From Terebella lapidaria (taxonomy: Eukaryota; Annelida; Polychaeta; Terebellida; Terebellidae), in assembly GCA_949152475.1 (NCBI GenBank), contig OX424564.1, forward strand, positions 25,108,165 through 25,172,164: a stretch of DNA of 64,000 bases, given 5' to 3'. The translations under genes and the position numbers were made by a program. A model generated the notes under the pieces. The model saw only the letters and a list, made by a program, of their open reading frames with translations. It was not told where the DNA came from and did no database searches. Positions 1-64,000 of this stretch are shown here, in pieces. Positions within the stretch are counted from its first letter, which is position 1; the number at the start of each line of letters is the position of its first letter.

Positions 1-4
1 ATCA

Positions 5-1163
5 GTTGATCCTCTCGAGTCTGTCCGCCACAATTTGCCTGACTGCTTGAAGGGTGTCGATCCTGGAACTCTTTTGTCTCTTTTGCAGTCCATTGCCTTG
101 GAAGTGAAGGAGCAGGCCATGTCTGAACCTACAACTGGTGATGAATGACTTAGTTGATCAACCAATTAAGTCTGAGCCTGTGACTTCTGCTTCCATTCCG
201 TCTTCTGCTTTCCAGCCTTCATCTTTTCAGTTCTCGACTTCGGCACCTGTCTTCAGTGGACCCCCACCGACACCGTATGTCAACCTTCCGACACCAACTG
301 CTTCCATCACTAGCTACGTTCCAGTACCGTCTCTCCAGTATCCGAAGATTGTTTTCTTCTCTGGTGACTGGAAAGACGCCAGCTATCACCAGAGGCGGAA
401 TGAGGTGAAGTGTCTGGTGAACGAAGGACAACCACCATCCAACATCCTTCAGGGAATACGTCCTTCACTCAAGGGAACTGCCGCCGAAGATTTGTTGAAT
501 CTGGGGGAAGACGTGACACCGAACAAGATCCTGCAGAAGTTTGACGTCATTTTCGGCGATGCCCTTAGCTCAGATGCTTTGATCGAGGAGTTCTATGCTG
601 CTAGACAGAAGGAAGGGGAACCAGTTGCAGTCTGGATATGTCGACTTGAATCAATGTTGGCCAAGGTCCAGCTCCGTAACCGAATGATTCCCGATGCCCC
701 GAAGAGACTGCGGTCCAAATTCTGGAGTGGACTCAGGGACAGCCGAGTGACGAGCGGAAATCGTCACAAGTTCGACAGCAACATGGACTTCGAGAGCATT
801 CTGCGTGCTGCATGAGCCGTGGAAGCCGAGAAGCCGTGTGAAGGTGACAGTGACTCGCAGCCGAAGGCAGCTGATCAGGTCAAGCCTCATGCTCAACAGG
901 CTTCTTCGTCTCCTCGAAGCCATGCTGGACATATTCCTGCATGAGGTGAATGATATCAAGGCTCAGCTGGAGGACATCAAGCGACAGAGGAACACCGGGA
1001 TGTCAGCTCCGAGGCCAGCCCAGGACTCGCAGACGAAGCAGCAACTTTGGTCTTCTGGATCCTGTTTCTATTGTCGTGAGCCTGGTCATTTCATCGCAGA
1101 TTGTGCCCGCTTGAAGAACAAGAACCAGCAGAGCAACTCTTCATTTTCAGGAAATGGCCAGTA
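5..1163 (+). pseudogene. Gypsy-1 gag, PNMA-like capsid plus zinc knuckle, frameshifted
   Basis: This was the capsid gene of Gypsy-1. It is readable in three successive frames: from base 5 to a TGA at 146-148, from 138 to 815, and from 805 to 1163, so at least two indels have broken it. The central part, around residues 90-220 of the 138-815 frame, resembles the capsid region of PNMA-type Gypsy gag proteins (a buried Leu-rich start, a W-x-C-R-L-E-S-M-L segment, then a basic R-L-R-S-K-F segment). The last frame contains a CCHC zinc knuckle of the form C-x2-C-x4-H-x4-C at about 1069-1110, followed by a Lys/Asn/Gln-rich end. The resemblance to PNMA is my reading of the sequence pattern, not a database result. 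Confidence 0.75.
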
Positions 1164-1404
1164 ACCAGTGTCGCAGGGCTGGTTACTGTAGCCCAACCAG
1201 CCCTCAGAAGACTGATACATTGGTTGGTGGACGGAACATCACGACCATCGGGATCTTCGGTACCGAGTGCCAAGCGCTCATCGACACCGGATCTCAAGTC
1301 TCCGCCATCTCTAGACACTTTCTGGATCGGGAACTACCTGGCATCCATATTCGACCAGTGGAGGATCTCATCTCCCTACGTGGCGCCGGTGGAAACATCG
1401 TGCC
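1154..1404 (+). pseudogene. Gypsy-1 protease, N-terminal part (left of hAT insertion)
   Basis: The frame from 1154 carries the retroviral-type aspartic protease signature A-L-I-D-T-G-S-Q-V-S-A-I-S, with the catalytic Asp-Thr-Gly around bases 1280-1290. Reading breaks off at 1404 where the hAT-like element begins. The frame resumes at 4746 in the same register and continues sensibly (I-V-P before the break, Y-D-G-Y-V after it), so the protease was still one piece when the transposon landed. Confidence 0.8.
1397..1404. repeat. 8-bp target-site duplication, left copy (ATCGTGCC)
   Basis: The octamer ATCGTGCC stands immediately before the left end of the hAT-like element and again immediately after its right end at 4746-4753. 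It belongs to the Gypsy-1 protease codons on both sides. An 8-bp duplication is the hallmark of hAT elements, among a few other superfamilies. Confidence 0.92.
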
Positions 1405-2102
1405 TAGGGTGGTTCTTATTTTTCGAAGTTTAAAATTACATGCTCCTACATTCCTAAATTGTTCCTAATTATGAAGTATTAATTATGGGAAAATTATTCA
1501 CAGATCAAATAATATTTAGTGGTAGCTCAAGGGTGTTCGATATTTCGAAAATATTGTCCATTTTGCACAAGTTCGAGATTTTTCAGGGAATCACAACATT
1601 AACAATATCCAGTATTTTAGTTCTGAGTAAGAGCCAAAGCTGATACTTACCTGTCAGTGTGGTTTAAATAGGATTATTAGCTCTTCATATGATTTTTCTA
1701 TTTGTGTGATGTCGGTACTATGCTTGAAAATGTTTCATAGTACCTGTACATATAAAATCGAATTTCCATAACGTATTACTATTGTCATATTGCACATGCA
1801 TGTGTCTACCGGTACTAATATAATAAAGTATATATAAAATCTTGACAGCCATACTAGATTGTACCATATGGCTTTTTTATGACAATTGTATCCATAACGA
1901 CACGTCTTAACAAGAGTAACAAACTACTAGTAACCATGGCAACATTGTCTAGTATCTGCTAAATTGGACAAACATTCCACTTCATACCTGATAGTGGTAC
2001 CTCCGAAACACGACTTGCAATTGGATTAATGTACATGATGTATTAGAGTTGACTTTCCCTCTGAGTTTGTACTTAATAGGCCTACCGGACTAGTGTTACA
2101 AA

Positions 2103-4370
2103 ATGGCTACGAGTACGAGAGCGAAAACTGAGATTTACCTTTTAGGTCAACCTATATTCGAGCTGAATAGTGCACGCCTTCCTTCCAAGGGTGATGTATT
2201 GGGGTTGCTGATACATTTGCATATTGATGAAGGACAACAAATTCGATCAGCAGCAGCAGAAGTAATTGCCCAAGTGACTGCTATATGGGACAAAGCTCGT
2301 ATTCCAATGAGTCGCAAGGATAACTGCATCAAGAAGCTGGAGAAGTTACACACAGAGTGGCTGCGGCTCAAGAAGAACAGAAGTCGACAGACAGCAACCC
2401 AAGAACAAAATGAATTAAAGTTTGCAGAGGATGCCAACAACCTTTTTGATGTTGCACATGCAGATGCGCTAAAACTCATCAAAATCCAGGAAGATCGTGA
2501 CTTTCTACTTGCACAGCGGGAGCCAGGTCGTCGAGGTTACATGGCGTCTGTCGACCAAGCATTGACAAATATGGAGGAGCGTAGGCTTCAAAGATACAAT
2601 GCTGCTGAACAGAGAAAACTGCGTGCACAAGCTGAGATGGATCTGACATCGAGTTGTGTGGCTCCACCCAGCAGCAGCGATGATGAAGACACCCAGGAAT
2701 CACAGAGAACACGCAGAGCAGCATCTCCACAAGCTCAGGACTGGCAGGAGGAACCTGTGACGGGTCCTGTTCCTTCCAAGAAGCCTCGCGGTACACGAAA
2801 TGTCATTACCCCATCGTTAGCTGCTGCACTGGATCGTACAAAGACAACTGACAGAAATGCCACCTATGTCATTACAGCAACAGCCCAGAGCCTTGGTCAC
2901 AATGTTGATGAACTTGCCCTCAATCGTAGCACAATCAAACGACAACGTGAACAGCATCGTAAAGAGCGGACCAGAGCCTTGAAGGCTGAATTCCAGGGAA
3001 ATGTGCCACTTGTTGTCCACTGGGATGGAAAGCTGATGTCGGACTTGACAGGGAACGATCATGTAGACCGACTACCCATACTAGTTTCTGGTAGTGGTGT
3101 ATCCCAGTTGTTAAAGGTGGCAATAACAAGTGGAAGTGGAGAGGACCAAGCACGGGTCGTAGTAGAGACGCTACAGGACTGGACCCTGGAAACAAGTGTG
3201 GTTGGCCTCTGTTTCGACACCACATCATCCAACACAGGTTGTCGCTCAGGTGCTTGCGTGATGATCGAGCAGAAATTAGGGAAGGATTTACTCCATTTTG
3301 CCTGTCGTCACCACATCCTAGAGTTGATAGCTGGGGCTGCATTTACCTCACTGCTTGGTGGAACATCTGGTCCTGAAGTCTTGCTCTTCAAACGTTTCAA
3401 GAAGAACTGGAAGAACATTGATCGTGACAACTTTTCCACAGGCCCCGACAATGAGGATGTTGCCAGAGTGATAGCTCCAGTGAAAGATAACATCATCTTG
3501 TTTGCGGAGAAGTATCTCATGGATCAACAACCGAGAGATGACTACCGAGAACTGCTGGAACTCTCTGTGATATTTCTTGGAGGCGTTCCTTCACGTGGAG
3601 TCCGTTTCATGGCCCCAGGTGCTATGCATCATGCACGGTGGATGTCAAAAATCATCTATGCCTTGAAGGTTTGGATGTTTCGCCGTCAGTTCAAGCTGAC
3701 TGTATCTGAAGAAAGGGGCCTTCGAGAGTTCTGTGTGTTTGCTGTTTTGGTGTATCTGAAAGCATGGTTCACTGCACCGATAGCCATCGCTGCTCCACAC
3801 AATGATCTACTGTTGCTGAAGGAACTTCACAACTACACGAACGAAAAAGTTTCTAAGGTCACATCAGCTAAACTTGGACTGCACCTCTGGTATCTATCTG
3901 AGCAGCTTGTGGGCCTCGCTTTCTTTGACTCAGATGTCGCACTGTCCACAAAACGCGAGATGGTCAAGTCCCTTCAGACCAGAGAAGGGGAGAGTGAACC
4001 TCTGAAACGCATCAAAGTTGCGACCCGCTTAGTTCCAGAGATCCGGCTGGAGGATTTTGTGACCCAGAACACAAGAGGTCTCTTCGAGAAGCTATCGATA
4101 TCTACCGATTTCATGGAGCATGATCCAGAAACTTGGACGAGCCATCAAAGTTTTTCAAAGGGACTGAATACTGTGGAGAACATAAAAGTCGTAAATGACA
4201 ATGCAGAGAGGGGAGTAGCTCTTGTGCAGGACTTCAACCGCACCCTCACACAAAATGATGACCAGCTGCAGTTCGTTTTGCAAGTTGTATCAGAACATCG
4301 TCGTCAGTTCCCAGACAGCAAAAAGTCAACACTGGCAGCCAGTTGTGGTGATCAGTCGGACAGCGACTAA
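2103..4370 (+). CDS. putative hAT-like transposase
   Basis: This 755-residue protein fills most of the transposon and is its likely transposase, cutting and joining DNA at the inverted repeats in the nucleus. The first 240 residues are charged and helical, with acidic and basic runs (S-S-D-D-E-D near 190, K-K-P-R-G near 225). An RNase H-like core is suggested by W-D-G-K-L-M (Asp near residue 306), C-F-D-T-T-S-S-N-T-G (Asp near 371), then C-R-H-H-I-L-E-L (near 400), reminiscent of the C-x2-H region after the second Asp of hAT transposases. A late D-N-A-E-R-G segment near residue 700 may supply the acidic third residue. I recognise no BED zinc finger. The superfamily call rests mainly on the element's ends. 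ATG at 2103 is preceded by ACAAA and is the natural start. A domesticated or non-hAT origin is possible but less likely given the intact TIRs. Confidence 0.75.
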   Translation: MATSTRAKTEIYLLGQPIFELNSARLPSKGDVLGLLIHLHIDEGQQIRSAAAEVIAQVTAIWDKARIPMSRKDNCIKKLEKLHTEWLRLKKNRSRQTATQEQNELKFAEDANNLFDVAHADALKLIKIQEDRDFLLAQREPGRRGYMASVDQALTNMEERRLQRYNAAEQRKLRAQAEMDLTSSCVAPPSSSDDEDTQESQRTRRAASPQAQDWQEEPVTGPVPSKKPRGTRNVITPSLAAALDRTKTTDRNATYVITATAQSLGHNVDELALNRSTIKRQREQHRKERTRALKAEFQGNVPLVVHWDGKLMSDLTGNDHVDRLPILVSGSGVSQLLKVAITSGSGEDQARVVVETLQDWTLETSVVGLCFDTTSSNTGCRSGACVMIEQKLGKDLLHFACRHHILELIAGAAFTSLLGGTSGPEVLLFKRFKKNWKNIDRDNFSTGPDNEDVARVIAPVKDNIILFAEKYLMDQQPRDDYRELLELSVIFLGGVPSRGVRFMAPGAMHHARWMSKIIYALKVWMFRRQFKLTVSEERGLREFCVFAVLVYLKAWFTAPIAIAAPHNDLLLLKELHNYTNEKVSKVTSAKLGLHLWYLSEQLVGLAFFDSDVALSTKREMVKSLQTREGESEPLKRIKVATRLVPEIRLEDFVTQNTRGLFEKLSISTDFMEHDPETWTSHQSFSKGLNTVENIKVVNDNAERGVALVQDFNRTLTQNDDQLQFVLQVVSEHRRQFPDSKKSTLAASCGDQSDSD

Positions 4371-4731
4371 TGAAAAAGAACCGGTTTCGGACATCTAATG
4401 GACAGTTTTGTACATGAATTCATTTGGATTGTTGTGACAATTACTTATGTCAAAATGCATATATCTCCTGTATCTAATTCGCATGAGATAATGTACATAT
4501 TTTCACACATCTGAAACTATGTCTTGTTGATGTTGATACTTGTTCCGTTGAGCTGCGTAATGTACGTATGCTTGGCGAAGCCAAACTGAGTTCATTTTAC
4601 TTTGCTGTTGAGCTACCACTAAATATACTCAGATTCCAATAAAACGTTGTTTACAACGATCTCCATTCGTATATGAACCAATCTCAGGGGTAGGAGCATG
4701 ACATTTATGAAAAACAAAATATTTCTATGAT
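4371..4731. other. hAT-like element 3' untranslated part
   Basis: AT-rich stretch between the transposase stop and the right inverted repeat. AATAAA at 4637-4642 could serve as a poly(A) signal. I see no further gene. Confidence 0.4.
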
Positions 4732-4745
4732 TAAGGACCACCCTA

Positions 4746-5155
4746 ATCGTGCCGTACGATGGGTATGTTGAAGTGGACATCATTCCAAACCCAGACACCA
4801 CGTCCAAGGTCTACACAGTGCTTGCACTTGTTGTATCTGGAGAACATTACAGTCCGGATGTACCCATTGTATTGGGGACAAACCTGATTGAGCTGTTCGC
4901 CGCTGACCTTAGGGGTTCATCCACTCCAGTGTCGTCATCATGGACTCTTGCCTTCAAGAGTATCCATTTCATCACTCGCGACGACGGTGTCCTTGGACAA
5001 GTCAAGGCAACCCAAGAGGAAGTCATCAGACCAGTCGAGAGGAAGGTCATAAGCGGAATGATTCGTGCTTGTTGTGGAGTCAACTTGCCGAATGTTCTGG
5101 CTTTTACGGAACCAGTAATGGAACAGGCCCTCCCTGGTGGACTCTTGTTGACCTA
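4746..5155 (+). pseudogene. Gypsy-1 protease, C-terminal part (right of hAT insertion)
   Basis: The reading frame resumes in phase immediately after the transposon, at the right copy of the target duplication, and runs to a stop at 5153-5155. It contains V-L-G-T-N-L-I-E (about 4870-4895), corresponding to the conserved I-L-G-x-x-F segment near the end of Gypsy proteases. The GTG at 4749 is only an internal Val codon, not a start. Confidence 0.75.
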
Positions 5156-6260
5156 AGTGTCATCAGTCTCCAGCCAAACACTGCATCAACCTACAGGGTC
5201 AAGGTGGAAGTATGCAACATATTGCGGAAAACCCTTACGATCCATTCCAAGTCGACGATCTGTGCCTTCATCATGTAAAGGAGGAACCACCATCAGCTAA
5301 CACCAGTCATCAAGTCATCTCCAAGGAACTCACTGACCAGATTCATTGGCCTAGTGATATGGATCAGTAACATCAGTTGGAGCAATTGGTCTCCAAGTGA
5401 AAACATATCTTCGCCACATCTGACCGCGATTGGAGATACACCGACATGGTAAAACACCATATCAACTTGGACAATGAGACCCTGATTAAGGTGCGAACAA
5501 GACCAGAACCACCCTCGATGTTAGGTAGTTAGGCAGCACATCAAGGATATGTTGGAAGCCGGACATATCCACCCATCAAACAGTCCTTGGTCTTTTCCAG
5601 TAGTGCTTGTTCGGAAGAAGGATGGTAGGATACGCTTCTGCGTTGACTATCATGAACTGAACCGACGCACTATCCGTGGTGCCTACTCGCTGCCGAGAAT
5701 CGATGAGACTTCGGATGCGCTTCATGGATCGACCATGTTCTCGTGTTTGGATTGAAAGCCGGGTATTGGCAAGTCGAGGTTGTGGAGAACACAATGAGCG
5801 GACAGCGTTCAGTGTTGGCCCGCTGGGATTTTATGAATTTAATTCCATGCCGTTTGGTCTCACTGTCCCGCCACCTTCCAGCTTCTGATGGAAACCACCA
5901 TGGGAGACATGCATCTCAACCAGTGCCTCATTTATGTCGATGACATCATCGTGTATTCATCCAACACGGAGGATCACATCACTCGTCTGGAAGCCGTCTT
6001 CAAACGTCTTAGTGAGCAGGCTTGAAACTCAAACCGTCCAAGTGTGAGTTCTTCAAGTCTGAGGTCAAGTACCTTGGTCACCGGATTTCTGCTGAAGGGG
6101 TATCAACTGACCAAGAAAAGATCGCTGTTGTCCGAGACTGGCCTCAGCCTGAGACTGTCAAGGATCTTCAGAGATTTCTGGGGTTTGCTGGTTTCTACCG
6201 CCGGTTCATACCTAGTTTCAGTAAGATCGCTTCGCCCTTATTTACATTAATGGAATGACA
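5156..6260 (+). pseudogene. Gypsy-1 reverse transcriptase, multiply broken
   Basis: Fragments of a Gypsy reverse transcriptase can be followed in shifting frames. From 5549 come the segment W-S-F-P-V-V-L-V-R-K-K-D-G and F-C-V-D-Y-H-E-L-N. A stop cuts it near 5755. The catalytic Y-V-D-D-I-I-V-Y box is at about 5929-5962. From 6022 the thumb/connection region reads L-K-P-S-K-C-E-F-F and Y-L-G-H-R-I, ending with F-L-G-F-A-G-F-Y-R-R-F. Several stops and indels show that it is not functional. Confidence 0.85.
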
Positions 6261-6596
6261 TCTGGACCGAAAGTCAAGGAAGAAACAGTCGGAACATCTA
6301 GACTGGTGTGACAAGCATGAGGAAGCTTTTGCTCTCATCAAGTCCAAGCTCATTTCCAGCCCTACCTTGGCCTTCGCCGACTACAATCAGAGTTACACAC
6401 TGATGCCAGTTCACATGGACTAGGCGCAGTGTTGTACATATCTAGTCTCCCTGTGTCGGCTGATGTTGTTGACCATTATATATTTGTGTCCGATGTCGTC
6501 GACCCTCTGGATGTTCAACAGATTCAACTGAACGACACCGATGTGGGCTGTGTTCTACAATAGAAGCTGGATGGGAAGCGGCCTTCTGATGAGACC
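6261..6596 (+). pseudogene. Gypsy-1 RNase H remnant
   Basis: The stretch after the reverse transcriptase retains the start of a Gypsy RNase H (the segment reading F-A-D-Y-N-Q-S-Y-T-L-x-T-D-A-S-S-H around 6370-6425), but most of the RNase H domain, including the usual H-R-P-G box, is missing. A deletion apparently joins it to the integrase leader. Confidence 0.6.
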
Positions 6597-7505
6597 TTGG
6601 CCACCAAGTCCAAAGAAGTCAAGCTGTTGTGTCGACAGTGGGATTCTCTCCTCGTCATCGATGGGATTCTTTATCGCCAATCCGGAAGTGGACTTCCAAG
6701 GTCGAAACAGATCGTCATTCCGTCCAGTTATTGGGACCATGTGATGACCAGCCTACACGAGGAACTTGGACATCCTGGAAGGGACAAGACCATCACTTTG
6801 ATCAAGCAGTGCTTTTACTGGCCTGGACTAACATCTGATGTTGACAACAAAGTCTCCAGATGTCAGCGTTGTCTCTGCCGGAAGTCCCATGGTCAGAAAG
6901 CCCCACTAGTACCGATTTTGACAACTAAACCATTGGAATTGGTCTGCATCCACTACCTTCTCGTGGAACCGTCCCATGGCTTCGAACATCTTCTCGTCAT
7001 CATCGGCACTCCTGGAGAATTTCATCAACCTCTACGTTTATCCTCGCTCCATCCATTCTGATCAGGGTCGGAATTTCGAGTCATCGATCATCAAGGAGTT
7101 TTTTTCTTTAACTGGGATTGCAAAATCCAGAACCACTCCTTTTCATCCCATGTGTAACGGAGCCTGAGAGAAGATGAACCAGACTTTATTGAAGATGCTC
7201 GGGACTCTGCAGAATGAGAAGAAGACAAGGTGGAAGGCTTACTTGAGTACGTTGGTCCATGCTTACGACTGTATTCCGCATGAGACCACAGGATTTGCTC
7301 CATACAAACTCATGTTCGGCAGGGTTCCATCACTTCCGATCGACCAGGAATTTCAGCTCAAGGGAGAGGATACAGTCGGTGACTGTACACAGTACATTCA
7401 GGACTTGCGGGAGCATATCTCCTACTCCCACAAGATGGCTGCGGAGAAGATGGCTCAGAGAGCCTCCAATCTGATGTCAATGCTGAGGTTCTTGTACGGA
7501 AGCTA
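6597..7505 (+). pseudogene. Gypsy-1 integrase, frameshifted
   Basis: An HHCC zinc-binding domain is recognisable (H-E-E-L-G-H-P-G-R-D-K-T, then C-x2-C as C-Q-R-C-L-C) at about 6750-6890. The catalytic core follows in other frames: I-H-S-D-Q-G-R-N-F-E-S around 7050-7082, a T-T-P-F-H-P segment near 7135 and the W-K-A-Y-L-S-T-L-V-H-A-Y segment near 7225. A TGA inside the core and changes of frame have destroyed it. Confidence 0.85.
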
Positions 7506-8069
7506 GTGCTGACTGGTAGGAACAACCTGGCCGATAGATGGGAGGATGATGTACATGTATATGTCATCTTGGAACAGCCCAACCGGGACATCCCTGTCTA
7601 TCGTCTAAAACCCAAGCATGGCAAAGGTCGAATCAGGACACTCCATAGGAATCTCCTTTTGCAACTTGGTACCGTCAGCTCTGAACTTGAGCCTGACTGC
7701 CAGCCACTCATTGTCGAGGGGAAGAAGTTGAGACCTCCATCTCGTCCACCACCATCACCACCGAGATCAGTACCTCCAGCTCGACGACCACCATCGCCAC
7801 CGAGGTCGACTCCCCCTACAAGGACTCCTCCTCCACCACCTCCAAGTTCCGGGAGTGAGGACCAACTATGTGTTGAGTCCAGTGATTCCGACAATCAGAC
7901 TGTGAAGACGTCATCTTCCTCTGAAGGCAATGCTTCCTTTCGACAATCCAAGCGGCGGAAGAAGCCACCGGAACGTCTCCAGCCTGCTATGTTCCAACAA
8001 GAAGCGTCGGTTTCATTCAATGTCAAGTCTCGGTTCATTCTCCAACTGGTGGATCAAATGTTTCCTTGA
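7506..8069 (+). pseudogene. Gypsy-1 integrase C-terminus: GPY/F-like module and proline-rich tail
   Basis: The first 60 residues (N-L-A-D-R-W-E-D-D-V, then R-T-L-H-R-N-L-L) match the GPY/F-type module that closes many Gypsy integrases. They are followed by about 45 residues of P-P-S-P-P-R type repeats and a Ser-rich basic tail (K-R-R-K-K-P). The end of the frame at 8067-8069 is the end of the pol polyprotein. This portion is still open, although upstream parts are broken. Confidence 0.7.
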
Positions 8070-8308
8070 GGCGTCGTTCTTGAATATGAAATTGAATTTG
8101 GATCACCGATTTCGAAATCGTCTAGAATCTTCGACTACGGATAACGGACTTTGGATTCTTCAGCCTGGATTTATTTGTTTATTTATTTCGCGATCCTTGC
8201 ATGAGGCTCACCTTTTTTTCCATTTTCATTTCAGATTCATTTCTTTCCATCTCCATTTCAGTTTGTCATCCTGAGAGTCGGGACGACATTTTTCATTCGG
8301 GGGAAGCA

Positions 8309-8753
8309 TGTGATAGGATAACCCACCCGCACATTTTAAATGACACCTCCCCATTTAGCATGACGCTTCATGTCAGTGTTTCCCCCTAGCAACTTCGTGC
8401 CGTTTGCACAAACAAACGACGCAGTTCGCCATTTGGGAGTGACCAGACAACATCGTTGCTTAACCTTTTCACTACTCATGGTTACGCTGCGTAACCATAC
8501 CACACCCCTCCTGCTGTACTGATGGTTACGCTGCGTAACCATAACTTTAGCAATCAATAGATGTATAGGTAATTGTTAACTGATTGTATTTAATGTTATA
8601 TATGCAAGAGAATGTACCTATACGCTAAACTGCCACATACATTCTGCCACCCATTGAAATTTAGAAGCTTAATTGACTGTTAAGGTAATTGAATAATTAA
8701 CCTGTCATTAACCTTGTGACGTCACAAGTACCGATTACAATGGTTCGGACTAC
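8309..8753 (+). repeat. probable Gypsy-1 3' LTR
   Basis: A purine run (GGGGGAAG, 8299-8306) that could be the polypurine tract is followed by TGTGATAGG, a plausible LTR start. The sequence up to the Gypsy-2 insertion reads GGACTAC and, resuming after Gypsy-2, ACA, giving a TG...CA boundary if Gypsy-2 landed one base before the LTR end. The 5' LTR is outside the window, so this cannot be confirmed here. The stretch 8070-8308 between the pol stop and this LTR is 3' untranslated sequence. Confidence 0.4.
8478..8542. repeat. two copies of a 21-bp near-perfect palindrome in the Gypsy-1 LTR
   Basis: ATGGTTACGC, a T, then the exact inverse complement GCGTAACCAT occurs at 8478-8498 and again at 8522-8542. 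Start-to-start spacing is 44 bp. The arrangement resembles paired protein-binding sites in an LTR promoter; the function is unknown. Confidence 0.85.
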
Positions 8754-9502
8754 TGTGAAGAATATCGTTCACGGCCGATATTAAGCCGGTTTAACTGGGT
8801 CGTCGTGTGATTCAATAAGCCGGCAGTTTCAATTTAACTGTTTATTGCGGTGATAAAGACAATGATGCAGTCACACACAATCAGGGCCGCACTCTCACCT
8901 ACGTCGGGTGATATCCCAGTCAAATATATTCCTATTATAGTCCTTTGTATATCTTGCACATATATCCAACGGTTTATATATCACTTGTATTCAGTTCGTA
9001 TATTAATATCGACAGTCTTTACAGGAGCTTTAGTTTATACGTCCTGTCACTGGGATTTCCACTACTCTTCTGCGCAGAAGACTGGGGCCGAGGGACCATG
9101 TGGCTGTGTAATTTCCCGCCAAGTGTAAGCGGTGTTGTGATAGGTTGAATGTGTGGTGCAATGCGCTGATGTCACCGGGAAAGTGGGTTTCCCCGGCTCG
9201 TGTCAATACTTGTAATGCCTGTATCTGTGCACGTGATGTATGGAGTATGTGTGTCAAGTTCTATGTTTAGAAGTCAGTGCATGTGAAGGTCAAGGTCGAG
9301 TAAACGGGGCCGAGTGTACCGAGCTAGCGGGGCCGCAGGTGCGTGGTTTGACCTGTGTATGTAACCATGACTACATGGAGTTTATGCTTGTGATCGTATA
9401 GTATGTACCTGTCCTGTATGTAAGTCATGTAGAATGCATGTTTGTTGTGGAAATGTGTAGTGCGCGGGAGGGACGGGAGTAACAGTCGCTAAAATTACTA
9501 CA
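8754..9502 (-). repeat. Gypsy-2 3' LTR
   Basis: 749 bp, TGTGAAGAAT to TTACTACA on the plus strand, with TG/CA ends. It is the 3' LTR because the element is transcribed leftwards. It is almost identical to 20432-21180. The stretch GGCCGATATTAAGCCGG near its left end and several GGG(T/C)CG motifs are shared with the internal region. Confidence 0.95.
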
Positions 9503-10025
9503 TAACACCCCTTCATTAATTCTACGCCCTCGGAATTACCCTCCCCGGACCCTACCGTCGCCAAAAACTAAACAATAAAAAGCTAAGAAGTCCTAAAGGT
9601 CAAACCCAAAAACACTCACACACACACGCCGCGCGAAATGCGAAAACACTGCATACAATAAAAATTCCTAACTGTCAAAATAAACGTCAGCAGTCAGTCC
9701 GTCAGCAGTCTCTACGATGATACATATACAAATACATTCATAACAATGACTGATGATGAATGGAATGTTTGATATGGAATGATAAACAAAACTCCTCGAC
9801 GTTTCAAAGCGAAACGGAACTATAACTTTAAGAGTCTATTAAACTGAAATAAAATGAAGATTAAACTTAACTAAATCACATGTATAAAAACGAAAAGCCA
9901 TGACTAGGATATTAAATGTATATGTACAACTATTTACAGCATAGAAATTTACTGTGACCAGGATTTGTTTGGTCATTACCGGTCGGGGCCGCGTTCAAGG
10001 GGCCGAACAGTTCAGGGACGAAACT
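9503..10025 (-). other. Gypsy-2 3' untranslated region
   Basis: Non-coding part between the last reading frame and the 3' LTR. The minus-strand run AAGGGGTG next to the LTR may be the polypurine tract. The part 9540-9700 is recognisably related to 52960-53160 of Gypsy-3 (shared AAGCTAA-AAGTCCTA, CACACTCGCCGCGC and GCAATAAAAAT blocks), so the region is conserved between the two families. Confidence 0.6.
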
Positions 10026-11231
10026 TCACTTGCCCTCCCGTTCGCGCCTGCTGGCGGGAGGAGGCGGGGCCGCTGGCGATGCCTGCCGCATCAGCTGTAG
10101 CTGTTCGTCCGGGGGCAGTCTGGGCAGGATGGACACGATTGTGGCCAACAACTCCCCCGGGATGGTCGGTGTGGTCGGGGTCGACGGAGCTTGTGCCTCC
10201 GATGGCGTCGGGGTCGAAGTCGCTTGAAGCCGAGTGATTTCCTGTTGTTGGTGGGCGACTTGATCCTCCAACTGAGTCACACGGACTCGAAGCCGTAGAT
10301 TCTCCTCGGATAGGGCGTCCGGGAACGTGGGCTGGTGGCGCTCATGCAGAGCCCCCATCCCAAAGCCGACAGACAGGCCGTTGTATTCTGCCTGTCTGAT
10401 GTGGTGGTCCAGGGCCGACAGGTACTCCCGACGAATTAGTCGCAAGTACTGGTGCGCTAAATCATCAGCGCGGGCGAGTGACAGGGTCGGAAGGTGCTCC
10501 TCCGGTTCTGACGGCAGGAGCAAGGGGTCGGCGTTATGGGCGGCCTGTTCAAGACGAGCCGTCCAAAAGTCCTCGTGAAACCCGAGGTAGTTCGGGAGCC
10601 GCTGGGCGTCCTCATCCCGTAGGAAGTCCGTGAGGTCGGGGTTCTGGCCGGGTAGCGCCTGCAGTCCGGGAAGCGAACGAGTCGCCAGACGTCTGCCGTG
10701 TTGCCGCAGAAATTGAAAGTCGGCCGCGAACTCGCCGGACCCATGAAACGGTAGACGCTCGTCGAGGTCCCTGTGGAGCGACTCAAGCTGCTCCGGGTCG
10801 TCCACTTGGAGTCGGGGCCGGTCTCTATCAGTGCCGCGTGTCGGGACGGAGCACAGAGGTTCCACTTCCTCCGTGAGGTACGGCGGGAGCGGGACGGGTT
10901 CCACCATCCGTCGTGACGGCTCTGGTGAGGATTCCGGGGTCGAGAACGGTGTCGGGGTCGCACGTGCAGGAGATCCGGGTGCAATCTCCCTGAGTGGAGG
11001 CGGCCGATCCTCAGCTGGACTCTTCGGCTCGGGAGTCTCCTTGCCGGTTGATGACGATACCGGTGTGGTATTCAGGGGTCGACTTGGGAGTGGCGGATAC
11101 TCCTCAGGTGGAGGGACCAATCCCTCACGGACTCGGTAGTCCATGACGTTAGAGGCCGTGGGTCGTTCCACAACCATCCGCCGGGGTATAATATCCGACG
11201 GCCGAGCTCTAGACGGGGTCGAAGATGTCAC
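10026..11231 (-). CDS. Gypsy-2 third-gene ORF of unknown function, coiled-coil C-terminus
   Basis: A 401-codon open frame in the env position. Residues 1-140 are Pro/Ser/Glu-rich and low in complexity. Residues about 150-275 form a conserved block (L-P-G-L-Q-x-L near 190 and L-A-R-A-D-D near 253) that recurs in the related Gypsy-3 at 53342-54157. Residues about 300-340 (E-E-N-L-R-L-R-V-R-V-T-Q-L-E-D) have leucine heptads typical of a coiled coil, and the end is Pro/Ala-rich. No signal peptide or membrane segment is seen, so it is not an ordinary Env. The frame opens with GTG; the first ATG is residue 19 at 11177. The opening GTG overlaps the stop of the upstream frame (GTGA). Expression by splicing or frameshifting is possible. 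I do not recognise the family. Confidence 0.6.
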   Translation of the reverse strand: MTSSTPSRARPSDIIPRRMVVERPTASNVMDYRVREGLVPPPEEYPPLPSRPLNTTPVSSSTGKETPEPKSPAEDRPPPLREIAPGSPARATPTPFSTPESSPEPSRRMVEPVPLPPYLTEEVEPLCSVPTRGTDRDRPRLQVDDPEQLESLHRDLDERLPFHGSGEFAADFQFLRQHGRRLATRSLPGLQALPGQNPDLTDFLRDEDAQRLPNYLGFHEDFWTARLEQAAHNADPLLLPSEPEEHLPTLSLARADDLAHQYLRLIRREYLSALDHHIRQAEYNGLSVGFGMGALHERHQPTFPDALSEENLRLRVRVTQLEDQVAHQQQEITRLQATSTPTPSEAQAPSTPTTPTIPGELLATIVSILPRLPPDEQLQLMRQASPAAPPPPASRREREGK

Positions 11232-11749
11232 TGTGGTCCCGGTCGAGTTGTCGCTGGCGACGCCACTGTCGCGAACGAAGCCGTCGTGACGACTGCCGAG
11301 GCCGAAACACCGGTGGTCGTTGTCGGGACCTCCTCCGCCGTGCTCACCGATGTTGTCTGGTAATTTATGGGCCGAACGAAGAAAATCGTACTGGGTCGTC
11401 GAATTCGAACCCGCGTGTTCATGGTCTCGATGTCACTGACCATGCGGGTAAGCCGAATCTCGTCTGCCGGGGTCGAAGCACTTTTGTACTCTAGTCGGCG
11501 GAGTACCTGTTGCACTTCTGGGGCCGAGTTGGGCGGATACTGCTCAAAGAGCTCTGGCGCCATGTGCCAGATGCCGAACGTCAGGACGGTGTTGACATCC
11601 CTCCTGAAGATCGGGATGTTGGCCGGAACTCTTGGGGGTCGATAATTCGGGTTCGGCTGCATGTCGACTCTGCAGCGTAGCGCGAACCTGACGAGCATGG
11701 GGCCGGATGCCGATAGTCGTCCCTCCTGGTAGAACGGGAACGACGTCAC
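11228..11749 (-). CDS. Gypsy-2 upstream third-gene frame, unknown
   Basis: A 173-codon open frame directly before the previous one and in a different phase. It reads like protein: a Pro/Arg-rich N-terminus, an F-G-I-W-H-M-A-P-E-L-F segment near residue 58, then charged helical sequence and a Thr/Ala-rich end. It starts at GTG, with in-frame TGA and TAA codons just upstream, so it may be an exon or be read from a neighbouring frame. A short ATG-initiated frame in another phase (ATG at 11783, or ATG at 11815 for a 22-codon peptide ending in the TGA that overlaps the GTG) lies immediately upstream. I recognise no domain. Confidence 0.4.
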   Translation of the reverse strand: MTSFPFYQEGRLSASGPMLVRFALRCRVDMQPNPNYRPPRVPANIPIFRRDVNTVLTFGIWHMAPELFEQYPPNSAPEVQQVLRRLEYKSASTPADEIRLTRMVSDIETMNTRVRIRRPSTIFFVRPINYQTTSVSTAEEVPTTTTGVSASAVVTTASFATVASPATTRPGPQ

Positions 11750-12688
11750 GTGTTGCGGGGTCGCTTATCACCTGGGTCGCCATTTTCCAGGTCGTCTCCG
11801 GGTTTGTCAGCCATGCTGACGGGCCGAAATCAAGCCGAAGTACTTCCCAAGTACTGACTAGGCTGGTTGTAACAAAGTCTGGATTTCTTCAAAACCAGCC
11901 TAGTTCAAATGCCGATAATCCAAGCCGAATTAACTCCAAAGTCTTGTGACCAGGACTTCAATAATATCACAGTTTATAGGCCGACAGTTATATATGATTA
12001 TCACAGTTTTTAGAACAATAGTCTGTATCTCAATAGCCGAAACTTCTGACAATAGTCCTTCTCCTCCAAAGTCTCAGGCACAAGTGACCTGATTGCCGCT
12101 AATCTTCAATGCCGTACACAAAGATGCTGACAGCACCTCGATTCTTAGAACTGGGTCGGGGGGCGCTCTCTATCTGTATAGAAAACGTCTTTACGCTATG
12201 TATCATTGTTCCAAGCGTACACACAGCAAGGCGGGGCCGTCGTCAAGGAAACGCAGAGCGATCCTTCTCTGACCTCTTGGGTCAGTCCATTACGACAGTA
12301 GGGGTGTCCTCACACTGTCCAGATTTCCGTATGTCCATCTGCCGTCCCCTGGATAACTCGTTCCGAATCATTGTCTATTTATACTAGTCGACTGTTCGAA
12401 TTACTGGGCTCTTTTTGCCCGACGACTCACTATTGTTTTTATCAGGGGCGACTTCATGTAGGTGCTGTAAACAGCTAAAATGTTTATTAGCGCTCGTGCG
12501 TGCCTTGTGAACTAATCAGTCTATCGTTCCTTCTCCCACAAATTAGCGCACAATAAACTACGGGGTCGAGTTGCTGTTTCACAGACGACACACAGTTATT
12601 AAAGGCTGAGATATGAATATCAATCACTCACAGGGGCGGACATCGTTCCATTCATTTTCAGCCAGTTCACAGGACGACGGGGCCGCAA
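11750..12688 (-). other. Gypsy-2 spacer with two strong hairpins
   Basis: No long reading frame. Two adjacent inverted repeats stand out: AGTACTT-CCC-AAGTACT (11839-11855) and the 12-bp perfect arms ACTAGGCTGGTT (11857-11868) and AACCAGCCTAGT (11893-11904). The spacer is rich in GGGTCG/GGGCCG on the plus strand. It could hold introns of the third gene or packaging structures. Confidence 0.5.
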
Positions 12689-12871
12689 TTATTGTAGGGG
12701 TCGAAATTGCAATGAACTGGGTCGGTCACACCGCGGCGCTTTGAATATTTGGGTGATGAATTTGATGACAGGCCGCATCTTGGCATGATAGCTATGTAGT
12801 GACTGGTTCACGTACCACTGGGCCGTTCCTCCGAATATTACATGGAGTGAGTAGAGGCTCTGTCGACGCAT
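12689..12871 (-). CDS. short conserved frame between integrase and third gene of Gypsy-2
   Basis: A 60-codon ATG-initiated frame. Its segment around R-P-V-I-K-F-I resembles Q-P-V-I-K-Y-I in the frame at 55700-55993 of Gypsy-3, with similar surrounding residues (W, then several residues, then S-x-x-x-K/H). It lies at the same relative place in both elements. This suggests a real coding exon. The function is unknown. Confidence 0.4.
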   Translation of the reverse strand: MRRQSLYSLHVIFGGTAQWYVNQSLHSYHAKMRPVIKFITQIFKAPRCDRPSSLQFRPLQ

Positions 12872-13299
12872 ACTCCAGAACGAATCACACTATCACCTCT
12901 TCGACAACTAAGTGGCCTTACTCACGGTGTGACTGGTTATTATCCTCTTCGGCTGGCACATGGATTGAAGCTTTACATGATAATTTTAGTCATTGCGTAA
13001 CATACGCCTTGATCAATGGTACATGTTATACGGGGTCGAGACATATATCATAATGCAACCAATTTTTCACCAGCATCATAATTATAATATCATATCTAGT
13101 GTGTATATATCGAGTTTGCCTCACTGACATCTTGTACATGTTAAATGCATATATTGTTATTGTAATATAATATATTGTTATTGGGAAAGACATGATATCA
13201 TAGTCCATTAGACATGCATAATTCATCATCAATGATATCAATCAGATAACAAAGCCGGGGTTATCTGTATCGGGCCGGTTTGCGTGCATTGCGTCTGGG
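12872..13299 (-). other. Gypsy-2 spacer downstream of integrase
   Basis: AT-rich non-coding sequence. The stretch GTTTGCCTCACTGACATCTTGTACAT near 13110-13140 has a close relative at about 56280-56310 in Gypsy-3, so part of this spacer is conserved between the two elements. Confidence 0.5.
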
Positions 13300-14496
13300 T
13301 CAATTGGGTCGTGCAGGCGGGGGCGTAGCCTCGCTTGTCTCAGGGTCGGAAGATACCACAGGCTTTTGCCTGCGTGTCTTGCGTGCTGGTTTTGGAGTGT
13401 CGGAACTCGATCTGTGTGATCTTTTCCGTTGCCGATGTCGACTTGAGTCGGATGAAGTCGGAGATCGCGATTGACGATCCTGGGTCGTTTGCGAATCAGA
13501 CTCTGCTGTTTGGTCTGAATCAGTATGTCGATCTTGGACTGTTACCTCCCAGGGGTAATAAAACTCCTTGAGAAGTCCCATGGGGTCGGGTGACTGTTCT
13601 GGGTCGGACTTACCTGACGACTCTGTAGGTCGTACAGGGTCGGAGTAGATGTGGGCCGCTTGGTTGTCACCTTCGTATGGCTTGAGCACATCCAGATGAA
13701 CAACACGAGTGTTCCGAGGGTTGGAAACCAGGGCGATTCGGTAATCCACCTCGGTTACACGGTCGATGATCCTCCAGGGACCAGTCCAGGGCCGAGCGAA
13801 CTTATTATTCTGTGTGAGTGGCAGATAATAATACCGGACCAGTTCGCCTGGTTGAAACTGGGGTCGTGGTTTCGCGTGGGCGTCATAACCCATCTTTTGC
13901 CGAATTGCCGCTTTCTCGAGATGGTCTTGGGCGAAACCGTGGGCCGTCCTGATGGCTTGCCGCAAATACTCCACATACTCCGGACCACACGGAGGTAGAG
14001 GCTCAGGGTCGTAGGTCGGGAACATGAGGTCGACTGGCAAGTTACACTCGTGTCCATACACCATCAGATGCGGGGTGCATCCCGTGGACGAGTGTACTGA
14101 GGTTCGATAGGCCATTAACACATATGGCAGGTGCAAGTCCCAATCGTTTGCACGATCGCTGACGAACGCACTCAGCATGTTGAGCAATGTCCTGTTGAAT
14201 CGCTCAACTTGGCCGTCGCTCTGGGGTTGGTATGGGGTCGTACGAATCTTCTTAGCGCCCAATAGACGCACAACATGCCGGAACAGGGACGACTCAAACT
14301 CAGTACCTTGATCGCTATGGACCGCTTTGGGGACACCGTGGTAGACTATCCACCGATTCACCAGGGTGTCGGCAACATTTTTGGCCGTATGTCGCCGTAG
14401 CGGAAAAGCGTCAGTGTACTTCGTAAAGTAGTCCGACACGACTAGTACATACCGATAGCCTCTTCCCGTGATCTTGTGGGTGTCGAGGATGTCCAT
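13300..14496 (-). CDS. Gypsy-2 integrase core and C-terminal domain (detached frame)
   Basis: This 398-codon frame holds the catalytic core of the integrase that inserts the element cDNA. The D,D-35-E type residues can be placed: V-V-S-D-Y-F-T-K-Y near residue 20, V-H-S-D-Q-G-T-E-F-E near 60 and D-G-Q-V-E-R-F-N near 94. Then come W-D-L-H-L-P-Y-V-L-M-A-Y and a GPY/F-like module around residues 215-280 (W-T-G-P-W-R-I). The tail is Ser/Arg/Gln-rich and basic. The HHCC zinc domain sits at the end of the previous frame. The first Met is an internal residue of the original polyprotein: the two frames overlap by 86 bases and appear separated by a one-base-type indel near 14510. Confidence 0.9.
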   Translation of the reverse strand: MDILDTHKITGRGYRYVLVVSDYFTKYTDAFPLRRHTAKNVADTLVNRWIVYHGVPKAVHSDQGTEFESSLFRHVVRLLGAKKIRTTPYQPQSDGQVERFNRTLLNMLSAFVSDRANDWDLHLPYVLMAYRTSVHSSTGCTPHLMVYGHECNLPVDLMFPTYDPEPLPPCGPEYVEYLRQAIRTAHGFAQDHLEKAAIRQKMGYDAHAKPRPQFQPGELVRYYYLPLTQNNKFARPWTGPWRIIDRVTEVDYRIALVSNPRNTRVVHLDVLKPYEGDNQAAHIYSDPVRPTESSGKSDPEQSPDPMGLLKEFYYPWEVTVQDRHTDSDQTAESDSQTTQDRQSRSPTSSDSSRHRQRKRSHRSSSDTPKPARKTRRQKPVVSSDPETSEATPPPARPN

Positions 14497-17400
14497 CGCT
14501 ATTCTGTCGAACAGCTCCTGTCGGTAGCTGTGTCAGGGGCGATCTTTTTGGGGCCGGTTTACCCTTGCGGGTCACACATTGCGGGCAGCGGGCACACCAG
14601 CGGGCGACGTCCAGCGCCAAGCCGGGCCAGTAGAATCGGCGCCTGACTCTCTCAATGGTACGCTGTATGCCGAGATGTCCGACAATCTTGAGGTCGTGTA
14701 GTTGGTGCAGAACTTGTGTCCTGAGTGCTACGGGGAGCACGGTTTGCACCACGGGCCGGCCGGCGGGGTCGGGTTTTATATGTCGAACCAGCACTCCGTC
14801 TTGTAGCGCCAGGAGGTTCCAGCGGGAAACAAGTGTCTTTACCTCCTCTCCTTGGCGGGCGACTTCTCTAGAGTCGGGCTTGGTGCCGGCTAACATCCAT
14901 TGCCGCACTTTTCCGACGCTGGGGTCGGCTTGCTGTGCCGCGACAATGTCCTGGGTCAAATAGTCCGAAAGCCACTTTTGTCCATCAAGTGTGACGTCCA
15001 AAGCACGGACTCGAACAACTTGGCGTGCCGAAACTAGCTGGGGCAAGACCGGTGATGTTATCGAATCACTGTCCAGGAGGTCTGCCCTTGTCTGGGTCGG
15101 AACAACAGTTATCCGACGAACTGGAAGTTCTCCGGAACTTGTTTCTGGGTCGGTCGGAGGTGTGACGAGTCGTCCGGGACAGTCTTGGTGTTTGCAACTG
15201 TGGCACCGTGACAGGCCGTCGGCGTTACCGTGTAGTTTTCCGGGTCGATGCTCTATCCGAAAGTCATACTGCTGTAGCTTGGCGAGCCACCTAGCGAGCA
15301 TGCCGTCGGCGTCGCTGTAGTTTTTCAGCCACCTTAGCGAGCTATGGTCGGTCCGGAGGAGGAATTTCCTACCCCAGAGGTAGTGCCGATAGTGTTGCAC
15401 CATCTCAACTACTGCCAGTAGTTCCCGATAGGTGGTGCAATAGTTCCGCTGGGTCCGGGACAGGGTTTTACTGGCGAACCCGATGGGGATCTCCTTCCCG
15501 TTAACCCTTTGCGAGAGGGCTCCTCCCACAGCAAAGCCGCTTGCATCCGTGTCGAGGATGAAGTAGTCCTCCGGATTCTGGGTCGGATGAGCGAGCTTGG
15601 GCGCCTTAATGAGGGCGTCGCGGAGTCGCTGGAAAGCTCGTCGCTGGGCCGGTCCCCAAGTGAAGTGGCATTCACCTCGGGTAAGCGCTACGAGAGGTTC
15701 AGCGATCTCAGCGTAGTCCTTGATGAATCGCCTGTGGTAGTTGGCGAAACCAAGGAAAGCCCTGACGTCGGTGATCTCGCACGGGGTCGGCCATTCTCTG
15801 ATGGCTTTGACTTTGTTGGGGTCGACTCGGATTCCTTGGCCGCTCACTATGAACCCTAAGTACAAGATTTCCCGTTGGAACAACTCACACTTCTTGGGCT
15901 GTAGTTTCAGGCCTGCCGATCTGATCCGATCCAGGACCGCTTCCAGGTTTGCGAGTGCCTGATCGAATGTTCTGCCGTAAGCTATCACGTCGTCGAGATA
16001 GCACATACACCGGGTCCACAAGTAACCACGGAGTATGGTCTCCATAAGCCGTTCGAAGGTTGCCGGGGCGTTGCTAAGGCCGAATGGCATGACCTTAAAC
16101 TGATAGAGTCCCTTCCTTGTGGCGAAGGCAGTCTTGGGTCTATCGCTGGGGTCGACTTCGACCTGCCAGTAGCCGGAGGCCAGGTCTAGGGCCGAGAAGT
16201 AGTTGGCGCCTGCCAGGGCGTCATGAGTGTCCTGAATGTTGGGCAAGGGATACGAGTCCTTGCGGGTGACGTCATTCAGGAGCCGATAGTCGACACAGAA
16301 GCGTACTTGTCCGTTCTTCTTCCGCACGAGCACTACCTGCGCGCTCCAGGGCGAATCTGACGACTCAATACACCCCAAGCGGAGCATCTTGTCGATCTCC
16401 TCGTCGATGATGCTTTGCTGCGCCTGAGGAACGCGTCGCTGTCGTTGTCGAATCGGGGCCGAGTTGCCGGTGTCGATTCTATGCTGGACGACTTGGGTCC
16501 GTCCCAGTTGGCCGTCTGGGTGCATGAATGTGTCCTGGTATTGGTGAACCAGGTTGGCGCAACGCCGATGTTGTTCCGGCGCTAGTCCGGCGCGATCCAC
16601 CATTTCTTGTAGATGTGGCGGTAGGTCGCGGTAATGACTGGCGTCTACCGTGGCCGGGTCGGGCTCCTCTCCGGGTCGTGGCAGAGCTCCGACGACACTT
16701 TCTACAGGGCTTGCTATGGCGACAGGGTCGGAACGGGTGAGCGTAATGCCGGTATCTGCTGGATTGACTACCGACACCTTTACGCACTGCCGATTCAGGG
16801 TCGTAAGTGTTCTCCCCATGATGAGGTCGGTTTCCTCGGGAAAGGTCGTAAGTGGCTGGACTATCCTCGGGTGTTGTCGAACTCGAACTCGGGAAGTCGG
16901 GACCAGCTCCACTATTGCTTCGCTGCGTGCGGGGACGGTGACAGCTCGTCGCACGGCCATTCTGACAACGTTGGCCTCAATGTCTTTATGTGCGAACAGG
17001 ATTTCTTTGTGTACCTGTATCGTCCCTTCACCGTAATTCACTACAGCGTGAGCTTGCCGGAAAAAGTTCATGCCGAGAATCATGTCGTCATGTATGTCAG
17101 CCACACAAAAGGTTACGACCATATGGTTGGTTCCGACCTGTATTGAAAGGTCGATCAGTCCATCGATCGGGCTTGACTGTCCGGTGACGTCACGAATAAT
17201 AGCCGAAGTAGACCGCAAATGTCGCTGGTCAGCGGGGACGTGACGTAGCTGATCGCGTCGGAGCAGGGAGATCTGCGCTCCGGAGTCGAGTACAGCCTTT
17301 ATCGTCTTGTTTCCGACGTGTACCGGCAACTTCCAGCATTTGTGATTGGTGGCGCTGGAGTTGTTGATGATAGCCGGAATTTCGGGGTCGTCTGGCGGCG

Positions 17401-17644
17401 GCCTGAATAGTGTGTGAAGAGGCGGCAGTTTGGATTCCGGTCCACTCGGAAAGGCGTAGAATCCTCCGTCGTCGGAGATCCACTCAATCTCGGACATGCT
17501 GTCCGTTCCGGTGCCGTTGGCGGTCGGGGGTGACACCCCTTCAGGACGACGGTTTCCACCTGGTGGCCGCTGTGGTTGCGGTGCGGACACCCCTTCATGA
17601 AAAGAGGCCGGTTTCAGGGTCGGAGCTTGACATTTGGTACACAC
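14411..17644 (-). CDS. pol: Gypsy-2 pol: protease, reverse transcriptase, RNase H, integrase zinc domain
   Basis: The 1077-codon frame encodes the replication enzymes. Domains in order: aspartic protease with L-D-S-G-A-Q near residue 116; reverse transcriptase about 380-640, with F-C-V-D-Y-R-L-L-N and catalytic Y-L-D-D-V-I near 550; RNase H about 690-820, with T-D-A-S-G-F near 696 and H-R-P-G-K-L; integrase HHCC zinc domain near 980-1030 (H-L-G-I-Q-R, C-A-R-C-P-Q-C). The nominal GTG start is internal: the frame is open upstream through the gag stop, in -1 phase to gag, so a Gag-Pol fusion by frameshift is likely. The frame is lost near 14510, after which the integrase core continues in the next ORF. 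Apart from that lesion the enzyme motifs are intact. Confidence 0.93.
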   Translation of the reverse strand: MCTKCQAPTLKPASFHEGVSAPQPQRPPGGNRRPEGVSPPTANGTGTDSMSEIEWISDDGGFYAFPSGPESKLPPLHTLFRPPPDDPEIPAIINNSSATNHKCWKLPVHVGNKTIKAVLDSGAQISLLRRDQLRHVPADQRHLRSTSAIIRDVTGQSSPIDGLIDLSIQVGTNHMVVTFCVADIHDDMILGMNFFRQAHAVVNYGEGTIQVHKEILFAHKDIEANVVRMAVRRAVTVPARSEAIVELVPTSRVRVRQHPRIVQPLTTFPEETDLIMGRTLTTLNRQCVKVSVVNPADTGITLTRSDPVAIASPVESVVGALPRPGEEPDPATVDASHYRDLPPHLQEMVDRAGLAPEQHRRCANLVHQYQDTFMHPDGQLGRTQVVQHRIDTGNSAPIRQRQRRVPQAQQSIIDEEIDKMLRLGCIESSDSPWSAQVVLVRKKNGQVRFCVDYRLLNDVTRKDSYPLPNIQDTHDALAGANYFSALDLASGYWQVEVDPSDRPKTAFATRKGLYQFKVMPFGLSNAPATFERLMETILRGYLWTRCMCYLDDVIAYGRTFDQALANLEAVLDRIRSAGLKLQPKKCELFQREILYLGFIVSGQGIRVDPNKVKAIREWPTPCEITDVRAFLGFANYHRRFIKDYAEIAEPLVALTRGECHFTWGPAQRRAFQRLRDALIKAPKLAHPTQNPEDYFILDTDASGFAVGGALSQRVNGKEIPIGFASKTLSRTQRNYCTTYRELLAVVEMVQHYRHYLWGRKFLLRTDHSSLRWLKNYSDADGMLARWLAKLQQYDFRIEHRPGKLHGNADGLSRCHSCKHQDCPGRLVTPPTDPETSSGELPVRRITVVPTQTRADLLDSDSITSPVLPQLVSARQVVRVRALDVTLDGQKWLSDYLTQDIVAAQQADPSVGKVRQWMLAGTKPDSREVARQGEEVKTLVSRWNLLALQDGVLVRHIKPDPAGRPVVQTVLPVALRTQVLHQLHDLKIVGHLGIQRTIERVRRRFYWPGLALDVARWCARCPQCVTRKGKPAPKRSPLTQLPTGAVRQNSDGHPRHPQDHGKRLSVCTSRVGLLYEVH

Positions 17645-17790
17645 CCCTTCAAGGAGCTGAGGTGTGGGCTGGGCCGGCTGTGGGGTCGTTATTGGTGTCG
17701 TTACCGGTACAGTAGTCGTGACAACCGCATATGTGGAGCGGGGAACGTTGTCCTGTTGTCTGGAAGGCCCTTGCTCCTCAGCACCTTCCC

Positions 17791-20367
17791 CTACTGGTTT
17801 GACGACGGGGTCGGAGGTGTTGGTGGGGCCGGTTTAGTTTGGTTACCGGTTTGGTTAGGTACTGACAACACTTGAGCTGTCCTTCTGTCAGTACCGGGAC
17901 CATTGGGCCGAAATGCTAGCGGTTTCATGCCGTTACGTACTAGCACATCCTTAAGCCGAAAGCACCGCATCCAGCGATGGCCGGGCTTCTTGCAAAAGAA
18001 GCAAACCATGGGTCGTCCGGGTTGCGGGGGTCGATCACCCTTCATCGGGGCCGTTGTTCGTAGGACAGAAAAGATAGCCGTTTCCTCGCATAGTCCATTC
18101 TCGTCACTAAGGACGCACTGGAAAGCTTCAGCCACCCACTCGCGTGAGCTGGTCGGCACTGAGTGTTCGTCGCAACCTTGTAGGCCGGTAGTGTCACTGT
18201 CCGCGGGGTCGTAGTAGGCCGCAATTTGCTCTGGGGTTAGTGTTTCCCCCTGAGTGACTTGTCCCATGGCACAGGACAGTTCTTCATTGACAGGGTCATC
18301 TTCCGCGTATCCACTTGCGGAAATGTCGGCACGTCGTGTGCCTCGATGTCGATCTCTGGCTGTCCTCTGCTGACGACTCTCTACCTTGAGAACGGCCGTC
18401 AGTGCCTCACTGTAACTGTTAAAAGTGAGAGCACACAGTTTATCGGCAATGGGGTCGGGTTGGCCGTTCACGAATTGTGCAATTACAGTTCGTTGCCGCG
18501 ACGTTGGCGTAACGTCATCGAACACTTGCTCCGCCAGGGCTTGGAGTCGCTCCATGTAGTGTTCCGCGTCCTCTTTTCGTTCCCGCTTGAGGAACGGGAA
18601 ATCGTCCCGTTTAGACTGTCGACGGGGCTCGGGTTCCCAGCCCTCTAGGAGTTGGCGACGGAACTCTCCCCAGGGAGTTGCGACCGGGATATTTAGAGCT
18701 AGCGCTTCAGCGCGGCCGCGTAGCGTGCTCCGGAAGGTCGTCGTCTTGTTGAGGTCGGAGTAAGTAAAAGCCGCAGTGAATTGTTCGAAACTCCGAATGT
18801 ATTGAGTGAGATTGCCCTCCTTGAAGGTCGCACGCCATTGAGCCATTTTAGCCGTAGCCAACGTTTGGGGCTCAGACGTGAGTCTCTGTGGCGTGGGCGT
18901 GTCAACACTCACCGCAACTGGTGTAGTCGCTGCAGTGGCCGTCGGAGTCGGAACAGCCGGAGTCGCCGGAGCCGTCGTATTCGGGTCGATCGGGGTCGCG
19001 TTAGCGGGGGCGGTCGGTGCTGCCGTCGCGGAGACGGCGAGCGATGCGGCGGGTGGTGCCGTCGTGTGACTGGGGTCGTGTGGTGCTTGTGCAGCGGGGG
19101 CCGGTTGACTGTATGGAGGCGTCACCCATGGTATCCCGACTGAGGGTGGGAATACAGCCGGTGGTGGATATCGGTATACCGATCCATCTGGGCATACACC
19201 ATGGTACACTAATCCGGGTTGTGCACCATGATAGCCGGTGTCAGCTATCACGCTGGGAACGCCACCATATCCAGGCGGTGGGTTCGCGTAGCCGACATGC
19301 GGTGAATAGTATCCGACAGCTACTCCATTTGGAACACCGCTTGTTGCGCCAGGGTATCCGACTGGCGGTACACCATATCCGTTGGTGTTTCCGACTGATT
19401 GTGAGATCGGAGGTCCGATCATTGGCACAACACTTTCTGCCGGAGCAGACACAACTTGATCTTGCGACGGATCGAAGCGCGGTTGTTCTCCGGTAGTCGG
19501 CGATGGTCGGTGCGTGGTCGGCGCGGGAGCGCGTGTGTCGGAAGTCGGCGTGTCGGGGTCGCAGGGTCGGCGACTTGATGTCAAGGGTGCTTGTCGGGGT
19601 CGCGCTTGTCGCATGGTGGCGCGAGATTCCGCCATTGTGTCGCTGGGTCGTTGTTGTCGTAGCGGCGTCGCGATCCGGGTAGCGGTCGTCGCCAGGATGT
19701 CTTCGGATGTCGCTCCCGTCTGGCTGGGTCGTGTGTACTCTACCACCGTAGGCTCGGTCGGTATGCGTGAGTACATTTCTGGCGCGGGGCCGTGTTGTCT
19801 CGGCGTCATGGACGGCGCCAGGGGTCGATTGGCCGAATAAGCGTTCGGCGGGGTCGATTCCGGAACATTGTCAGACTGACAAACCCACTGTCGTATCCGA
19901 GAGTTACTTGGTGGGTGCGTAACCATTGACGTGTCTATGGTTACCGGCCGAACGTTCACTGCTAATTGTTCTGGGTCGATATCACGATCTACGCTCGCTC
20001 TTTGACGTGAGCGTGTATAGTTTTTGTCGGCAAAGTCACTTTTCTGGGTCGCTCTAGCCGGCGTGGCCGAGTACGCTCTAGCGTGCGCACGCAGAATGTC
20101 ACTTACTGTATGTGACGGCGCGAGCGGGTCTTCGTCTAGGAACTCCTGCACCAGGTCGGTAGGCGGCGAAAACGATCTCAGGGTCGAATGGTCGCCGACG
20201 GAGTCGAAAAGGCCGGACGGTTGTTGCTCCTGCGACAGTGGAACCGTATCGCTCATGGCAACTGAGCGAGGGCCGGAAGGTCGGAAGGCCGGATTCGGAT
20301 TGATCGTCACTTCATCATCCGTAGGGTCGAGTGGCTCACCGCTGGAGGCTCCCGGGGCCAATGCCAT
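17791..20367 (-). CDS. gag: Gypsy-2 gag
   Basis: The 858-codon frame encodes the capsid precursor. I start it at the ATG at 20367 rather than the TTG before it. The first 500 residues are an unusually long Pro/Thr/Ser-rich extension, with a Gly/Tyr/Pro-rich stretch around 325-415. Residues about 500-690 carry a capsid-like helical region (W-R-A-T-F, F-T-A-A-F, L-L-E-G-W-E) and a basic segment. A CCHC zinc knuckle, C-F-F-C-K-K-P-G-H-R-W-M-R-C, lies near residue 788. The frame ends at TAG (17791-17793), and the pol frame overlaps it in -1 phase. I see no lesion in this gene. Confidence 0.9.
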   Translation of the reverse strand: MALAPGASSGEPLDPTDDEVTINPNPAFRPSGPRSVAMSDTVPLSQEQQPSGLFDSVGDHSTLRSFSPPTDLVQEFLDEDPLAPSHTVSDILRAHARAYSATPARATQKSDFADKNYTRSRQRASVDRDIDPEQLAVNVRPVTIDTSMVTHPPSNSRIRQWVCQSDNVPESTPPNAYSANRPLAPSMTPRQHGPAPEMYSRIPTEPTVVEYTRPSQTGATSEDILATTATRIATPLRQQRPSDTMAESRATMRQARPRQAPLTSSRRPCDPDTPTSDTRAPAPTTHRPSPTTGEQPRFDPSQDQVVSAPAESVVPMIGPPISQSVGNTNGYGVPPVGYPGATSGVPNGVAVGYYSPHVGYANPPPGYGGVPSVIADTGYHGAQPGLVYHGVCPDGSVYRYPPPAVFPPSVGIPWVTPPYSQPAPAAQAPHDPSHTTAPPAASLAVSATAAPTAPANATPIDPNTTAPATPAVPTPTATAATTPVAVSVDTPTPQRLTSEPQTLATAKMAQWRATFKEGNLTQYIRSFEQFTAAFTYSDLNKTTTFRSTLRGRAEALALNIPVATPWGEFRRQLLEGWEPEPRRQSKRDDFPFLKRERKEDAEHYMERLQALAEQVFDDVTPTSRQRTVIAQFVNGQPDPIADKLCALTFNSYSEALTAVLKVESRQQRTARDRHRGTRRADISASGYAEDDPVNEELSCAMGQVTQGETLTPEQIAAYYDPADSDTTGLQGCDEHSVPTSSREWVAEAFQCVLSDENGLCEETAIFSVLRTTAPMKGDRPPQPGRPMVCFFCKKPGHRWMRCFRLKDVLVRNGMKPLAFRPNGPGTDRRTAQVLSVPNQTGNQTKPAPPTPPTPSSNQ

Positions 20368-20412
20368 CAATGCCGGTCAGGTCTGGGTCGATAATCCGAG
20401 ACTAGCTCAGAT

Positions 20413-20430
20413 CCTGGTCGAACGGCGCCA
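20413..20430 (-). other. Gypsy-2 primer-binding site
   Basis: Read on the minus strand, TGGCGCCGTTCGACCAGG starts one base inside the 5' LTR. TGG at its start pairs with the CCA end of a tRNA, and the TTCGA further in fits a T-arm. I could not assign the tRNA species with confidence. Confidence 0.7.
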
Positions 20431-20431
20431 A

Positions 20432-21180
20432 TGTGAAGAATATCGTTCACGGCCGATATTAAGCCGGTTTAACTGGGTCGTCGTGTGATTCAATAAGCCG
20501 GCAGTTTCAATTTAACTGTTTATTGCGGTGATAAAGACAATGATGCAGTCACACACAATCAGGGCCGCACTCTCACCTACGTCGGGTGATATCCCAGTCA
20601 AATATATTCCTATTATAGTCCTTTGTATATCTTGCACATATATCCAACGGTTTATATATCACTTGTATTCAGTTCGTATATTAATATCGACAGTCTTTAC
20701 AGGAGCTTTAGTTTATACGTCCTGTCACTGGGATTTCCACTACTCTTCTGCGCAGAAGACTGGGGCCGAGGGACCATGTGGCTGTGTAATTTCCCGCCAA
20801 GTGTAAGCGGTGTTGTGATAGGTTGAATGTGTGGTGCAATGCGCTGATGTCACCGGGAAAGTGGGTTTCCCCGGCTCGTGTCAATACTTGTAATGCCTGT
20901 ATCTGTGCACGTGATGTATGGAGTATGTGTGTCAAGTTCTATGTTTAGAAGTCAGTGCATGTGAAGGTCAAGTTCGAGTAAACGGGGCCGAGTGTACCGA
21001 GCTAGCGGGGCCGCAGGTGCGTGGTTTGACCTGTGTATGTAACCATGACTACATGGAGTTTATGCTTGTGATCGTATAGTATGTACCTGTCCTGTATGTA
21101 AGTCATGTAGAATGCATGTTTGTTGTGGAAATGTGTAGTGCGCGGGAGGGACGGGAGTAACAGTCGCTAAAATTACTACA
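20432..21180 (-). repeat. Gypsy-2 5' LTR
   Basis: 749 bp, nearly identical to 8754-9502, carrying the element's promoter and start of transcription. A single noticed mismatch to the other LTR and a matching CTAC duplication outside indicate recent insertion. Confidence 0.95.
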
Positions 21181-21184
21181 CTAC

Positions 21185-22920
21185 AGACAATTTCACCAAA
21201 ACTTTAATATCTCCATAACTAATCAAGATATTGACATGCTGTAAACACTATCAAAACCCATGGTATTCACTTCGTCACAAATATAGAAGACTACAAGTAC
21301 TCAAGTAAAACGTATTGGATTATATTTCATTACAAATTCGAATATGGCTGTATGATAAAGAAAATGGAAATAGCCATCTGTTTGGTCCCTAGTTTGGTCC
21401 CTAAACCGAGCAAACGGGGTTGAAAAGTATACTATATAGAGATAGCACACTATAATGTGACTTTATTTTCACACCTAATTATTCTGAAACATCTTTAAAT
21501 AAAAATAATCAAACATATAGAAATCCTATCAAATCATGCATGAATCGGCTCAGTATGGAGGCTGGGGGTTGGGTCAGTAGCGAAAAGGTTAAGTTGAGAT
21601 ACAAAATCTGACTTTCTCCGATCCTCCCATCTTACAGCAACACGGAAATCAGCTGCCGGATGTGGGCTCGACACTTGTTTTATCGACCATCGGCTGTTTA
21701 CCCCCTCGGCATATTTTAACATCACCAGGGGGTAAATTTGATAGACAATAAACCCGTGTCCGATGTGTCTTGATGCATACAACACAACCCTGAAACATAT
21801 CTATTGAGATCTAAACTTAGGTTTGAAGTTGACCATGCTAGCCTGCCAACTGGATTACATGACCTTATATATAAAACAGCACTGCCAGAAAGGTTGTTTA
21901 ATTTTCCTCATGGTGAAATTTATTTTTCTAATAGCAATATTCCTATGTCGCCAACATATGATTCGCGTATTCCAAAACCTATCCGCTATCGGTTATTCCA
22001 CCAAAGTGTCCAAGTAGTCTCCATAATGATGTGACGAGTATATTGTAGTGAAGTAGAAATATATTTCTATGGTTCTAACAAAACTGGTAGCTACCAACGG
22101 TAAATTTTATGGACGACATCACGATCTGAACGCTAAATAAATTAAAATTCACGAAGACTACACAGTAGAAATTGTTTGTATTTTTTTTTCGGAATTCATG
22201 ACAGGTGCCACAATCGGAGTAAGGAAATGATCCCTCTTCCTAGACACTTTTCCAACTCGTCGTGGTTATAATTATGAGGGGATTCGTGAAAGGATTTTAC
22301 CTGACACTGGACTTTCAGATTTGATAATAGACTAGGTCTCGTATTTTATACTTGGATATTGGATTCATGTCTTGGAATCGATGATTCCGCTTTTCGTATG
22401 TTCGCACAAGTTGATACACCTCTTTTATGAAGCAACGTTTGAGTTACGAACCTGAGAAGTTGCACGTACATGTACAAACATACATGAAAAATGAAACTGA
22501 ATTGTTGTGAGTCACGATTTGATGAAACCGAATTTTCACATGCCAGGATTCGTGAGAATACAATATTATCTAATTCTATCTAAATCTCAATCTATTTGAA
22601 TTTACTCTTTATGCGCTCATGGTACTGTGTTAGAAGTTCTTCGCGTGTATGGTAGTAGCTCTGCAAAAGTTGATTTTCAGTAGTCTGTACAGTCCATATC
22701 GGGTAATACTTGGGTTAAGGCCAAAAAAAAATGTTTTGGTTTGCGTCCCAGTGATGCTCCGAAATCGGTGCTATGGCGCTGAGTTTTTGGGGGTTTTTTT
22801 TTGGTAGCGGTGTATGTATTTTTTTGCATAAAAAACTTGCTTGTACCATGTTTTTTTCTGGAACAGTAAAAATATAGATTTATTCAAAGCCTATTGGGCC
22901 TACGTTGGCTGATTTAGGAC
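21185..22920. other. no recognisable gene
   Basis: AT-rich sequence with only short, unconvincing reading frames. If Gypsy-2 hit the Gypsy-1 LTR, this is the DNA that flanked Gypsy-1. Confidence 0.5.
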
Positions 22921-22924
22921 ACCC

Positions 22925-23300
22925 TGAAAAAGAATTTGACGTCATTTCGAGAAAATTGTTTACGACGGCAAAACATATTGTGTTTTATCTCATCATTTCG
23001 AGTTAAATATCTTGTTATTTCAAGATAATTTTTCGTTATTCCGAGATAAGTTAAGTCATTCGAGATAGTATCTCATTGTTTCGAGAGGATCATGTTGTCA
23101 CATTGAGATAGTATAGAATATAGGGCTCCAAAAAAATACTGTTTTTATCTCGTTATTTTTAGATAGTTACCTCGTTATCTCCAAAATAACGAGATAATGA
23201 TCTCGAAATAACGAAACACTCTCTCGGAATAACGAGATTAAAAAATAAAATATTTTTTTAGTTTCCTATATAGTCATCTCAAAATAACAAGATAAAACAT
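22925..23300. repeat. degenerate CGTTATTTCGAGATAA-type repeats in inverted halves
   Basis: From about 22940 to 23110 the sequence repeats variants of TTATTTCGAGATA on the plus strand (TCATTTCGAGTTAAATAT, TTATTCCGAGATAA, CATTCGAGATAG). From about 23140 to 23295 the complementary version dominates (CAAAATAACGAGATAATG, TCTCGAAATAACGA, GGAATAACGAGAT). The two halves could fold on each other. Confidence 0.7.
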
Positions 23301-23852
23301 TTACAGTAGGGATCAAATAACGAGTGGAAAATAGTAATTGATAACAGAATCAATAAAAATAGTCATGTAATAAAAAAATCATAAAACAACTAAATAAATA
23401 CGAAATAAAATGTTTACTTTGAAAACTTTGGTAGATTATCGCTACAAAATATATCAACGATATAAACTCGTATTGTTTCTAAGCAAGAGTGTCTATATTG
23501 CCACGCCTGCAAGTCCCTATGTCTGTTTCTCACGAAGCGGTTCACTGGGGGTGATGTGCTGTTTTAATCAATGAGAAGGCCTTCCTGATTAATGTTCTGT
23601 TTCTCGTCTTTTGGAAATTCAAAAGCTAGGAGGGAGGACGGAAAAAACAAATGGGCCCTCAAATAAAAATCGATCTACATTGCAACGACTCTCTGCATGC
23701 AAAAGGTGTTGGGGGTAGGGGAACCTATGCCTTTGAGCATCTGAAAATATATCATAGTTCTATATTGAATCTTAGAGCCTCTTGTGGTAAGAATTATGAA
23801 TTCAATATCGGAATTTTAAAAATCATTTACCGGACGACTCTCCTTCTCTCCT
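23301..23852. other. no recognisable gene
   Basis: AT-rich sequence followed by a slightly more GC-rich stretch. No coding pattern or repeat identified. Confidence 0.4.
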
Positions 23853-24235
23853 TGTTGTAGTAGTAGTAGTAGTAGTAATTTATTTCAACAGATCATAAAA
23901 TACATAAATAAATAAACACAAACATACAAAAACTGATCCGTCAGGGAGTCACATGACCAGTTGGTCGTCTTCCTGTGACCCCCCTCATAAAGGAAACAAA
24001 ATGGACATTAGCAGGAAACAAACTTAATAAAGAATTTGTTGGTAGAATATTAAAATGAAACTGGGAAGAAAACATGAATACAACTTATAAACACCCTTAT
24101 CTAATCTATTTACAAACATACACGAGTTGAGCACGAGGAGGCAGAGGATGCGGAGGAGGAGGACAACACCGATGCGGTGTACAGGACGATCACACTCAGA
24201 TGTAATCGTACCACTAGACCACACCGGAGCCAGGC
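23853..24235 (-). mobile_element. SINE-like retroposon with (CTA)n tail
   Basis: Read on the minus strand, the segment begins near a pol III A-box-like TGGTCTAGTGG (24211-24221) that resembles the A box region of tRNA-Glu. It ends with GATCTGTTGAAATAAATTA and a (CTA)n microsatellite (23855-23877). A tRNA-like head and short-repeat tail suggest a SINE. A clear B box is not found and no target duplication was verified. It could instead be the 3' end of a LINE. Confidence 0.4.
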
Positions 24236-24276
24236 GGCGAGACAGACCAGACCAGAAATCTAAAATAAGGGGTGGT

Positions 24277-24292
24277 ATATATATATATATAC

Positions 24293-24332
<40 letters not shown>

Positions 24333-24353
24333 ACACATATATATATACATACA
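24277..24353. repeat. (TA)n(CA)n microsatellite at the 5' edge of PLE copy 1
   Basis: Alternating TA and CA dinucleotides with CATA interruptions. The same type of tract occurs between PLE copies 1 and 2, so it belongs to the junction of the PLE array. Confidence 0.9.
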
Positions 24354-24363
24354 CAAGACTTCC

Positions 24364-24401
24364 GCACTTGACAAAGGATTCAACTCCGAAACCGGTCGTG
24401 C
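24364..24401 (+). other. hammerhead-ribozyme-like motif, PLE copy 1
   Basis: GCAC ... GGA-loop-TCC, GAAA, CCGGTC, GTGC: an outer GCAC/GTGC helix, a three-pair inner hairpin, the GAAA element and a GTC before the closing helix, in the order of a type I hammerhead with a minute stem III. The first core strand reads TTGACAAA instead of the canonical CUGANGA, so catalytic activity is doubtful. Confidence 0.35.
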
Positions 24402-24418
24402 AACAGGCAGAGTACATT

Positions 24419-24466
24419 GTGAGTAACCTCTTTTATATTGTTTTGTATTATTTTGTTGTGTTTTAG
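24419..24466 (+). other. putative 48-bp 5' intron of PLE copy 1
   Basis: GTGAGT at the left end and a T-rich TGTTTTAG at the right end. The same borders occur in copies 2 (28846-28893) and 3 (40594-40642). Small 5' introns are known from Penelope-type elements. No transcript evidence is available here. Confidence 0.4.
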
Positions 24467-24634
24467 ATACTGGTCAGATTATTGACCATATCTTTGCATT
24501 CAGGTTTCTTCAAACGTTTTGTTCTCATTTTATACAATTGTTTTTATTTTTCATAATTTTATCCTTTGGTTTTATCATTCAAATCAAACACGTTCTGGTT
24601 TTAATACTTTCAAAATTAATTGCTGAAACGTATC

Positions 24635-26344
24635 ATGGCTCTTTCTAAACCTCCTCACTTCCGTTCTTTTTACACTCTTCTTCAATGTTTTCACCACCTG
24701 TCACTAATGCTCCAGCAGTCTCAAGGCCAAGTTACCAGGGCTTTCAGTAAAAAACAACAACACCTGGATGACTTCATTAAACCTGCTTGTTCTGGTCCCC
24801 TAATCAAACAAAAAATCTCCAAAATTAATCAAAATTGGGTACAAAACGTGACCAAACATTTGGTGGAACACTATGAGAGCTCAATTCAAAACCTTTTGGC
24901 CGACATTTCCTCTTTAGGTTTATCAGATTCGGACATTGCAAATTCGGTAGCTCTCGTCATTCAGCAGGCTAAATCTCATTTCGGCAAAAAACTTCAGGCT
25001 TCCACCATCCAGAAATTCAAAACCTCTACTCTTCCAAATTCCCCTATTCCAAATTCTAACTCTCAATCAAAACCTCAGACTTGCGAGGTAAAAGGTCACA
25101 AACACCCACTTAGTAATTTCTTCCCATGTAATATATCCTATCGTGGTATGAGATTCCCTAGCCTTGAGCACATCTATCAGTATCACAAAGCCCGGTACCA
25201 TGACTGTCAACACCTAGCCAATCGGATCCTCAGGGCTCCCCATGCAGGAGTGGCCAAACGTTTGGCTAGTGAAATTCCTAGCCTGTCCCCATTCTGGCAT
25301 AAAAGTAAAAATGGAATCATGCGTCAACTTCTTCAAGTTAAGTTTAATTCTTGCAAATTGTTCCGTGACACTCTGATGGGTCTTCCTGAAGGGTGTCACA
25401 TTGTTCATCCAGTTCCTGACAGCCACTGGGGTGTTAACCGTCATGGTCAAGGCTCTAACTTCTTTGGCCGCCTCCTAATGGACCTAAAACGTGCCAACTC
25501 TCCTACTAACAATCCTAAACCCTCTCGCTCTTCACATCCATCTTCAAATAACACCCCTCCCTCTGTGTCCACTTCTAACCGCTTCCAACTCCTTGATACC
25601 CTCTCTAACCCTCCTTGTCTATCATCATCTGATGATTGGCCACCTCTCTCTCGCTCTTCTCCTGATAACCGCCTTAGTGCCACGCCCAAACGGCGTCCGC
25701 GCTCTCCTTCTTCTCCTGAACTCTCACCCTCCTCTCTACCCAAAGGCAAACGCACTCGCTTTGTCTCTCCTAAAAACTCTCCTAACACCACTTTCCATGT
25801 CTCTCCTTCCACTATCAGAGGACCCAAAACTCTTTGGGCCCTTCCTAAACTAACCTCCTCCACTGTCATCCTCGGCTCTTCTAACCTTTCTCGCATCACC
25901 AAATCCCCTGTCAGTGATATCCAAGTTGTGTCTTATCCTGGAGCTTTGTTCAACCATCTAAGAATGATGTTCACGGCCTGTAAAAAATCATTTGATGCCC
26001 CCCAAAACTTAATCTTAAGTGTAGGCCTGAACAATCGAAGCTCCAAACCAAGTGTTACTTCAATTCCAGAACTGAGGAATATGCTCAGCAGTGCTTTCCG
26101 AATCTTCCCCCACTCCAAAATTCTCATTCCAAAAATTAACTACTCAGACAATCTTCCGTCTGTAGAGAAACGCAACTTGGATATGATTAACAGGGCTTTG
26201 GATGACATGAGTTCACGTTTCAGCAATCTCACAGTTGTTAAACAGTTGGATCCAATCAAGTTTTCTACACAGACAGATAACATTCATTGGACTGAACAAA
26301 CGGCCAATGAAATGTTGAAATTCTGGCTCAGTCATTTAAACTAA
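24635..26344 (+). CDS. PLE ORF1, copy 1: NADAR domain plus SGNH-hydrolase-like domain
   Basis: A 569-residue protein from the ATG at 24635 (ATCATGG, good start context). Residues about 1-145 are helical and basic. Residues about 150-290 form a complete NADAR/YbiA-like domain: L-S-N-F-F-P, then P-S-L-E-H-I-Y-Q-Y-H-K-A with the conserved Glu, a central M-R-Q-L-L-Q-V-K-F segment, and the closing W-G-V-N-R-H-G-Q-G-S-N-F-F-G-R-L-L-M. Residues 295-400 are Ser/Pro-rich. From about 405 to the end an SGNH-like fold is suggested by I-L-G-S-S-N-L-S, L-S-V-G-L-N-N and D-N-I-H-W-T-E. NADAR domains act on ADP-ribose-type or related N-glycosidic bonds; SGNH domains are esterases, known from CR1-type LINE ORF1 proteins. 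The role in the element is unknown. The stop TAA (26342-26344) directly follows TTTAAAC. Confidence 0.88.
   Translation: MALSKPPHFRSFYTLLQCFHHLSLMLQQSQGQVTRAFSKKQQHLDDFIKPACSGPLIKQKISKINQNWVQNVTKHLVEHYESSIQNLLADISSLGLSDSDIANSVALVIQQAKSHFGKKLQASTIQKFKTSTLPNSPIPNSNSQSKPQTCEVKGHKHPLSNFFPCNISYRGMRFPSLEHIYQYHKARYHDCQHLANRILRAPHAGVAKRLASEIPSLSPFWHKSKNGIMRQLLQVKFNSCKLFRDTLMGLPEGCHIVHPVPDSHWGVNRHGQGSNFFGRLLMDLKRANSPTNNPKPSRSSHPSSNNTPPSVSTSNRFQLLDTLSNPPCLSSSDDWPPLSRSSPDNRLSATPKRRPRSPSSPELSPSSLPKGKRTRFVSPKNSPNTTFHVSPSTIRGPKTLWALPKLTSSTVILGSSNLSRITKSPVSDIQVVSYPGALFNHLRMMFTACKKSFDAPQNLILSVGLNNRSSKPSVTSIPELRNMLSSAFRIFPHSKILIPKINYSDNLPSVEKRNLDMINRALDDMSSRFSNLTVVKQLDPIKFSTQTDNIHWTEQTANEMLKFWLSHLN
26335..26341 (+). 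promoter_or_regulatory. putative -1 ribosomal frameshift site TTTAAAC, PLE copy 1
   Basis: In the ORF1 frame the heptamer reads T-TTA-AAC, followed by the stop TAA. Slipping back one base gives TTT-AAA and enters the ORF2 frame, which is open from here onward. No ATG lies near the start of ORF2 in this copy. Confidence 0.7.
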
Positions 26345-28624
26345 ATCATTCTGAGAGTCCACCGAACTCCAGTACGACTAATAATGTTGTAAACCTTTCC
26401 AAATTTACACTTTCGGACACACAAATCGCTCTTCTAAATCGTGGTTTGACATTTGTTCTCACACCCAAAATAACATTGGATCCAATTAAACAAGCTGTGC
26501 AAGATTTTGGTAGAAAACTCAAACTTCAAAATTATTTTTCTCACCGTCCAAATTCATTCACAAATAGATCAAAATTCACTCCACAATCTACCTGGACTCC
26601 ACCGAGTTCCATGATTGACAAGCCCGTTTTAGATTGCATTTCGGCAATATCTAAGGAAATTGAAAACTTGAAAATTCAACCAGAAACCAAAAACCTAACA
26701 AAAATGGAATATAAAACTATAAAGAATTTACAAAATAACGTAGACTTGGTAATTAAAAAAGCAGATAAAGGTAGTGCAGTCGTAATTATGGATAGGCAAA
26801 ATTATATTAATGAAGGCTTTCGTCAATTATACAATCCAGCTCATTACAGAGAAATTGACACTCCTCTTTACCTAGAAAATTCAGCAAAAATAACAAAAAT
26901 TTTAAAAGGATTACGCAATTCTGGATGCCTTTCTGAAAAAGTATTCCAATTTCTTTTACCACCAGAACGCCCTCGTCAAAGAAGATTTTATATGCTACCT
27001 AAAATTCATAAACCCAAAGACTCCTGGCCAATTCCAAATGTAATGCCTCCAGGGCGCCCAATTGTTTCGGACTGCAGCAGTGAATCTGAAAAAGTAGCTA
27101 TGTATATTGATTCATATATAAAAGATCAAGCAAATAAGCATCCGTCATATATCAAAAACACGTATGACTTTTTAGATAAAGTTAGAGGGCTTGAACTAGA
27201 TCCAAATTCTTTACTAATCACTTTAGATGTTGAAAGTATGTATACTAATATAAATCATGAAGAAGGTATCCAAGCAATTAAAAATGCATTCCCGACTCTG
27301 AAAAACAATGAACTATTCAAAGGTATAATAGAATTATTGGAAATTTCACTTAAATGTAATGACTTTGAATTTGACGGTAAGACATTCCTACAAGTTTCAG
27401 GCACAGCCATGGGTCAGAAATATGCACCTCATTATGCAGATATTTATATGGCTGAATTTGAAAAGCAAGCTTTACAAAAGTGTCCATTCAAACCAGATTG
27501 CTATTATAGGTATTTAGATGACATTTTCCTCATTTGGCCACACGGCACTTCCAAATTTAATCAGTTTCTCGAAATTTTCAATTCTCATAGGGCATCAATC
27601 AAGTTCAAAGCTGAAATTAGTACTGATTCAGTTAATTTTCTGGATACTACTTTGTTCAGGAGCAAAGAAAACACATTAGAAGCAAAAGTTTTCTTCAAAC
27701 CAACGGATACTCATCAGTTGCTGCATAAGCTCTCTTTTCATCCAAAGCACACTTATAAAGGACTAATCAAGTCCCAAGTTTTTCGATTTTTCCAAATTTG
27801 CTCCTATCCAGATGATGTTGAATTAGCTTGCCAAACATTATTCAAGGCACTTTCGAAACGTAACTATTCAAAACGTTGGCTTCGCAAAATCAAGAATGAA
27901 ACATTGAGAATTCTAAACAGTGAGGAAAGGCTAGGTGCTGATTTTCAGTTGCCCACTTCCAGCTCATCTGGCTCAAAACCTTGTAATTCTAGACTATGTC
28001 AAACATGTCATTTAGTTCCAAATTGTCAAAATTTCTCAGGATCAGTTTTTGAACAAACCTACTCAATCAACTCAGCTTTGGATTGCAACTCAGAAAATAT
28101 AATTTATCTATACACTTGTAAGCTTTGCGAAAAAACAATATGTAGGTGAAACCGGTAAATCACTCAAATTCAGAAACAATCGTCACCGTGCTGCAATAAC
28201 TAGCTGCAATGAGGAAAATGCATTATACAGTCATCTATCTAAATTTCACAGCAAAACTGAATTTTCCATCGATTGTTTTTCTCTTTTACCAATTGAACAG
28301 GTTTCCGATCTTGGTGATGAACTTTTAAACAAACAATGGCGACTTGAAAGGGAATATTGTTGGATTGATACTCTAGGCACTTTCGAACCTCATGGCCTCA
28401 ACGTTCAAAAATTTACAAAGTATGACCCTTTGAACAAAAGTAAAAATAAATTCGACCTGGTGTATATAGTACCCTTCTCAAAAACAGGTGCTCTTTCGGC
28501 CCAAATTGTTAAAAAGCATATGAAACAACTCAACAAAAATACTGATGGTGATATTAAAATAGCAACAGCTTACAAGAAGCATCAAAACCTTAAAGAACTT
28601 TTAGTCAGAAGCAGACTTAAATAA
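26335..28624 (+). pseudogene. PLE ORF2, copy 1: reverse transcriptase-GIY-YIG, one frameshift
   Basis: The frame is open from the slippery site, and no ATG is available: the first nominal start at 26446 is TTG. Penelope reverse transcriptase hallmarks are present: A-D-K-G-S-A-V-V, L-P-K-I-H-K-P, P-G-R-P-I-V-S, G-T-A-M-G-Q and the catalytic Y-L-D-D-I-F-L. The GIY-YIG endonuclease should follow at about 28095, but a run of six A (28130-28135) instead of the five in copies 2 and 3 shifts the frame inside it. The remaining C-terminal part is open to 28624. The lesion may be real or a homopolymer error. Confidence 0.9.
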
Positions 28625-28638
28625 TCCAACAAAATTTG

Positions 28639-28657
28639 TTCAATGTCGCTCATTGAA
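28639..28657 (+). other. 3' hairpin of PLE copy 1
   Basis: TTCAATG-TCGCT-CATTGAA, a perfect 7-bp stem just after the ORF2 stop. It is present in all three copies and is a candidate recognition structure for the reverse transcriptase. Confidence 0.6.
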
Positions 28658-28790
28658 TTTTTATTGCTGTTTTATGTTATGTGTTACTCTTACAATTATC
28701 TTGTGCCAGTGCATTTTTTATTCTCTCCAAAACACACACACACACACACACACATACACACACATATATATATACATACACAAGACTTCC

Positions 28791-28828
28791 GCACTTGACA
28801 AAGGATTCAACTCCGAAACCGGTCGTGC
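28791..28828 (+). other. hammerhead-ribozyme-like motif, PLE copy 2
   Basis: Same sequence as in copy 1 (GCAC/GTGC outer helix, GGA/TCC hairpin, GAAA). It lies at the junction between the two tandem copies, where the processing ribozyme of such arrays would be expected. The core is degenerate. Confidence 0.35.
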
Positions 28829-28845
28829 AACAGGCAGAGTACATT

Positions 28846-28893
28846 GTGAGTAACCTCTTTTATATTGTTTTGTATTATTTTGTTGTGTTTTAG
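28846..28893 (+). other. putative 48-bp 5' intron of PLE copy 2
   Basis: GTGAGT ... TGTTTTAG, identical borders and length to copy 1. Confidence 0.4.
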
Positions 28894-29061
28894 ATACTGG
28901 TCAGATTATTGACCATATCTTTGCATTCAGGTTTCTTCAAACGTTTTGTTCTCATTTTATACAATTGTTTTTATTTTTCATAATTTTATCCTTTGGTTTT
29001 ATCATTCAAATCAAACACGTTCTGGTTTTAATACTTTCAAAATTAATTGCTGAAACGTATC

Positions 29062-30771
29062 ATGGCTCTTTCTAAACCTCCTCACTTCCGTTCTTTTTAC
29101 ACTCTTCTTCAATGTTTTCACCACCTGTCACTAATGCTCCAGCAGTCTCAAGGCCAAGTTACCAGGGCTTTCAGTAAAAAACAACAACACCTGGATGACT
29201 TCATTAAACCTGCTTGTTCTGGTCCCCTAATCAAACAAAAAATCTCCAAAATTAATCAAAATTGGGTACAAAACGTGACCAAACATTTGGTGGAACACTA
29301 TGAGAGCTCAATTCAAAACCTTTTGGCCGACATTTCCTCTTTAGGTTTATCAGATTCGGACATTGCAAATTCGGTAGCTCTCGTCATTCAGCAGGCTAAA
29401 TCTCATTTCGGCAAAAAACTTCAGGCTTCCACCATCCAGAAATTCAAAACCTCTACTCTTCCAAATTCCCCTATTCCAAATTCTAACTCTCAATCAAAAC
29501 CTCAGACTTGCGAGGTAAAAGGTCACAAACACCCACTTAGTAATTTCTTCCCATGTAATATATCCTATCGTGGTATGAGATTCCCTAGCCTTGAGCACAT
29601 CTATCAGTATCACAAAGCCCGGTACCATGACTGTCAACACCTAGCCAATCGGATCCTCAGGGCTCCCCATGCAGGAGTGGCCAAACGTTTGGCTAGTGAA
29701 ATTCCTAGCCTGTCCCCATTCTGGCATAAAAGTAAAAATGGAATCATGCGTCAACTTCTTCAAGTTAAGTTTAATTCTTGCAAATTGTTCCGTGACACTC
29801 TGATGGGTCTTCCTGAAGGGTGTCACATTGTTCATCCAGTTCCTGACAGCCACTGGGGTGTTAACCGTCATGGTCAAGGCTCTAACTTCTTTGGCCGCCT
29901 CCTAATGGACCTAAAACGTGCCAACTCTCCTACTAACAATCCTAAACCCTCTCGCTCTTCACATCCATCTTCAAATAACACCCCTCCCTCTGTGTCCACT
30001 TCTAACCGCTTCCAACTCCTTGATACCCTCTCTAACCCTCCTTGTCTATCATCATCTGATGATTGGCCACCTCTCTCTCGCTCTTCTCCTGATAACCGCC
30101 TTAGTGCCACGCCCAAACGGCGTCCGCGCTCTCCTTCTTCTCCTGAACTCTCACCCTCCTCTCTACCCAAAGGCAAACGCACTCGCTTTGTCTCTCCTAA
30201 AAACTCTCCTAACACCACTTTCCATGTCTCTCCTTCCACTATCAGAGGACCCAAAACTCTTTGGGCCCTTCCTAAACTAACCTCCTCCACTGTCATCCTC
30301 GGCTCTTCTAACCTTTCTCGCATCACCAAATCCCCTGTCAGTGATATCCAAGTTGTGTCTTATCCTGGAGCTTTGTTCAACCATCTAAGAATGATGTTCA
30401 CGGCCTGTAAAAAATCATTTGATGCCCCCCAAAACTTAATCTTAAGTGTAGGCCTGAACAATCGAAGCTCCAAACCAAGTGTTACTTCAATTCCAGAACT
30501 GAGGAATATGCTCAGCAGTGCTTTCCGAATCTTCCCCCACTCCAAAATTCTCATTCCAAAAATTAACTACTCAGACAATCTTCCGTCTGTAGAGAAACGC
30601 AACTTGGATATGATTAACAGGGCTTTGGATGACATGAGTTCACGTTTCAGCAATCTCACAGTTGTTAAACAGTTGGATCCAATCAAGTTTTCTACACAGA
30701 CAGATAACATTCATTGGACTGAACAAACGGCCAATGAAATGTTGAAATTCTGGCTCAGTCATTTAAACTAA
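29062..30771 (+). CDS. PLE ORF1, copy 2: NADAR plus SGNH-like
   Basis: 569 residues from the ATG at 29062, with the same translated sequence as copy 1: N-terminal helical part, NADAR domain (about 150-290, with the conserved P-S-L-E-H and W-G-x-N boxes), Ser/Pro-rich linker and SGNH-like C-terminus. Complete identity with copy 1 over this ORF, while copy 3 differs at many sites, shows that copies 1 and 2 share a very recent origin or have been homogenised here. Confidence 0.88.
   Translation: MALSKPPHFRSFYTLLQCFHHLSLMLQQSQGQVTRAFSKKQQHLDDFIKPACSGPLIKQKISKINQNWVQNVTKHLVEHYESSIQNLLADISSLGLSDSDIANSVALVIQQAKSHFGKKLQASTIQKFKTSTLPNSPIPNSNSQSKPQTCEVKGHKHPLSNFFPCNISYRGMRFPSLEHIYQYHKARYHDCQHLANRILRAPHAGVAKRLASEIPSLSPFWHKSKNGIMRQLLQVKFNSCKLFRDTLMGLPEGCHIVHPVPDSHWGVNRHGQGSNFFGRLLMDLKRANSPTNNPKPSRSSHPSSNNTPPSVSTSNRFQLLDTLSNPPCLSSSDDWPPLSRSSPDNRLSATPKRRPRSPSSPELSPSSLPKGKRTRFVSPKNSPNTTFHVSPSTIRGPKTLWALPKLTSSTVILGSSNLSRITKSPVSDIQVVSYPGALFNHLRMMFTACKKSFDAPQNLILSVGLNNRSSKPSVTSIPELRNMLSSAFRIFPHSKILIPKINYSDNLPSVEKRNLDMINRALDDMSSRFSNLTVVKQLDPIKFSTQTDNIHWTEQTANEMLKFWLSHLN
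30762..30768 (+). promoter_or_regulatory. putative -1 ribosomal frameshift site TTTAAAC, PLE copy 2
   Basis: T-TTA-AAC followed by the ORF1 stop TAA (30769-30771), the same register as in copies 1 and 3. Confidence 0.7.
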
Positions 30772-33051
30772 ATCATTCTGAGAGTCCACCGAACTCCAGT
30801 ACGACTAATAATGTTGTAAACCTTTCCAAATTTACACTTTCGGACACACAAATCGCTCTTCTAAATCGTGGTTTGACATTTGTTCTCACACCCAAAATAA
30901 CATTGGATCCAATTAAACAAGCTGTGCAAGATTTTGGTAGAAAACTCAAACTTCAAAATTATTTTTCTCACCGTCCAAATTCATTCACAAATAGATCAAA
31001 ATTCACTCCACAATCTACCTGGACTCCACCGAGTTCCATGATTGACAAGCCCGTTTTAGATTGCATTTCGGCAATATCTAAGGAAATTGAAAACTTGAAA
31101 ATTCAACCAGAAACCAAAAACCTAACAAAAATGGAATATAAAACTATAAAGAATTTACAAAATAACGTAGACTTGGTAATTAAAAAAGCAGATAAAGGTA
31201 GTGCAGTCGTAATTATGGATAGGCAAAATTATATTAATGAAGGCTTTCGTCAATTATACAATCCAGCTCATTACAGAGAAATTGACACTCCTCTTTACCT
31301 AGAAAATTCAGCAAAAATAACAAAAATTTTAAAAGGATTACGCAATTCTGGATGCCTTTCTGAAAAAGTATTCCAATTTCTTTTACCACCAGAACGCCCT
31401 CGTCAAAGAAGATTTTATATGCTACCTAAAATTCATAAACCCAAAGACTCCTGGCCAATTCCAAATGTAATGCCTCCAGGGCGCCCAATTGTTTCGGACT
31501 GCAGCAGTGAATCTGAAAAAGTAGCTATGTATATTGATTCATATATAAAAGATCAAGCAAATAAGCATCCGTCATATATAAAAAACACGTATGACTTTTT
31601 AGATAAAGTTAGAGGGCTTGAACTAGATCCAAATTCTTTACTAATCACTTTAGATGTTGAAAGTATGTATACTAATATAAATCATGAAGAAGGTATCCAA
31701 GCAATTAAAAATGCATTCCCGACTTTGGCAAACAATGAACTATTCAAAGGTATAATAGAATTATTGGAAATTTCACTTAAATGTAATGACTTTGAATTTG
31801 ACGGTAAGACATTCCTACAAGTTTCAGGCACAGCCATGGGTCAGAAATATGCACCTCATTATGCAGATATTTATATGGCTGAATTTGAAAAGCAAGCTTT
31901 ACAAAAGTGTCCATTCAAACCAGATTGCTATTATAGGTATTTAGATGACATTTTCCTCATTTGGCCACATGGCATTTCCAAATTTCACCAGTTTCTCGAA
32001 ATTTTCAATTCTCATAGGGCATCAATCAACTTCAAAGCTGAAATTAGTACTGATTCAGTTAATTTTTTGGATACTACTTTGTTCAGGAGCAAAGAAAACA
32101 CATTAGAAGCAAAAGTTTTCTTCAAGCCAACGGATACTCATCAGTTGTTGCATAAGCTCTCTTTTCATCCAAAAACACACTTATAAAGGACTAATCAAGT
32201 CCCAAGTTTTTCGATTCTTCCAAATTTGCTCATATCCAGATGATGTTGAATCAGCTTGTCAAATATTATTCAAGGCACTTTCGAAACGTAACTATTCAAA
32301 ACGTTGGCTTCGCAAAATCAAGAATGAAACATTGAGAATTTTGAACAGTGAGGAAAGACTAGGTGCTGATTTTCAATTGCCCACTTCCAGCTCGTCTGGC
32401 TCAAAACCTTGTAATTCTAGACAATGTCAGACATGTCATTTAGTTCCAAATTGTCAAAATTTCTCGGGATCAGTTTTTGAACAGACCTACTCAATCAACT
32501 CAGCTTTGGATTGCAACTCAGAAAATATAATTTATCTATACACTTGTAAGCTTTGCGAAAAACAATATGTAGGTGAAACCGGTAAATCACTCAAATTCAG
32601 AAACAATCGTCACCGTGCTGCAATAACTAGCTGCAATGAGGAAAATGCATTATACAGTCATCTATCTAAATTTCACAGCAAAACTGAATTTTCCATTGAA
32701 TGTTTTTCTCTTTTACCAATTGAACAGGTTTCCGATCTTGGTGATGAACTTTTAAACAAACAATGGCGACTTGAAAGGGAATATTGTTGGATTGATACTC
32801 TAGGCACTTTCGAACCTCATGGCCTCAACGTTCAAAAATTTACAAAGTATGACCCTTTGAACAAAAGTAAAAATAAATTCGACATGGTGTATATAGTACC
32901 CTTCTCAAAAACAGGTACTCTTTCAGCCCAAATTGTTAAAAAGCATATGAAACAACTCAACAAAAATACTGATGGTGATATTAAAATAGCAACAGCTTAC
33001 AAGAAGCATCAAAATCTTAAAGAACTTTTAGTCAGAAGCAAACTTAAATAA
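30762..33051 (+). pseudogene. PLE ORF2, copy 2: reverse transcriptase-GIY-YIG, one frameshift
   Basis: The frame is open from the slippery site to 32186 and includes all the reverse transcriptase motifs, including Y-L-D-D-I-F. It then shifts at CCAAAAACACAC (about 32169-32180), where the other copies read CCAAAGCACAC, and is open again to 33051. The GIY-YIG region (Y-L-Y-T-C ... Q-Y-V-G-E-T-G) is intact in the second part at about 32535-32590. From about 31580 onward the copy accumulates differences from copies 1 and 3. Confidence 0.9.
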
Positions 33052-33065
33052 TCCAACAAAATTTG

Positions 33066-33084
33066 TTCAATGTCGCTCATTGAA
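33066..33084 (+). other. 3' hairpin of PLE copy 2
   Basis: TTCAATG-TCGCT-CATTGAA, same as in the other copies. Confidence 0.6.
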
Positions 33085-33276
33085 TTTTTATTGCTGTTTT
33101 ATGTTATGTGTTACTCTTACAATTATCTTGTGCCAGTGCATTTTTTATACTCTCCAAAACACATACACACATATATACACATACATACATACACACACAT
33201 GCATATATACATACACGTACATATATAGATCACTTAAACTTAATGATAAGTATGGCATTTAAGAAATAACGTCAAA

Positions 33277-36200
33277 TTAGTAGTTACATTGTTTGCAAAA
33301 AGTATTTTCACAAGTTACATTATTAGAGTACAAGTCTATAAAATGATGCCTAAGCAGGGTGCTAAATCTCGTCCTGTTAATTTCGTCTTTAAATTTGACT
33401 GGGAAATTATTCCAAACATTGGGGATACTATAATACACATTCGATTTGGACCAGTTAGTTCTTGGTTTTGGTAAGGATATTTGATAATTTGCAGTACTTC
33501 TAGTGACTATTGAACTAATTCGATTTAAAGGGTAAAAATTATTGAAGGCTTCTGGTAGGCGATTATTTGTGTAATCATGTGCAAATTTCATAATGTTGTA
33601 TAAATACAGGTCCCGTAGTTTAAGAATATTTAATTGTTTAAAAATCGGTTCAGTATGTGCTCTGAATGTACTATTTGTGATTATTCGCACAGATTTTTTC
33701 TGAATAGCGAATAATTTGGGAAGTGAATTTGAATTTCCCCATGCTATGATTCCATATGAAATTCGGCTATGTATTAACATGTAGTAAAGTGTTTTAAGAG
33801 CCGAAAGTGGTAAAATTCTTTTAACTTTATTGAGACAATATAATGTATATGATATTTGTTTACGGAGGTTGTCAATATGTAGTTTCCATGTCAAATTTTC
33901 ATCAATATGTAAGCCTAGAAATTTTATGCTTTCAGAATTATTATTATATCCACATTGCTCAATGGCTTCACCGTTGATAAAAATATTGATAGAATTGGTT
34001 TTGCTGGGCGAAAATACCATGAATTTAGTTTTATTGGTGTTCATGAGAAGCTTATTCTCACAAAGCCATGTATATACTGATTTTAACTCATCATTAATTG
34101 TGTTCGATAATTCGACAGGATCACTGCTAGAATAATAGACTGTGGTGTCGTCGGCAAAAGAGAGGACTTTTAGTTTCGTAGAATAATGCAAATCATTAAT
34201 ATATATCAGAAAAAGAAGTGGACCCAATATTGATCCCTGTGGGACGCCACATGTAATATCAGAACTTGGGGAGAATGAAGATTTAAATTCGGTAAATTGT
34301 TTTCTTCCGGACAAGTAATTCGAAAACCATAATATTGATGAACCTCTCACACCATAATGCTCCAACTTCGTTAGTAAAATATCATGGGATATAGTATCAA
34401 ATGCTTTGCTCAAATCCAAGAAAACAGCTGCAGTAATATCTTTAGTAGGTTTGTCATTCGCATTAGTTATATCTCTTATTAGTTTAATAATTGGGTGTAT
34501 CGTTGAGTGTTTTTTCCGGAAGCCAAATTGGTTCTCAGTAAGGATTTTGTTCGTATTCAGATAGGAAGTGAGTCTTTTATACATAATTTTTTCCAATACT
34601 TTAGAAAATGAAGGTAGTAAACGGATAGGTCTGTAGTTATCAAAAATACGCTCATCACCAGATTTGAACACAGGTATAATTTTCGCTATTTTCATCTTTT
34701 CAGGTATAACACCAGTTGAAAAAGATAAGTTGAAAATATGGGCTAAGGGTTGTGTTATATACTCAATTGTTTGTTTCACTAATTTGGTACTGATATCATC
34801 ATGTCCTGAGCTTTGTTTAGGTTTCAAGGAATTAACAACATCATGTATTTCGCTTGCACAAGTGGGGTTTATAAAAAACGAATTGGGAAATTGTCCTGTC
34901 AAGTGTCGAGAGAATTTGGAGTTGACAGGAGTAATTTTGCTAACTATGTTCATACCGATTTTAGAAAAATAATTATTGAAACTGTCTGCGATATCTTTGC
35001 AATTTGTAATGAGAGTATTGTTTACATAAAAGTTGTCAGATAAGCTCTGTTTATCTTTTGTGTTGATAAGTTCTCTGAGGATTTTCCAAGAACGTTTTGA
35101 ATCATCTTTGCTCTCATTCAGTAGATTTGTATAATATGTCTTCATAGCTAATCGTGATACTCTATTGAAAATTGAACAATACAATTTATAGCGAGATATG
35201 TTATTCGGTGTTGGCTTTTTGAATTTTGTTTTCAGCAACTTACGTTGGTGTAAAGAGGAGACTAATAATCCACTGGTGAACCATGGATCACGCTTTACAT
35301 ATTTAGATGTACACTTTATCAACTTCAAAGGAAAACACACGTCATATGCTGACTTGTATAATTCCATGAATTGATTATAGGAGTCGTTTGCACAGGAAGA
35401 ATCGAATACAATTGAATAATCCATGACACGTAGAATCGAATTGAATCGCATAATGTTATTCTGACTGAAAGATCGTAGGTATTTATACACTGGCTTATTT
35501 TTTTCCTTAGCATTATCGACAATTGTAAACGTCGCAAAATGATCTGATACATCAGAGATAATTATTCCTGATTTGCAGGGCCTGTCAATGGCGTTGGAAA
35601 AAATGTGATCAATAATGGTTGCGGAGTATTCCGTAATTCTTGTAGGTTTTGTTATCAAAGGTAATAGGCCACTACTGTACATGTCATTTATAAAATCATT
35701 CGTTTTATTATTGTATTCAAATTTGAGAAGATCTATATTGAAATCTCCCATCAGGAATAATATTTTATTTTCTTTACTCACATGTTCTATAATATTCTGC
35801 ATGGTTTCCATAAATACATTTATATCGGCCTTGGGTAGAGTATTTGGTCGGTATATGTTACCAATAACTATATTCTTTTTATTCTGGAATGTAATTTCAA
35901 TGAATAAAGTCTCAATGATATGTGGGGTAAAGAAAGATAAATCATGCCTCACTGTATAATTAAGAGTGTCTTTGACGAACAATCCGACTCCACCTCTACC
36001 ATCATCGTTTTCAGGTCGAATCTTGAATTCTAATTTGGAGTATCCGTTTAGTCTAAATTCCATGATATTATTAATATTGAAGATTTCTGAAAGACCTAGT
36101 ATATCGAACGAAAATTTATCAGAGCTAAGATCCGCCACTAAGGATTTGAAAGAAATCCAATTTGCAGTTAAACTACGACAGTTTAGTGAAAAATGGGACA

Positions 36201-36381
36201 AGCAAGTCTTACATGTTCTATTTTCTGCCATATTGATAAAGTCATCAGGGGCAAAGTATTCACAGGTATTCATATTACTTGGAATAGGATCATCTTCCGA
36301 GTTGCTATTTGAAGAATATACTTCATTGAAATTGTATGCCTTGTTATTTCTGATCTGGTCAAAATGTATGTTACCTAACAT
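33277..36381 (-). CDS. LINE ORF: apurinic-type endonuclease plus reverse transcriptase, left copy
   Basis: The open frame runs from 36423 (GTG) to 33277. The first ATG is residue 15 at 36381, which I take as the start, giving 1034 residues. An EEP endonuclease occupies residues about 80-310 of the open frame: L-N-C-R-S-L, L-S-E-I, Y-R-P, G-D-F-N-I-D-L near 223 and S-D-H-F-A-T near 290-300. A non-LTR reverse transcriptase covers about 550-800: F-R-K-K-H-S-T, V-F-L-D-L-S-K-A-F-D near 667, G-V-P-Q-G-S-I-L-G-P, and catalytic F-A-D-D-T near 752. The C-terminus ends with Cys residues (C-E-N-T-F-C-K-Q-C). The general type is Jockey/CR1-like; I cannot name the clade. No separate ORF1 is recognisable upstream. 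The frame is fully open, so this may encode an active enzyme. Confidence 0.92.
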   Translation of the reverse strand: MLGNIHFDQIRNNKAYNFNEVYSSNSNSEDDPIPSNMNTCEYFAPDDFINMAENRTCKTCLSHFSLNCRSLTANWISFKSLVADLSSDKFSFDILGLSEIFNINNIMEFRLNGYSKLEFKIRPENDDGRGGVGLFVKDTLNYTVRHDLSFFTPHIIETLFIEITFQNKKNIVIGNIYRPNTLPKADINVFMETMQNIIEHVSKENKILFLMGDFNIDLLKFEYNNKTNDFINDMYSSGLLPLITKPTRITEYSATIIDHIFSNAIDRPCKSGIIISDVSDHFATFTIVDNAKEKNKPVYKYLRSFSQNNIMRFNSILRVMDYSIVFDSSCANDSYNQFMELYKSAYDVCFPLKLIKCTSKYVKRDPWFTSGLLVSSLHQRKLLKTKFKKPTPNNISRYKLYCSIFNRVSRLAMKTYYTNLLNESKDDSKRSWKILRELINTKDKQSLSDNFYVNNTLITNCKDIADSFNNYFSKIGMNIVSKITPVNSKFSRHLTGQFPNSFFINPTCASEIHDVVNSLKPKQSSGHDDISTKLVKQTIEYITQPLAHIFNLSFSTGVIPEKMKIAKIIPVFKSGDERIFDNYRPIRLLPSFSKVLEKIMYKRLTSYLNTNKILTENQFGFRKKHSTIHPIIKLIRDITNANDKPTKDITAAVFLDLSKAFDTISHDILLTKLEHYGVRGSSILWFSNYLSGRKQFTEFKSSFSPSSDITCGVPQGSILGPLLFLIYINDLHYSTKLKVLSFADDTTVYYSSSDPVELSNTINDELKSVYTWLCENKLLMNTNKTKFMVFSPSKTNSINIFINGEAIEQCGYNNNSESIKFLGLHIDENLTWKLHIDNLRKQISYTLYCLNKVKRILPLSALKTLYYMLIHSRISYGIIAWGNSNSLPKLFAIQKKSVRIITNSTFRAHTEPIFKQLNILKLRDLYLYNIMKFAHDYTNNRLPEAFNNFYPLNRISSIVTRSTANYQISLPKPRTNWSKSNVYYSIPNVWNNFPVKFKDEINRTRFSTLLRHHFIDLYSNNVTCENTFCKQCNY

Positions 36382-36423
36382 CAAACAGTTGTCGCCGTGT
36401 GTCCTCCTCAAAGACCGGCCCAC

Positions 36424-37980
36424 CGATGCTCAACCCGTGACCTAAATGGCTTGGATAAAGCAGAGAATCCATTAGTTGATAGCCAAGCGGACATACAAGT
36501 ATCTTAGCTGGGTAAGAGGCACATTATAATATAACAATACATGAGTCACCGATATAATTATATACATATACACGTTGAGTGACATGTGGCAGGACTTACT
36601 TTTCATTGAGAAGAAACACACAATTATGTGATTACCGTATTGCGCATATTACCGTTAGAAAATAGTTCAATTGTGTTTGGGTATATAGCAAAGTCAAACG
36701 CCTGCAAACATATCGACCAACGTAACACATTTTCCTAACTTATCACATGCTTATGTATACCAGATCTTCATGGTACGCTCGTGCTTCAAAAGTGTCACAT
36801 TGCACATCAAACACATCGACACACTTAAGTATATGATACTACTCCAGTACACAGGGTACATGGTGAAAAAAGTAAGTAAATACGTTAAACCTGTAATAAT
36901 ACATCATCAGATATGTATATATCACGATAGCGTAAACATGTTTACTGAGCTTTATAGGCCATAGATATGGCAATCAAATCCCGTAACTACTCAATACATG
37001 AATGGATGATGAGTACTGTCTGATATTGTGTGCATGAGTTTACGGACATGTTGTACCACCCTAAACCCAACAACAACACTATCTGATGAGTGTATACAGC
37101 CATGCCTAATATAGATCATGGTGGTCCTATGATGTTTGTGTGTATGATGCGTGTGGAGTTCGGCCATTGGCAAACTTTAAATTAAAAAAAAACAATAGAT
37201 TGACATATAGAATAAGATGTACTTGTCACGACTTGTGATCCATATGTAATCACGTGTATGGTTGAATTTGATGACGATATCATGGTTTAGTTTATCGTTA
37301 CTGTGTGATATGTACAATTTATATATGTTTACAAAGTGTTGGGTTTCAAAGAGTGCGGCTACAATTCCAGAGACTCAATATAAGTGTTTTGTGTAAACGC
37401 AATACCATAGTAGGTATGTCGTAACAACATACTGATGGTGTATATGATAAAAATTGGATGATTACACACTACCGTATAGTACAAACGTATTAACTCATTT
37501 GCCAGCCTGAATATACTGTAGGGGTTAAATGTCACCTTCAGTATGAAGGAATGTTCATTCATATAACGAACATGACATCAGTTATATTTTCATATTTACG
37601 TTATGAATTGTACTTACATATAAACGACAGCAGAGAACATATTACCACAGAGTACTGTCCTATACTCTTTGATATTAATTATATGATCATATATATTTAA
37701 ATTCAGTTTGATCATCACCATGTACACACAAACTCCGGCATATTAACATGGTTCACATTATCAGTTTCGTTTCAGATAGAGCTGTACAGATCATACTGTT
37801 ATTAGAATAATAACCAAATTTATACCATACATGTATATGAGACCTACTTACAAACCCTTCACATATTCAGTTAATTTCCTGTGGATACATATGGTAAATA
37901 TCTCAATATCGTTTCAAAATTAGATCGTTCTTGAATATAACTATGCCATAATACCTATGAATTTGATGTCATATATATAA
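36424..37980. other. no recognisable gene (upstream of LINE, left copy)
   Basis: AT-rich sequence 5' of the LINE ORF, with only short frames. Part of it may be the LINE 5' region. The same sequence is at 48150-49706. Confidence 0.4.
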
Positions 37981-37987
37981 TCACAGC

Positions 37988-38212
37988 ATAAAAATGAGCT
38001 AGCAATCATGTTTACATGGTATCATCACGCCACAAAATGAGATAGCAATCACGTTGACATGGTATAATCACGCCACAAAGACATGGTATAATCACGCCAC
38101 AAAAATGAGATAACAATCATGTTGACATGGTATAATCACGCCACAAAAATGAGATAACAATCATGTTGACATGGTATAATCACGCCACAAAAAATGAGAT
38201 AGCAATCATGTT
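37988..38212. repeat. minisatellite of about 45-bp units, left copy
   Basis: Repeats of AAAATGAGATAACAATCATG followed by TTGACATGGTATAATCACGCCAC, about four full and two partial units, including one short unit (GACATGGTATAATCACGCCACAAA). A second copy is at 49714-49938. Confidence 0.9.
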
Positions 38213-38529
38213 TACCTTTACCGGCTACGAGCATTATGGTAAATGCTCACATTAACCCAATCCTAGATACTGGATAAATATTGAACTCAAACCTAAGTTA
38301 AACCTAACCTAACTCAAACCTATATTATATTGAACTCGAACCTTGTTGTGCGGCGTTAGCCGTACTATATCTGTTAGTGTAATTTTGACCCCATGGTACT
38401 ACTGGTGAGGAACTTGTCCATGCGTGGACTTATTGCTACCGAATTAAGTCAGCGATGACATTATCCATATTTTTCATGTCACAATCTCAGATTACAACAA
38501 AGTTAAGTAGCAAATATTGAACAAAGAAA

Positions 38530-38940
38530 ACATACACCTTTGTCATTTGTGGAAAGTGCAACTAAAACCCATTTTGGCAAGAATAATGGACGAATCGACA
38601 AACAAATGCGAGTAATAATCAATTTTCGCATGGACAAGCTCTGCACCAGTATTGGATGTATTATGGTAGTGTAAGACCATCTACGAGAATTGTTCTCTGT
38701 GAGAGGGAAGTAGAGAGTTATTACAATACGAGTTCGAGTTACAATACGATCCGAGTTCATTGTTTCATATTGTTATCAAACTAATCAATAGGCTTTAAGT
38801 TGATTTGCAAATATTGTGTGAGTGAAAACACACACCATAGTCCTTTGTGGAAAGTTCAACCAAAACACATTTGGGCAAGAATAATGGGCAACTCAACAAA
38901 AGAGCAGGTGAGAATCAATTTACCCATGGACATCAAAATA
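38530..38940. repeat. imperfect direct repeat of about 110 bp, two copies 300 bp apart (left segment)
   Basis: 38535-38645 and 38830-38938 share CTTTGT-ATTTGTGGAAAGTGCAAC-like, GGCAAGAATAATGG and AATCAATTTTCGCATGGACA-like blocks. They look like two diverged copies of one repeat. The pair recurs at 50261-50664. Confidence 0.7.
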
Positions 38941-39870
38941 TTCGACAGGTTGTCATAACGTTCAGGTTCACAATTAGAATTTTTATATCACATGGAAACA
39001 AGACCCACAATATTTTGTTTGGTTGTTTAACCAAGAAATGTGTTTTCTGTCTACTTATCCTTGATTTTTTTCGTGTTCACTCAGCCTCGAGTACTGGTTC
39101 TACTCTCCTTTGTCCCTGTGGCCGCACACGTAACCTCAAGTTCTGCTGTTGTGATGCTTGTTATCAGCCAGTGTTAATATAACGACCATCAATTATCTTA
39201 AAAACGAATCTGTAAAGTATTAGGTTGCTGAATGATTGGTTCGTAGCTTTCACAGTTAAACACCCGATTGGTTCCTGCAAGATTGTAATCCTCGACAGTC
39301 ACTAATACAGCCACTTTGGGGACGCTTATCGACTTGCACAGAATCGAAATGTGGCCGCTGCTTGTACATGCCATCATCATGGCAACAACAAAAAATCTGA
39401 CTCGGGAGGTTTGGGACGACCGCATGTGGACGCGAACCAAAACATTATTTTTTTTTGCCTAAACATTTTGTTATTTCCACAAGGTACACCGCACTTGAAA
39501 CCATTTATTTCCATTTACTAAACAAGAAAATGATTTTATTTTACATCTAAATGGATGACACGTAATATCTTTCAAGATGTCACATCTCGCAGACATCCTG
39601 TTATGCTTTATTTCAAGGTTTACTACCATTCCCATCGCCGAGGGTAATCGTGGCTCCCATCAGCCGACACAGAACATCAGAACTGATCAGAAAAGACAGG
39701 ACGTCGACAGGGTTGTAAAAAAAAAGCCTTATGTCTATTGATGGAGTGCCTTCGGTGTAATAGAATTAAGTCTTTAGTCGAAAACAACAACAGATGCCAA
39801 TTTCTCAATGATGACATTTTTCTGAATAACCGCGTCACTAAAAATCGCCACCAAGCTAGGAAGTGCTACT
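38941..39870. other. no recognisable gene (left segment)
   Basis: Short reading frames only. The same sequence recurs at 50667-51596. Confidence 0.4.
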
Positions 39871-40522
39871 CACTGTGGTGAGACTGGATGCACTAACGAT
39901 CGTTAGTGCATCCCGCAATGGCGAACCCACTCGCGGTTCGTTTAATTTTCTTCATTTTCCCGATAATTACGATTGTGATCGATACACACATACATCTGCT
40001 GATTTTATGCGCACGAAACAACCGTTCGTTGCAAATACGTGGCGATTTATGTTGGTTTGAGCATGAAAAAAACTCGTCTGAAAAAAAGCCGAAAGATTCC
40101 CTAACGATTGATTTTGTAAAATCAAAGATTCCCTAACGAACATGTGAAGATTCTTTAATGATCTTTTCTTTATTAATTCAAATCTACGTTATTTAAATGT
40201 TAAAGTGAAATAAAGTACCAATTGACATGTATTGATGTGTATAGATGCTCTTCTAATACAGATTTCCTATTTTTGATGTGTTATTCGCTAATTTATGTCG
40301 CATAAATCAACGAATTCACAATGGTGTATGATATGGACGTATTACAATATACACGTATTAGGCCTGTTAGGGAATCTCACTTTTGTCGTTGGTGAATCTT
40401 ATCGCTAATTCTTTTCCTCAACATATCTAAACAAAGAAGCGTGATCTGCTTGAACTAACTACGCATGTCTTTGACCAAAACACTAAGCTTCCTTCAGATA
40501 TCCATTTATCACAAATGGACCT
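39871..40522. mobile_element. CACTA-type non-autonomous element, truncated left copy
   Basis: It begins with CACTGTGGTGA and contains the perfect 28-bp palindrome at 39886-39913. It is cut off at 40522 by the start of PLE copy 3. The complete version is at 51597-52350. Confidence 0.75.
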
Positions 40523-40538
40523 TCAGCACTTGACTTCA

Positions 40539-40576
40539 GCACTTGACAAAGGATTCAACTCCGAAACCGGTCGTGC
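40539..40576 (+). other. hammerhead-ribozyme-like motif, PLE copy 3
   Basis: Same motif as in copies 1 and 2, conserved base for base from GCAC to GTGC although surrounding bases differ. That suggests a constraint or very recent common origin. Confidence 0.35.
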
Positions 40577-40593
40577 AACAGGCAGAGTACATT

Positions 40594-40642
40594 GTGAGTA
40601 ACCGTTTTTGATATTGTTTTGTATTATTTTGTTTTGTTTTAG
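40594..40642 (+). other. putative 49-bp 5' intron of PLE copy 3
   Basis: GTGAGT ... TGTTTTAG. The inside differs slightly from copies 1 and 2 (one base longer), with conserved borders. Confidence 0.4.
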
Positions 40643-40808
40643 ATCTGGTCAGATTATTGACCATATCCTTGCATTCAGGCTTCTTCAAACGTTTTGTTTC
40701 CATTTTATACAATTGTTTTTATTTTTATAATTTTATCCTTCGGTTTTATCATCCAAATCAAATTCGTTCTGGTTTTAATACTTTCAAAATTAATTGCTGA
40801 AACGTATC

Positions 40809-42530
40809 ATGGCTCTTTCCAAACCTCCTCACTTCCGTTCTTTTTACACTCTTCTTCAATGCTTTCACCATCTTTCACTAATGCTCCAGCAGTCTCAAGG
40901 CCAAGTCACCAGGGCTTTCAGTAAAAAACAACAACACCTGGATGACTTCATTAAACCTGCTTGTTCTGGTCCTCTGATCAAACAAAAAATCTCCAAAATC
41001 AATCAAAATTGGGTACAAAACGTGACCGAACAATTGGTGGAACACTACGAGAGCTCAATTCAAAACCTTTTGGCCCACATTTCCTCTTTAGGTTTATCTG
41101 ATTCGGACATTGCAAATTCGGTAGCTCTCGTCATTCAGCAGGCTAAATCTCATTTCGGCAAAAAACTTCAGGCTTCCACCATCCAGAAATTCAAAAGCTC
41201 CACTCTTCCAAATTCCCCTATTCCAAATTCTAACTCTCAATCCAAACCTCAGACTTGTGAGGTTAAAGGTCACAAACACCCACTTAGTAATTTCTTCCCA
41301 TGTAATATATCCTATCGTGGTATGAGATTCCCTAGCCTTGAGCACATCTATCAGTATCACAAAGCCCGGTACCATGACTGTCAACACCTAGCCAATCGGA
41401 TCCTTAGGGCTCCCCATGCAGGAGTGGCTAAACGTTTGGCTAGTGAAATCCCTAGCCTGTCCCCATTCTGGCATAAAAGTAAAAATGGAATCATGCGTCA
41501 ACTTCTCCAAGTTAAGTTTAATTCTTGCAAATTGTTCCGTGACACTCTGATGGGCCTACCTGAAGGGTGTCACATTGTCCATCCAGTTCCTGACAGCCAC
41601 TGGGGTGTTAATCGTCATGGTCAAGGCTCTAACTTCTTTGGCCGCCTCCTAATGGACCTAAAACGTGCCAACTCTCCTACTAACAATCCTAAACCCTCTC
41701 GCTCTTCACCTCCATTTTCAAATAACACCCTCCCTAAAACCCTTCCCTCTGTGTCCACTTCTAACCGCTTCCAACTCCTGGACACTCTCTCTAATCCTCC
41801 TTGCCTCTCATCATCTGATGATTGGCCACCTCTCTCTCGCTCTTCTCCTGATAACCGCCTTAGTGCCACGCCCAAACGGCGTCCGCGCTCTCCTTCTTCT
41901 CCTGAACTCTCACCCTCCTCTCTACCTAAAGGCAAACGCTCTCGCTTTGCCTCTCCTAAAAACTCTCCTAACACCACTTTCCATGTCTCTCCTTCCACTA
42001 TCAGAGGGCCCAAAACTCTTTGGGCCCTTCCTAGACTAACCTCCTCCACTGTCGTCCTCGGCTCTTCTAACCTCTCTCGCATCACCAAATCCCCCGTCAG
42101 TGATATCCAAGTTGTGTCTTATCCTGGAGCTTTGTTCAACCATCTCAGAATGATGTTCACGGCCTGTAAAAAATCATTTGATGCCCCCAAAAACTTAATC
42201 TTAAGTGTTGGCCTGAACAATCGAAGCTCCAAACCAAGTGTTACCTCAATTCCAGAGCTGAGGAATATGCTCAGCAGTGCTTTCCGAATCTTCCCCCACT
42301 CCAAAATTCTTATTCCAAAAATTAACTACTCAGACAATCTTCCGTCTGTAGAGAAACGCAACTTGGATATGATTAACAGGGCTTTGGATGACATGAGTTC
42401 ACGTTTCAGCAATCTCACAGTTGTTAAACAATTGGATCCAATCAGGTTCTCTACACAGCCAGATAACATTCATTGGACTGAACAAACGGCCAATGAAATG
42501 TTGAAATGCTGGCTCAGTCATTTAAACTAA
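40809..42530 (+). CDS. PLE ORF1, copy 3: NADAR plus SGNH-like
   Basis: 573 residues from the ATG at 40809. Same architecture as copies 1 and 2, with scattered substitutions and a four-residue insertion in the Ser/Pro-rich linker (T-L-P-K). The NADAR boxes (L-S-N-F-F-P, P-S-L-E-H-I-Y-Q, W-G-V-N-R-H-G-Q-G) and the SGNH-like boxes (L-G-S-S-N-L, S-V-G-L-N-N, D-N-I-H-W-T-E) are unchanged. Changes avoiding these boxes suggest that both domains matter to the element. The stop TAA is at 42528-42530, directly after the slippery heptamer. Confidence 0.9.
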   Translation: MALSKPPHFRSFYTLLQCFHHLSLMLQQSQGQVTRAFSKKQQHLDDFIKPACSGPLIKQKISKINQNWVQNVTEQLVEHYESSIQNLLAHISSLGLSDSDIANSVALVIQQAKSHFGKKLQASTIQKFKSSTLPNSPIPNSNSQSKPQTCEVKGHKHPLSNFFPCNISYRGMRFPSLEHIYQYHKARYHDCQHLANRILRAPHAGVAKRLASEIPSLSPFWHKSKNGIMRQLLQVKFNSCKLFRDTLMGLPEGCHIVHPVPDSHWGVNRHGQGSNFFGRLLMDLKRANSPTNNPKPSRSSPPFSNNTLPKTLPSVSTSNRFQLLDTLSNPPCLSSSDDWPPLSRSSPDNRLSATPKRRPRSPSSPELSPSSLPKGKRSRFASPKNSPNTTFHVSPSTIRGPKTLWALPRLTSSTVVLGSSNLSRITKSPVSDIQVVSYPGALFNHLRMMFTACKKSFDAPKNLILSVGLNNRSSKPSVTSIPELRNMLSSAFRIFPHSKILIPKINYSDNLPSVEKRNLDMINRALDDMSSRFSNLTVVKQLDPIRFSTQPDNIHWTEQTANEMLKCWLSHLN

Positions 42531-44809
42531 ATCATTCTGAGAGTCCACCGAACTCCAGTACGACTAATAATGTTGTAAACCTTTCCAAATTTACACTTTC
42601 GGACACACAAATCACTCTTCTAAATCGTGGTTTGACTTTTGTTCCCACGCCCAAAATAACATTGGATCCAATTGAACAAGCTGTGCAAGATTTTGGTAGA
42701 AAACTCAAACTTCAAAATTATTTTTCTCACCGTCCAAATTCATTTACAAATAGATCAAAATTCACTCCAAAATCTACCTGGACTCCACCCAATTCCATGA
42801 TTGACAAGCCTGTTTTAGATTGCATTTCGGCAATATCTAAAGAAATTGAAAATTTGAAAATTCAACCAGAAACCAAAAACCTAACGAAAATGGAATATAA
42901 AACTATAAAGGATTTACAAAATAACGTAGACTTGGTAATCAAAAAAGCAGATAAAGGTAGTGCAGTCGTAATTATGGATAGGCAAAATTATATTAATGAA
43001 GGCCTTCGTCAATTATACAATCCAGCTCATTACCGAGAAATTGACACTCCTCTTTACTTAGAAAATTCAGAAAAAATAACAAAAATTTTAAAAGGATTAC
43101 GCAGTTGTGGATGCCTTTCTGAAAAAGTATTCCAATTTCTTTTACCACCAGAACGCCCTCGTCAAAGAAGATTTTATATGCTACCTAAAATTCATAAACC
43201 CAAAGACTCCTGGCCAATTCCAAATGTAATGCCTCCAGGGCGCCCAATTGTTTCGGACTGCAGCAGTGAATCTGAAAAAGTAGCTATGTATATTGATTCA
43301 TATATAAAAGATCAAGCAAATAAGCATCCGTCATATATCAAAAACACGTATGACTTTTTAGATAAAGTTAGAGGGCTTGAACTAGATCCAAATTCTTTAC
43401 TAATCACTTTAGATGTTGAAAGTATGTATACTAATATAAATCATGAAGAAGGTATCCAAGCAATTAAAAATGCATTCCCGACTCTGAAAAACAATGAACT
43501 ATTCAAAGGTATAATAGAATTATTGGAAATTTCACTTAAATGTAATGACTTTGAATTTGACGGTAAGACATTCCTACAAGTTTCAGGCACAGCCATGGGT
43601 CAGAAATATGCACCTCATTATGCAGATATTTATATGGCTGAATTTGAAAAGCAAGCTTTACAAAAGTGTCCATTCAAACCAGATTGCTATTATAGGTATT
43701 TAGATGACATTTTCCTCATTTGGCCACACGGCACTTCCAAATTTAATCAGTTTCTCGAAATTTTCAATTCTCATAGGGCATCAATCAAGTTCAAAGCTGA
43801 AATTAGTACTGATTCAGTTAATTTTCTGGATACTACTTTGTTCAGGAGCAAAGAAAACACATTAGAAGCAAAAGTTTTCTTCAAACCAACGGATACTCAT
43901 CAGTTGCTGCATAAGCTCTCTTTTCATCCAAAGCACACTTATAAAGGACTAATCAAGTCCCAAGTTTTTCGATTTTTCCAAATTTGCTCCTATCCAGATG
44001 ATGTTGAATTAGCTTGCCAAACATTATTCAAGGCACTTTCGAAACGTAACTATTCAAAACGTTGGCTTCGCAAAATCAAGAATGAAACATTGAGAATTCT
44101 AAACAGTGAGGAAAGGCTAGGTGCTGATTTTCAGTTGCCCACTTCCAGCTCATCTGGCTCAAAACCTTGTAATTCTAGACTATGTCAAACATGTCATTTA
44201 GTTCCAAATTGTCAAAATTTCTCAGGATCAGTTTTTGAACAAACCTACTCAATCAACTCAGCTTTGGATTGCAACTCAGAAAATATAATTTATCTATACA
44301 CTTGTAAGCTTTGCGAAAAACAATATGTAGGTGAAACCGGTAAATCACTCAAATTCAGAAACAATCGTCACCGTGCTGCAATAACTAGCTGCAATGAGGA
44401 AAATGCATTATACAGTCATCTATCTAAATTTCACAGCAAAACTGAATTTTCCATCGATTGTTTTTCTCTTTTACCAATTGAACAGGTTTCCGATCTTGGT
44501 GATGAACTTTTAAACAAACAATGGCGACTTGAAAGGGAATATTGTTGGATTGATACTTTAGGCACTTTCGAGCCTCATGGCCTCAACGTTCAAAAATTTA
44601 CAAAGTATGACCCTTTGAACAAAAGTAAAAATAAATTCGACCTGGTGTATATAGTACCCTTCTCAAAAACAGGTGCTCTTTCGGCCCAAATTGTTAAAAA
44701 GCATATGAAACAACTCAACAAAAATACTGATGGTGATATTAAAATAGCAACAGCTTACAAGAAGCATCAAAACCTTAAAGAACTTTTAGTCAGAAGCAGA
44801 CTTAAATAA
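42506..44809 (+). CDS. PLE ORF2, copy 3: reverse transcriptase with C-terminal GIY-YIG endonuclease, intact
   Basis: 767 codons, counted from the copy-specific ATG; I infer entry by frameshifting at 42521. Penelope reverse transcriptase motifs, numbered from 42506: A-D-K-G-S-A-V-V near 147, L-P-K-I-H-K-P near 226, P-G-R-P-I-V-S near 245, G-T-A-M-G-Q-K-Y-A-P near 362, Y-L-D-D-I-F-L near 395. A Cys cluster (C-N-S-R-L-C-Q-T-C-H, then C) lies near 555-570. The GIY-YIG core Y-L-Y-T-C-K-L-C-E-K-Q-Y-V-G-E-T-G is near 593, followed by R-N-N-R-H-R. Such proteins prime reverse transcription at a nick made by the endonuclease. This is the only copy with the entire protein open. Confidence 0.95.
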   Translation: MLAQSFKLNHSESPPNSSTTNNVVNLSKFTLSDTQITLLNRGLTFVPTPKITLDPIEQAVQDFGRKLKLQNYFSHRPNSFTNRSKFTPKSTWTPPNSMIDKPVLDCISAISKEIENLKIQPETKNLTKMEYKTIKDLQNNVDLVIKKADKGSAVVIMDRQNYINEGLRQLYNPAHYREIDTPLYLENSEKITKILKGLRSCGCLSEKVFQFLLPPERPRQRRFYMLPKIHKPKDSWPIPNVMPPGRPIVSDCSSESEKVAMYIDSYIKDQANKHPSYIKNTYDFLDKVRGLELDPNSLLITLDVESMYTNINHEEGIQAIKNAFPTLKNNELFKGIIELLEISLKCNDFEFDGKTFLQVSGTAMGQKYAPHYADIYMAEFEKQALQKCPFKPDCYYRYLDDIFLIWPHGTSKFNQFLEIFNSHRASIKFKAEISTDSVNFLDTTLFRSKENTLEAKVFFKPTDTHQLLHKLSFHPKHTYKGLIKSQVFRFFQICSYPDDVELACQTLFKALSKRNYSKRWLRKIKNETLRILNSEERLGADFQLPTSSSSGSKPCNSRLCQTCHLVPNCQNFSGSVFEQTYSINSALDCNSENIIYLYTCKLCEKQYVGETGKSLKFRNNRHRAAITSCNEENALYSHLSKFHSKTEFSIDCFSLLPIEQVSDLGDELLNKQWRLEREYCWIDTLGTFEPHGLNVQKFTKYDPLNKSKNKFDLVYIVPFSKTGALSAQIVKKHMKQLNKNTDGDIKIATAYKKHQNLKELLVRSRLK
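42521..42527 (+). promoter_or_regulatory. putative -1 ribosomal frameshift site TTTAAAC, PLE copy 3
   Basis: In the ORF1 frame it reads T-TTA-AAC-TAA; in the -1 frame TTT-AAA-CTA continues into ORF2. Thirteen bases after the heptamer a weak GAGT/ACTC hairpin could form. This copy also has an ATG at 42506 in the ORF2 frame created by a substitution absent from copies 1 and 2, so that ATG is not an ancestral start. Confidence 0.72.
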
Positions 44810-44823
44810 TCCAACAAAATTTG

Positions 44824-44842
44824 TTCAATGTCGCTCATTGAA
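44824..44842 (+). other. 3' hairpin of PLE copy 3
   Basis: TTCAATG-TCGCT-CATTGAA, the same 7-bp stem as in copies 1 and 2. Confidence 0.6.
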
Positions 44843-45002
44843 TTTTTATTGCTGTTTTATGTTATGTGTTACTCTTACAATTATCTTGTGCCAGTGCATT
44901 TTTTATTCTCTCCAAAACACACACATGCATATATACATACACGTACATATATAGATCACTTAAACTTAATGATAAGTATGGCATTTAAGAAATAACGTCA
45001 AA

Positions 45003-48000
45003 TTAGTAGTTACATTGTTTGCAAAAAGTATTTTCACAAGTTACATTATTAGAGTACAAGTCTATAAAATGATGCCTAAGCAGGGTGCTAAATCTCGTCC
45101 TGTTAATTTCGTCTTTAAATTTGACTGGGAAATTATTCCAAACATTGGGGATACTATAATACACATTCGATTTGGACCAGTTAGTTCTTGGTTTTGGTAA
45201 GGATATTTGATAATTTGCAGTACTTCTAGTGACTATTGAACTAATTCGATTTAAAGGGTAAAAATTATTGAAGGCTTCTGGTAGGCGATTATTTGTGTAA
45301 TCATGTGCAAATTTCATAATGTTGTATAAATACAGGTCCCGTAGTTTAAGAATATTTAATTGTTTAAAAATCGGTTCAGTATGTGCTCTGAATGTACTAT
45401 TTGTGATTATTCGCACAGATTTTTTCTGAATAGCGAATAATTTGGGAAGTGAATTTGAATTTCCCCATGCTATGATTCCATATGAAATTCGGCTATGTAT
45501 TAACATGTAGTAAAGTGTTTTAAGAGCCGAAAGTGGTAAAATTCTTTTAACTTTATTGAGACAATATAATGTATATGATATTTGTTTACGAAGGTTGTCA
45601 ATATGTAGTTTCCATGTCAAATTTTCATCAATATGTAAGCCTAGAAATTTTATGCTTTCAGAATTATTATTATATCCACATTGCTCAATGGCTTCACCGT
45701 TGATAAAAATATTGATAGAATTGGTTTTGCTGGGCGAAAATACCATGAATTTAGTTTTATTGGTGTTCATGAGAAGCTTATTCTCACAAAGCCATGTATA
45801 TACTGATTTTAACTCATCATTAATTGTGTTCGATAATTCGACAGGATCACTGCTAGAATAATAGACTGTGGTGTCGTCGGCAAAAGAGAGGACTTTTAGT
45901 TTCGTAGAATAATGCAAATCATTAATATATATCAGAAAAAGAAGTGGACCCAATATTGATCCCTGTGGGACGCCACATGTAATATCAGAACTTGGGGAGA
46001 ATGAAGATTTAAATTCGGTAAATTGTTTTCTTCCGGACAAGTAATTCGAAAACCATAATATTGATGAACCTCTCACACCATAATGCTCCAACTTCGTTAG
46101 TAAAATATCATGGGATATAGTATCAAATGCTTTGCTCAAATCCAAGAAAACAGCTGCAGTAATATCTTTAGTAGGTTTGTCATTCGCATTAGTTATATCT
46201 CTTATTAGTTTAATAATTGGGTGTATCGTTGAGTGTTTTTTCCGGAAGCCAAATTGGTTCTCAGTAAGGATTTTGTTCGTATTCAGATAGGAAGTGAGTC
46301 TTTTATACATAATTTTTTCCAATACTTTAGAAAATGAAGGTAGTAAACGGATAGGTCTGTAGTTATCAAAAATACGCTCATCACCAGATTTGAACACAGG
46401 TATAATTTTCGCTATTTTCATCTTTTCAGGTATAACACCAGTTGAAAAAGATAAGTTGAAAATATGGGCTAAGGGTTGTGTTATATACTCAATTGTTTGT
46501 TTCACTAATTTGGTACTGATATCATCATGTCCTGAGCTTTGTTTAGGTTTCAAGGAATTAACAACATCATGTATTTCGCTTGCACAAGTGGGGTTTATAA
46601 AAAACGAATTGGGAAATTGTCCTGTCAAGTGTCGAGAGAATTTGGAGTTGACAGGAGTAATTTTGCTAACTATGTTCATACCGATTTTAGAAAAATAATT
46701 ATTGAAACTGTCTGCGATATCTTTGCAATTTGTAATGAGAGTATTGTTTACATAAAAGTTGTCAGATAAGCTCTGTTTATCTTTTGTGTTGATAAGTTCT
46801 CTGAGGATTTTCCAAGAACGTTTTGAATCATCTTTGCTCTCATTCAGTAGATTTGTATAATATGTCTTCATAGCTAATCGTGATACTCTATTGAAAATTG
46901 AACAATACAATTTATAGCGAGATATGTTATTCGGTGTTGGCTTTTTGAATTTTGTTTTCAGCAACTTACGTTGGTGTAAAGAGGAGACTAATAATCCACT
47001 GGTGAACCATGGATCACGCTTTACATATTTAGATGTACACTTTATCAACTTCAAAGGAAAACACACGTCATATGCTGACTTGTATAATTCCATGAATTGA
47101 TTATAGGAGTCGTTTGCACAGGAAGAATCGAATACAATTGAATAATCCATGACACGTAGAATCGAATTGAATCGCATAATGTTATTCTGACTGAAAGATC
47201 GTAGGTATTTATACACTGGCTTATTTTTTTCCTTAGCATTATCGACAATTGTAAACGTCGCAAAATGATCTGATACATCAGAGATAATTATTCCTGATTT
47301 GCAGGGCCTGTCAATGGCGTTGGAAAAAATGTGATCAATAATGGTTGCGGAGTATTCCGTAATTCTTGTAGGTTTTGTTATCAAAGGTAATAGGCCACTA
47401 CTGTACATGTCATTTATAAAATCATTCGTTTTATTATTGTATTCAAATTTGAGAAGATCTATATTGAAATCTCCCATCAGGAATAATATTTTATTTTCTT
47501 TACTCACATGTTCTATAATATTCTGCATGGTTTCCATAAATACATTTATATCGGCCTTGGGTAGAGTATTTGGTCGGTATATGTTACCAATAACTATATT
47601 CTTTTTATTCTGGAATGTAATTTCAATGAATAAAGTCTCAATGATATGTGGGGTAAAGAAAGATAAATCATGCCTCACTGTATAATTAAGAGTGTCTTTG
47701 ACGAACAATCCGACTCCACCTCTACCATCATCGTTTTCAGGTCGAATCTTGAATTCTAATTTGGAGTATCCGTTTAGTCTAAATTCCATGATATTATTAA
47801 TATTGAAGATTTCTGAAAGACCTAGTATATCGAACGAAAATTTATCAGAGCTAAGATCCGCCACTAAGGATTTGAAAGAAATCCAATTTGCAGTTAAACT
47901 ACGACAGTTTAGTGAAAAATGGGACAAGCAAGTCTTACATGTTCTATTTTCTGCCATATTGATAAAGTCATCAGGGGCAAAGTATTCACAGGTATTCATA

Positions 48001-48107
48001 TTACTTGGAATAGGATCATCTTCCGAGTTGCTATTTGAAGAATATACTTCATTGAAATTGTATGCCTTGTTATTTCTGATCTGGTCAAAATGTATGTTAC
48101 CTAACAT
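45003..48107 (-). CDS. LINE ORF: endonuclease plus reverse transcriptase, right copy
   Basis: Same protein as at 33277-36381 (first ATG at 48107; the open frame extends to a GTG at 48149). The EEP endonuclease (G-D-F-N-I-D-L) and reverse transcriptase (F-L-D-L-S-K-A-F-D, F-A-D-D-T) are complete. The one substitution noticed between the copies is silent at the protein level. The LINE 3' end meets the 3' end of PLE copy 3 tail to tail through a CA/TA-rich tract. Confidence 0.92.
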   Translation of the reverse strand: MLGNIHFDQIRNNKAYNFNEVYSSNSNSEDDPIPSNMNTCEYFAPDDFINMAENRTCKTCLSHFSLNCRSLTANWISFKSLVADLSSDKFSFDILGLSEIFNINNIMEFRLNGYSKLEFKIRPENDDGRGGVGLFVKDTLNYTVRHDLSFFTPHIIETLFIEITFQNKKNIVIGNIYRPNTLPKADINVFMETMQNIIEHVSKENKILFLMGDFNIDLLKFEYNNKTNDFINDMYSSGLLPLITKPTRITEYSATIIDHIFSNAIDRPCKSGIIISDVSDHFATFTIVDNAKEKNKPVYKYLRSFSQNNIMRFNSILRVMDYSIVFDSSCANDSYNQFMELYKSAYDVCFPLKLIKCTSKYVKRDPWFTSGLLVSSLHQRKLLKTKFKKPTPNNISRYKLYCSIFNRVSRLAMKTYYTNLLNESKDDSKRSWKILRELINTKDKQSLSDNFYVNNTLITNCKDIADSFNNYFSKIGMNIVSKITPVNSKFSRHLTGQFPNSFFINPTCASEIHDVVNSLKPKQSSGHDDISTKLVKQTIEYITQPLAHIFNLSFSTGVIPEKMKIAKIIPVFKSGDERIFDNYRPIRLLPSFSKVLEKIMYKRLTSYLNTNKILTENQFGFRKKHSTIHPIIKLIRDITNANDKPTKDITAAVFLDLSKAFDTISHDILLTKLEHYGVRGSSILWFSNYLSGRKQFTEFKSSFSPSSDITCGVPQGSILGPLLFLIYINDLHYSTKLKVLSFADDTTVYYSSSDPVELSNTINDELKSVYTWLCENKLLMNTNKTKFMVFSPSKTNSINIFINGEAIEQCGYNNNSESIKFLGLHIDENLTWKLHIDNLRKQISYTLYCLNKVKRILPLSALKTLYYMLIHSRISYGIIAWGNSNSLPKLFAIQKKSVRIITNSTFRAHTEPIFKQLNILKLRDLYLYNIMKFAHDYTNNRLPEAFNNFYPLNRISSIVTRSTANYQISLPKPRTNWSKSNVYYSIPNVWNNFPVKFKDEINRTRFSTLLRHHFIDLYSNNVTCENTFCKQCNY

Positions 48108-48149
48108 CAAACAGTTGTCGCCGTGTGTCCTCCTCAAAGACCGGCCCAC

Positions 48150-49706
48150 CGATGCTCAACCCGTGACCTAAATGGCTTGGATAAAGCAGAGAATCCATTA
48201 GTTGATAGCCAAGCGGACATACAAGTATCTTAGCTGGGTAAGAGGCACATTATAATATAACAATACATGAGTCACCGATATAATTATATACATATACACG
48301 TTGAGTGACATGTGGCAGGACTTACTTTTCATTGAGAAGAAACACACAATTATGTGATTACCGTATTGCGCATATTACCGTTAGAAAATAGTTCAATTGT
48401 GTTTGGGTATATAGCAAAGTCAAACGCCTGCAAACATATCGACCAACGTAACACATTTTCCTAACTTATCACATGCTTATGTATACCAGATCTTCATGGT
48501 ACGCTCGTGCTTCAAAAGTGTCACATTGCACATCAAACACATCGACACACTTAAGTATATGATACTACTCCAGTACACAGGGTACATGGTGAAAAAAGTA
48601 AGTAAATACGTTAAACCTGTAATAATACATCATCAGATATGTATATATCACGATAGCGTAAACATGTTTACTGAGCTTTATAGGCCATAGATATGGCAAT
48701 CAAATCCCGTAACTACTCAATACATGAATGGATGATGAGTACTGTCTGATATTGTGTGCATGAGTTTACGGACATGTTGTACCACCCTAAACCCAACAAC
48801 AACACTATCTGATGAGTGTATACAGCCATGCCTAATATAGATCATGGTGGTCCTATGATGTTTGTGTGTATGATGCGTGTGGAGTTCGGCCATTGGCAAA
48901 CTTTAAATTAAAAAAAAACAATAGATTGACATATAGAATAAGATGTACTTGTCACGACTTGTGATCCATATGTAATCACGTGTATGGTTGAATTTGATGA
49001 CGATATCATGGTTTAGTTTATCGTTACTGTGTGATATGTACAATTTATATATGTTTACAAAGTGTTGGGTTTCAAAGAGTGCGGCTACAATTCCAGAGAC
49101 TCAATATAAGTGTTTTGTGTAAACGCAATACCATAGTAGGTATGTCGTAACAACATACTGATGGTGTATATGATAAAAATTGGATGATTACACACTACCG
49201 TATAGTACAAACGTATTAACTCATTTGCCAGCCTGAATATACTGTAGGGGTTAAATGTCACCTTCAGTATGAAGGAATGTTCATTCATATAACGAACATG
49301 ACATCAGTTATATTTTCATATTTACGTTATGAATTGTACTTACATATAAACGACAGCAGAGAACATATTACCACAGAGTACTGTCCTATACTCTTTGATA
49401 TTAATTATATGATCATATATATTTAAATTCAGTTTGATCATCACCATGTACACACAAACTCCGGCATATTAACATGGTTCACATTATCAGTTTCGTTTCA
49501 GATAGAGCTGTACAGATCATACTGTTATTAGAATAATAACCAAATTTATACCATACATGTATATGAGACCTACTTACAAACCCTTCACATATTCAGTTAA
49601 TTTCCTGTGGATACATATGGTAAATATCTCAATATCGTTTCAAAATTAGATCGTTCTTGAATATAACTATGCCATAATACCTATGAATTTGATGTCATAT
49701 ATATAA
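48150..49706. other. no recognisable gene (upstream of LINE, right copy)
   Basis: Second copy of 36424-37980; short frames only. Confidence 0.4.
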
Positions 49707-49713
49707 TCACAGC

Positions 49714-49938
49714 ATAAAAATGAGCTAGCAATCATGTTTACATGGTATCATCACGCCACAAAATGAGATAGCAATCACGTTGACATGGTATAATCACGCC
49801 ACAAAGACATGGTATAATCACGCCACAAAAATGAGATAACAATCATGTTGACATGGTATAATCACGCCACAAAAATGAGATAACAATCATGTTGACATGG
49901 TATAATCACGCCACAAAAAATGAGATAGCAATCATGTT
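49714..49938. repeat. minisatellite of about 45-bp units, right copy
   Basis: Same array, with the same number and order of variant units as at 37988-38212. Equal array length in both copies means the duplication is younger than the usual pace of minisatellite length change. Confidence 0.9.
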
Positions 49939-50255
49939 TACCTTTACCGGCTACGAGCATTATGGTAAATGCTCACATTAACCCAATCCTAGATACTGGA
50001 TAAATATTGAACTCAAACCTAAGTTAAACCTAACCTAACTCAAACCTATATTATATTGAACTCGAACCTTGTTGTGCGGCGTTAGCCGTACTATATCTGT
50101 TAGTGTAATTTTGACCCCATGGTACTACTGGTGAGGAACTTGTCCATGCGTGGACTTATTGCTACCGAATTAAGTCAGCGATGACATTATCCATATTTTT
50201 CATGTCACAATCTCAGATTACAACAAAGTTAAGTAGCAAATATTGAACAAAGAAA

Positions 50256-50666
50256 ACATACACCTTTGTCATTTGTGGAAAGTGCAACTAAAACCCATTT
50301 TGGCAAGAATAATGGACGAATCGACAAACAAATGCGAGTAATAATCAATTTTCGCATGGACAAGCTCTGCACCAGTATTGGATGTATTATGGTAGTGTAA
50401 GACCATCTACGAGAATTGTTCTCTGTGAGAGGGAAGTAGAGAGTTATTACAATACGAGTTCGAGTTACAATACGATCCGAGTTCATTGTTTCATATTGTT
50501 ATCAAACTAATCAATAGGCTTTAAGTTGATTTGCAAATATTGTGTGAGTGAAAACACACACCATAGTCCTTTGTGGAAAGTTCAACCAAAACACATTTGG
50601 GCAAGAATAATGGGCAACTCAACAAAAGAGCAGGTGAGAATCAATTTACCCATGGACATCAAAATA
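50256..50666. repeat. imperfect direct repeat of about 110 bp, two copies (right segment)
   Basis: Second copy of the pair at 38530-38940. Confidence 0.7.
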
Positions 50667-51596
50667 TTCGACAGGTTGTCATAACGTTCAGGTTCACAAT
50701 TAGAATTTTTATATCACATGGAAACAAGACCCACAATATTTTGTTTGGTTGTTTAACCAAGAAATGTGTTTTCTGTCTACTTATCCTTGATTTTTTTCGT
50801 GTTCACTCAGCCTCGAGTACTGGTTCTACTCTCCTTTGTCCCTGTGGCCGCACACGTAACCTCAAGTTCTGCTGTTGTGATGCTTGTTATCAGCCAGTGT
50901 TAATATAACGACCATCAATTATCTTAAAAACGAATCTGTAAAGTATTAGGTTGCTGAATGATTGGTTCGTAGCTTTCACAGTTAAACACCCGATTGGTTC
51001 CTGCAAGATTGTAATCCTCGACAGTCACTAATACAGCCACTTTGGGGACGCTTATCGACTTGCACAGAATCGAAATGTGGCCGCTGCTTGTACATGCCAT
51101 CATCATGGCAACAACAAAAAATCTGACTCGGGAGGTTTGGGACGACCGCATGTGGACGCGAACCAAAACATTATTTTTTTTTGCCTAAACATTTTGTTAT
51201 TTCCACAAGGTACACCGCACTTGAAACCATTTATTTCCATTTACTAAACAAGAAAATGATTTTATTTTACATCTAAATGGATGACACGTAATATCTTTCA
51301 AGATGTCACATCTCGCAGACATCCTGTTATGCTTTATTTCAAGGTTTACTACCATTCCCATCGCCGAGGGTAATCGTGGCTCCCATCAGCCGACACAGAA
51401 CATCAGAACTGATCAGAAAAGACAGGACGTCGACAGGGTTGTAAAAAAAAAGCCTTATGTCTATTGATGGAGTGCCTTCGGTGTAATAGAATTAAGTCTT
51501 TAGTCGAAAACAACAACAGATGCCAATTTCTCAATGATGACATTTTTCTGAATAACCGCGTCACTAAAAATCGCCACCAAGCTAGGAAGTGCTACT
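50667..51596. other. no recognisable gene (right segment)
   Basis: Second copy of 38941-39870. Confidence 0.4.
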
Positions 51597-52350
51597 CACT
51601 GTGGTGAGACTGGATGCACTAACGATCGTTAGTGCATCCCGCAATGGCGAACCCACTCGCGGTTCGTTTAATTTTCTTCATTTTCCCGATAATTACGATT
51701 GTGATCGATACACACATACATCTGCTGATTTTATGCGCACGAAACAACCGTTCGTTGCAAATACGTGGCGATTTATGTTGGTTTGAGCATGAAAAAAACT
51801 CGTCTGAAAAAAAGCCGAAAGATTCCCTAACGATTGATTTTGTAAAATCAAAGATTCCCTAACGAACATGTGAAGATTCTTTAATGATCTTTTCTTTATT
51901 AATTCAAATCTACGTTATTTAAATGTTAAAGTGAAATAAAGTACCAATTGACATGTATTGATGTGTATAGATGCTCTTCTAATACAGATTTCCTATTTTT
52001 GATGTGTTATTCGCTAATTTATGTCGCATAAATCAACGAATTCACAATGGTGTATGATATGGACGTATTACAATATACACGTATTAGGCCTGTTAGGGAA
52101 TCTCACTTTTGTCGTTGGTGAATCTTATCGCTAATTCTTTTCCTCAACATATCTAAACAAAGAAGCGTGATCTGCTTGAACTAACTACGCATGTCTTTGA
52201 CCAAAACACTAAGCTTCCTTCAGATATCCATTTATCACAAATGGACCTGTCATTTGATAGAATACGGTTAGAAACCAAACAGATCGTGTTTATTGTCGGC
52301 CATTTCGGGATGCACTAACGATCGTTATTGAATCCAGTATCACCACAGTG
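51597..52350. mobile_element. CACTA-type non-autonomous element, complete, 754 bp
   Basis: The ends are inverted repeats: CACTGTGGTGAGACTGGAT at the left and the complement of a closely matching stretch ending CCACAGTG at the right (52350). ACT flanks both sides (51594-51596 and 52351-52353), as expected for a 3-bp duplication. CACT ends and a 3-bp duplication point to CACTA/EnSpm. There is no transposase inside. A perfect 28-bp palindrome lies near the left end (51612-51639) and a damaged version of it near the right end (52308-52335). Confidence 0.75.
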
Positions 52351-53341
52351 ACTACTGCTCAATGAGAGAAATCGAATGGGAGTGTAAATCAAATAAATAT
52401 ATAATGTGAATGTTTCAAAATGGCGTGTACATCAGATGAGCAAGTCGAATCCATTTCCCCCTGTCAGGGCGTAAAAGATTATTAACTTGAACGTTTCTTT
52501 ATTTCTTCATTCACGGCTCAAAGGAGTTTAGTGTGATATATTTTTAGCGTTAGGTTTTCACACACAGTTTATTTCTCAACAAGGCGATTTGGCTGATGAA
52601 ATACTCACGCGTCCAGTCACTCACAATTCGATGCGGTCTAACCCCAATCTTTTGGCCTGATTAATTGTCATTCAACATGGCTGACTTTCGGCCATTTAAC
52701 TTCTTCTCGATCTCTTCTCCAAGTGCATAAATTAACCGTCTACTAGCAAGAACGTCGTGGGGGGGGGGGGAATTCCTAGGTGTCACGAGGTGTGAATGAT
52801 AAGTCATGATGGCTGCTGGGTCTCGTGAGTATATACTGTGGGCAAAAAGTGTTGCAATGTTGTTTAAGTCTGTGACGTGTCGGTGCGTGTATGTTTGTGT
52901 GAGTGCGGGTGGAGTTAGGTTTTGGGGGAGTGAAGCCTGAAAAATATAGTACAAATACACCTTTTCGTCCGGCTATGCCTCGTAGTCGACCCTTCCCCAA
53001 AACCTAAGTCCGTTATAAAATTCTAACAAAAAGAAGCTAAAAGTCCTACAAAGTCTACCCACACACTCGCCGCGCAAAACAATAAGAAAAAACTATGTGC
53101 AATAAAAATGAGTCCCTAACTAGTCAAATAAATCATCAGCATCGGTCTGTCGAGCTAAGATGAACGAAGTACAAATAAAACACAAGCACAGAATATATAC
53201 AAGACATATCACAGATAGATGGTGTGTAAAATAATACTGGTTATTTATATACGTGTTCTCATCATCACATTAAACCGATTAGTGTTCACAAACGATCCAT
53301 AAGACATAGCGATATGATAAACGATATGATTGGTTATACGA

Positions 53342-54157
53342 TCACGGCCTGAATCGCCAGCTCGAATACGACCACGTAGGGCCTGGCATCCCGATAAGTA
53401 TACAATTCGTTCTATCCTCAGCCACGCTATCCAAGGTGCGTGACCAGGAGTCCATCGCCCAGATATACTCGGCCTGGATAGCCTCCGCATACTGTTTGAC
53501 CATATCGTCGGCGCGGGCAAGGTCTATCGATGGGAGATGGGCCTCGGGGCCAAGTGGCGCGGTCAGAGGGTCCACTCTGTTAGCGGCTCGTCGTTGATAC
53601 CGGTTCCACCACCGGTCGTGAGATGCAATGTCGTCGGGGAGTTTATCAGTCGTTGGGAGATGTATGAACTCCCATGTGTCAGGATTTTCGATGACGAGAG
53701 GCTGTAAGCCAGGCAGGCGTCGACTGAGGAATTGATGGCCTAGATCTCGAAGAAACTGAAGTCCACGGGCTAATTCACGATGTGGCGGTTCAGGGTCGTC
53801 GGGGGTAGCGACAGCAATCAATGCGGTCTTGTCTTCACTTTTATTAGGCATGCTGCGGGGAGTCTCCGGACACGAACCTTGCACGAACAACGGGGTCAAT
53901 TCGGCAATATCATACATAGATTCGTCTGGTGGAAGAGGATATGGTGCGTCCTGCAACGGCGGTGGGCCGTCGTCGGAATCCACACTTTCGGCGCATGGCG
54001 GGATTGGGAGCTCCTTCAGACACGGGATGACTTTCCTCGGTACGACGTCTGAGTATCGTCTGCCGGCGAGGGAATTCGATGGTCGCTTGTAGTCGGCCAC
54101 GGACGGTTGGTAATTTGACAATGTCGATCTGGGCGTCAGTCGGCGATCAATTTTCAA
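53342..54157 (-). pseudogene. Gypsy-3 third-gene frame, relative of the Gypsy-2 ORF at 10026-11231
   Basis: 271 open codons. The segment from about residue 125 to 230 matches the conserved block of the Gypsy-2 protein: L-Q-F-L-R-D-L-G-H-Q-F-L, then R-R-L-P-G-L-Q-P-L, then P-D-x-W-E-F, D-R-W-W-N-R, A-H-L-P-S-I-D-L-A-R-A-D-D and Q-A-E-Y-I-W-A-M-D. The N-terminal third is again Pro/Asp-rich. The frame begins at TTG rather than ATG, and the coiled-coil C-terminus of the Gypsy-2 version is missing. Conservation of one block between two otherwise diverged elements shows that this was a selected protein domain. The function is unknown. Confidence 0.65.
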
Positions 54158-54374
54158 TTGAAGTAAATTGTGTGGGGCTTTTTGAGTCGCACCGATTGGT
54201 TAATTATCGCCAAGTCGCTACGAAGTTTTTCCATTTGTTCCTCGGCCGCCTTGTCTTTCCCTTCGATGCATTCCATTACGTCAGGTCGTCGTAATATGTG
54301 GGTAGCGATGTGGGTACCCTGGGTGGCATGAAGTGGGGATTCATTTGCATTCCCACAGCACAGCGTTCAACTTA

Positions 54375-54683
54375 TCAGCGGATAAAACTATCGTCCGGGG
54401 CGTATTCGACTCCGGAGAAGAAGGGTAATACCTCACGATGTTGATCAGTCTCATCGAGGAGGTGGCGACCCATTCCATTTTTCGATAAGGCCACATATCC
54501 GTCGCCAGTTAGACATACGTAGTACTGGACGAACAGATAGTGATACGTCAAGATGTGGGAGTCTAAAGCGCTGACACCCAGAAACGGTCCTCTTGGTTTG
54601 ACTTCAGGCCAAACCAGATCCGGCGTGGGCGGTACTCCCGTACAGAACGGACATTCGTAGAGTCCATGGTGGTCCAAGTCCAA
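54375..54683 (-). pseudogene. Gypsy-3 frame with C2H2-like cluster, unknown
   Basis: About 100 open codons, starting at TTG. The segment Y-E-C-P-F-C, followed after about 27 residues by H-I-L-T-Y-H, resembles a C2H2 zinc-binding pattern with a long loop. It lies just upstream of the third-gene frame. I found no counterpart in Gypsy-2, so it may be chance or an exon specific to this family. Confidence 0.3.
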
Positions 54684-54869
54684 GATCGTTAAGATATTTC
54701 ACACAAGTTTGGTAAGCATGCACGGACATTGAAAGATAATGCAATGAACATCATTTGGCCAGTCATCTCACATTTATGTATGTCTTTAGATGGGCTTTTG
54801 CAGAAGAGGGGAGAACCGGCACGAATTTTGTGTACATGGCAATTTTTATTTATATGCACACATGGCAAC

Positions 54870-55371
54870 ACTGTAAAAGTACTAATTTTCGCGCGGTACT
54901 TATTTCGCGTATTTCGCGGTAAGGGTGGATCCGCGAAATTAAATACCTCGCTAAAATAAGTCTCCCGCGAAAATTAATTTTGAGGTTTGTGGCCGTCCAT
55001 AGCACAATACGCTGTTGCTAATCATAATGCGCAGAATTACGTTAGTTCAGTGCCCAGATACCGGTCGCTAGCGTCTGCATGGCACGTGCTTGAACTTGGT
55101 GCCGATGACATCTGCACCAAGTTCAAGCTTTTGCAGACTAAGCATGACTTGTTTGACGTTTGTGTTTAAAATTTCAAATAAAATCTGATTTGATATCCTG
55201 TGACTTTCCATTTCTCACACCAATTGCATTGATATACTGTGATGTCCATCAACTGCAAATTCTTTACGCGATTACTGGCAATCACTGAACCGCGAAATTA
55301 AATCCCCGCGAAATTGCCTGGGGGTAAAAACCGCGAAATTTAATACCCGCGAAAAAAAGTGTTTTTACAGT
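54870..55371. mobile_element. MITE-like element with CTGTAAAA/TTTTACAG ends
   Basis: About 502 bp. The left end reads ACTGTAAAAGTACTAATTTT then CGCG; the right end, inverted, reads ACTGTAAAAACACTTTTTTT then CGCG. GCGAAATT-type repeats occur near both ends. There is no coding capacity. A target duplication could not be fixed, so the superfamily is open. It lies inside the Gypsy-3 remains. Confidence 0.65.
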
Positions 55372-55699
55372 AGATGTCATTTACAATATTCATGTGCTGT
55401 TAAATTGGACAGTTATGATGGCAACACGCTGCTCAACAACCGAGAACTCTTCAAGTAATAGCTTTAACATAATATATCTGATCAGGTCAATGGAATAGAG
55501 ACATAAGTTTGTGTCTCAAGGGAATAATTTGGTGTTCCGTGAAAATCATGCTTTGTTTGTTTAAAGTTGATCTTTGCCATGGTAACCTGTTACGTAGCAA
55601 ACAGATTTTTTCCGCGTTGCAGTGGTATTGATGAAAATAAAGTTTAGTATCAAATACATATAAAATTCACAATAATATTCCCATTCTTTGTTGAAATAT
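55372..55699. other. Gypsy-3 spacer, no gene seen
   Basis: AT-rich sequence between the MITE and the small conserved frame. Nothing recognised. Confidence 0.3.
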
Positions 55700-55993
55700 T
55701 CATAATATCTGAGAATATATCATATTTTGCCATTTTTCCTCCGCACAGGGGATTCCACTGAGCCCCGCAGTGAAGGGGTTAACTTTCCTTCTCGACCAGT
55801 GACGTGCTGTAAACGGACGGTCAACTTGACGAATCAGATGACACATTTTCATCCTGTTATTCAGGAACGACACGTTACTAATCGATGAGGTTTTCAATGG
55901 AATTGCTGGTCGGCCATGGAGTAGCGCGATGTATTTGATGACAGGCTGTGTTTTAGTTGACATAAGGTTATACATGGTTTCGTCCCACTTCAT
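55700..55993 (-). pseudogene. Gypsy-3 short frame, relative of 12689-12871
   Basis: ATG-initiated frame of 97 codons. Residues 2-30 (around T-Q-P-V-I-K-Y-I) resemble the small frame of Gypsy-2. Beyond that the similarity fades. Same relative position, between integrase and third gene. Confidence 0.4.
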
Positions 55994-56385
55994 GGCGTTA
56001 CCCGGAATTTTTCTTCAGTCGAGCAGAGGTCCCTTACTGCAAACTTGCTCTGGAGTTGACGACCCTGACGCACTTTCAACGACGATGTAGTCTTGCATAC
56101 TGCATGACTGGAATCTGTGCGGAATGAATGCAGAACATGGCATGCGGAGGGGGACGTTATGACGGATCAGGGCACACACAGACCTCACGGAGATTTTACC
56201 TAACATATATCAACACATAATCATTATGCAACCATCATTTCTCCGTGTCTAGAATGTATATATCATAATAGATATCGTTGTTGCCTCACTGACATCTTAG
56301 TGTACATAGATATAAAAGTAATATCAATAAAAATAGTAATGATTGAAAATATGTACATGTAATTGTTATATATGAATATGTTATA

Positions 56386-57102
56386 TTACGGTCCTGTCCA
56401 TGGGCAGGCGAATTTGTTTGTGTGTGTCAGTGGTAGGTAGTAATACCTCACCAAGTCACTGGGTTGGAACTTTGGTCTCGTTTTGGTATGAGCATCGTAG
56501 CTCATCTTTTGTCGAACTGCTGATTTTTCCGAGTGATCCTTGGCAAAATTGTGAGCTGAACGGATTGTCTGTCGTAAGTACTCCACATACTCTGGTCCAC
56601 AGGGAGGCAGAGGTTCCGGGGTACTTGTTGGAAACATCAAGTCGACAGGGAGATTACAATCAAGTCCATAGATTATGAGATGCGGTATGCGTCCAGTCAA
56701 TGAGTGTACAGATGTCCGATAGGACATGAGGACAAAATGGGAGATGAACATCCCAATCGTTTCCTTGGTCACAGACGAAAGTGCTCAGCATATTCAAGAG
56801 TGTTCGGTGAAACTTTGGGGTCGGCTTTGGGGTCTGTATGGAGTCGTCCTGATCTTTTTAGCGCCTAGTAGTCGTACCACGTTCTGGTACAGAGCCGATT
56901 CGAATTCCGCTCCTTGATCGCTATGAACCACCTTTGGTACCCCATGGTACACTATCCAGCGATTCACTAGCACATCAGCGACAGTCTTGGCGGTGTGGCG
57001 TCTAAGCAGAAAAGCGTCTGTGTATTTCGAGAAGTAATCTGACATGACTAGGATGTATCGGTGTCCTCTACTCGTCACCTTGTGTGTATCGAGAATGTCC
57101 AT
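56386..57102 (-). pseudogene. Gypsy-3 integrase core, broken
   Basis: Two frames: 57102-56794 (M-D-I-L-D-T-H-K-V-T-S-R-G-H-R-Y, V-H-S-D-Q-G-A-E-F-E) and 56772-56386 (V-L-M-S-Y-R-T-S-V-H, L-V-R-Y-Y-Y-L-P-L-T). They correspond closely to the Gypsy-2 integrase. The segment with the catalytic Glu is damaged between them, and the C-terminus after W-T-G-P is lost. Confidence 0.9.
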
Positions 57103-58170
57103 TGCGTTACGATCGAATGGAGCTCAGTGCGGGTTTCCCTTTCCTTCTCATATATTGCAAGCATCGCGTGCACCAACGCGCGACATCTAGGGCCAAACCA
57201 GGCCAGTAATATCGCCGTTTCACACATTCCACCATACGCTGTATTCCCAGATGTCCTACGATTTGTAAGTTGTGGAGCTGATGTAGAACCACGGATCTCA
57301 GCGTTGCGGGTAACACGACTTGCGTTGCAGGGCGACCAGCAGGGTCGGGTCTTGAGGGACTCGAATGAGGACGTCGTTTTGTAGAGTTAGCCAACTCCAT
57401 CTAGCGACAAACGTTTTGACTTCCTCGCCTTCCCAGGCGATTTGTTTGGTGGTGGGTTTTGTTCCGGCTTTAACCCACTGGTAGACTTTTCCCACACTTG
57501 GGTCTGCGATCTGAGCAGCTACAATGTTCTGTATTGTATAGTCAGACAGCCAACGTTGCCCTTTCAGAGCAACATTCGTTTGGCACACTCGAGCCGATTG
57601 TCGTGGCGACAACATTTTCCTCGAGACCGGAAGTTCGATGGTCTCGTCGACCTGAAAACTTGTTTCGACTGGGGTCGTGACGATTTGTAGTCGGCGAACT
57701 GGAAACTCTCCCGAACTGGTTTCTGACTCGGTAGTGGGTACTTGCGATCGTCCTGGACAGTCCTGAATTTTACAACTATGGCATCTGGACAAACGATCTG
57801 CATTGCCGTGTTGTTTTTTGAGCCATCGAAGTGAACTATGATCGGTGCGGATGAGGAAGTGTCTACCCCACAGGTAGTGTCGATAATGTTGGACCATTTC
57901 GACCATGGCCAACAGTTCTCGATACGTCGTGCAGTAGTTCTTTTGCGTTCTGGATAGTGTTTTGCTCGCAAAACCGATGGGAACTTCCCTTCCTTCAACC
58001 ACTTGAGGCAGAGCACCTCCGATTGCGAATCCGCTCGCATCAGTGTCCAGAATGAAATAGTCTTCGGGCGATGTGGTCGGATGGGCGAGCTTGGGAGCCC
58101 GAATCAGAGCGCTTTGGAGACGTTGAATGCTCTCTTTTGTCGAGGGCCCCATGTAAACTGACATTCGTTA
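57103..58170 (-). pseudogene. Gypsy-3 RNase H and integrase zinc domain, broken
   Basis: 58164-57298 encodes T-D-A-S-G-F-A-I-G-G-A-L, Y-R-H-Y-L-W-G-R and R-T-D-H-S-S-L-R-W-L of the RNase H, but the part up to H-R-P-G is deleted (K-K-Q-H-G-N-A-D-R follows directly). 57400-57107 carries the HHCC domain (V-G-H-L-G-I-Q-R, C-T-R-C-L-Q-Y, where the last Cys is changed to Tyr). Confidence 0.88.
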
Positions 58171-58712
58171 CGTGTCAACTCGGTGAGGGGTTCGCTATCT
58201 CGGCATAGTCTCTGATGAAGCGCCGGTGATAGTTAGCGAATCCCAGAAATGATCTGACGTCTGTGACTCCACAAGGCGTTGGCCATTCCCAGACGGCTTC
58301 GACCTCGTTCGATCCACACGAATTCCCTGTCCACTCACAATAAACCTGAGATACAAGAGCTCACATTGGAGAAGTACACATTTCTTAGGCTGGAGTTGAA
58401 GGCCATCACTCCGAATTCGATCGAGAACTGCCTCAAGGTTTTTGAGAGCCTGTCTGAATGTCTTTCCGTAAGCGATCACGTCGTCGAGGTAACATTAAAG
58501 CGGGTCCAGAGATAGCCGCGAAGAATAGTCTCCATCAATCGTTTCAGTGTAGCCGGTGCGTTGCTCAAACCGAAGGGCATCACTTTGAATTGATAGAGCC
58601 CTCTTCTTGTCTCAAATGCAGTCTTTGGATGATCGACTGGATCCACCTCGACTTGCCAATACCCCGTCGCTAAGTCGAGTGCCGAAAAGTAGCACGGTGA
58701 ACAGCTAAGCAT
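58171..58712 (-). pseudogene. Gypsy-3 reverse transcriptase, second half only
   Basis: 58712-58476 reads Y-F-S-A-L-D-L-A-T-G-Y-W-Q-V-E-V to N-V-T-S-T-T, where the catalytic Y-L-D-D box should follow; it is lost by a frameshift. 58479-58195 continues with M-I-A-Y-G-K-T-F and L-Q-P-K-K-C. The preceding half of the domain is missing. Confidence 0.85.
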
Positions 58713-58729
58713 ACCTTATTCACCTCGAG

Positions 58730-59030
58730 TTCTTTCTATGCAAACAGTATTCCCTTATTTATCACAATGTTCCCTTCCCCGAAATTCACGACAGCCTTAA
58801 CTTGACGAAAGTAGTTCATTCCCACAATCATTTTGTCGTAAATCTGGGCTACACAAAACGTAAGTGTCATGAGTTACGTACCAATTTTCACGGTATATTC
58901 TATTACTCCGTCAATGGGGCTAATATCACCGTTCACATCTCGTATTGAAGCACTAGTCGCTCGGATTCGTTGTTGGCCCTCAGGCACATGGCGCAGTAAA
59001 TCACGTCGCAGAAGGGAGATTTGGACATTG
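58730..59030 (-). pseudogene. Gypsy-3 protease remnant
   Basis: Read on the minus strand it corresponds to the Gypsy-2 protease (Q-I-S-L-L-R-R-D, then I-R-D-V-N-G-D-I-S-P-I-D-G). The catalytic Asp-Ser-Gly would lie at the truncated edge near 59030 and is not present. Confidence 0.75.
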
Positions 59031-59039
59031 ATTCACTGA

Positions 59040-60560
59040 AGACTGATTTTTACCCGATATACGATGACTACTTGAAATTATTCATGTGCAACCAATTACT
59101 TTACCTACCAGATTTACTGAGACAACATAACCATCAATTGATCATATATTTGTCCGATTGCCCAAATCGGTCTGGTAATATTGTGATATAAGGATCACCT
59201 CCCAATATTTTGTAGTCTGGAAGCAACTCGCTCCGTTTCTGACATTAAAAGACCTATGATACGTTTGTACAATGGTAATAATGATTAAAGCTTCATACAA
59301 AGCATGGAATCTATTAAATCAAGACAGTGATATACAGCTCTTCCGACGTTCATATGGCATTTGATTTGTTTGTGAATAGTTTGAAAGATAATCATGATGA
59401 ATATTTTTCATATGTTCAGATATGTTGTGAAAAAATATTAAAAGAAACAATGGATTTCCACTACAATTCTTTTAAAAATCTGTTTATAAGAAATACTTGA
59501 CAAAACCCAGCACATAACGTAAGGCGGAACTAACCGAATATCGTACTGTTCGATTTGACTTTTCACACGAGGCAGAATCTAGATACTACAGAAATATTCT
59601 ATAGTCGAGACAGACCTCTTAAAAATACATGGTCAGTGATTAATAATATAATTGGCAAAAGAAATGTTATCTCTGCCGAAACCAGTTACTGGATTATTTT
59701 TTCGAAACTGGCAAACACCTCGCCGGTGAACTGCCGTATACCAATTCTTCATTATTCACCATGATGATATGAACTCACCAATTCACCGATTTATCTCTTC
59801 CACATATAACGGAACTGCAATTCTTGGGTGTTATGAACAACCCCCAAAAAAGCAATTCACCTGGAATTGATGAAATTCGCACACAACTGTTAAAACAAAT
59901 ATCTCATATCATAGCACTGATTCTTGTGCCTGTGATTTATACCCAAGATCCTTGAAAATTCCCAAGGTCATCCTTATCTTAAGAAAAGGGAATGAACAGC
60001 TACCAGAAAACTATCGTACAATAAGCTTGCTCATGTGTCAAAAAATACATAAAAAAAATGGTTGAAAAGCTTGCAAAAATTCCTTAGAAATATGATTGTT
60101 TATACGAATATCAATTCGGATTCCAAACAAATCATTCAACCACACAGTCACGCGGTTTCAGAAGTCACAAATAGCATCCGAATTTTTTTAGATAAAGGTG
60201 GAAATTTGATGCAAATTTATTTTGATCTAAAGAAAAGCATTTGACAAAATTATGAATTGAGGGGTAAATGCTATCAACTGTTATCAAGTTATTTGTCTTG
60301 CAGGGAACAATGTATGTACAGTAACGGTGTATACTCTATCGCAATGACGGTAAAGCTATTGCAATGACAGTGAAAAATGGTCTGTGTTGGGCCCATTGCT
60401 TTTTCTAATTTATGTCATTGATATACATGATACTCTTAATATATCAGTTCGTTTATTTGCCGATGACACAAATGTATTTTGCATAACTCCTGGTGTTTCG
60501 ATCTTGTATAAGATGTGAAAGCTACAATATTAAAGCTATTATCACTTTTAGAATTGACAA
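59040..60560 (+). pseudogene. decayed LINE: endonuclease end and reverse transcriptase
   Basis: Plus-strand translation in shifting frames gives D-H-I-F-V near 59145 (end of an EEP endonuclease), N-T-W-S-V-I-N-N-I-I-G near 59620, then reverse transcriptase pieces: P-E-N-Y-R-T-I-S-L-L near 60005, I-Y-F-D-L-K-K near 60218, L-G-P-L-L-F-L-I-Y near 60390 and catalytic F-A-D-D-T-N near 60460. Stops and indels are frequent. It differs from the LINE at 33277-36381. Confidence 0.8.
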
Positions 60561-61340
60561 AATTTATTCAGTCTGCAATAGCTATATTTTGTCTATAGAA
60601 TGAGAATTCGTGCAAGTTTTGGTCCGAAAATATGTATTATGTGCCTAAACTGAGTTGCAAAAATCAAGATTCAAACTCGGGCCGCATCCATTTTTCATCA
60701 AAGCGGCCCGCGTTGTGGGCGAGTTCTACACACAGTCTTGTGACGTCATTGGTATTAGTGTAGATACTGTGGCAACCGACAATGAATGTAGGCCGATCAT
60801 TCTCTATCCGATGTTTTCATGCACAATTAACGACGATTTTCTGAATATCCGTCGTCGAGTTGTACATGTTTCCTGTTTATTCCTGACAATCTCGAGATGT
60901 ATGTACTTTCAAGTTCGCATGATAAACAAGCTTGGTAGATTTGGTTGATTTTAAAATTGATTCCAACTTTAAAAACAAATCTGTATTGGTATAGACCAAG
61001 TTTTTTGTACAGTGTTTATATGACAAATATTCGGTGAAAAACTTTTTGTTGCGAAAGATATTTTCATGTGAGATACGGGGTGTAGAGACCGGAAGTACCA
61101 TGTGGGCGCAGAATGATTTTGCATTGTTTTGTCGATTCACTCGTAGAGATTGTATAAATCATCAGGTGAGTCATAATAAGATTTGCAGTAATTACAGAAT
61201 ATTCTTTTCTGTTATCCCTTCGCAGGCAGGATAATGATCGCCTATGATCTTACACAATCATGTACTGTACTGTAATCGGGTGTGTTGGCGGTGGATCGTC
61301 AGAGTTTGTAAGTTTATTTCCTTTTGATATCAGTTTCATG
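60561..61340. other. no recognisable gene; insertion within the decayed LINE
   Basis: Separates the reverse transcriptase core from its C-terminal part. No coding pattern or clean ends were found. Confidence 0.4.
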
Positions 61341-61342
61341 TA

Positions 61343-61902
61343 CAGTGCCATCCATTAATTTGGAGCCACTTTAGTGCGGTCTTGATTACCACAACTTGGT
61401 ATTGCAGTCACACGATTATGTGTGTATTCTCAATAAACCCAGTGACAAAACTCACAGGCTACATTTGGGTTACAATAAGAGTGATAGCCGTAACGATTTG
61501 ACTGGATCTTCCACTTGTTCTGGATCATAAATCACATAATCTCTGGGGAACATACGTTCGTTGAATCCCTTTCTTTGGGAATATATTCATTTTCAAAACA
61601 TTTACTGCGCAGAATCTTTCAAGGTGGATAAGGATATTGAATAAAAAACATTCATGAATTTGAGGTCCGTGCTCGCCCACAGATCAGTAAAAAAAGTCCT
61701 AGATCCGGATGCGCAAATCCGGATCACCTATACGGTCATATGGCACCTCAGAATTTATATTATGTAATTATTTGGTAGTCCAGAATCTCAGAATGTGGAA
61801 AAAATAAGAACAAGTATATCATACATCAGTATCCCATTGGCTGCACAACAGTTTGAATTGTGTCACTAATTTTTGGTGGCTCCGAATTAATGGATGGCAC
61901 TG
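61343..61902. mobile_element. Tc1/mariner-like MITE, 560 bp
   Basis: The ends CAGTGCCATCCATTAATT... are inverted repeats of about 27 bp with one mismatch (T/C at position 19), and both sides carry TA (61341-61342 and 61903-61904). TA duplication with CAGT ends fits Tc1/mariner. No transposase inside. Confidence 0.85.
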
Positions 61903-62084
61903 TATGTATTATGCATTTACACACCATATTCAAGTACCATTGATGGTTAAAATTCCAACCAAGAATTTTATTATATGTATCATAGAACACCTGTCCATGA
62001 CATGACTGCCAATAAAGTTGTGACGTGTTCTGAGTTATTACCCTGTGTCAACGCCACTCACACCAATACAATATCATCAGACTA

Positions 62085-62460
62085 ACTCCACATTTGGATA
62101 AAACGAACTACACCAGGTTTCATTGTAAAAACAAAATCTGCCAAGAATGTACAGATGAGATTCTTGTTGATAATTGTACTCATTGCTAGAACACAGTCTA
62201 CTTCTTACTTGGGTATTGTTATTGCTGAATTGATGTCTTGGAAACCACATGCCAGTCTTTGTAAACAGCTATTGAAATATGTGGGTATATTTTATGGAAC
62301 AAACAATCGTATCAGTAAAGCCATTGAACCCATGTTCTCTAACCTTTGCAAATCATGCAGAATCTGATTCTCAAAATAGTATTCCATAAGCCAAAACGAT
62401 TTCGAACTAATGATTTGTACAAGATGGTTATTTGCTGAAAATTGAGGAAATTCATTTGTT
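62085..62460 (+). pseudogene. decayed LINE: C-terminal reverse transcriptase part
   Basis: K-T-N-Y-T-R-F near 62100, T-S-Y-L-G-I-V-I-A-E near 62200 and S-W-K-P-H are the region following the catalytic box in Jockey/CR1-type enzymes, and N-L-I-L-K-I-V-F-H-K-P-K-R-F near 62365 resembles the next segment. This is probably the continuation of 59040-60560. Confidence 0.65.
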
Positions 62461-64000
62461 TAAAATGTGTGTGTTTATATATATAATTAGACATAAAAGC
62501 CCATAGGCTTTGTGACATCCCCCAATTTTTCTTTTCTTTTCTAATTGTGAAACTAGACTAATGAAACAATACATAGGATTATGAACACAGGTGAGAATGA
62601 AAGTTAACAAGTAGTTGCTCGCAAGACAAATGCCCACCTGATATTTGCCATTAGAGTATACCTTTTCAGCATGTTCCTCGCTTGCATAATATTCTTCAGG
62701 TACTATTGCCAAATGTAGAATAATATGCTTCTAAAGAATTCCCTGTCATAGTAATGGTCTCATGGATAACAAACCATGGAACTTCCAAGTCAATAACTTT
62801 AAAACTTGGTACATGTTCCTGTAAAATCATAAAGCTTGAATTATATCAAACAATTGTATCACACACATCAAGTTGATAGTAATTTTTTTTTTATTAAATA
62901 TATATATTTTAATCACATTTCAAGGCACATCTCAATAAGTATCAAATGTACAGACGTGACAGAAATTCAACTGAAAATTTCTACATTCATAATACAAATA
63001 AAAAGTTTCAACCAGATAATCACAGTGCTGTTTAAGCTGAATACAACCATCCCAAGACAGCCTTCAAAGCTGTTATCTCCAGGCTACTGTTTTCTTTAGA
63101 AAGGGAAGGAGGAGGCTTGGCATGTGCATAATATGCTGGAACCTGTTGTTGGTGTGCACATACTAAACCAGGGTGAGGGATGGGGGGGGGGGCACACTCC
63201 CTAGTGGCTTACAAGTCACTGCTACTAAATGTAGAATAGCCTGGCTGACACAAGAACATGGCTTAGTCCCAGTGGGTCCTAGCACCATTGACAGCATGAT
63301 TTACCAGGTTTTGAGTATTTGGCTGCATGGAGAGCCAGCATCTGCATGGGTGCAGGCGAGGGAAAATTCCAAAAATTGTCCAAGTCCAAAAAAAAATATA
63401 CCCAAGAACAGTTTTCCCCTGGAAATTGCCTGAATTAAATTATGACATTGACAACAATCGGCCGATATTTTTTTCCAAAATGGCTGCTGGCGGCCATCTC
63501 AGATTTCGGATCTCGACGAAAAACAATAGGGGCTTGGATCGAAGTATTTCGGATGAGCTGTGAAAACTTCAGAAAGATAGAATAAGGCGTTCAAGAGTGT
63601 TTTTTCAAGGAAATCAATTGGGATGCCTAATTACACCAGAGGAAAACTCCCTGCTGTATTTGATAAACTACTGAATCCAAATCAGATATATCTAAATACA
63701 CAACTGGAAAAAATGTGAATTACTGTGACTAGTTACCCATCCACCAATGGAAAAACGTTGCTGAATTAATTTTGTAACAAATTCTGGCATACATCACCGA
63801 AGATATTAAAAGTAGTAACTCATCCTCCATTTTCAAACAAAGGTTGAAGCAGCATTTGACTTCAACAGGTGATATATACATTTTCTGCTCAACTACCACC
63901 ATATGAGATACATGTAATACCCTGATACGTATTGGAGGTTTATACACATAATAAATGCTATTTTTTATATGTTATTATTGTAAATATTAGTACACATCTG
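62461..64000. other. no recognisable gene
   Basis: AT-rich, with short frames only. 63465-63560 contains AAAATGGCTGCTGGCGGCCA, an imperfect inverted repeat of a kind often found in dispersed repeats, but nothing more can be said. Confidence 0.4.

Follow-up and report, generated by a model that had tools for sequence, protein, structure and literature searches.

A Penelope-like retroelement of Terebella lapidaria with an ORF1 that joins a predicted helical domain, a NADAR domain and an SGNH hydrolase-like domain

Results

The window, a stretch of 64,000 nucleotides of Terebella lapidaria DNA, contains three copies of one retroelement on the forward strand, each made up of ORF1 and an overlapping ORF2, as seen by self-BLAST and in the list of open reading frames. 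Copy 1 (24357..28770) and copy 2 (28784..33216) form a head-to-tail tandem and match at 98.9%, and copy 3 (40532..44953) matches copy 1 at 97.4%, the match ending at 40532 on the 5′ side; all these limits are self-BLAST match ends and approximate. ORF1 occupies 24635..26344 in copy 1 (569 aa), 29062..30771 in copy 2, where its DNA is identical to that of copy 1, and 40809..42530 in copy 3 (573 aa). In copy 3, ORF2 is a single open frame of 767 aa (42506..44809) whose start overlaps the final 25 nt of ORF1. It is divided between two stop-to-stop frames in copy 1 (26311..28624; 26311-28149 and 28103-28624) and in copy 2 (30738..33051; 30738-32186 and 32107-33051). A 34-nt 5′ motif on the same strand is identical in the three copies (40540..40573, 24365-24398 and 28792-28825), giving three exact matches against a mean of 0.00 in shuffles. 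Self-BLAST found no repeat pair of at least 120 nt around a single copy, indicating that the element has no LTRs. Hammerhead ribozymes are a known, though not universal, trait of Penelope-like terminal repeats; none was detected at the gathering threshold in the window, nor among the matches with E ≤ 10 in 22500-45200.

The ORF2 product matched the reverse transcriptase family RVT_1 (9.7e-12, 45.5 bits against a cut-off of 29.6) and, C-terminal to this, the GIY-YIG family at 18.8 bits, below the cut-off of 22.6. A relative of ORF2 with 45% identity, P0099, exceeded the same GIY-YIG cut-off with 27.6 bits. Because the domain order, reverse transcriptase followed by a GIY-YIG-like endonuclease, and the tandem arrangement of copies both fit a Penelope-like element, we assign the element to this class.

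CA/TA simple repeats lie at the ends of the Penelope-like copies (24270-24350, 28731-28781 and 33156-33226), and either insertion into simple repeats or growth of such repeats is possible. The window also contains an 11.7 kb tandem duplication (28784-40525 and 40532-52252). The Penelope-like element that heads each block differs by 1-4% per 300 bases, and the blocks from ~33272 onward, which comprise a LINE and a spacer, showed one mismatch over the full 300-base steps listed. The duplication looks like the result of unequal exchange through the Penelope-like element, or an assembly effect. The LINE is a non-LTR retrotransposon with a 1050-aa ORF for endonuclease and reverse transcriptase domains on the reverse strand (33277-36429 and 45003-48155), open in both blocks. 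Elsewhere in the window are a Ty3/Gypsy-like element with protease, reverse transcriptase, RNase H and integrase domains (13300-20376, reverse strand), a further segment to its right that carries RNase H domains (57298-58167, reverse strand), and a 758-aa ORF on the forward strand (2094-4370) that had no Pfam match at E 0.01.

ORF1 of copy 3 begins with a helical domain predicted by AlphaFold2 (40833..41204, residues 9-132), followed by a NADAR domain (41244..41684, residues ~146-292) with E178, K185, W221, H258, D262 and W265. A basic, disordered linker (41685..41978, residues ~293-390) leads to an SGNH hydrolase-like domain (41979..42527, residues ~391-573), in which S420, G440, N470, D552 and H555 are present. 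The helical domain had a mean pLDDT of 92.3 when modelled alone and 85-96 per ten-residue block, from residue 11, in the model of the full ORF1; a structure search with it gave no clear match. Most linker blocks had pLDDT values of 35-53. The predicted protein is basic, with a pI of 10.2 for the whole of ORF1, 10.0 for the NADAR part and 11.5 for residues 293-395. HMM matches, structure matches and exact coordinates confirmed the proposal of the earlier note that the ORF1 at 40809..42530 encodes a NADAR domain and then an SGNH-like domain. All three domains are predicted folds of high confidence that recur in relatives, and the NADAR and SGNH domains are additionally backed by family or profile matches. 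We regard this three-domain anatomy, within one mobile Penelope-like unit, as practically certain.

Relatives of ORF1 were collected with one single-sequence protein search, which returned 25 proteins. The alignment consisted of the window protein and 24 of them (25 rows); the protein left out, P0027, is an L1/Tx1-like ORF1, typed by eye, with a NADAR match of 98.1 bits, and in a NADAR tree it grouped with five phage rows (89/93, not starred). The helical N-terminal domain was found in 24 of the 25 rows, P0010 being the exception, and the stored sequences of P0008 and P0009 begin within it. NADAR was matched at E 0.01 or better in 17 rows, including relatives as distant as 28-35% identity. The other eight rows lack NADAR and have the N-terminal and SGNH domains connected by a linker. 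Because these rows keep both flanking domains, either NADAR entered ORF1 between two parts that are older, or some lines have lost it. The earlier note had named a missing HMM or structural match to NADAR, or absence of ORF1 from every related element, as findings that would refute its reading; NADAR was matched by both methods, and an ORF1 of this kind recurred in the 24 other aligned proteins, of which 16 have NADAR. Similarity to the NADAR part of P0012 was also seen in NADAR-coding segments of two viral contigs (L007 2133-2513, 36% identical; L008 6001-6381, 34%).

The NADAR family model PF08719 matched ORF1 residues 155-286 (6.3e-16, 59.5 bits against a cut-off of 35.1), and the riboflavin equivalog model TIGR02464 scored 62.3 bits, below its cut-off of 73.7. 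In sequence searches of the PDB, the single ORF1 recovered YbiA (2b3w, 4.3e-10) and the Phytophthora NADAR 8bau (1.3e-5); with the 25-row profile the values were 8e-20 and 7e-14, respectively. The predicted structure of the domain showed a YbiA-like fold that matched both proteins, and viral structure matches included NADAR proteins of phages and giant viruses. Active-site positions were mapped from the 8bau residues named in PMC11543638. E43 and K50 of 8bau correspond to E178 and K185, and these two residues, as well as W221, H258 and W265, were kept in all 17 NADAR-bearing rows, while D262 was kept in 15. The equivalent of R79 (8bau numbering) is Ser in the window protein and variable among the relatives.

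The catalytic Glu/Asp was missing from every NADAR-bearing row: columns 257 and 258 were acidic in 0/17, with Glu in 0/17. In an ungapped alignment, V257 takes the catalytic place with the His adjoining it, and the relatives have Val, Ser, Thr, Ala, Ile or Leu at position 257. When the 17-row profile was aligned by hhalign, H258 stood opposite the Glu of an L1/Tx1-like and phage NADAR profile and opposite the His of T4 gp30.3. The gp30.3 family model matched P0016 weakly (E 0.008, 16.4 bits against a cut-off of 36). In the NADAR superfamily, the catalytic residue of the last strand is Glu, Asp or His (PMC11125620). The better reading of these alignments is a His-type NADAR in which H258 likely replaces the catalytic Glu/Asp.

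An SGNH fold was found by structure match for the C-terminal domain, and the window protein carries the catalytic S420, G440, N470 and H555, plus D552. Pfam Lipase_GDSL_2 had no match in the window protein at E 1. With E 0.01 as the limit it matched 15 of the 25 rows; scores were read for four of them and ran from 15.9 to 22.0, short of the cut-off of 32.9. With the 25-row profile, the best SGNH entry of the PDB by sequence was 4c1b, the LINE ORF1 esterase of ZfL2-1 (1.3e-9). A single relative, P0018, matched it at E 0.13, and it was absent from the matches of the window protein alone at E 1. Across the 25 rows, the catalytic Ser was present in 20, Gly in 22, Asn in 24 (one gap) and His in 21 (one gap). 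Ser was replaced by Glu in P0011, Gly in P0012 and P0017, Thr in P0025 and Gln in P0026. Of the 24 rows long enough to include the His, 21 keep it and P0011, P0012 and P0026 do not; the block-II Gly was also gone in P0025 and P0026, and P0017 ends inside the domain. In four of the five Ser-less rows the remainder of the SGNH domain still aligned, whereas P0017 breaks off. Because the Ser-less rows form two separate supported groups (P0011/P0012/P0017 and P0025/P0026), SGNH activity was probably lost twice among the relatives. All five NADAR residues were intact in P0011, P0012 and P0017.

The match between copies 1 and 3 begins at the 5′ motif and spans both ORFs, and ORF1 and ORF2 thus sit in one mobile unit. 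We also compared the 25 ORF1 proteins with 120 of 4013 ORF2 relatives. For five ORF1 proteins, the longest contig was equal in size to, and from the same source as, that of an ORF2 relative, compared with a mean of 0.6 and a maximum of 4 in 600 shifted controls; four further ORF1/ORF2 contig pairs differed in size by one base. Contig size agreement alone is no more than suggestive of linkage. An ORF2 start could be read in a shifted frame over the last codons of ORF1 in the window and in two of the five linked pairs; the other three gave no frame-overlap match, and their stored ORF2 seems to begin further downstream. In a scan of the first 45 residues, 17 of 121 ORF2 starts were compatible with some ORF1 end, 16 of them at an FKL motif, whereas 3 of 82,160 positions inside ORF2 were compatible in a control that used six ORF1 ends rather than the 24 of the first scan, the rows in both being related to each other. 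The frame overlap between the …LN-stop end of ORF1 and the …FKL of ORF2 seems to be common to these elements.

A dN/dS comparison across copies, suggested in the earlier note, found purifying selection between the two source lineages that the copies represent. Between copies 1 and 3, the whole of ORF1 had 39 synonymous and 15 nonsynonymous changes (omega 0.107, p 2e-14). The NADAR domain had 11 synonymous and no nonsynonymous changes (p 5e-8 against the neutral expectation), and it differed from the rest of ORF1 (Fisher p 0.024). The corresponding counts were 11/4 for the N-terminal part (p 3e-5), 7/5 for the linker (p 0.02) and 10/6 for the SGNH domain (p 6e-4); the compared part of ORF2 had 11/11 (omega 0.26). 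NADAR therefore changed under purifying selection between the two copies. The synonymous divergence of copies 1 and 3 was 0.107 in ORF1 and 0.030 in the compared part of ORF2, as if the two halves of the element had different histories.

Discussion

Both ingredients of this ORF1 are already in print: NADAR in retroelements (PMC12477816) and SGNH ORF1s in Penelope-like elements since 2013 (PMC3905857). The earlier note had cited CR1-like LINEs as carriers of SGNH ORF1s, which is true but incomplete, as Penelope-like elements have them too (Schneider et al. 2013, PMC3905857). Its authors find esterases of transposons in the CR1, RTEX and Penelope-like groups and propose a single origin for them, and our finding of 4c1b as the nearest solved SGNH by sequence fits this proposal; a later study instead found that the esterases of LINEs and those of Athena elements stand apart (Rodriguez et al. 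2017, PMC5408684). As in the window element, the SGNH ORF1s of CR1/L2/RTEX LINEs and of RepBase Penelope-like elements lie upstream of the reverse transcriptase ORF and have the SGNH domain at the C-terminus, with basic sequence ahead of the esterase (PMC3905857). The ORF1 described here differs by a predicted five-helix N-terminal domain instead of, or beyond, the short coiled coil and by the NADAR in mid-protein, seen in 17 of 25 rows; its partner ORF2 is of the reverse transcriptase plus GIY-YIG-like type. Bdelloid Athena/Terminon elements likewise place a GDSL/SGNH ORF on a Penelope-like element but are giant, endonuclease-deficient and furnished with many ORFs (PMC5408684). None of the terms NADAR, YbiA and DUF1768 appears in the available text of PMC3905857 or PMC5408684, nor does NADAR in that of PMC6431247.

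NADAR domains have been reported in Gypsy Pol of Ectocarpus and in ORF1 of Tx1 LINEs of Crassostrea gigas (PMC12477816). These share with the window element the capture of NADAR by a retroelement but belong to other element classes; P0027 looks like such an ORF1. SGNH, GDSL and esterase are absent from the available text of that paper, and in its accessible passages the Penelope-like (Chlamys) elements are not linked to NADAR. In the accessible portions of the open-access literature searched, we found no Penelope-like element tied to NADAR, which is no proof of absence. Our results extend the list of NADAR-carrying retroelements to the Penelope-like elements and link the domain to a position in their ORF1 protein that is conserved and under selection.

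NADARs are reported to cleave ADP-ribose off guanine, both in DNA and in RNA, and to be inactive on phosphate ends (PMC11543638, PMC11125620, PMC11833690), and all those tested in PMC11833690 stripped ADP-ribose from guanosine in RNA. The NADAR of E. coli C7 cannot do without the matching Lys, is inactive with Gln in place of the matching Glu, and lost its efficient activity when the acid at the catalytic place (D171) was removed (PMC11543638). YbiA of E. coli and Phytophthora 8bau share their fold with the ORF1 domain and, together with T4 gp30.3, the same pocket Glu and Lys. YbiA and 8bau use Glu; the ORF1 domain has a His near or at the catalytic place, as does gp30.3; all three are stand-alone proteins, unlike ORF1. 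A phage NADAR, named T4 in PMC11833690, acted on guanosine-ADP-ribose in vitro (PMC11125620).

Our best explanation, which we hold tentatively and at somewhat less than even confidence, is that a Penelope-like ORF1 protein packages element RNA and carries its own eraser for guanine ADP-ribose. RNA packaging is a natural guess, because the protein is basic and stands in the position of LINE ORF1 proteins or Gag. NADAR would hydrolyse ADP-ribose from guanine of the element RNA, of the RNA/cDNA hybrid or of the target DNA, and reverse transcription would thereby be kept unblocked by marks of host ADP-ribosyltransferases. We lean modestly toward a domain that is active on ADP-ribosyl-guanine or a close N-glycoside; its use to protect the nucleic acid of the element is a possibility to which we would give slightly less than an even chance. 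Of the reading in the earlier note, the domain assignments hold, while the reversal of nucleic-acid ADP-ribosylation is still conjectural and is weakened by the absence of the catalytic Glu/Asp.

The enzyme reading gains from the intact pocket residues, from purifying selection, from published work in which NADARs act on ADP-ribosylated guanosine in RNA and from the rows P0011, P0012 and P0017, in which NADAR residues stay although the SGNH Ser is gone. It is weakened by the missing catalytic Glu/Asp, for which His is the likely stand-in. Several further points count against it: E88A, a change of the conserved Glu to Ala in the E. coli C7 NADAR, had a minor effect only in vitro (PMC11543638), the R79 equivalent is variable, and neither the phage NADAR nor YbiA, which is likewise active in vitro, protected cells from DarT1 (PMC11125620). 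Both proteins were also weaker on RNA than the C7 NADAR (PMC11833690). In addition, 8 of the 25 rows dispense with NADAR.

The same missing acid, in all 17 rows, would also fit a binding module that has no enzymatic role and holds ADP-ribose-modified or plain nucleic acid for assembly or localisation. The basic pI of the NADAR part is in keeping with this, and the SGNH domain of the same protein offers a likeness: 5 of 25 rows no longer have its Ser, and its His is gone from 3 of the 24 rows that extend so far, with the rest of the domain still aligning in 4 of the 5 Ser-less rows, and such degenerate domains may act as binding modules in some relatives. However, E178 and K185 are invariant, no NADAR row decays as SGNH does, and the His-type phage NADAR is active in vitro (PMC11833690, PMC11125620), so that we consider a pure binding role unlikely.

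Less probable still is a YbiA-like clean-up N-glycosidase that would aid reverse transcription by removing damaged nucleotides or small N-glycosides rather than by defence against ADP-ribosylation. It would agree with the action of E. coli YbiA on riboflavin intermediates (PMC11543638). The TIGR02464 match is strong, but it stays short of the equivalog cut-off. Animals are not known to make riboflavin, and Penelope-like elements with a C-terminal GIY-YIG are known almost exclusively from animals, which counts against a riboflavin role here. The idea of the earlier note that NADAR counters a PARP-type defence, which would mean acting against ADP-ribosylation of host proteins or immune factors and not against marks on the element's own nucleic acid, recalls the proposal that phage NADARs act against host ADP-ribosyltransferases (PMC11125620), but that proposal concerns phage DNA. 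The reported ADP-ribosylhydrolase activity of NADARs is on guanine of DNA and RNA, with phosphate ends inactive (PMC11543638, PMC11833690, PMC11125620), and we judge this role quite improbable. That NADAR is a passenger, fused by chance in one source element and without a part in transposition, would agree with the eight rows that lack it but is very improbable given its retention down to 28-35% identity and the purifying selection between copies.

If the NADAR of ORF1 is active, as the eraser explanation holds, the hosts of these elements are predicted to have an ADP-ribosyltransferase that modifies guanine in the nucleic acid of retroelements. Guanine-specific DNA ADP-ribosylation is reported from butterflies and six edible clams (PMC11209040), and for retroelement NADARs a role in the processing of RNA intermediates of transposition has been suggested (PMC12477816). 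More broadly, and in our estimate unlikely, invertebrate cells may use ADP-ribosylation of guanine in RNA or cDNA as a weapon against RNA-based parasites, and parasites unrelated to one another, namely Penelope-like elements, Tx1 LINEs, Gypsy elements and some RNA viruses, may each have gained a NADAR to reverse these marks. The Penelope-like ORF1 product would then combine a particle protein and an eraser in one chain, and would be to animals what NADARs that face DarT-type toxins are to phages. The ORF1 NADAR offers a simple test system of one domain, one substrate and a few point mutants. Surveys of NADAR genes in invertebrates may partly count transposon proteins.
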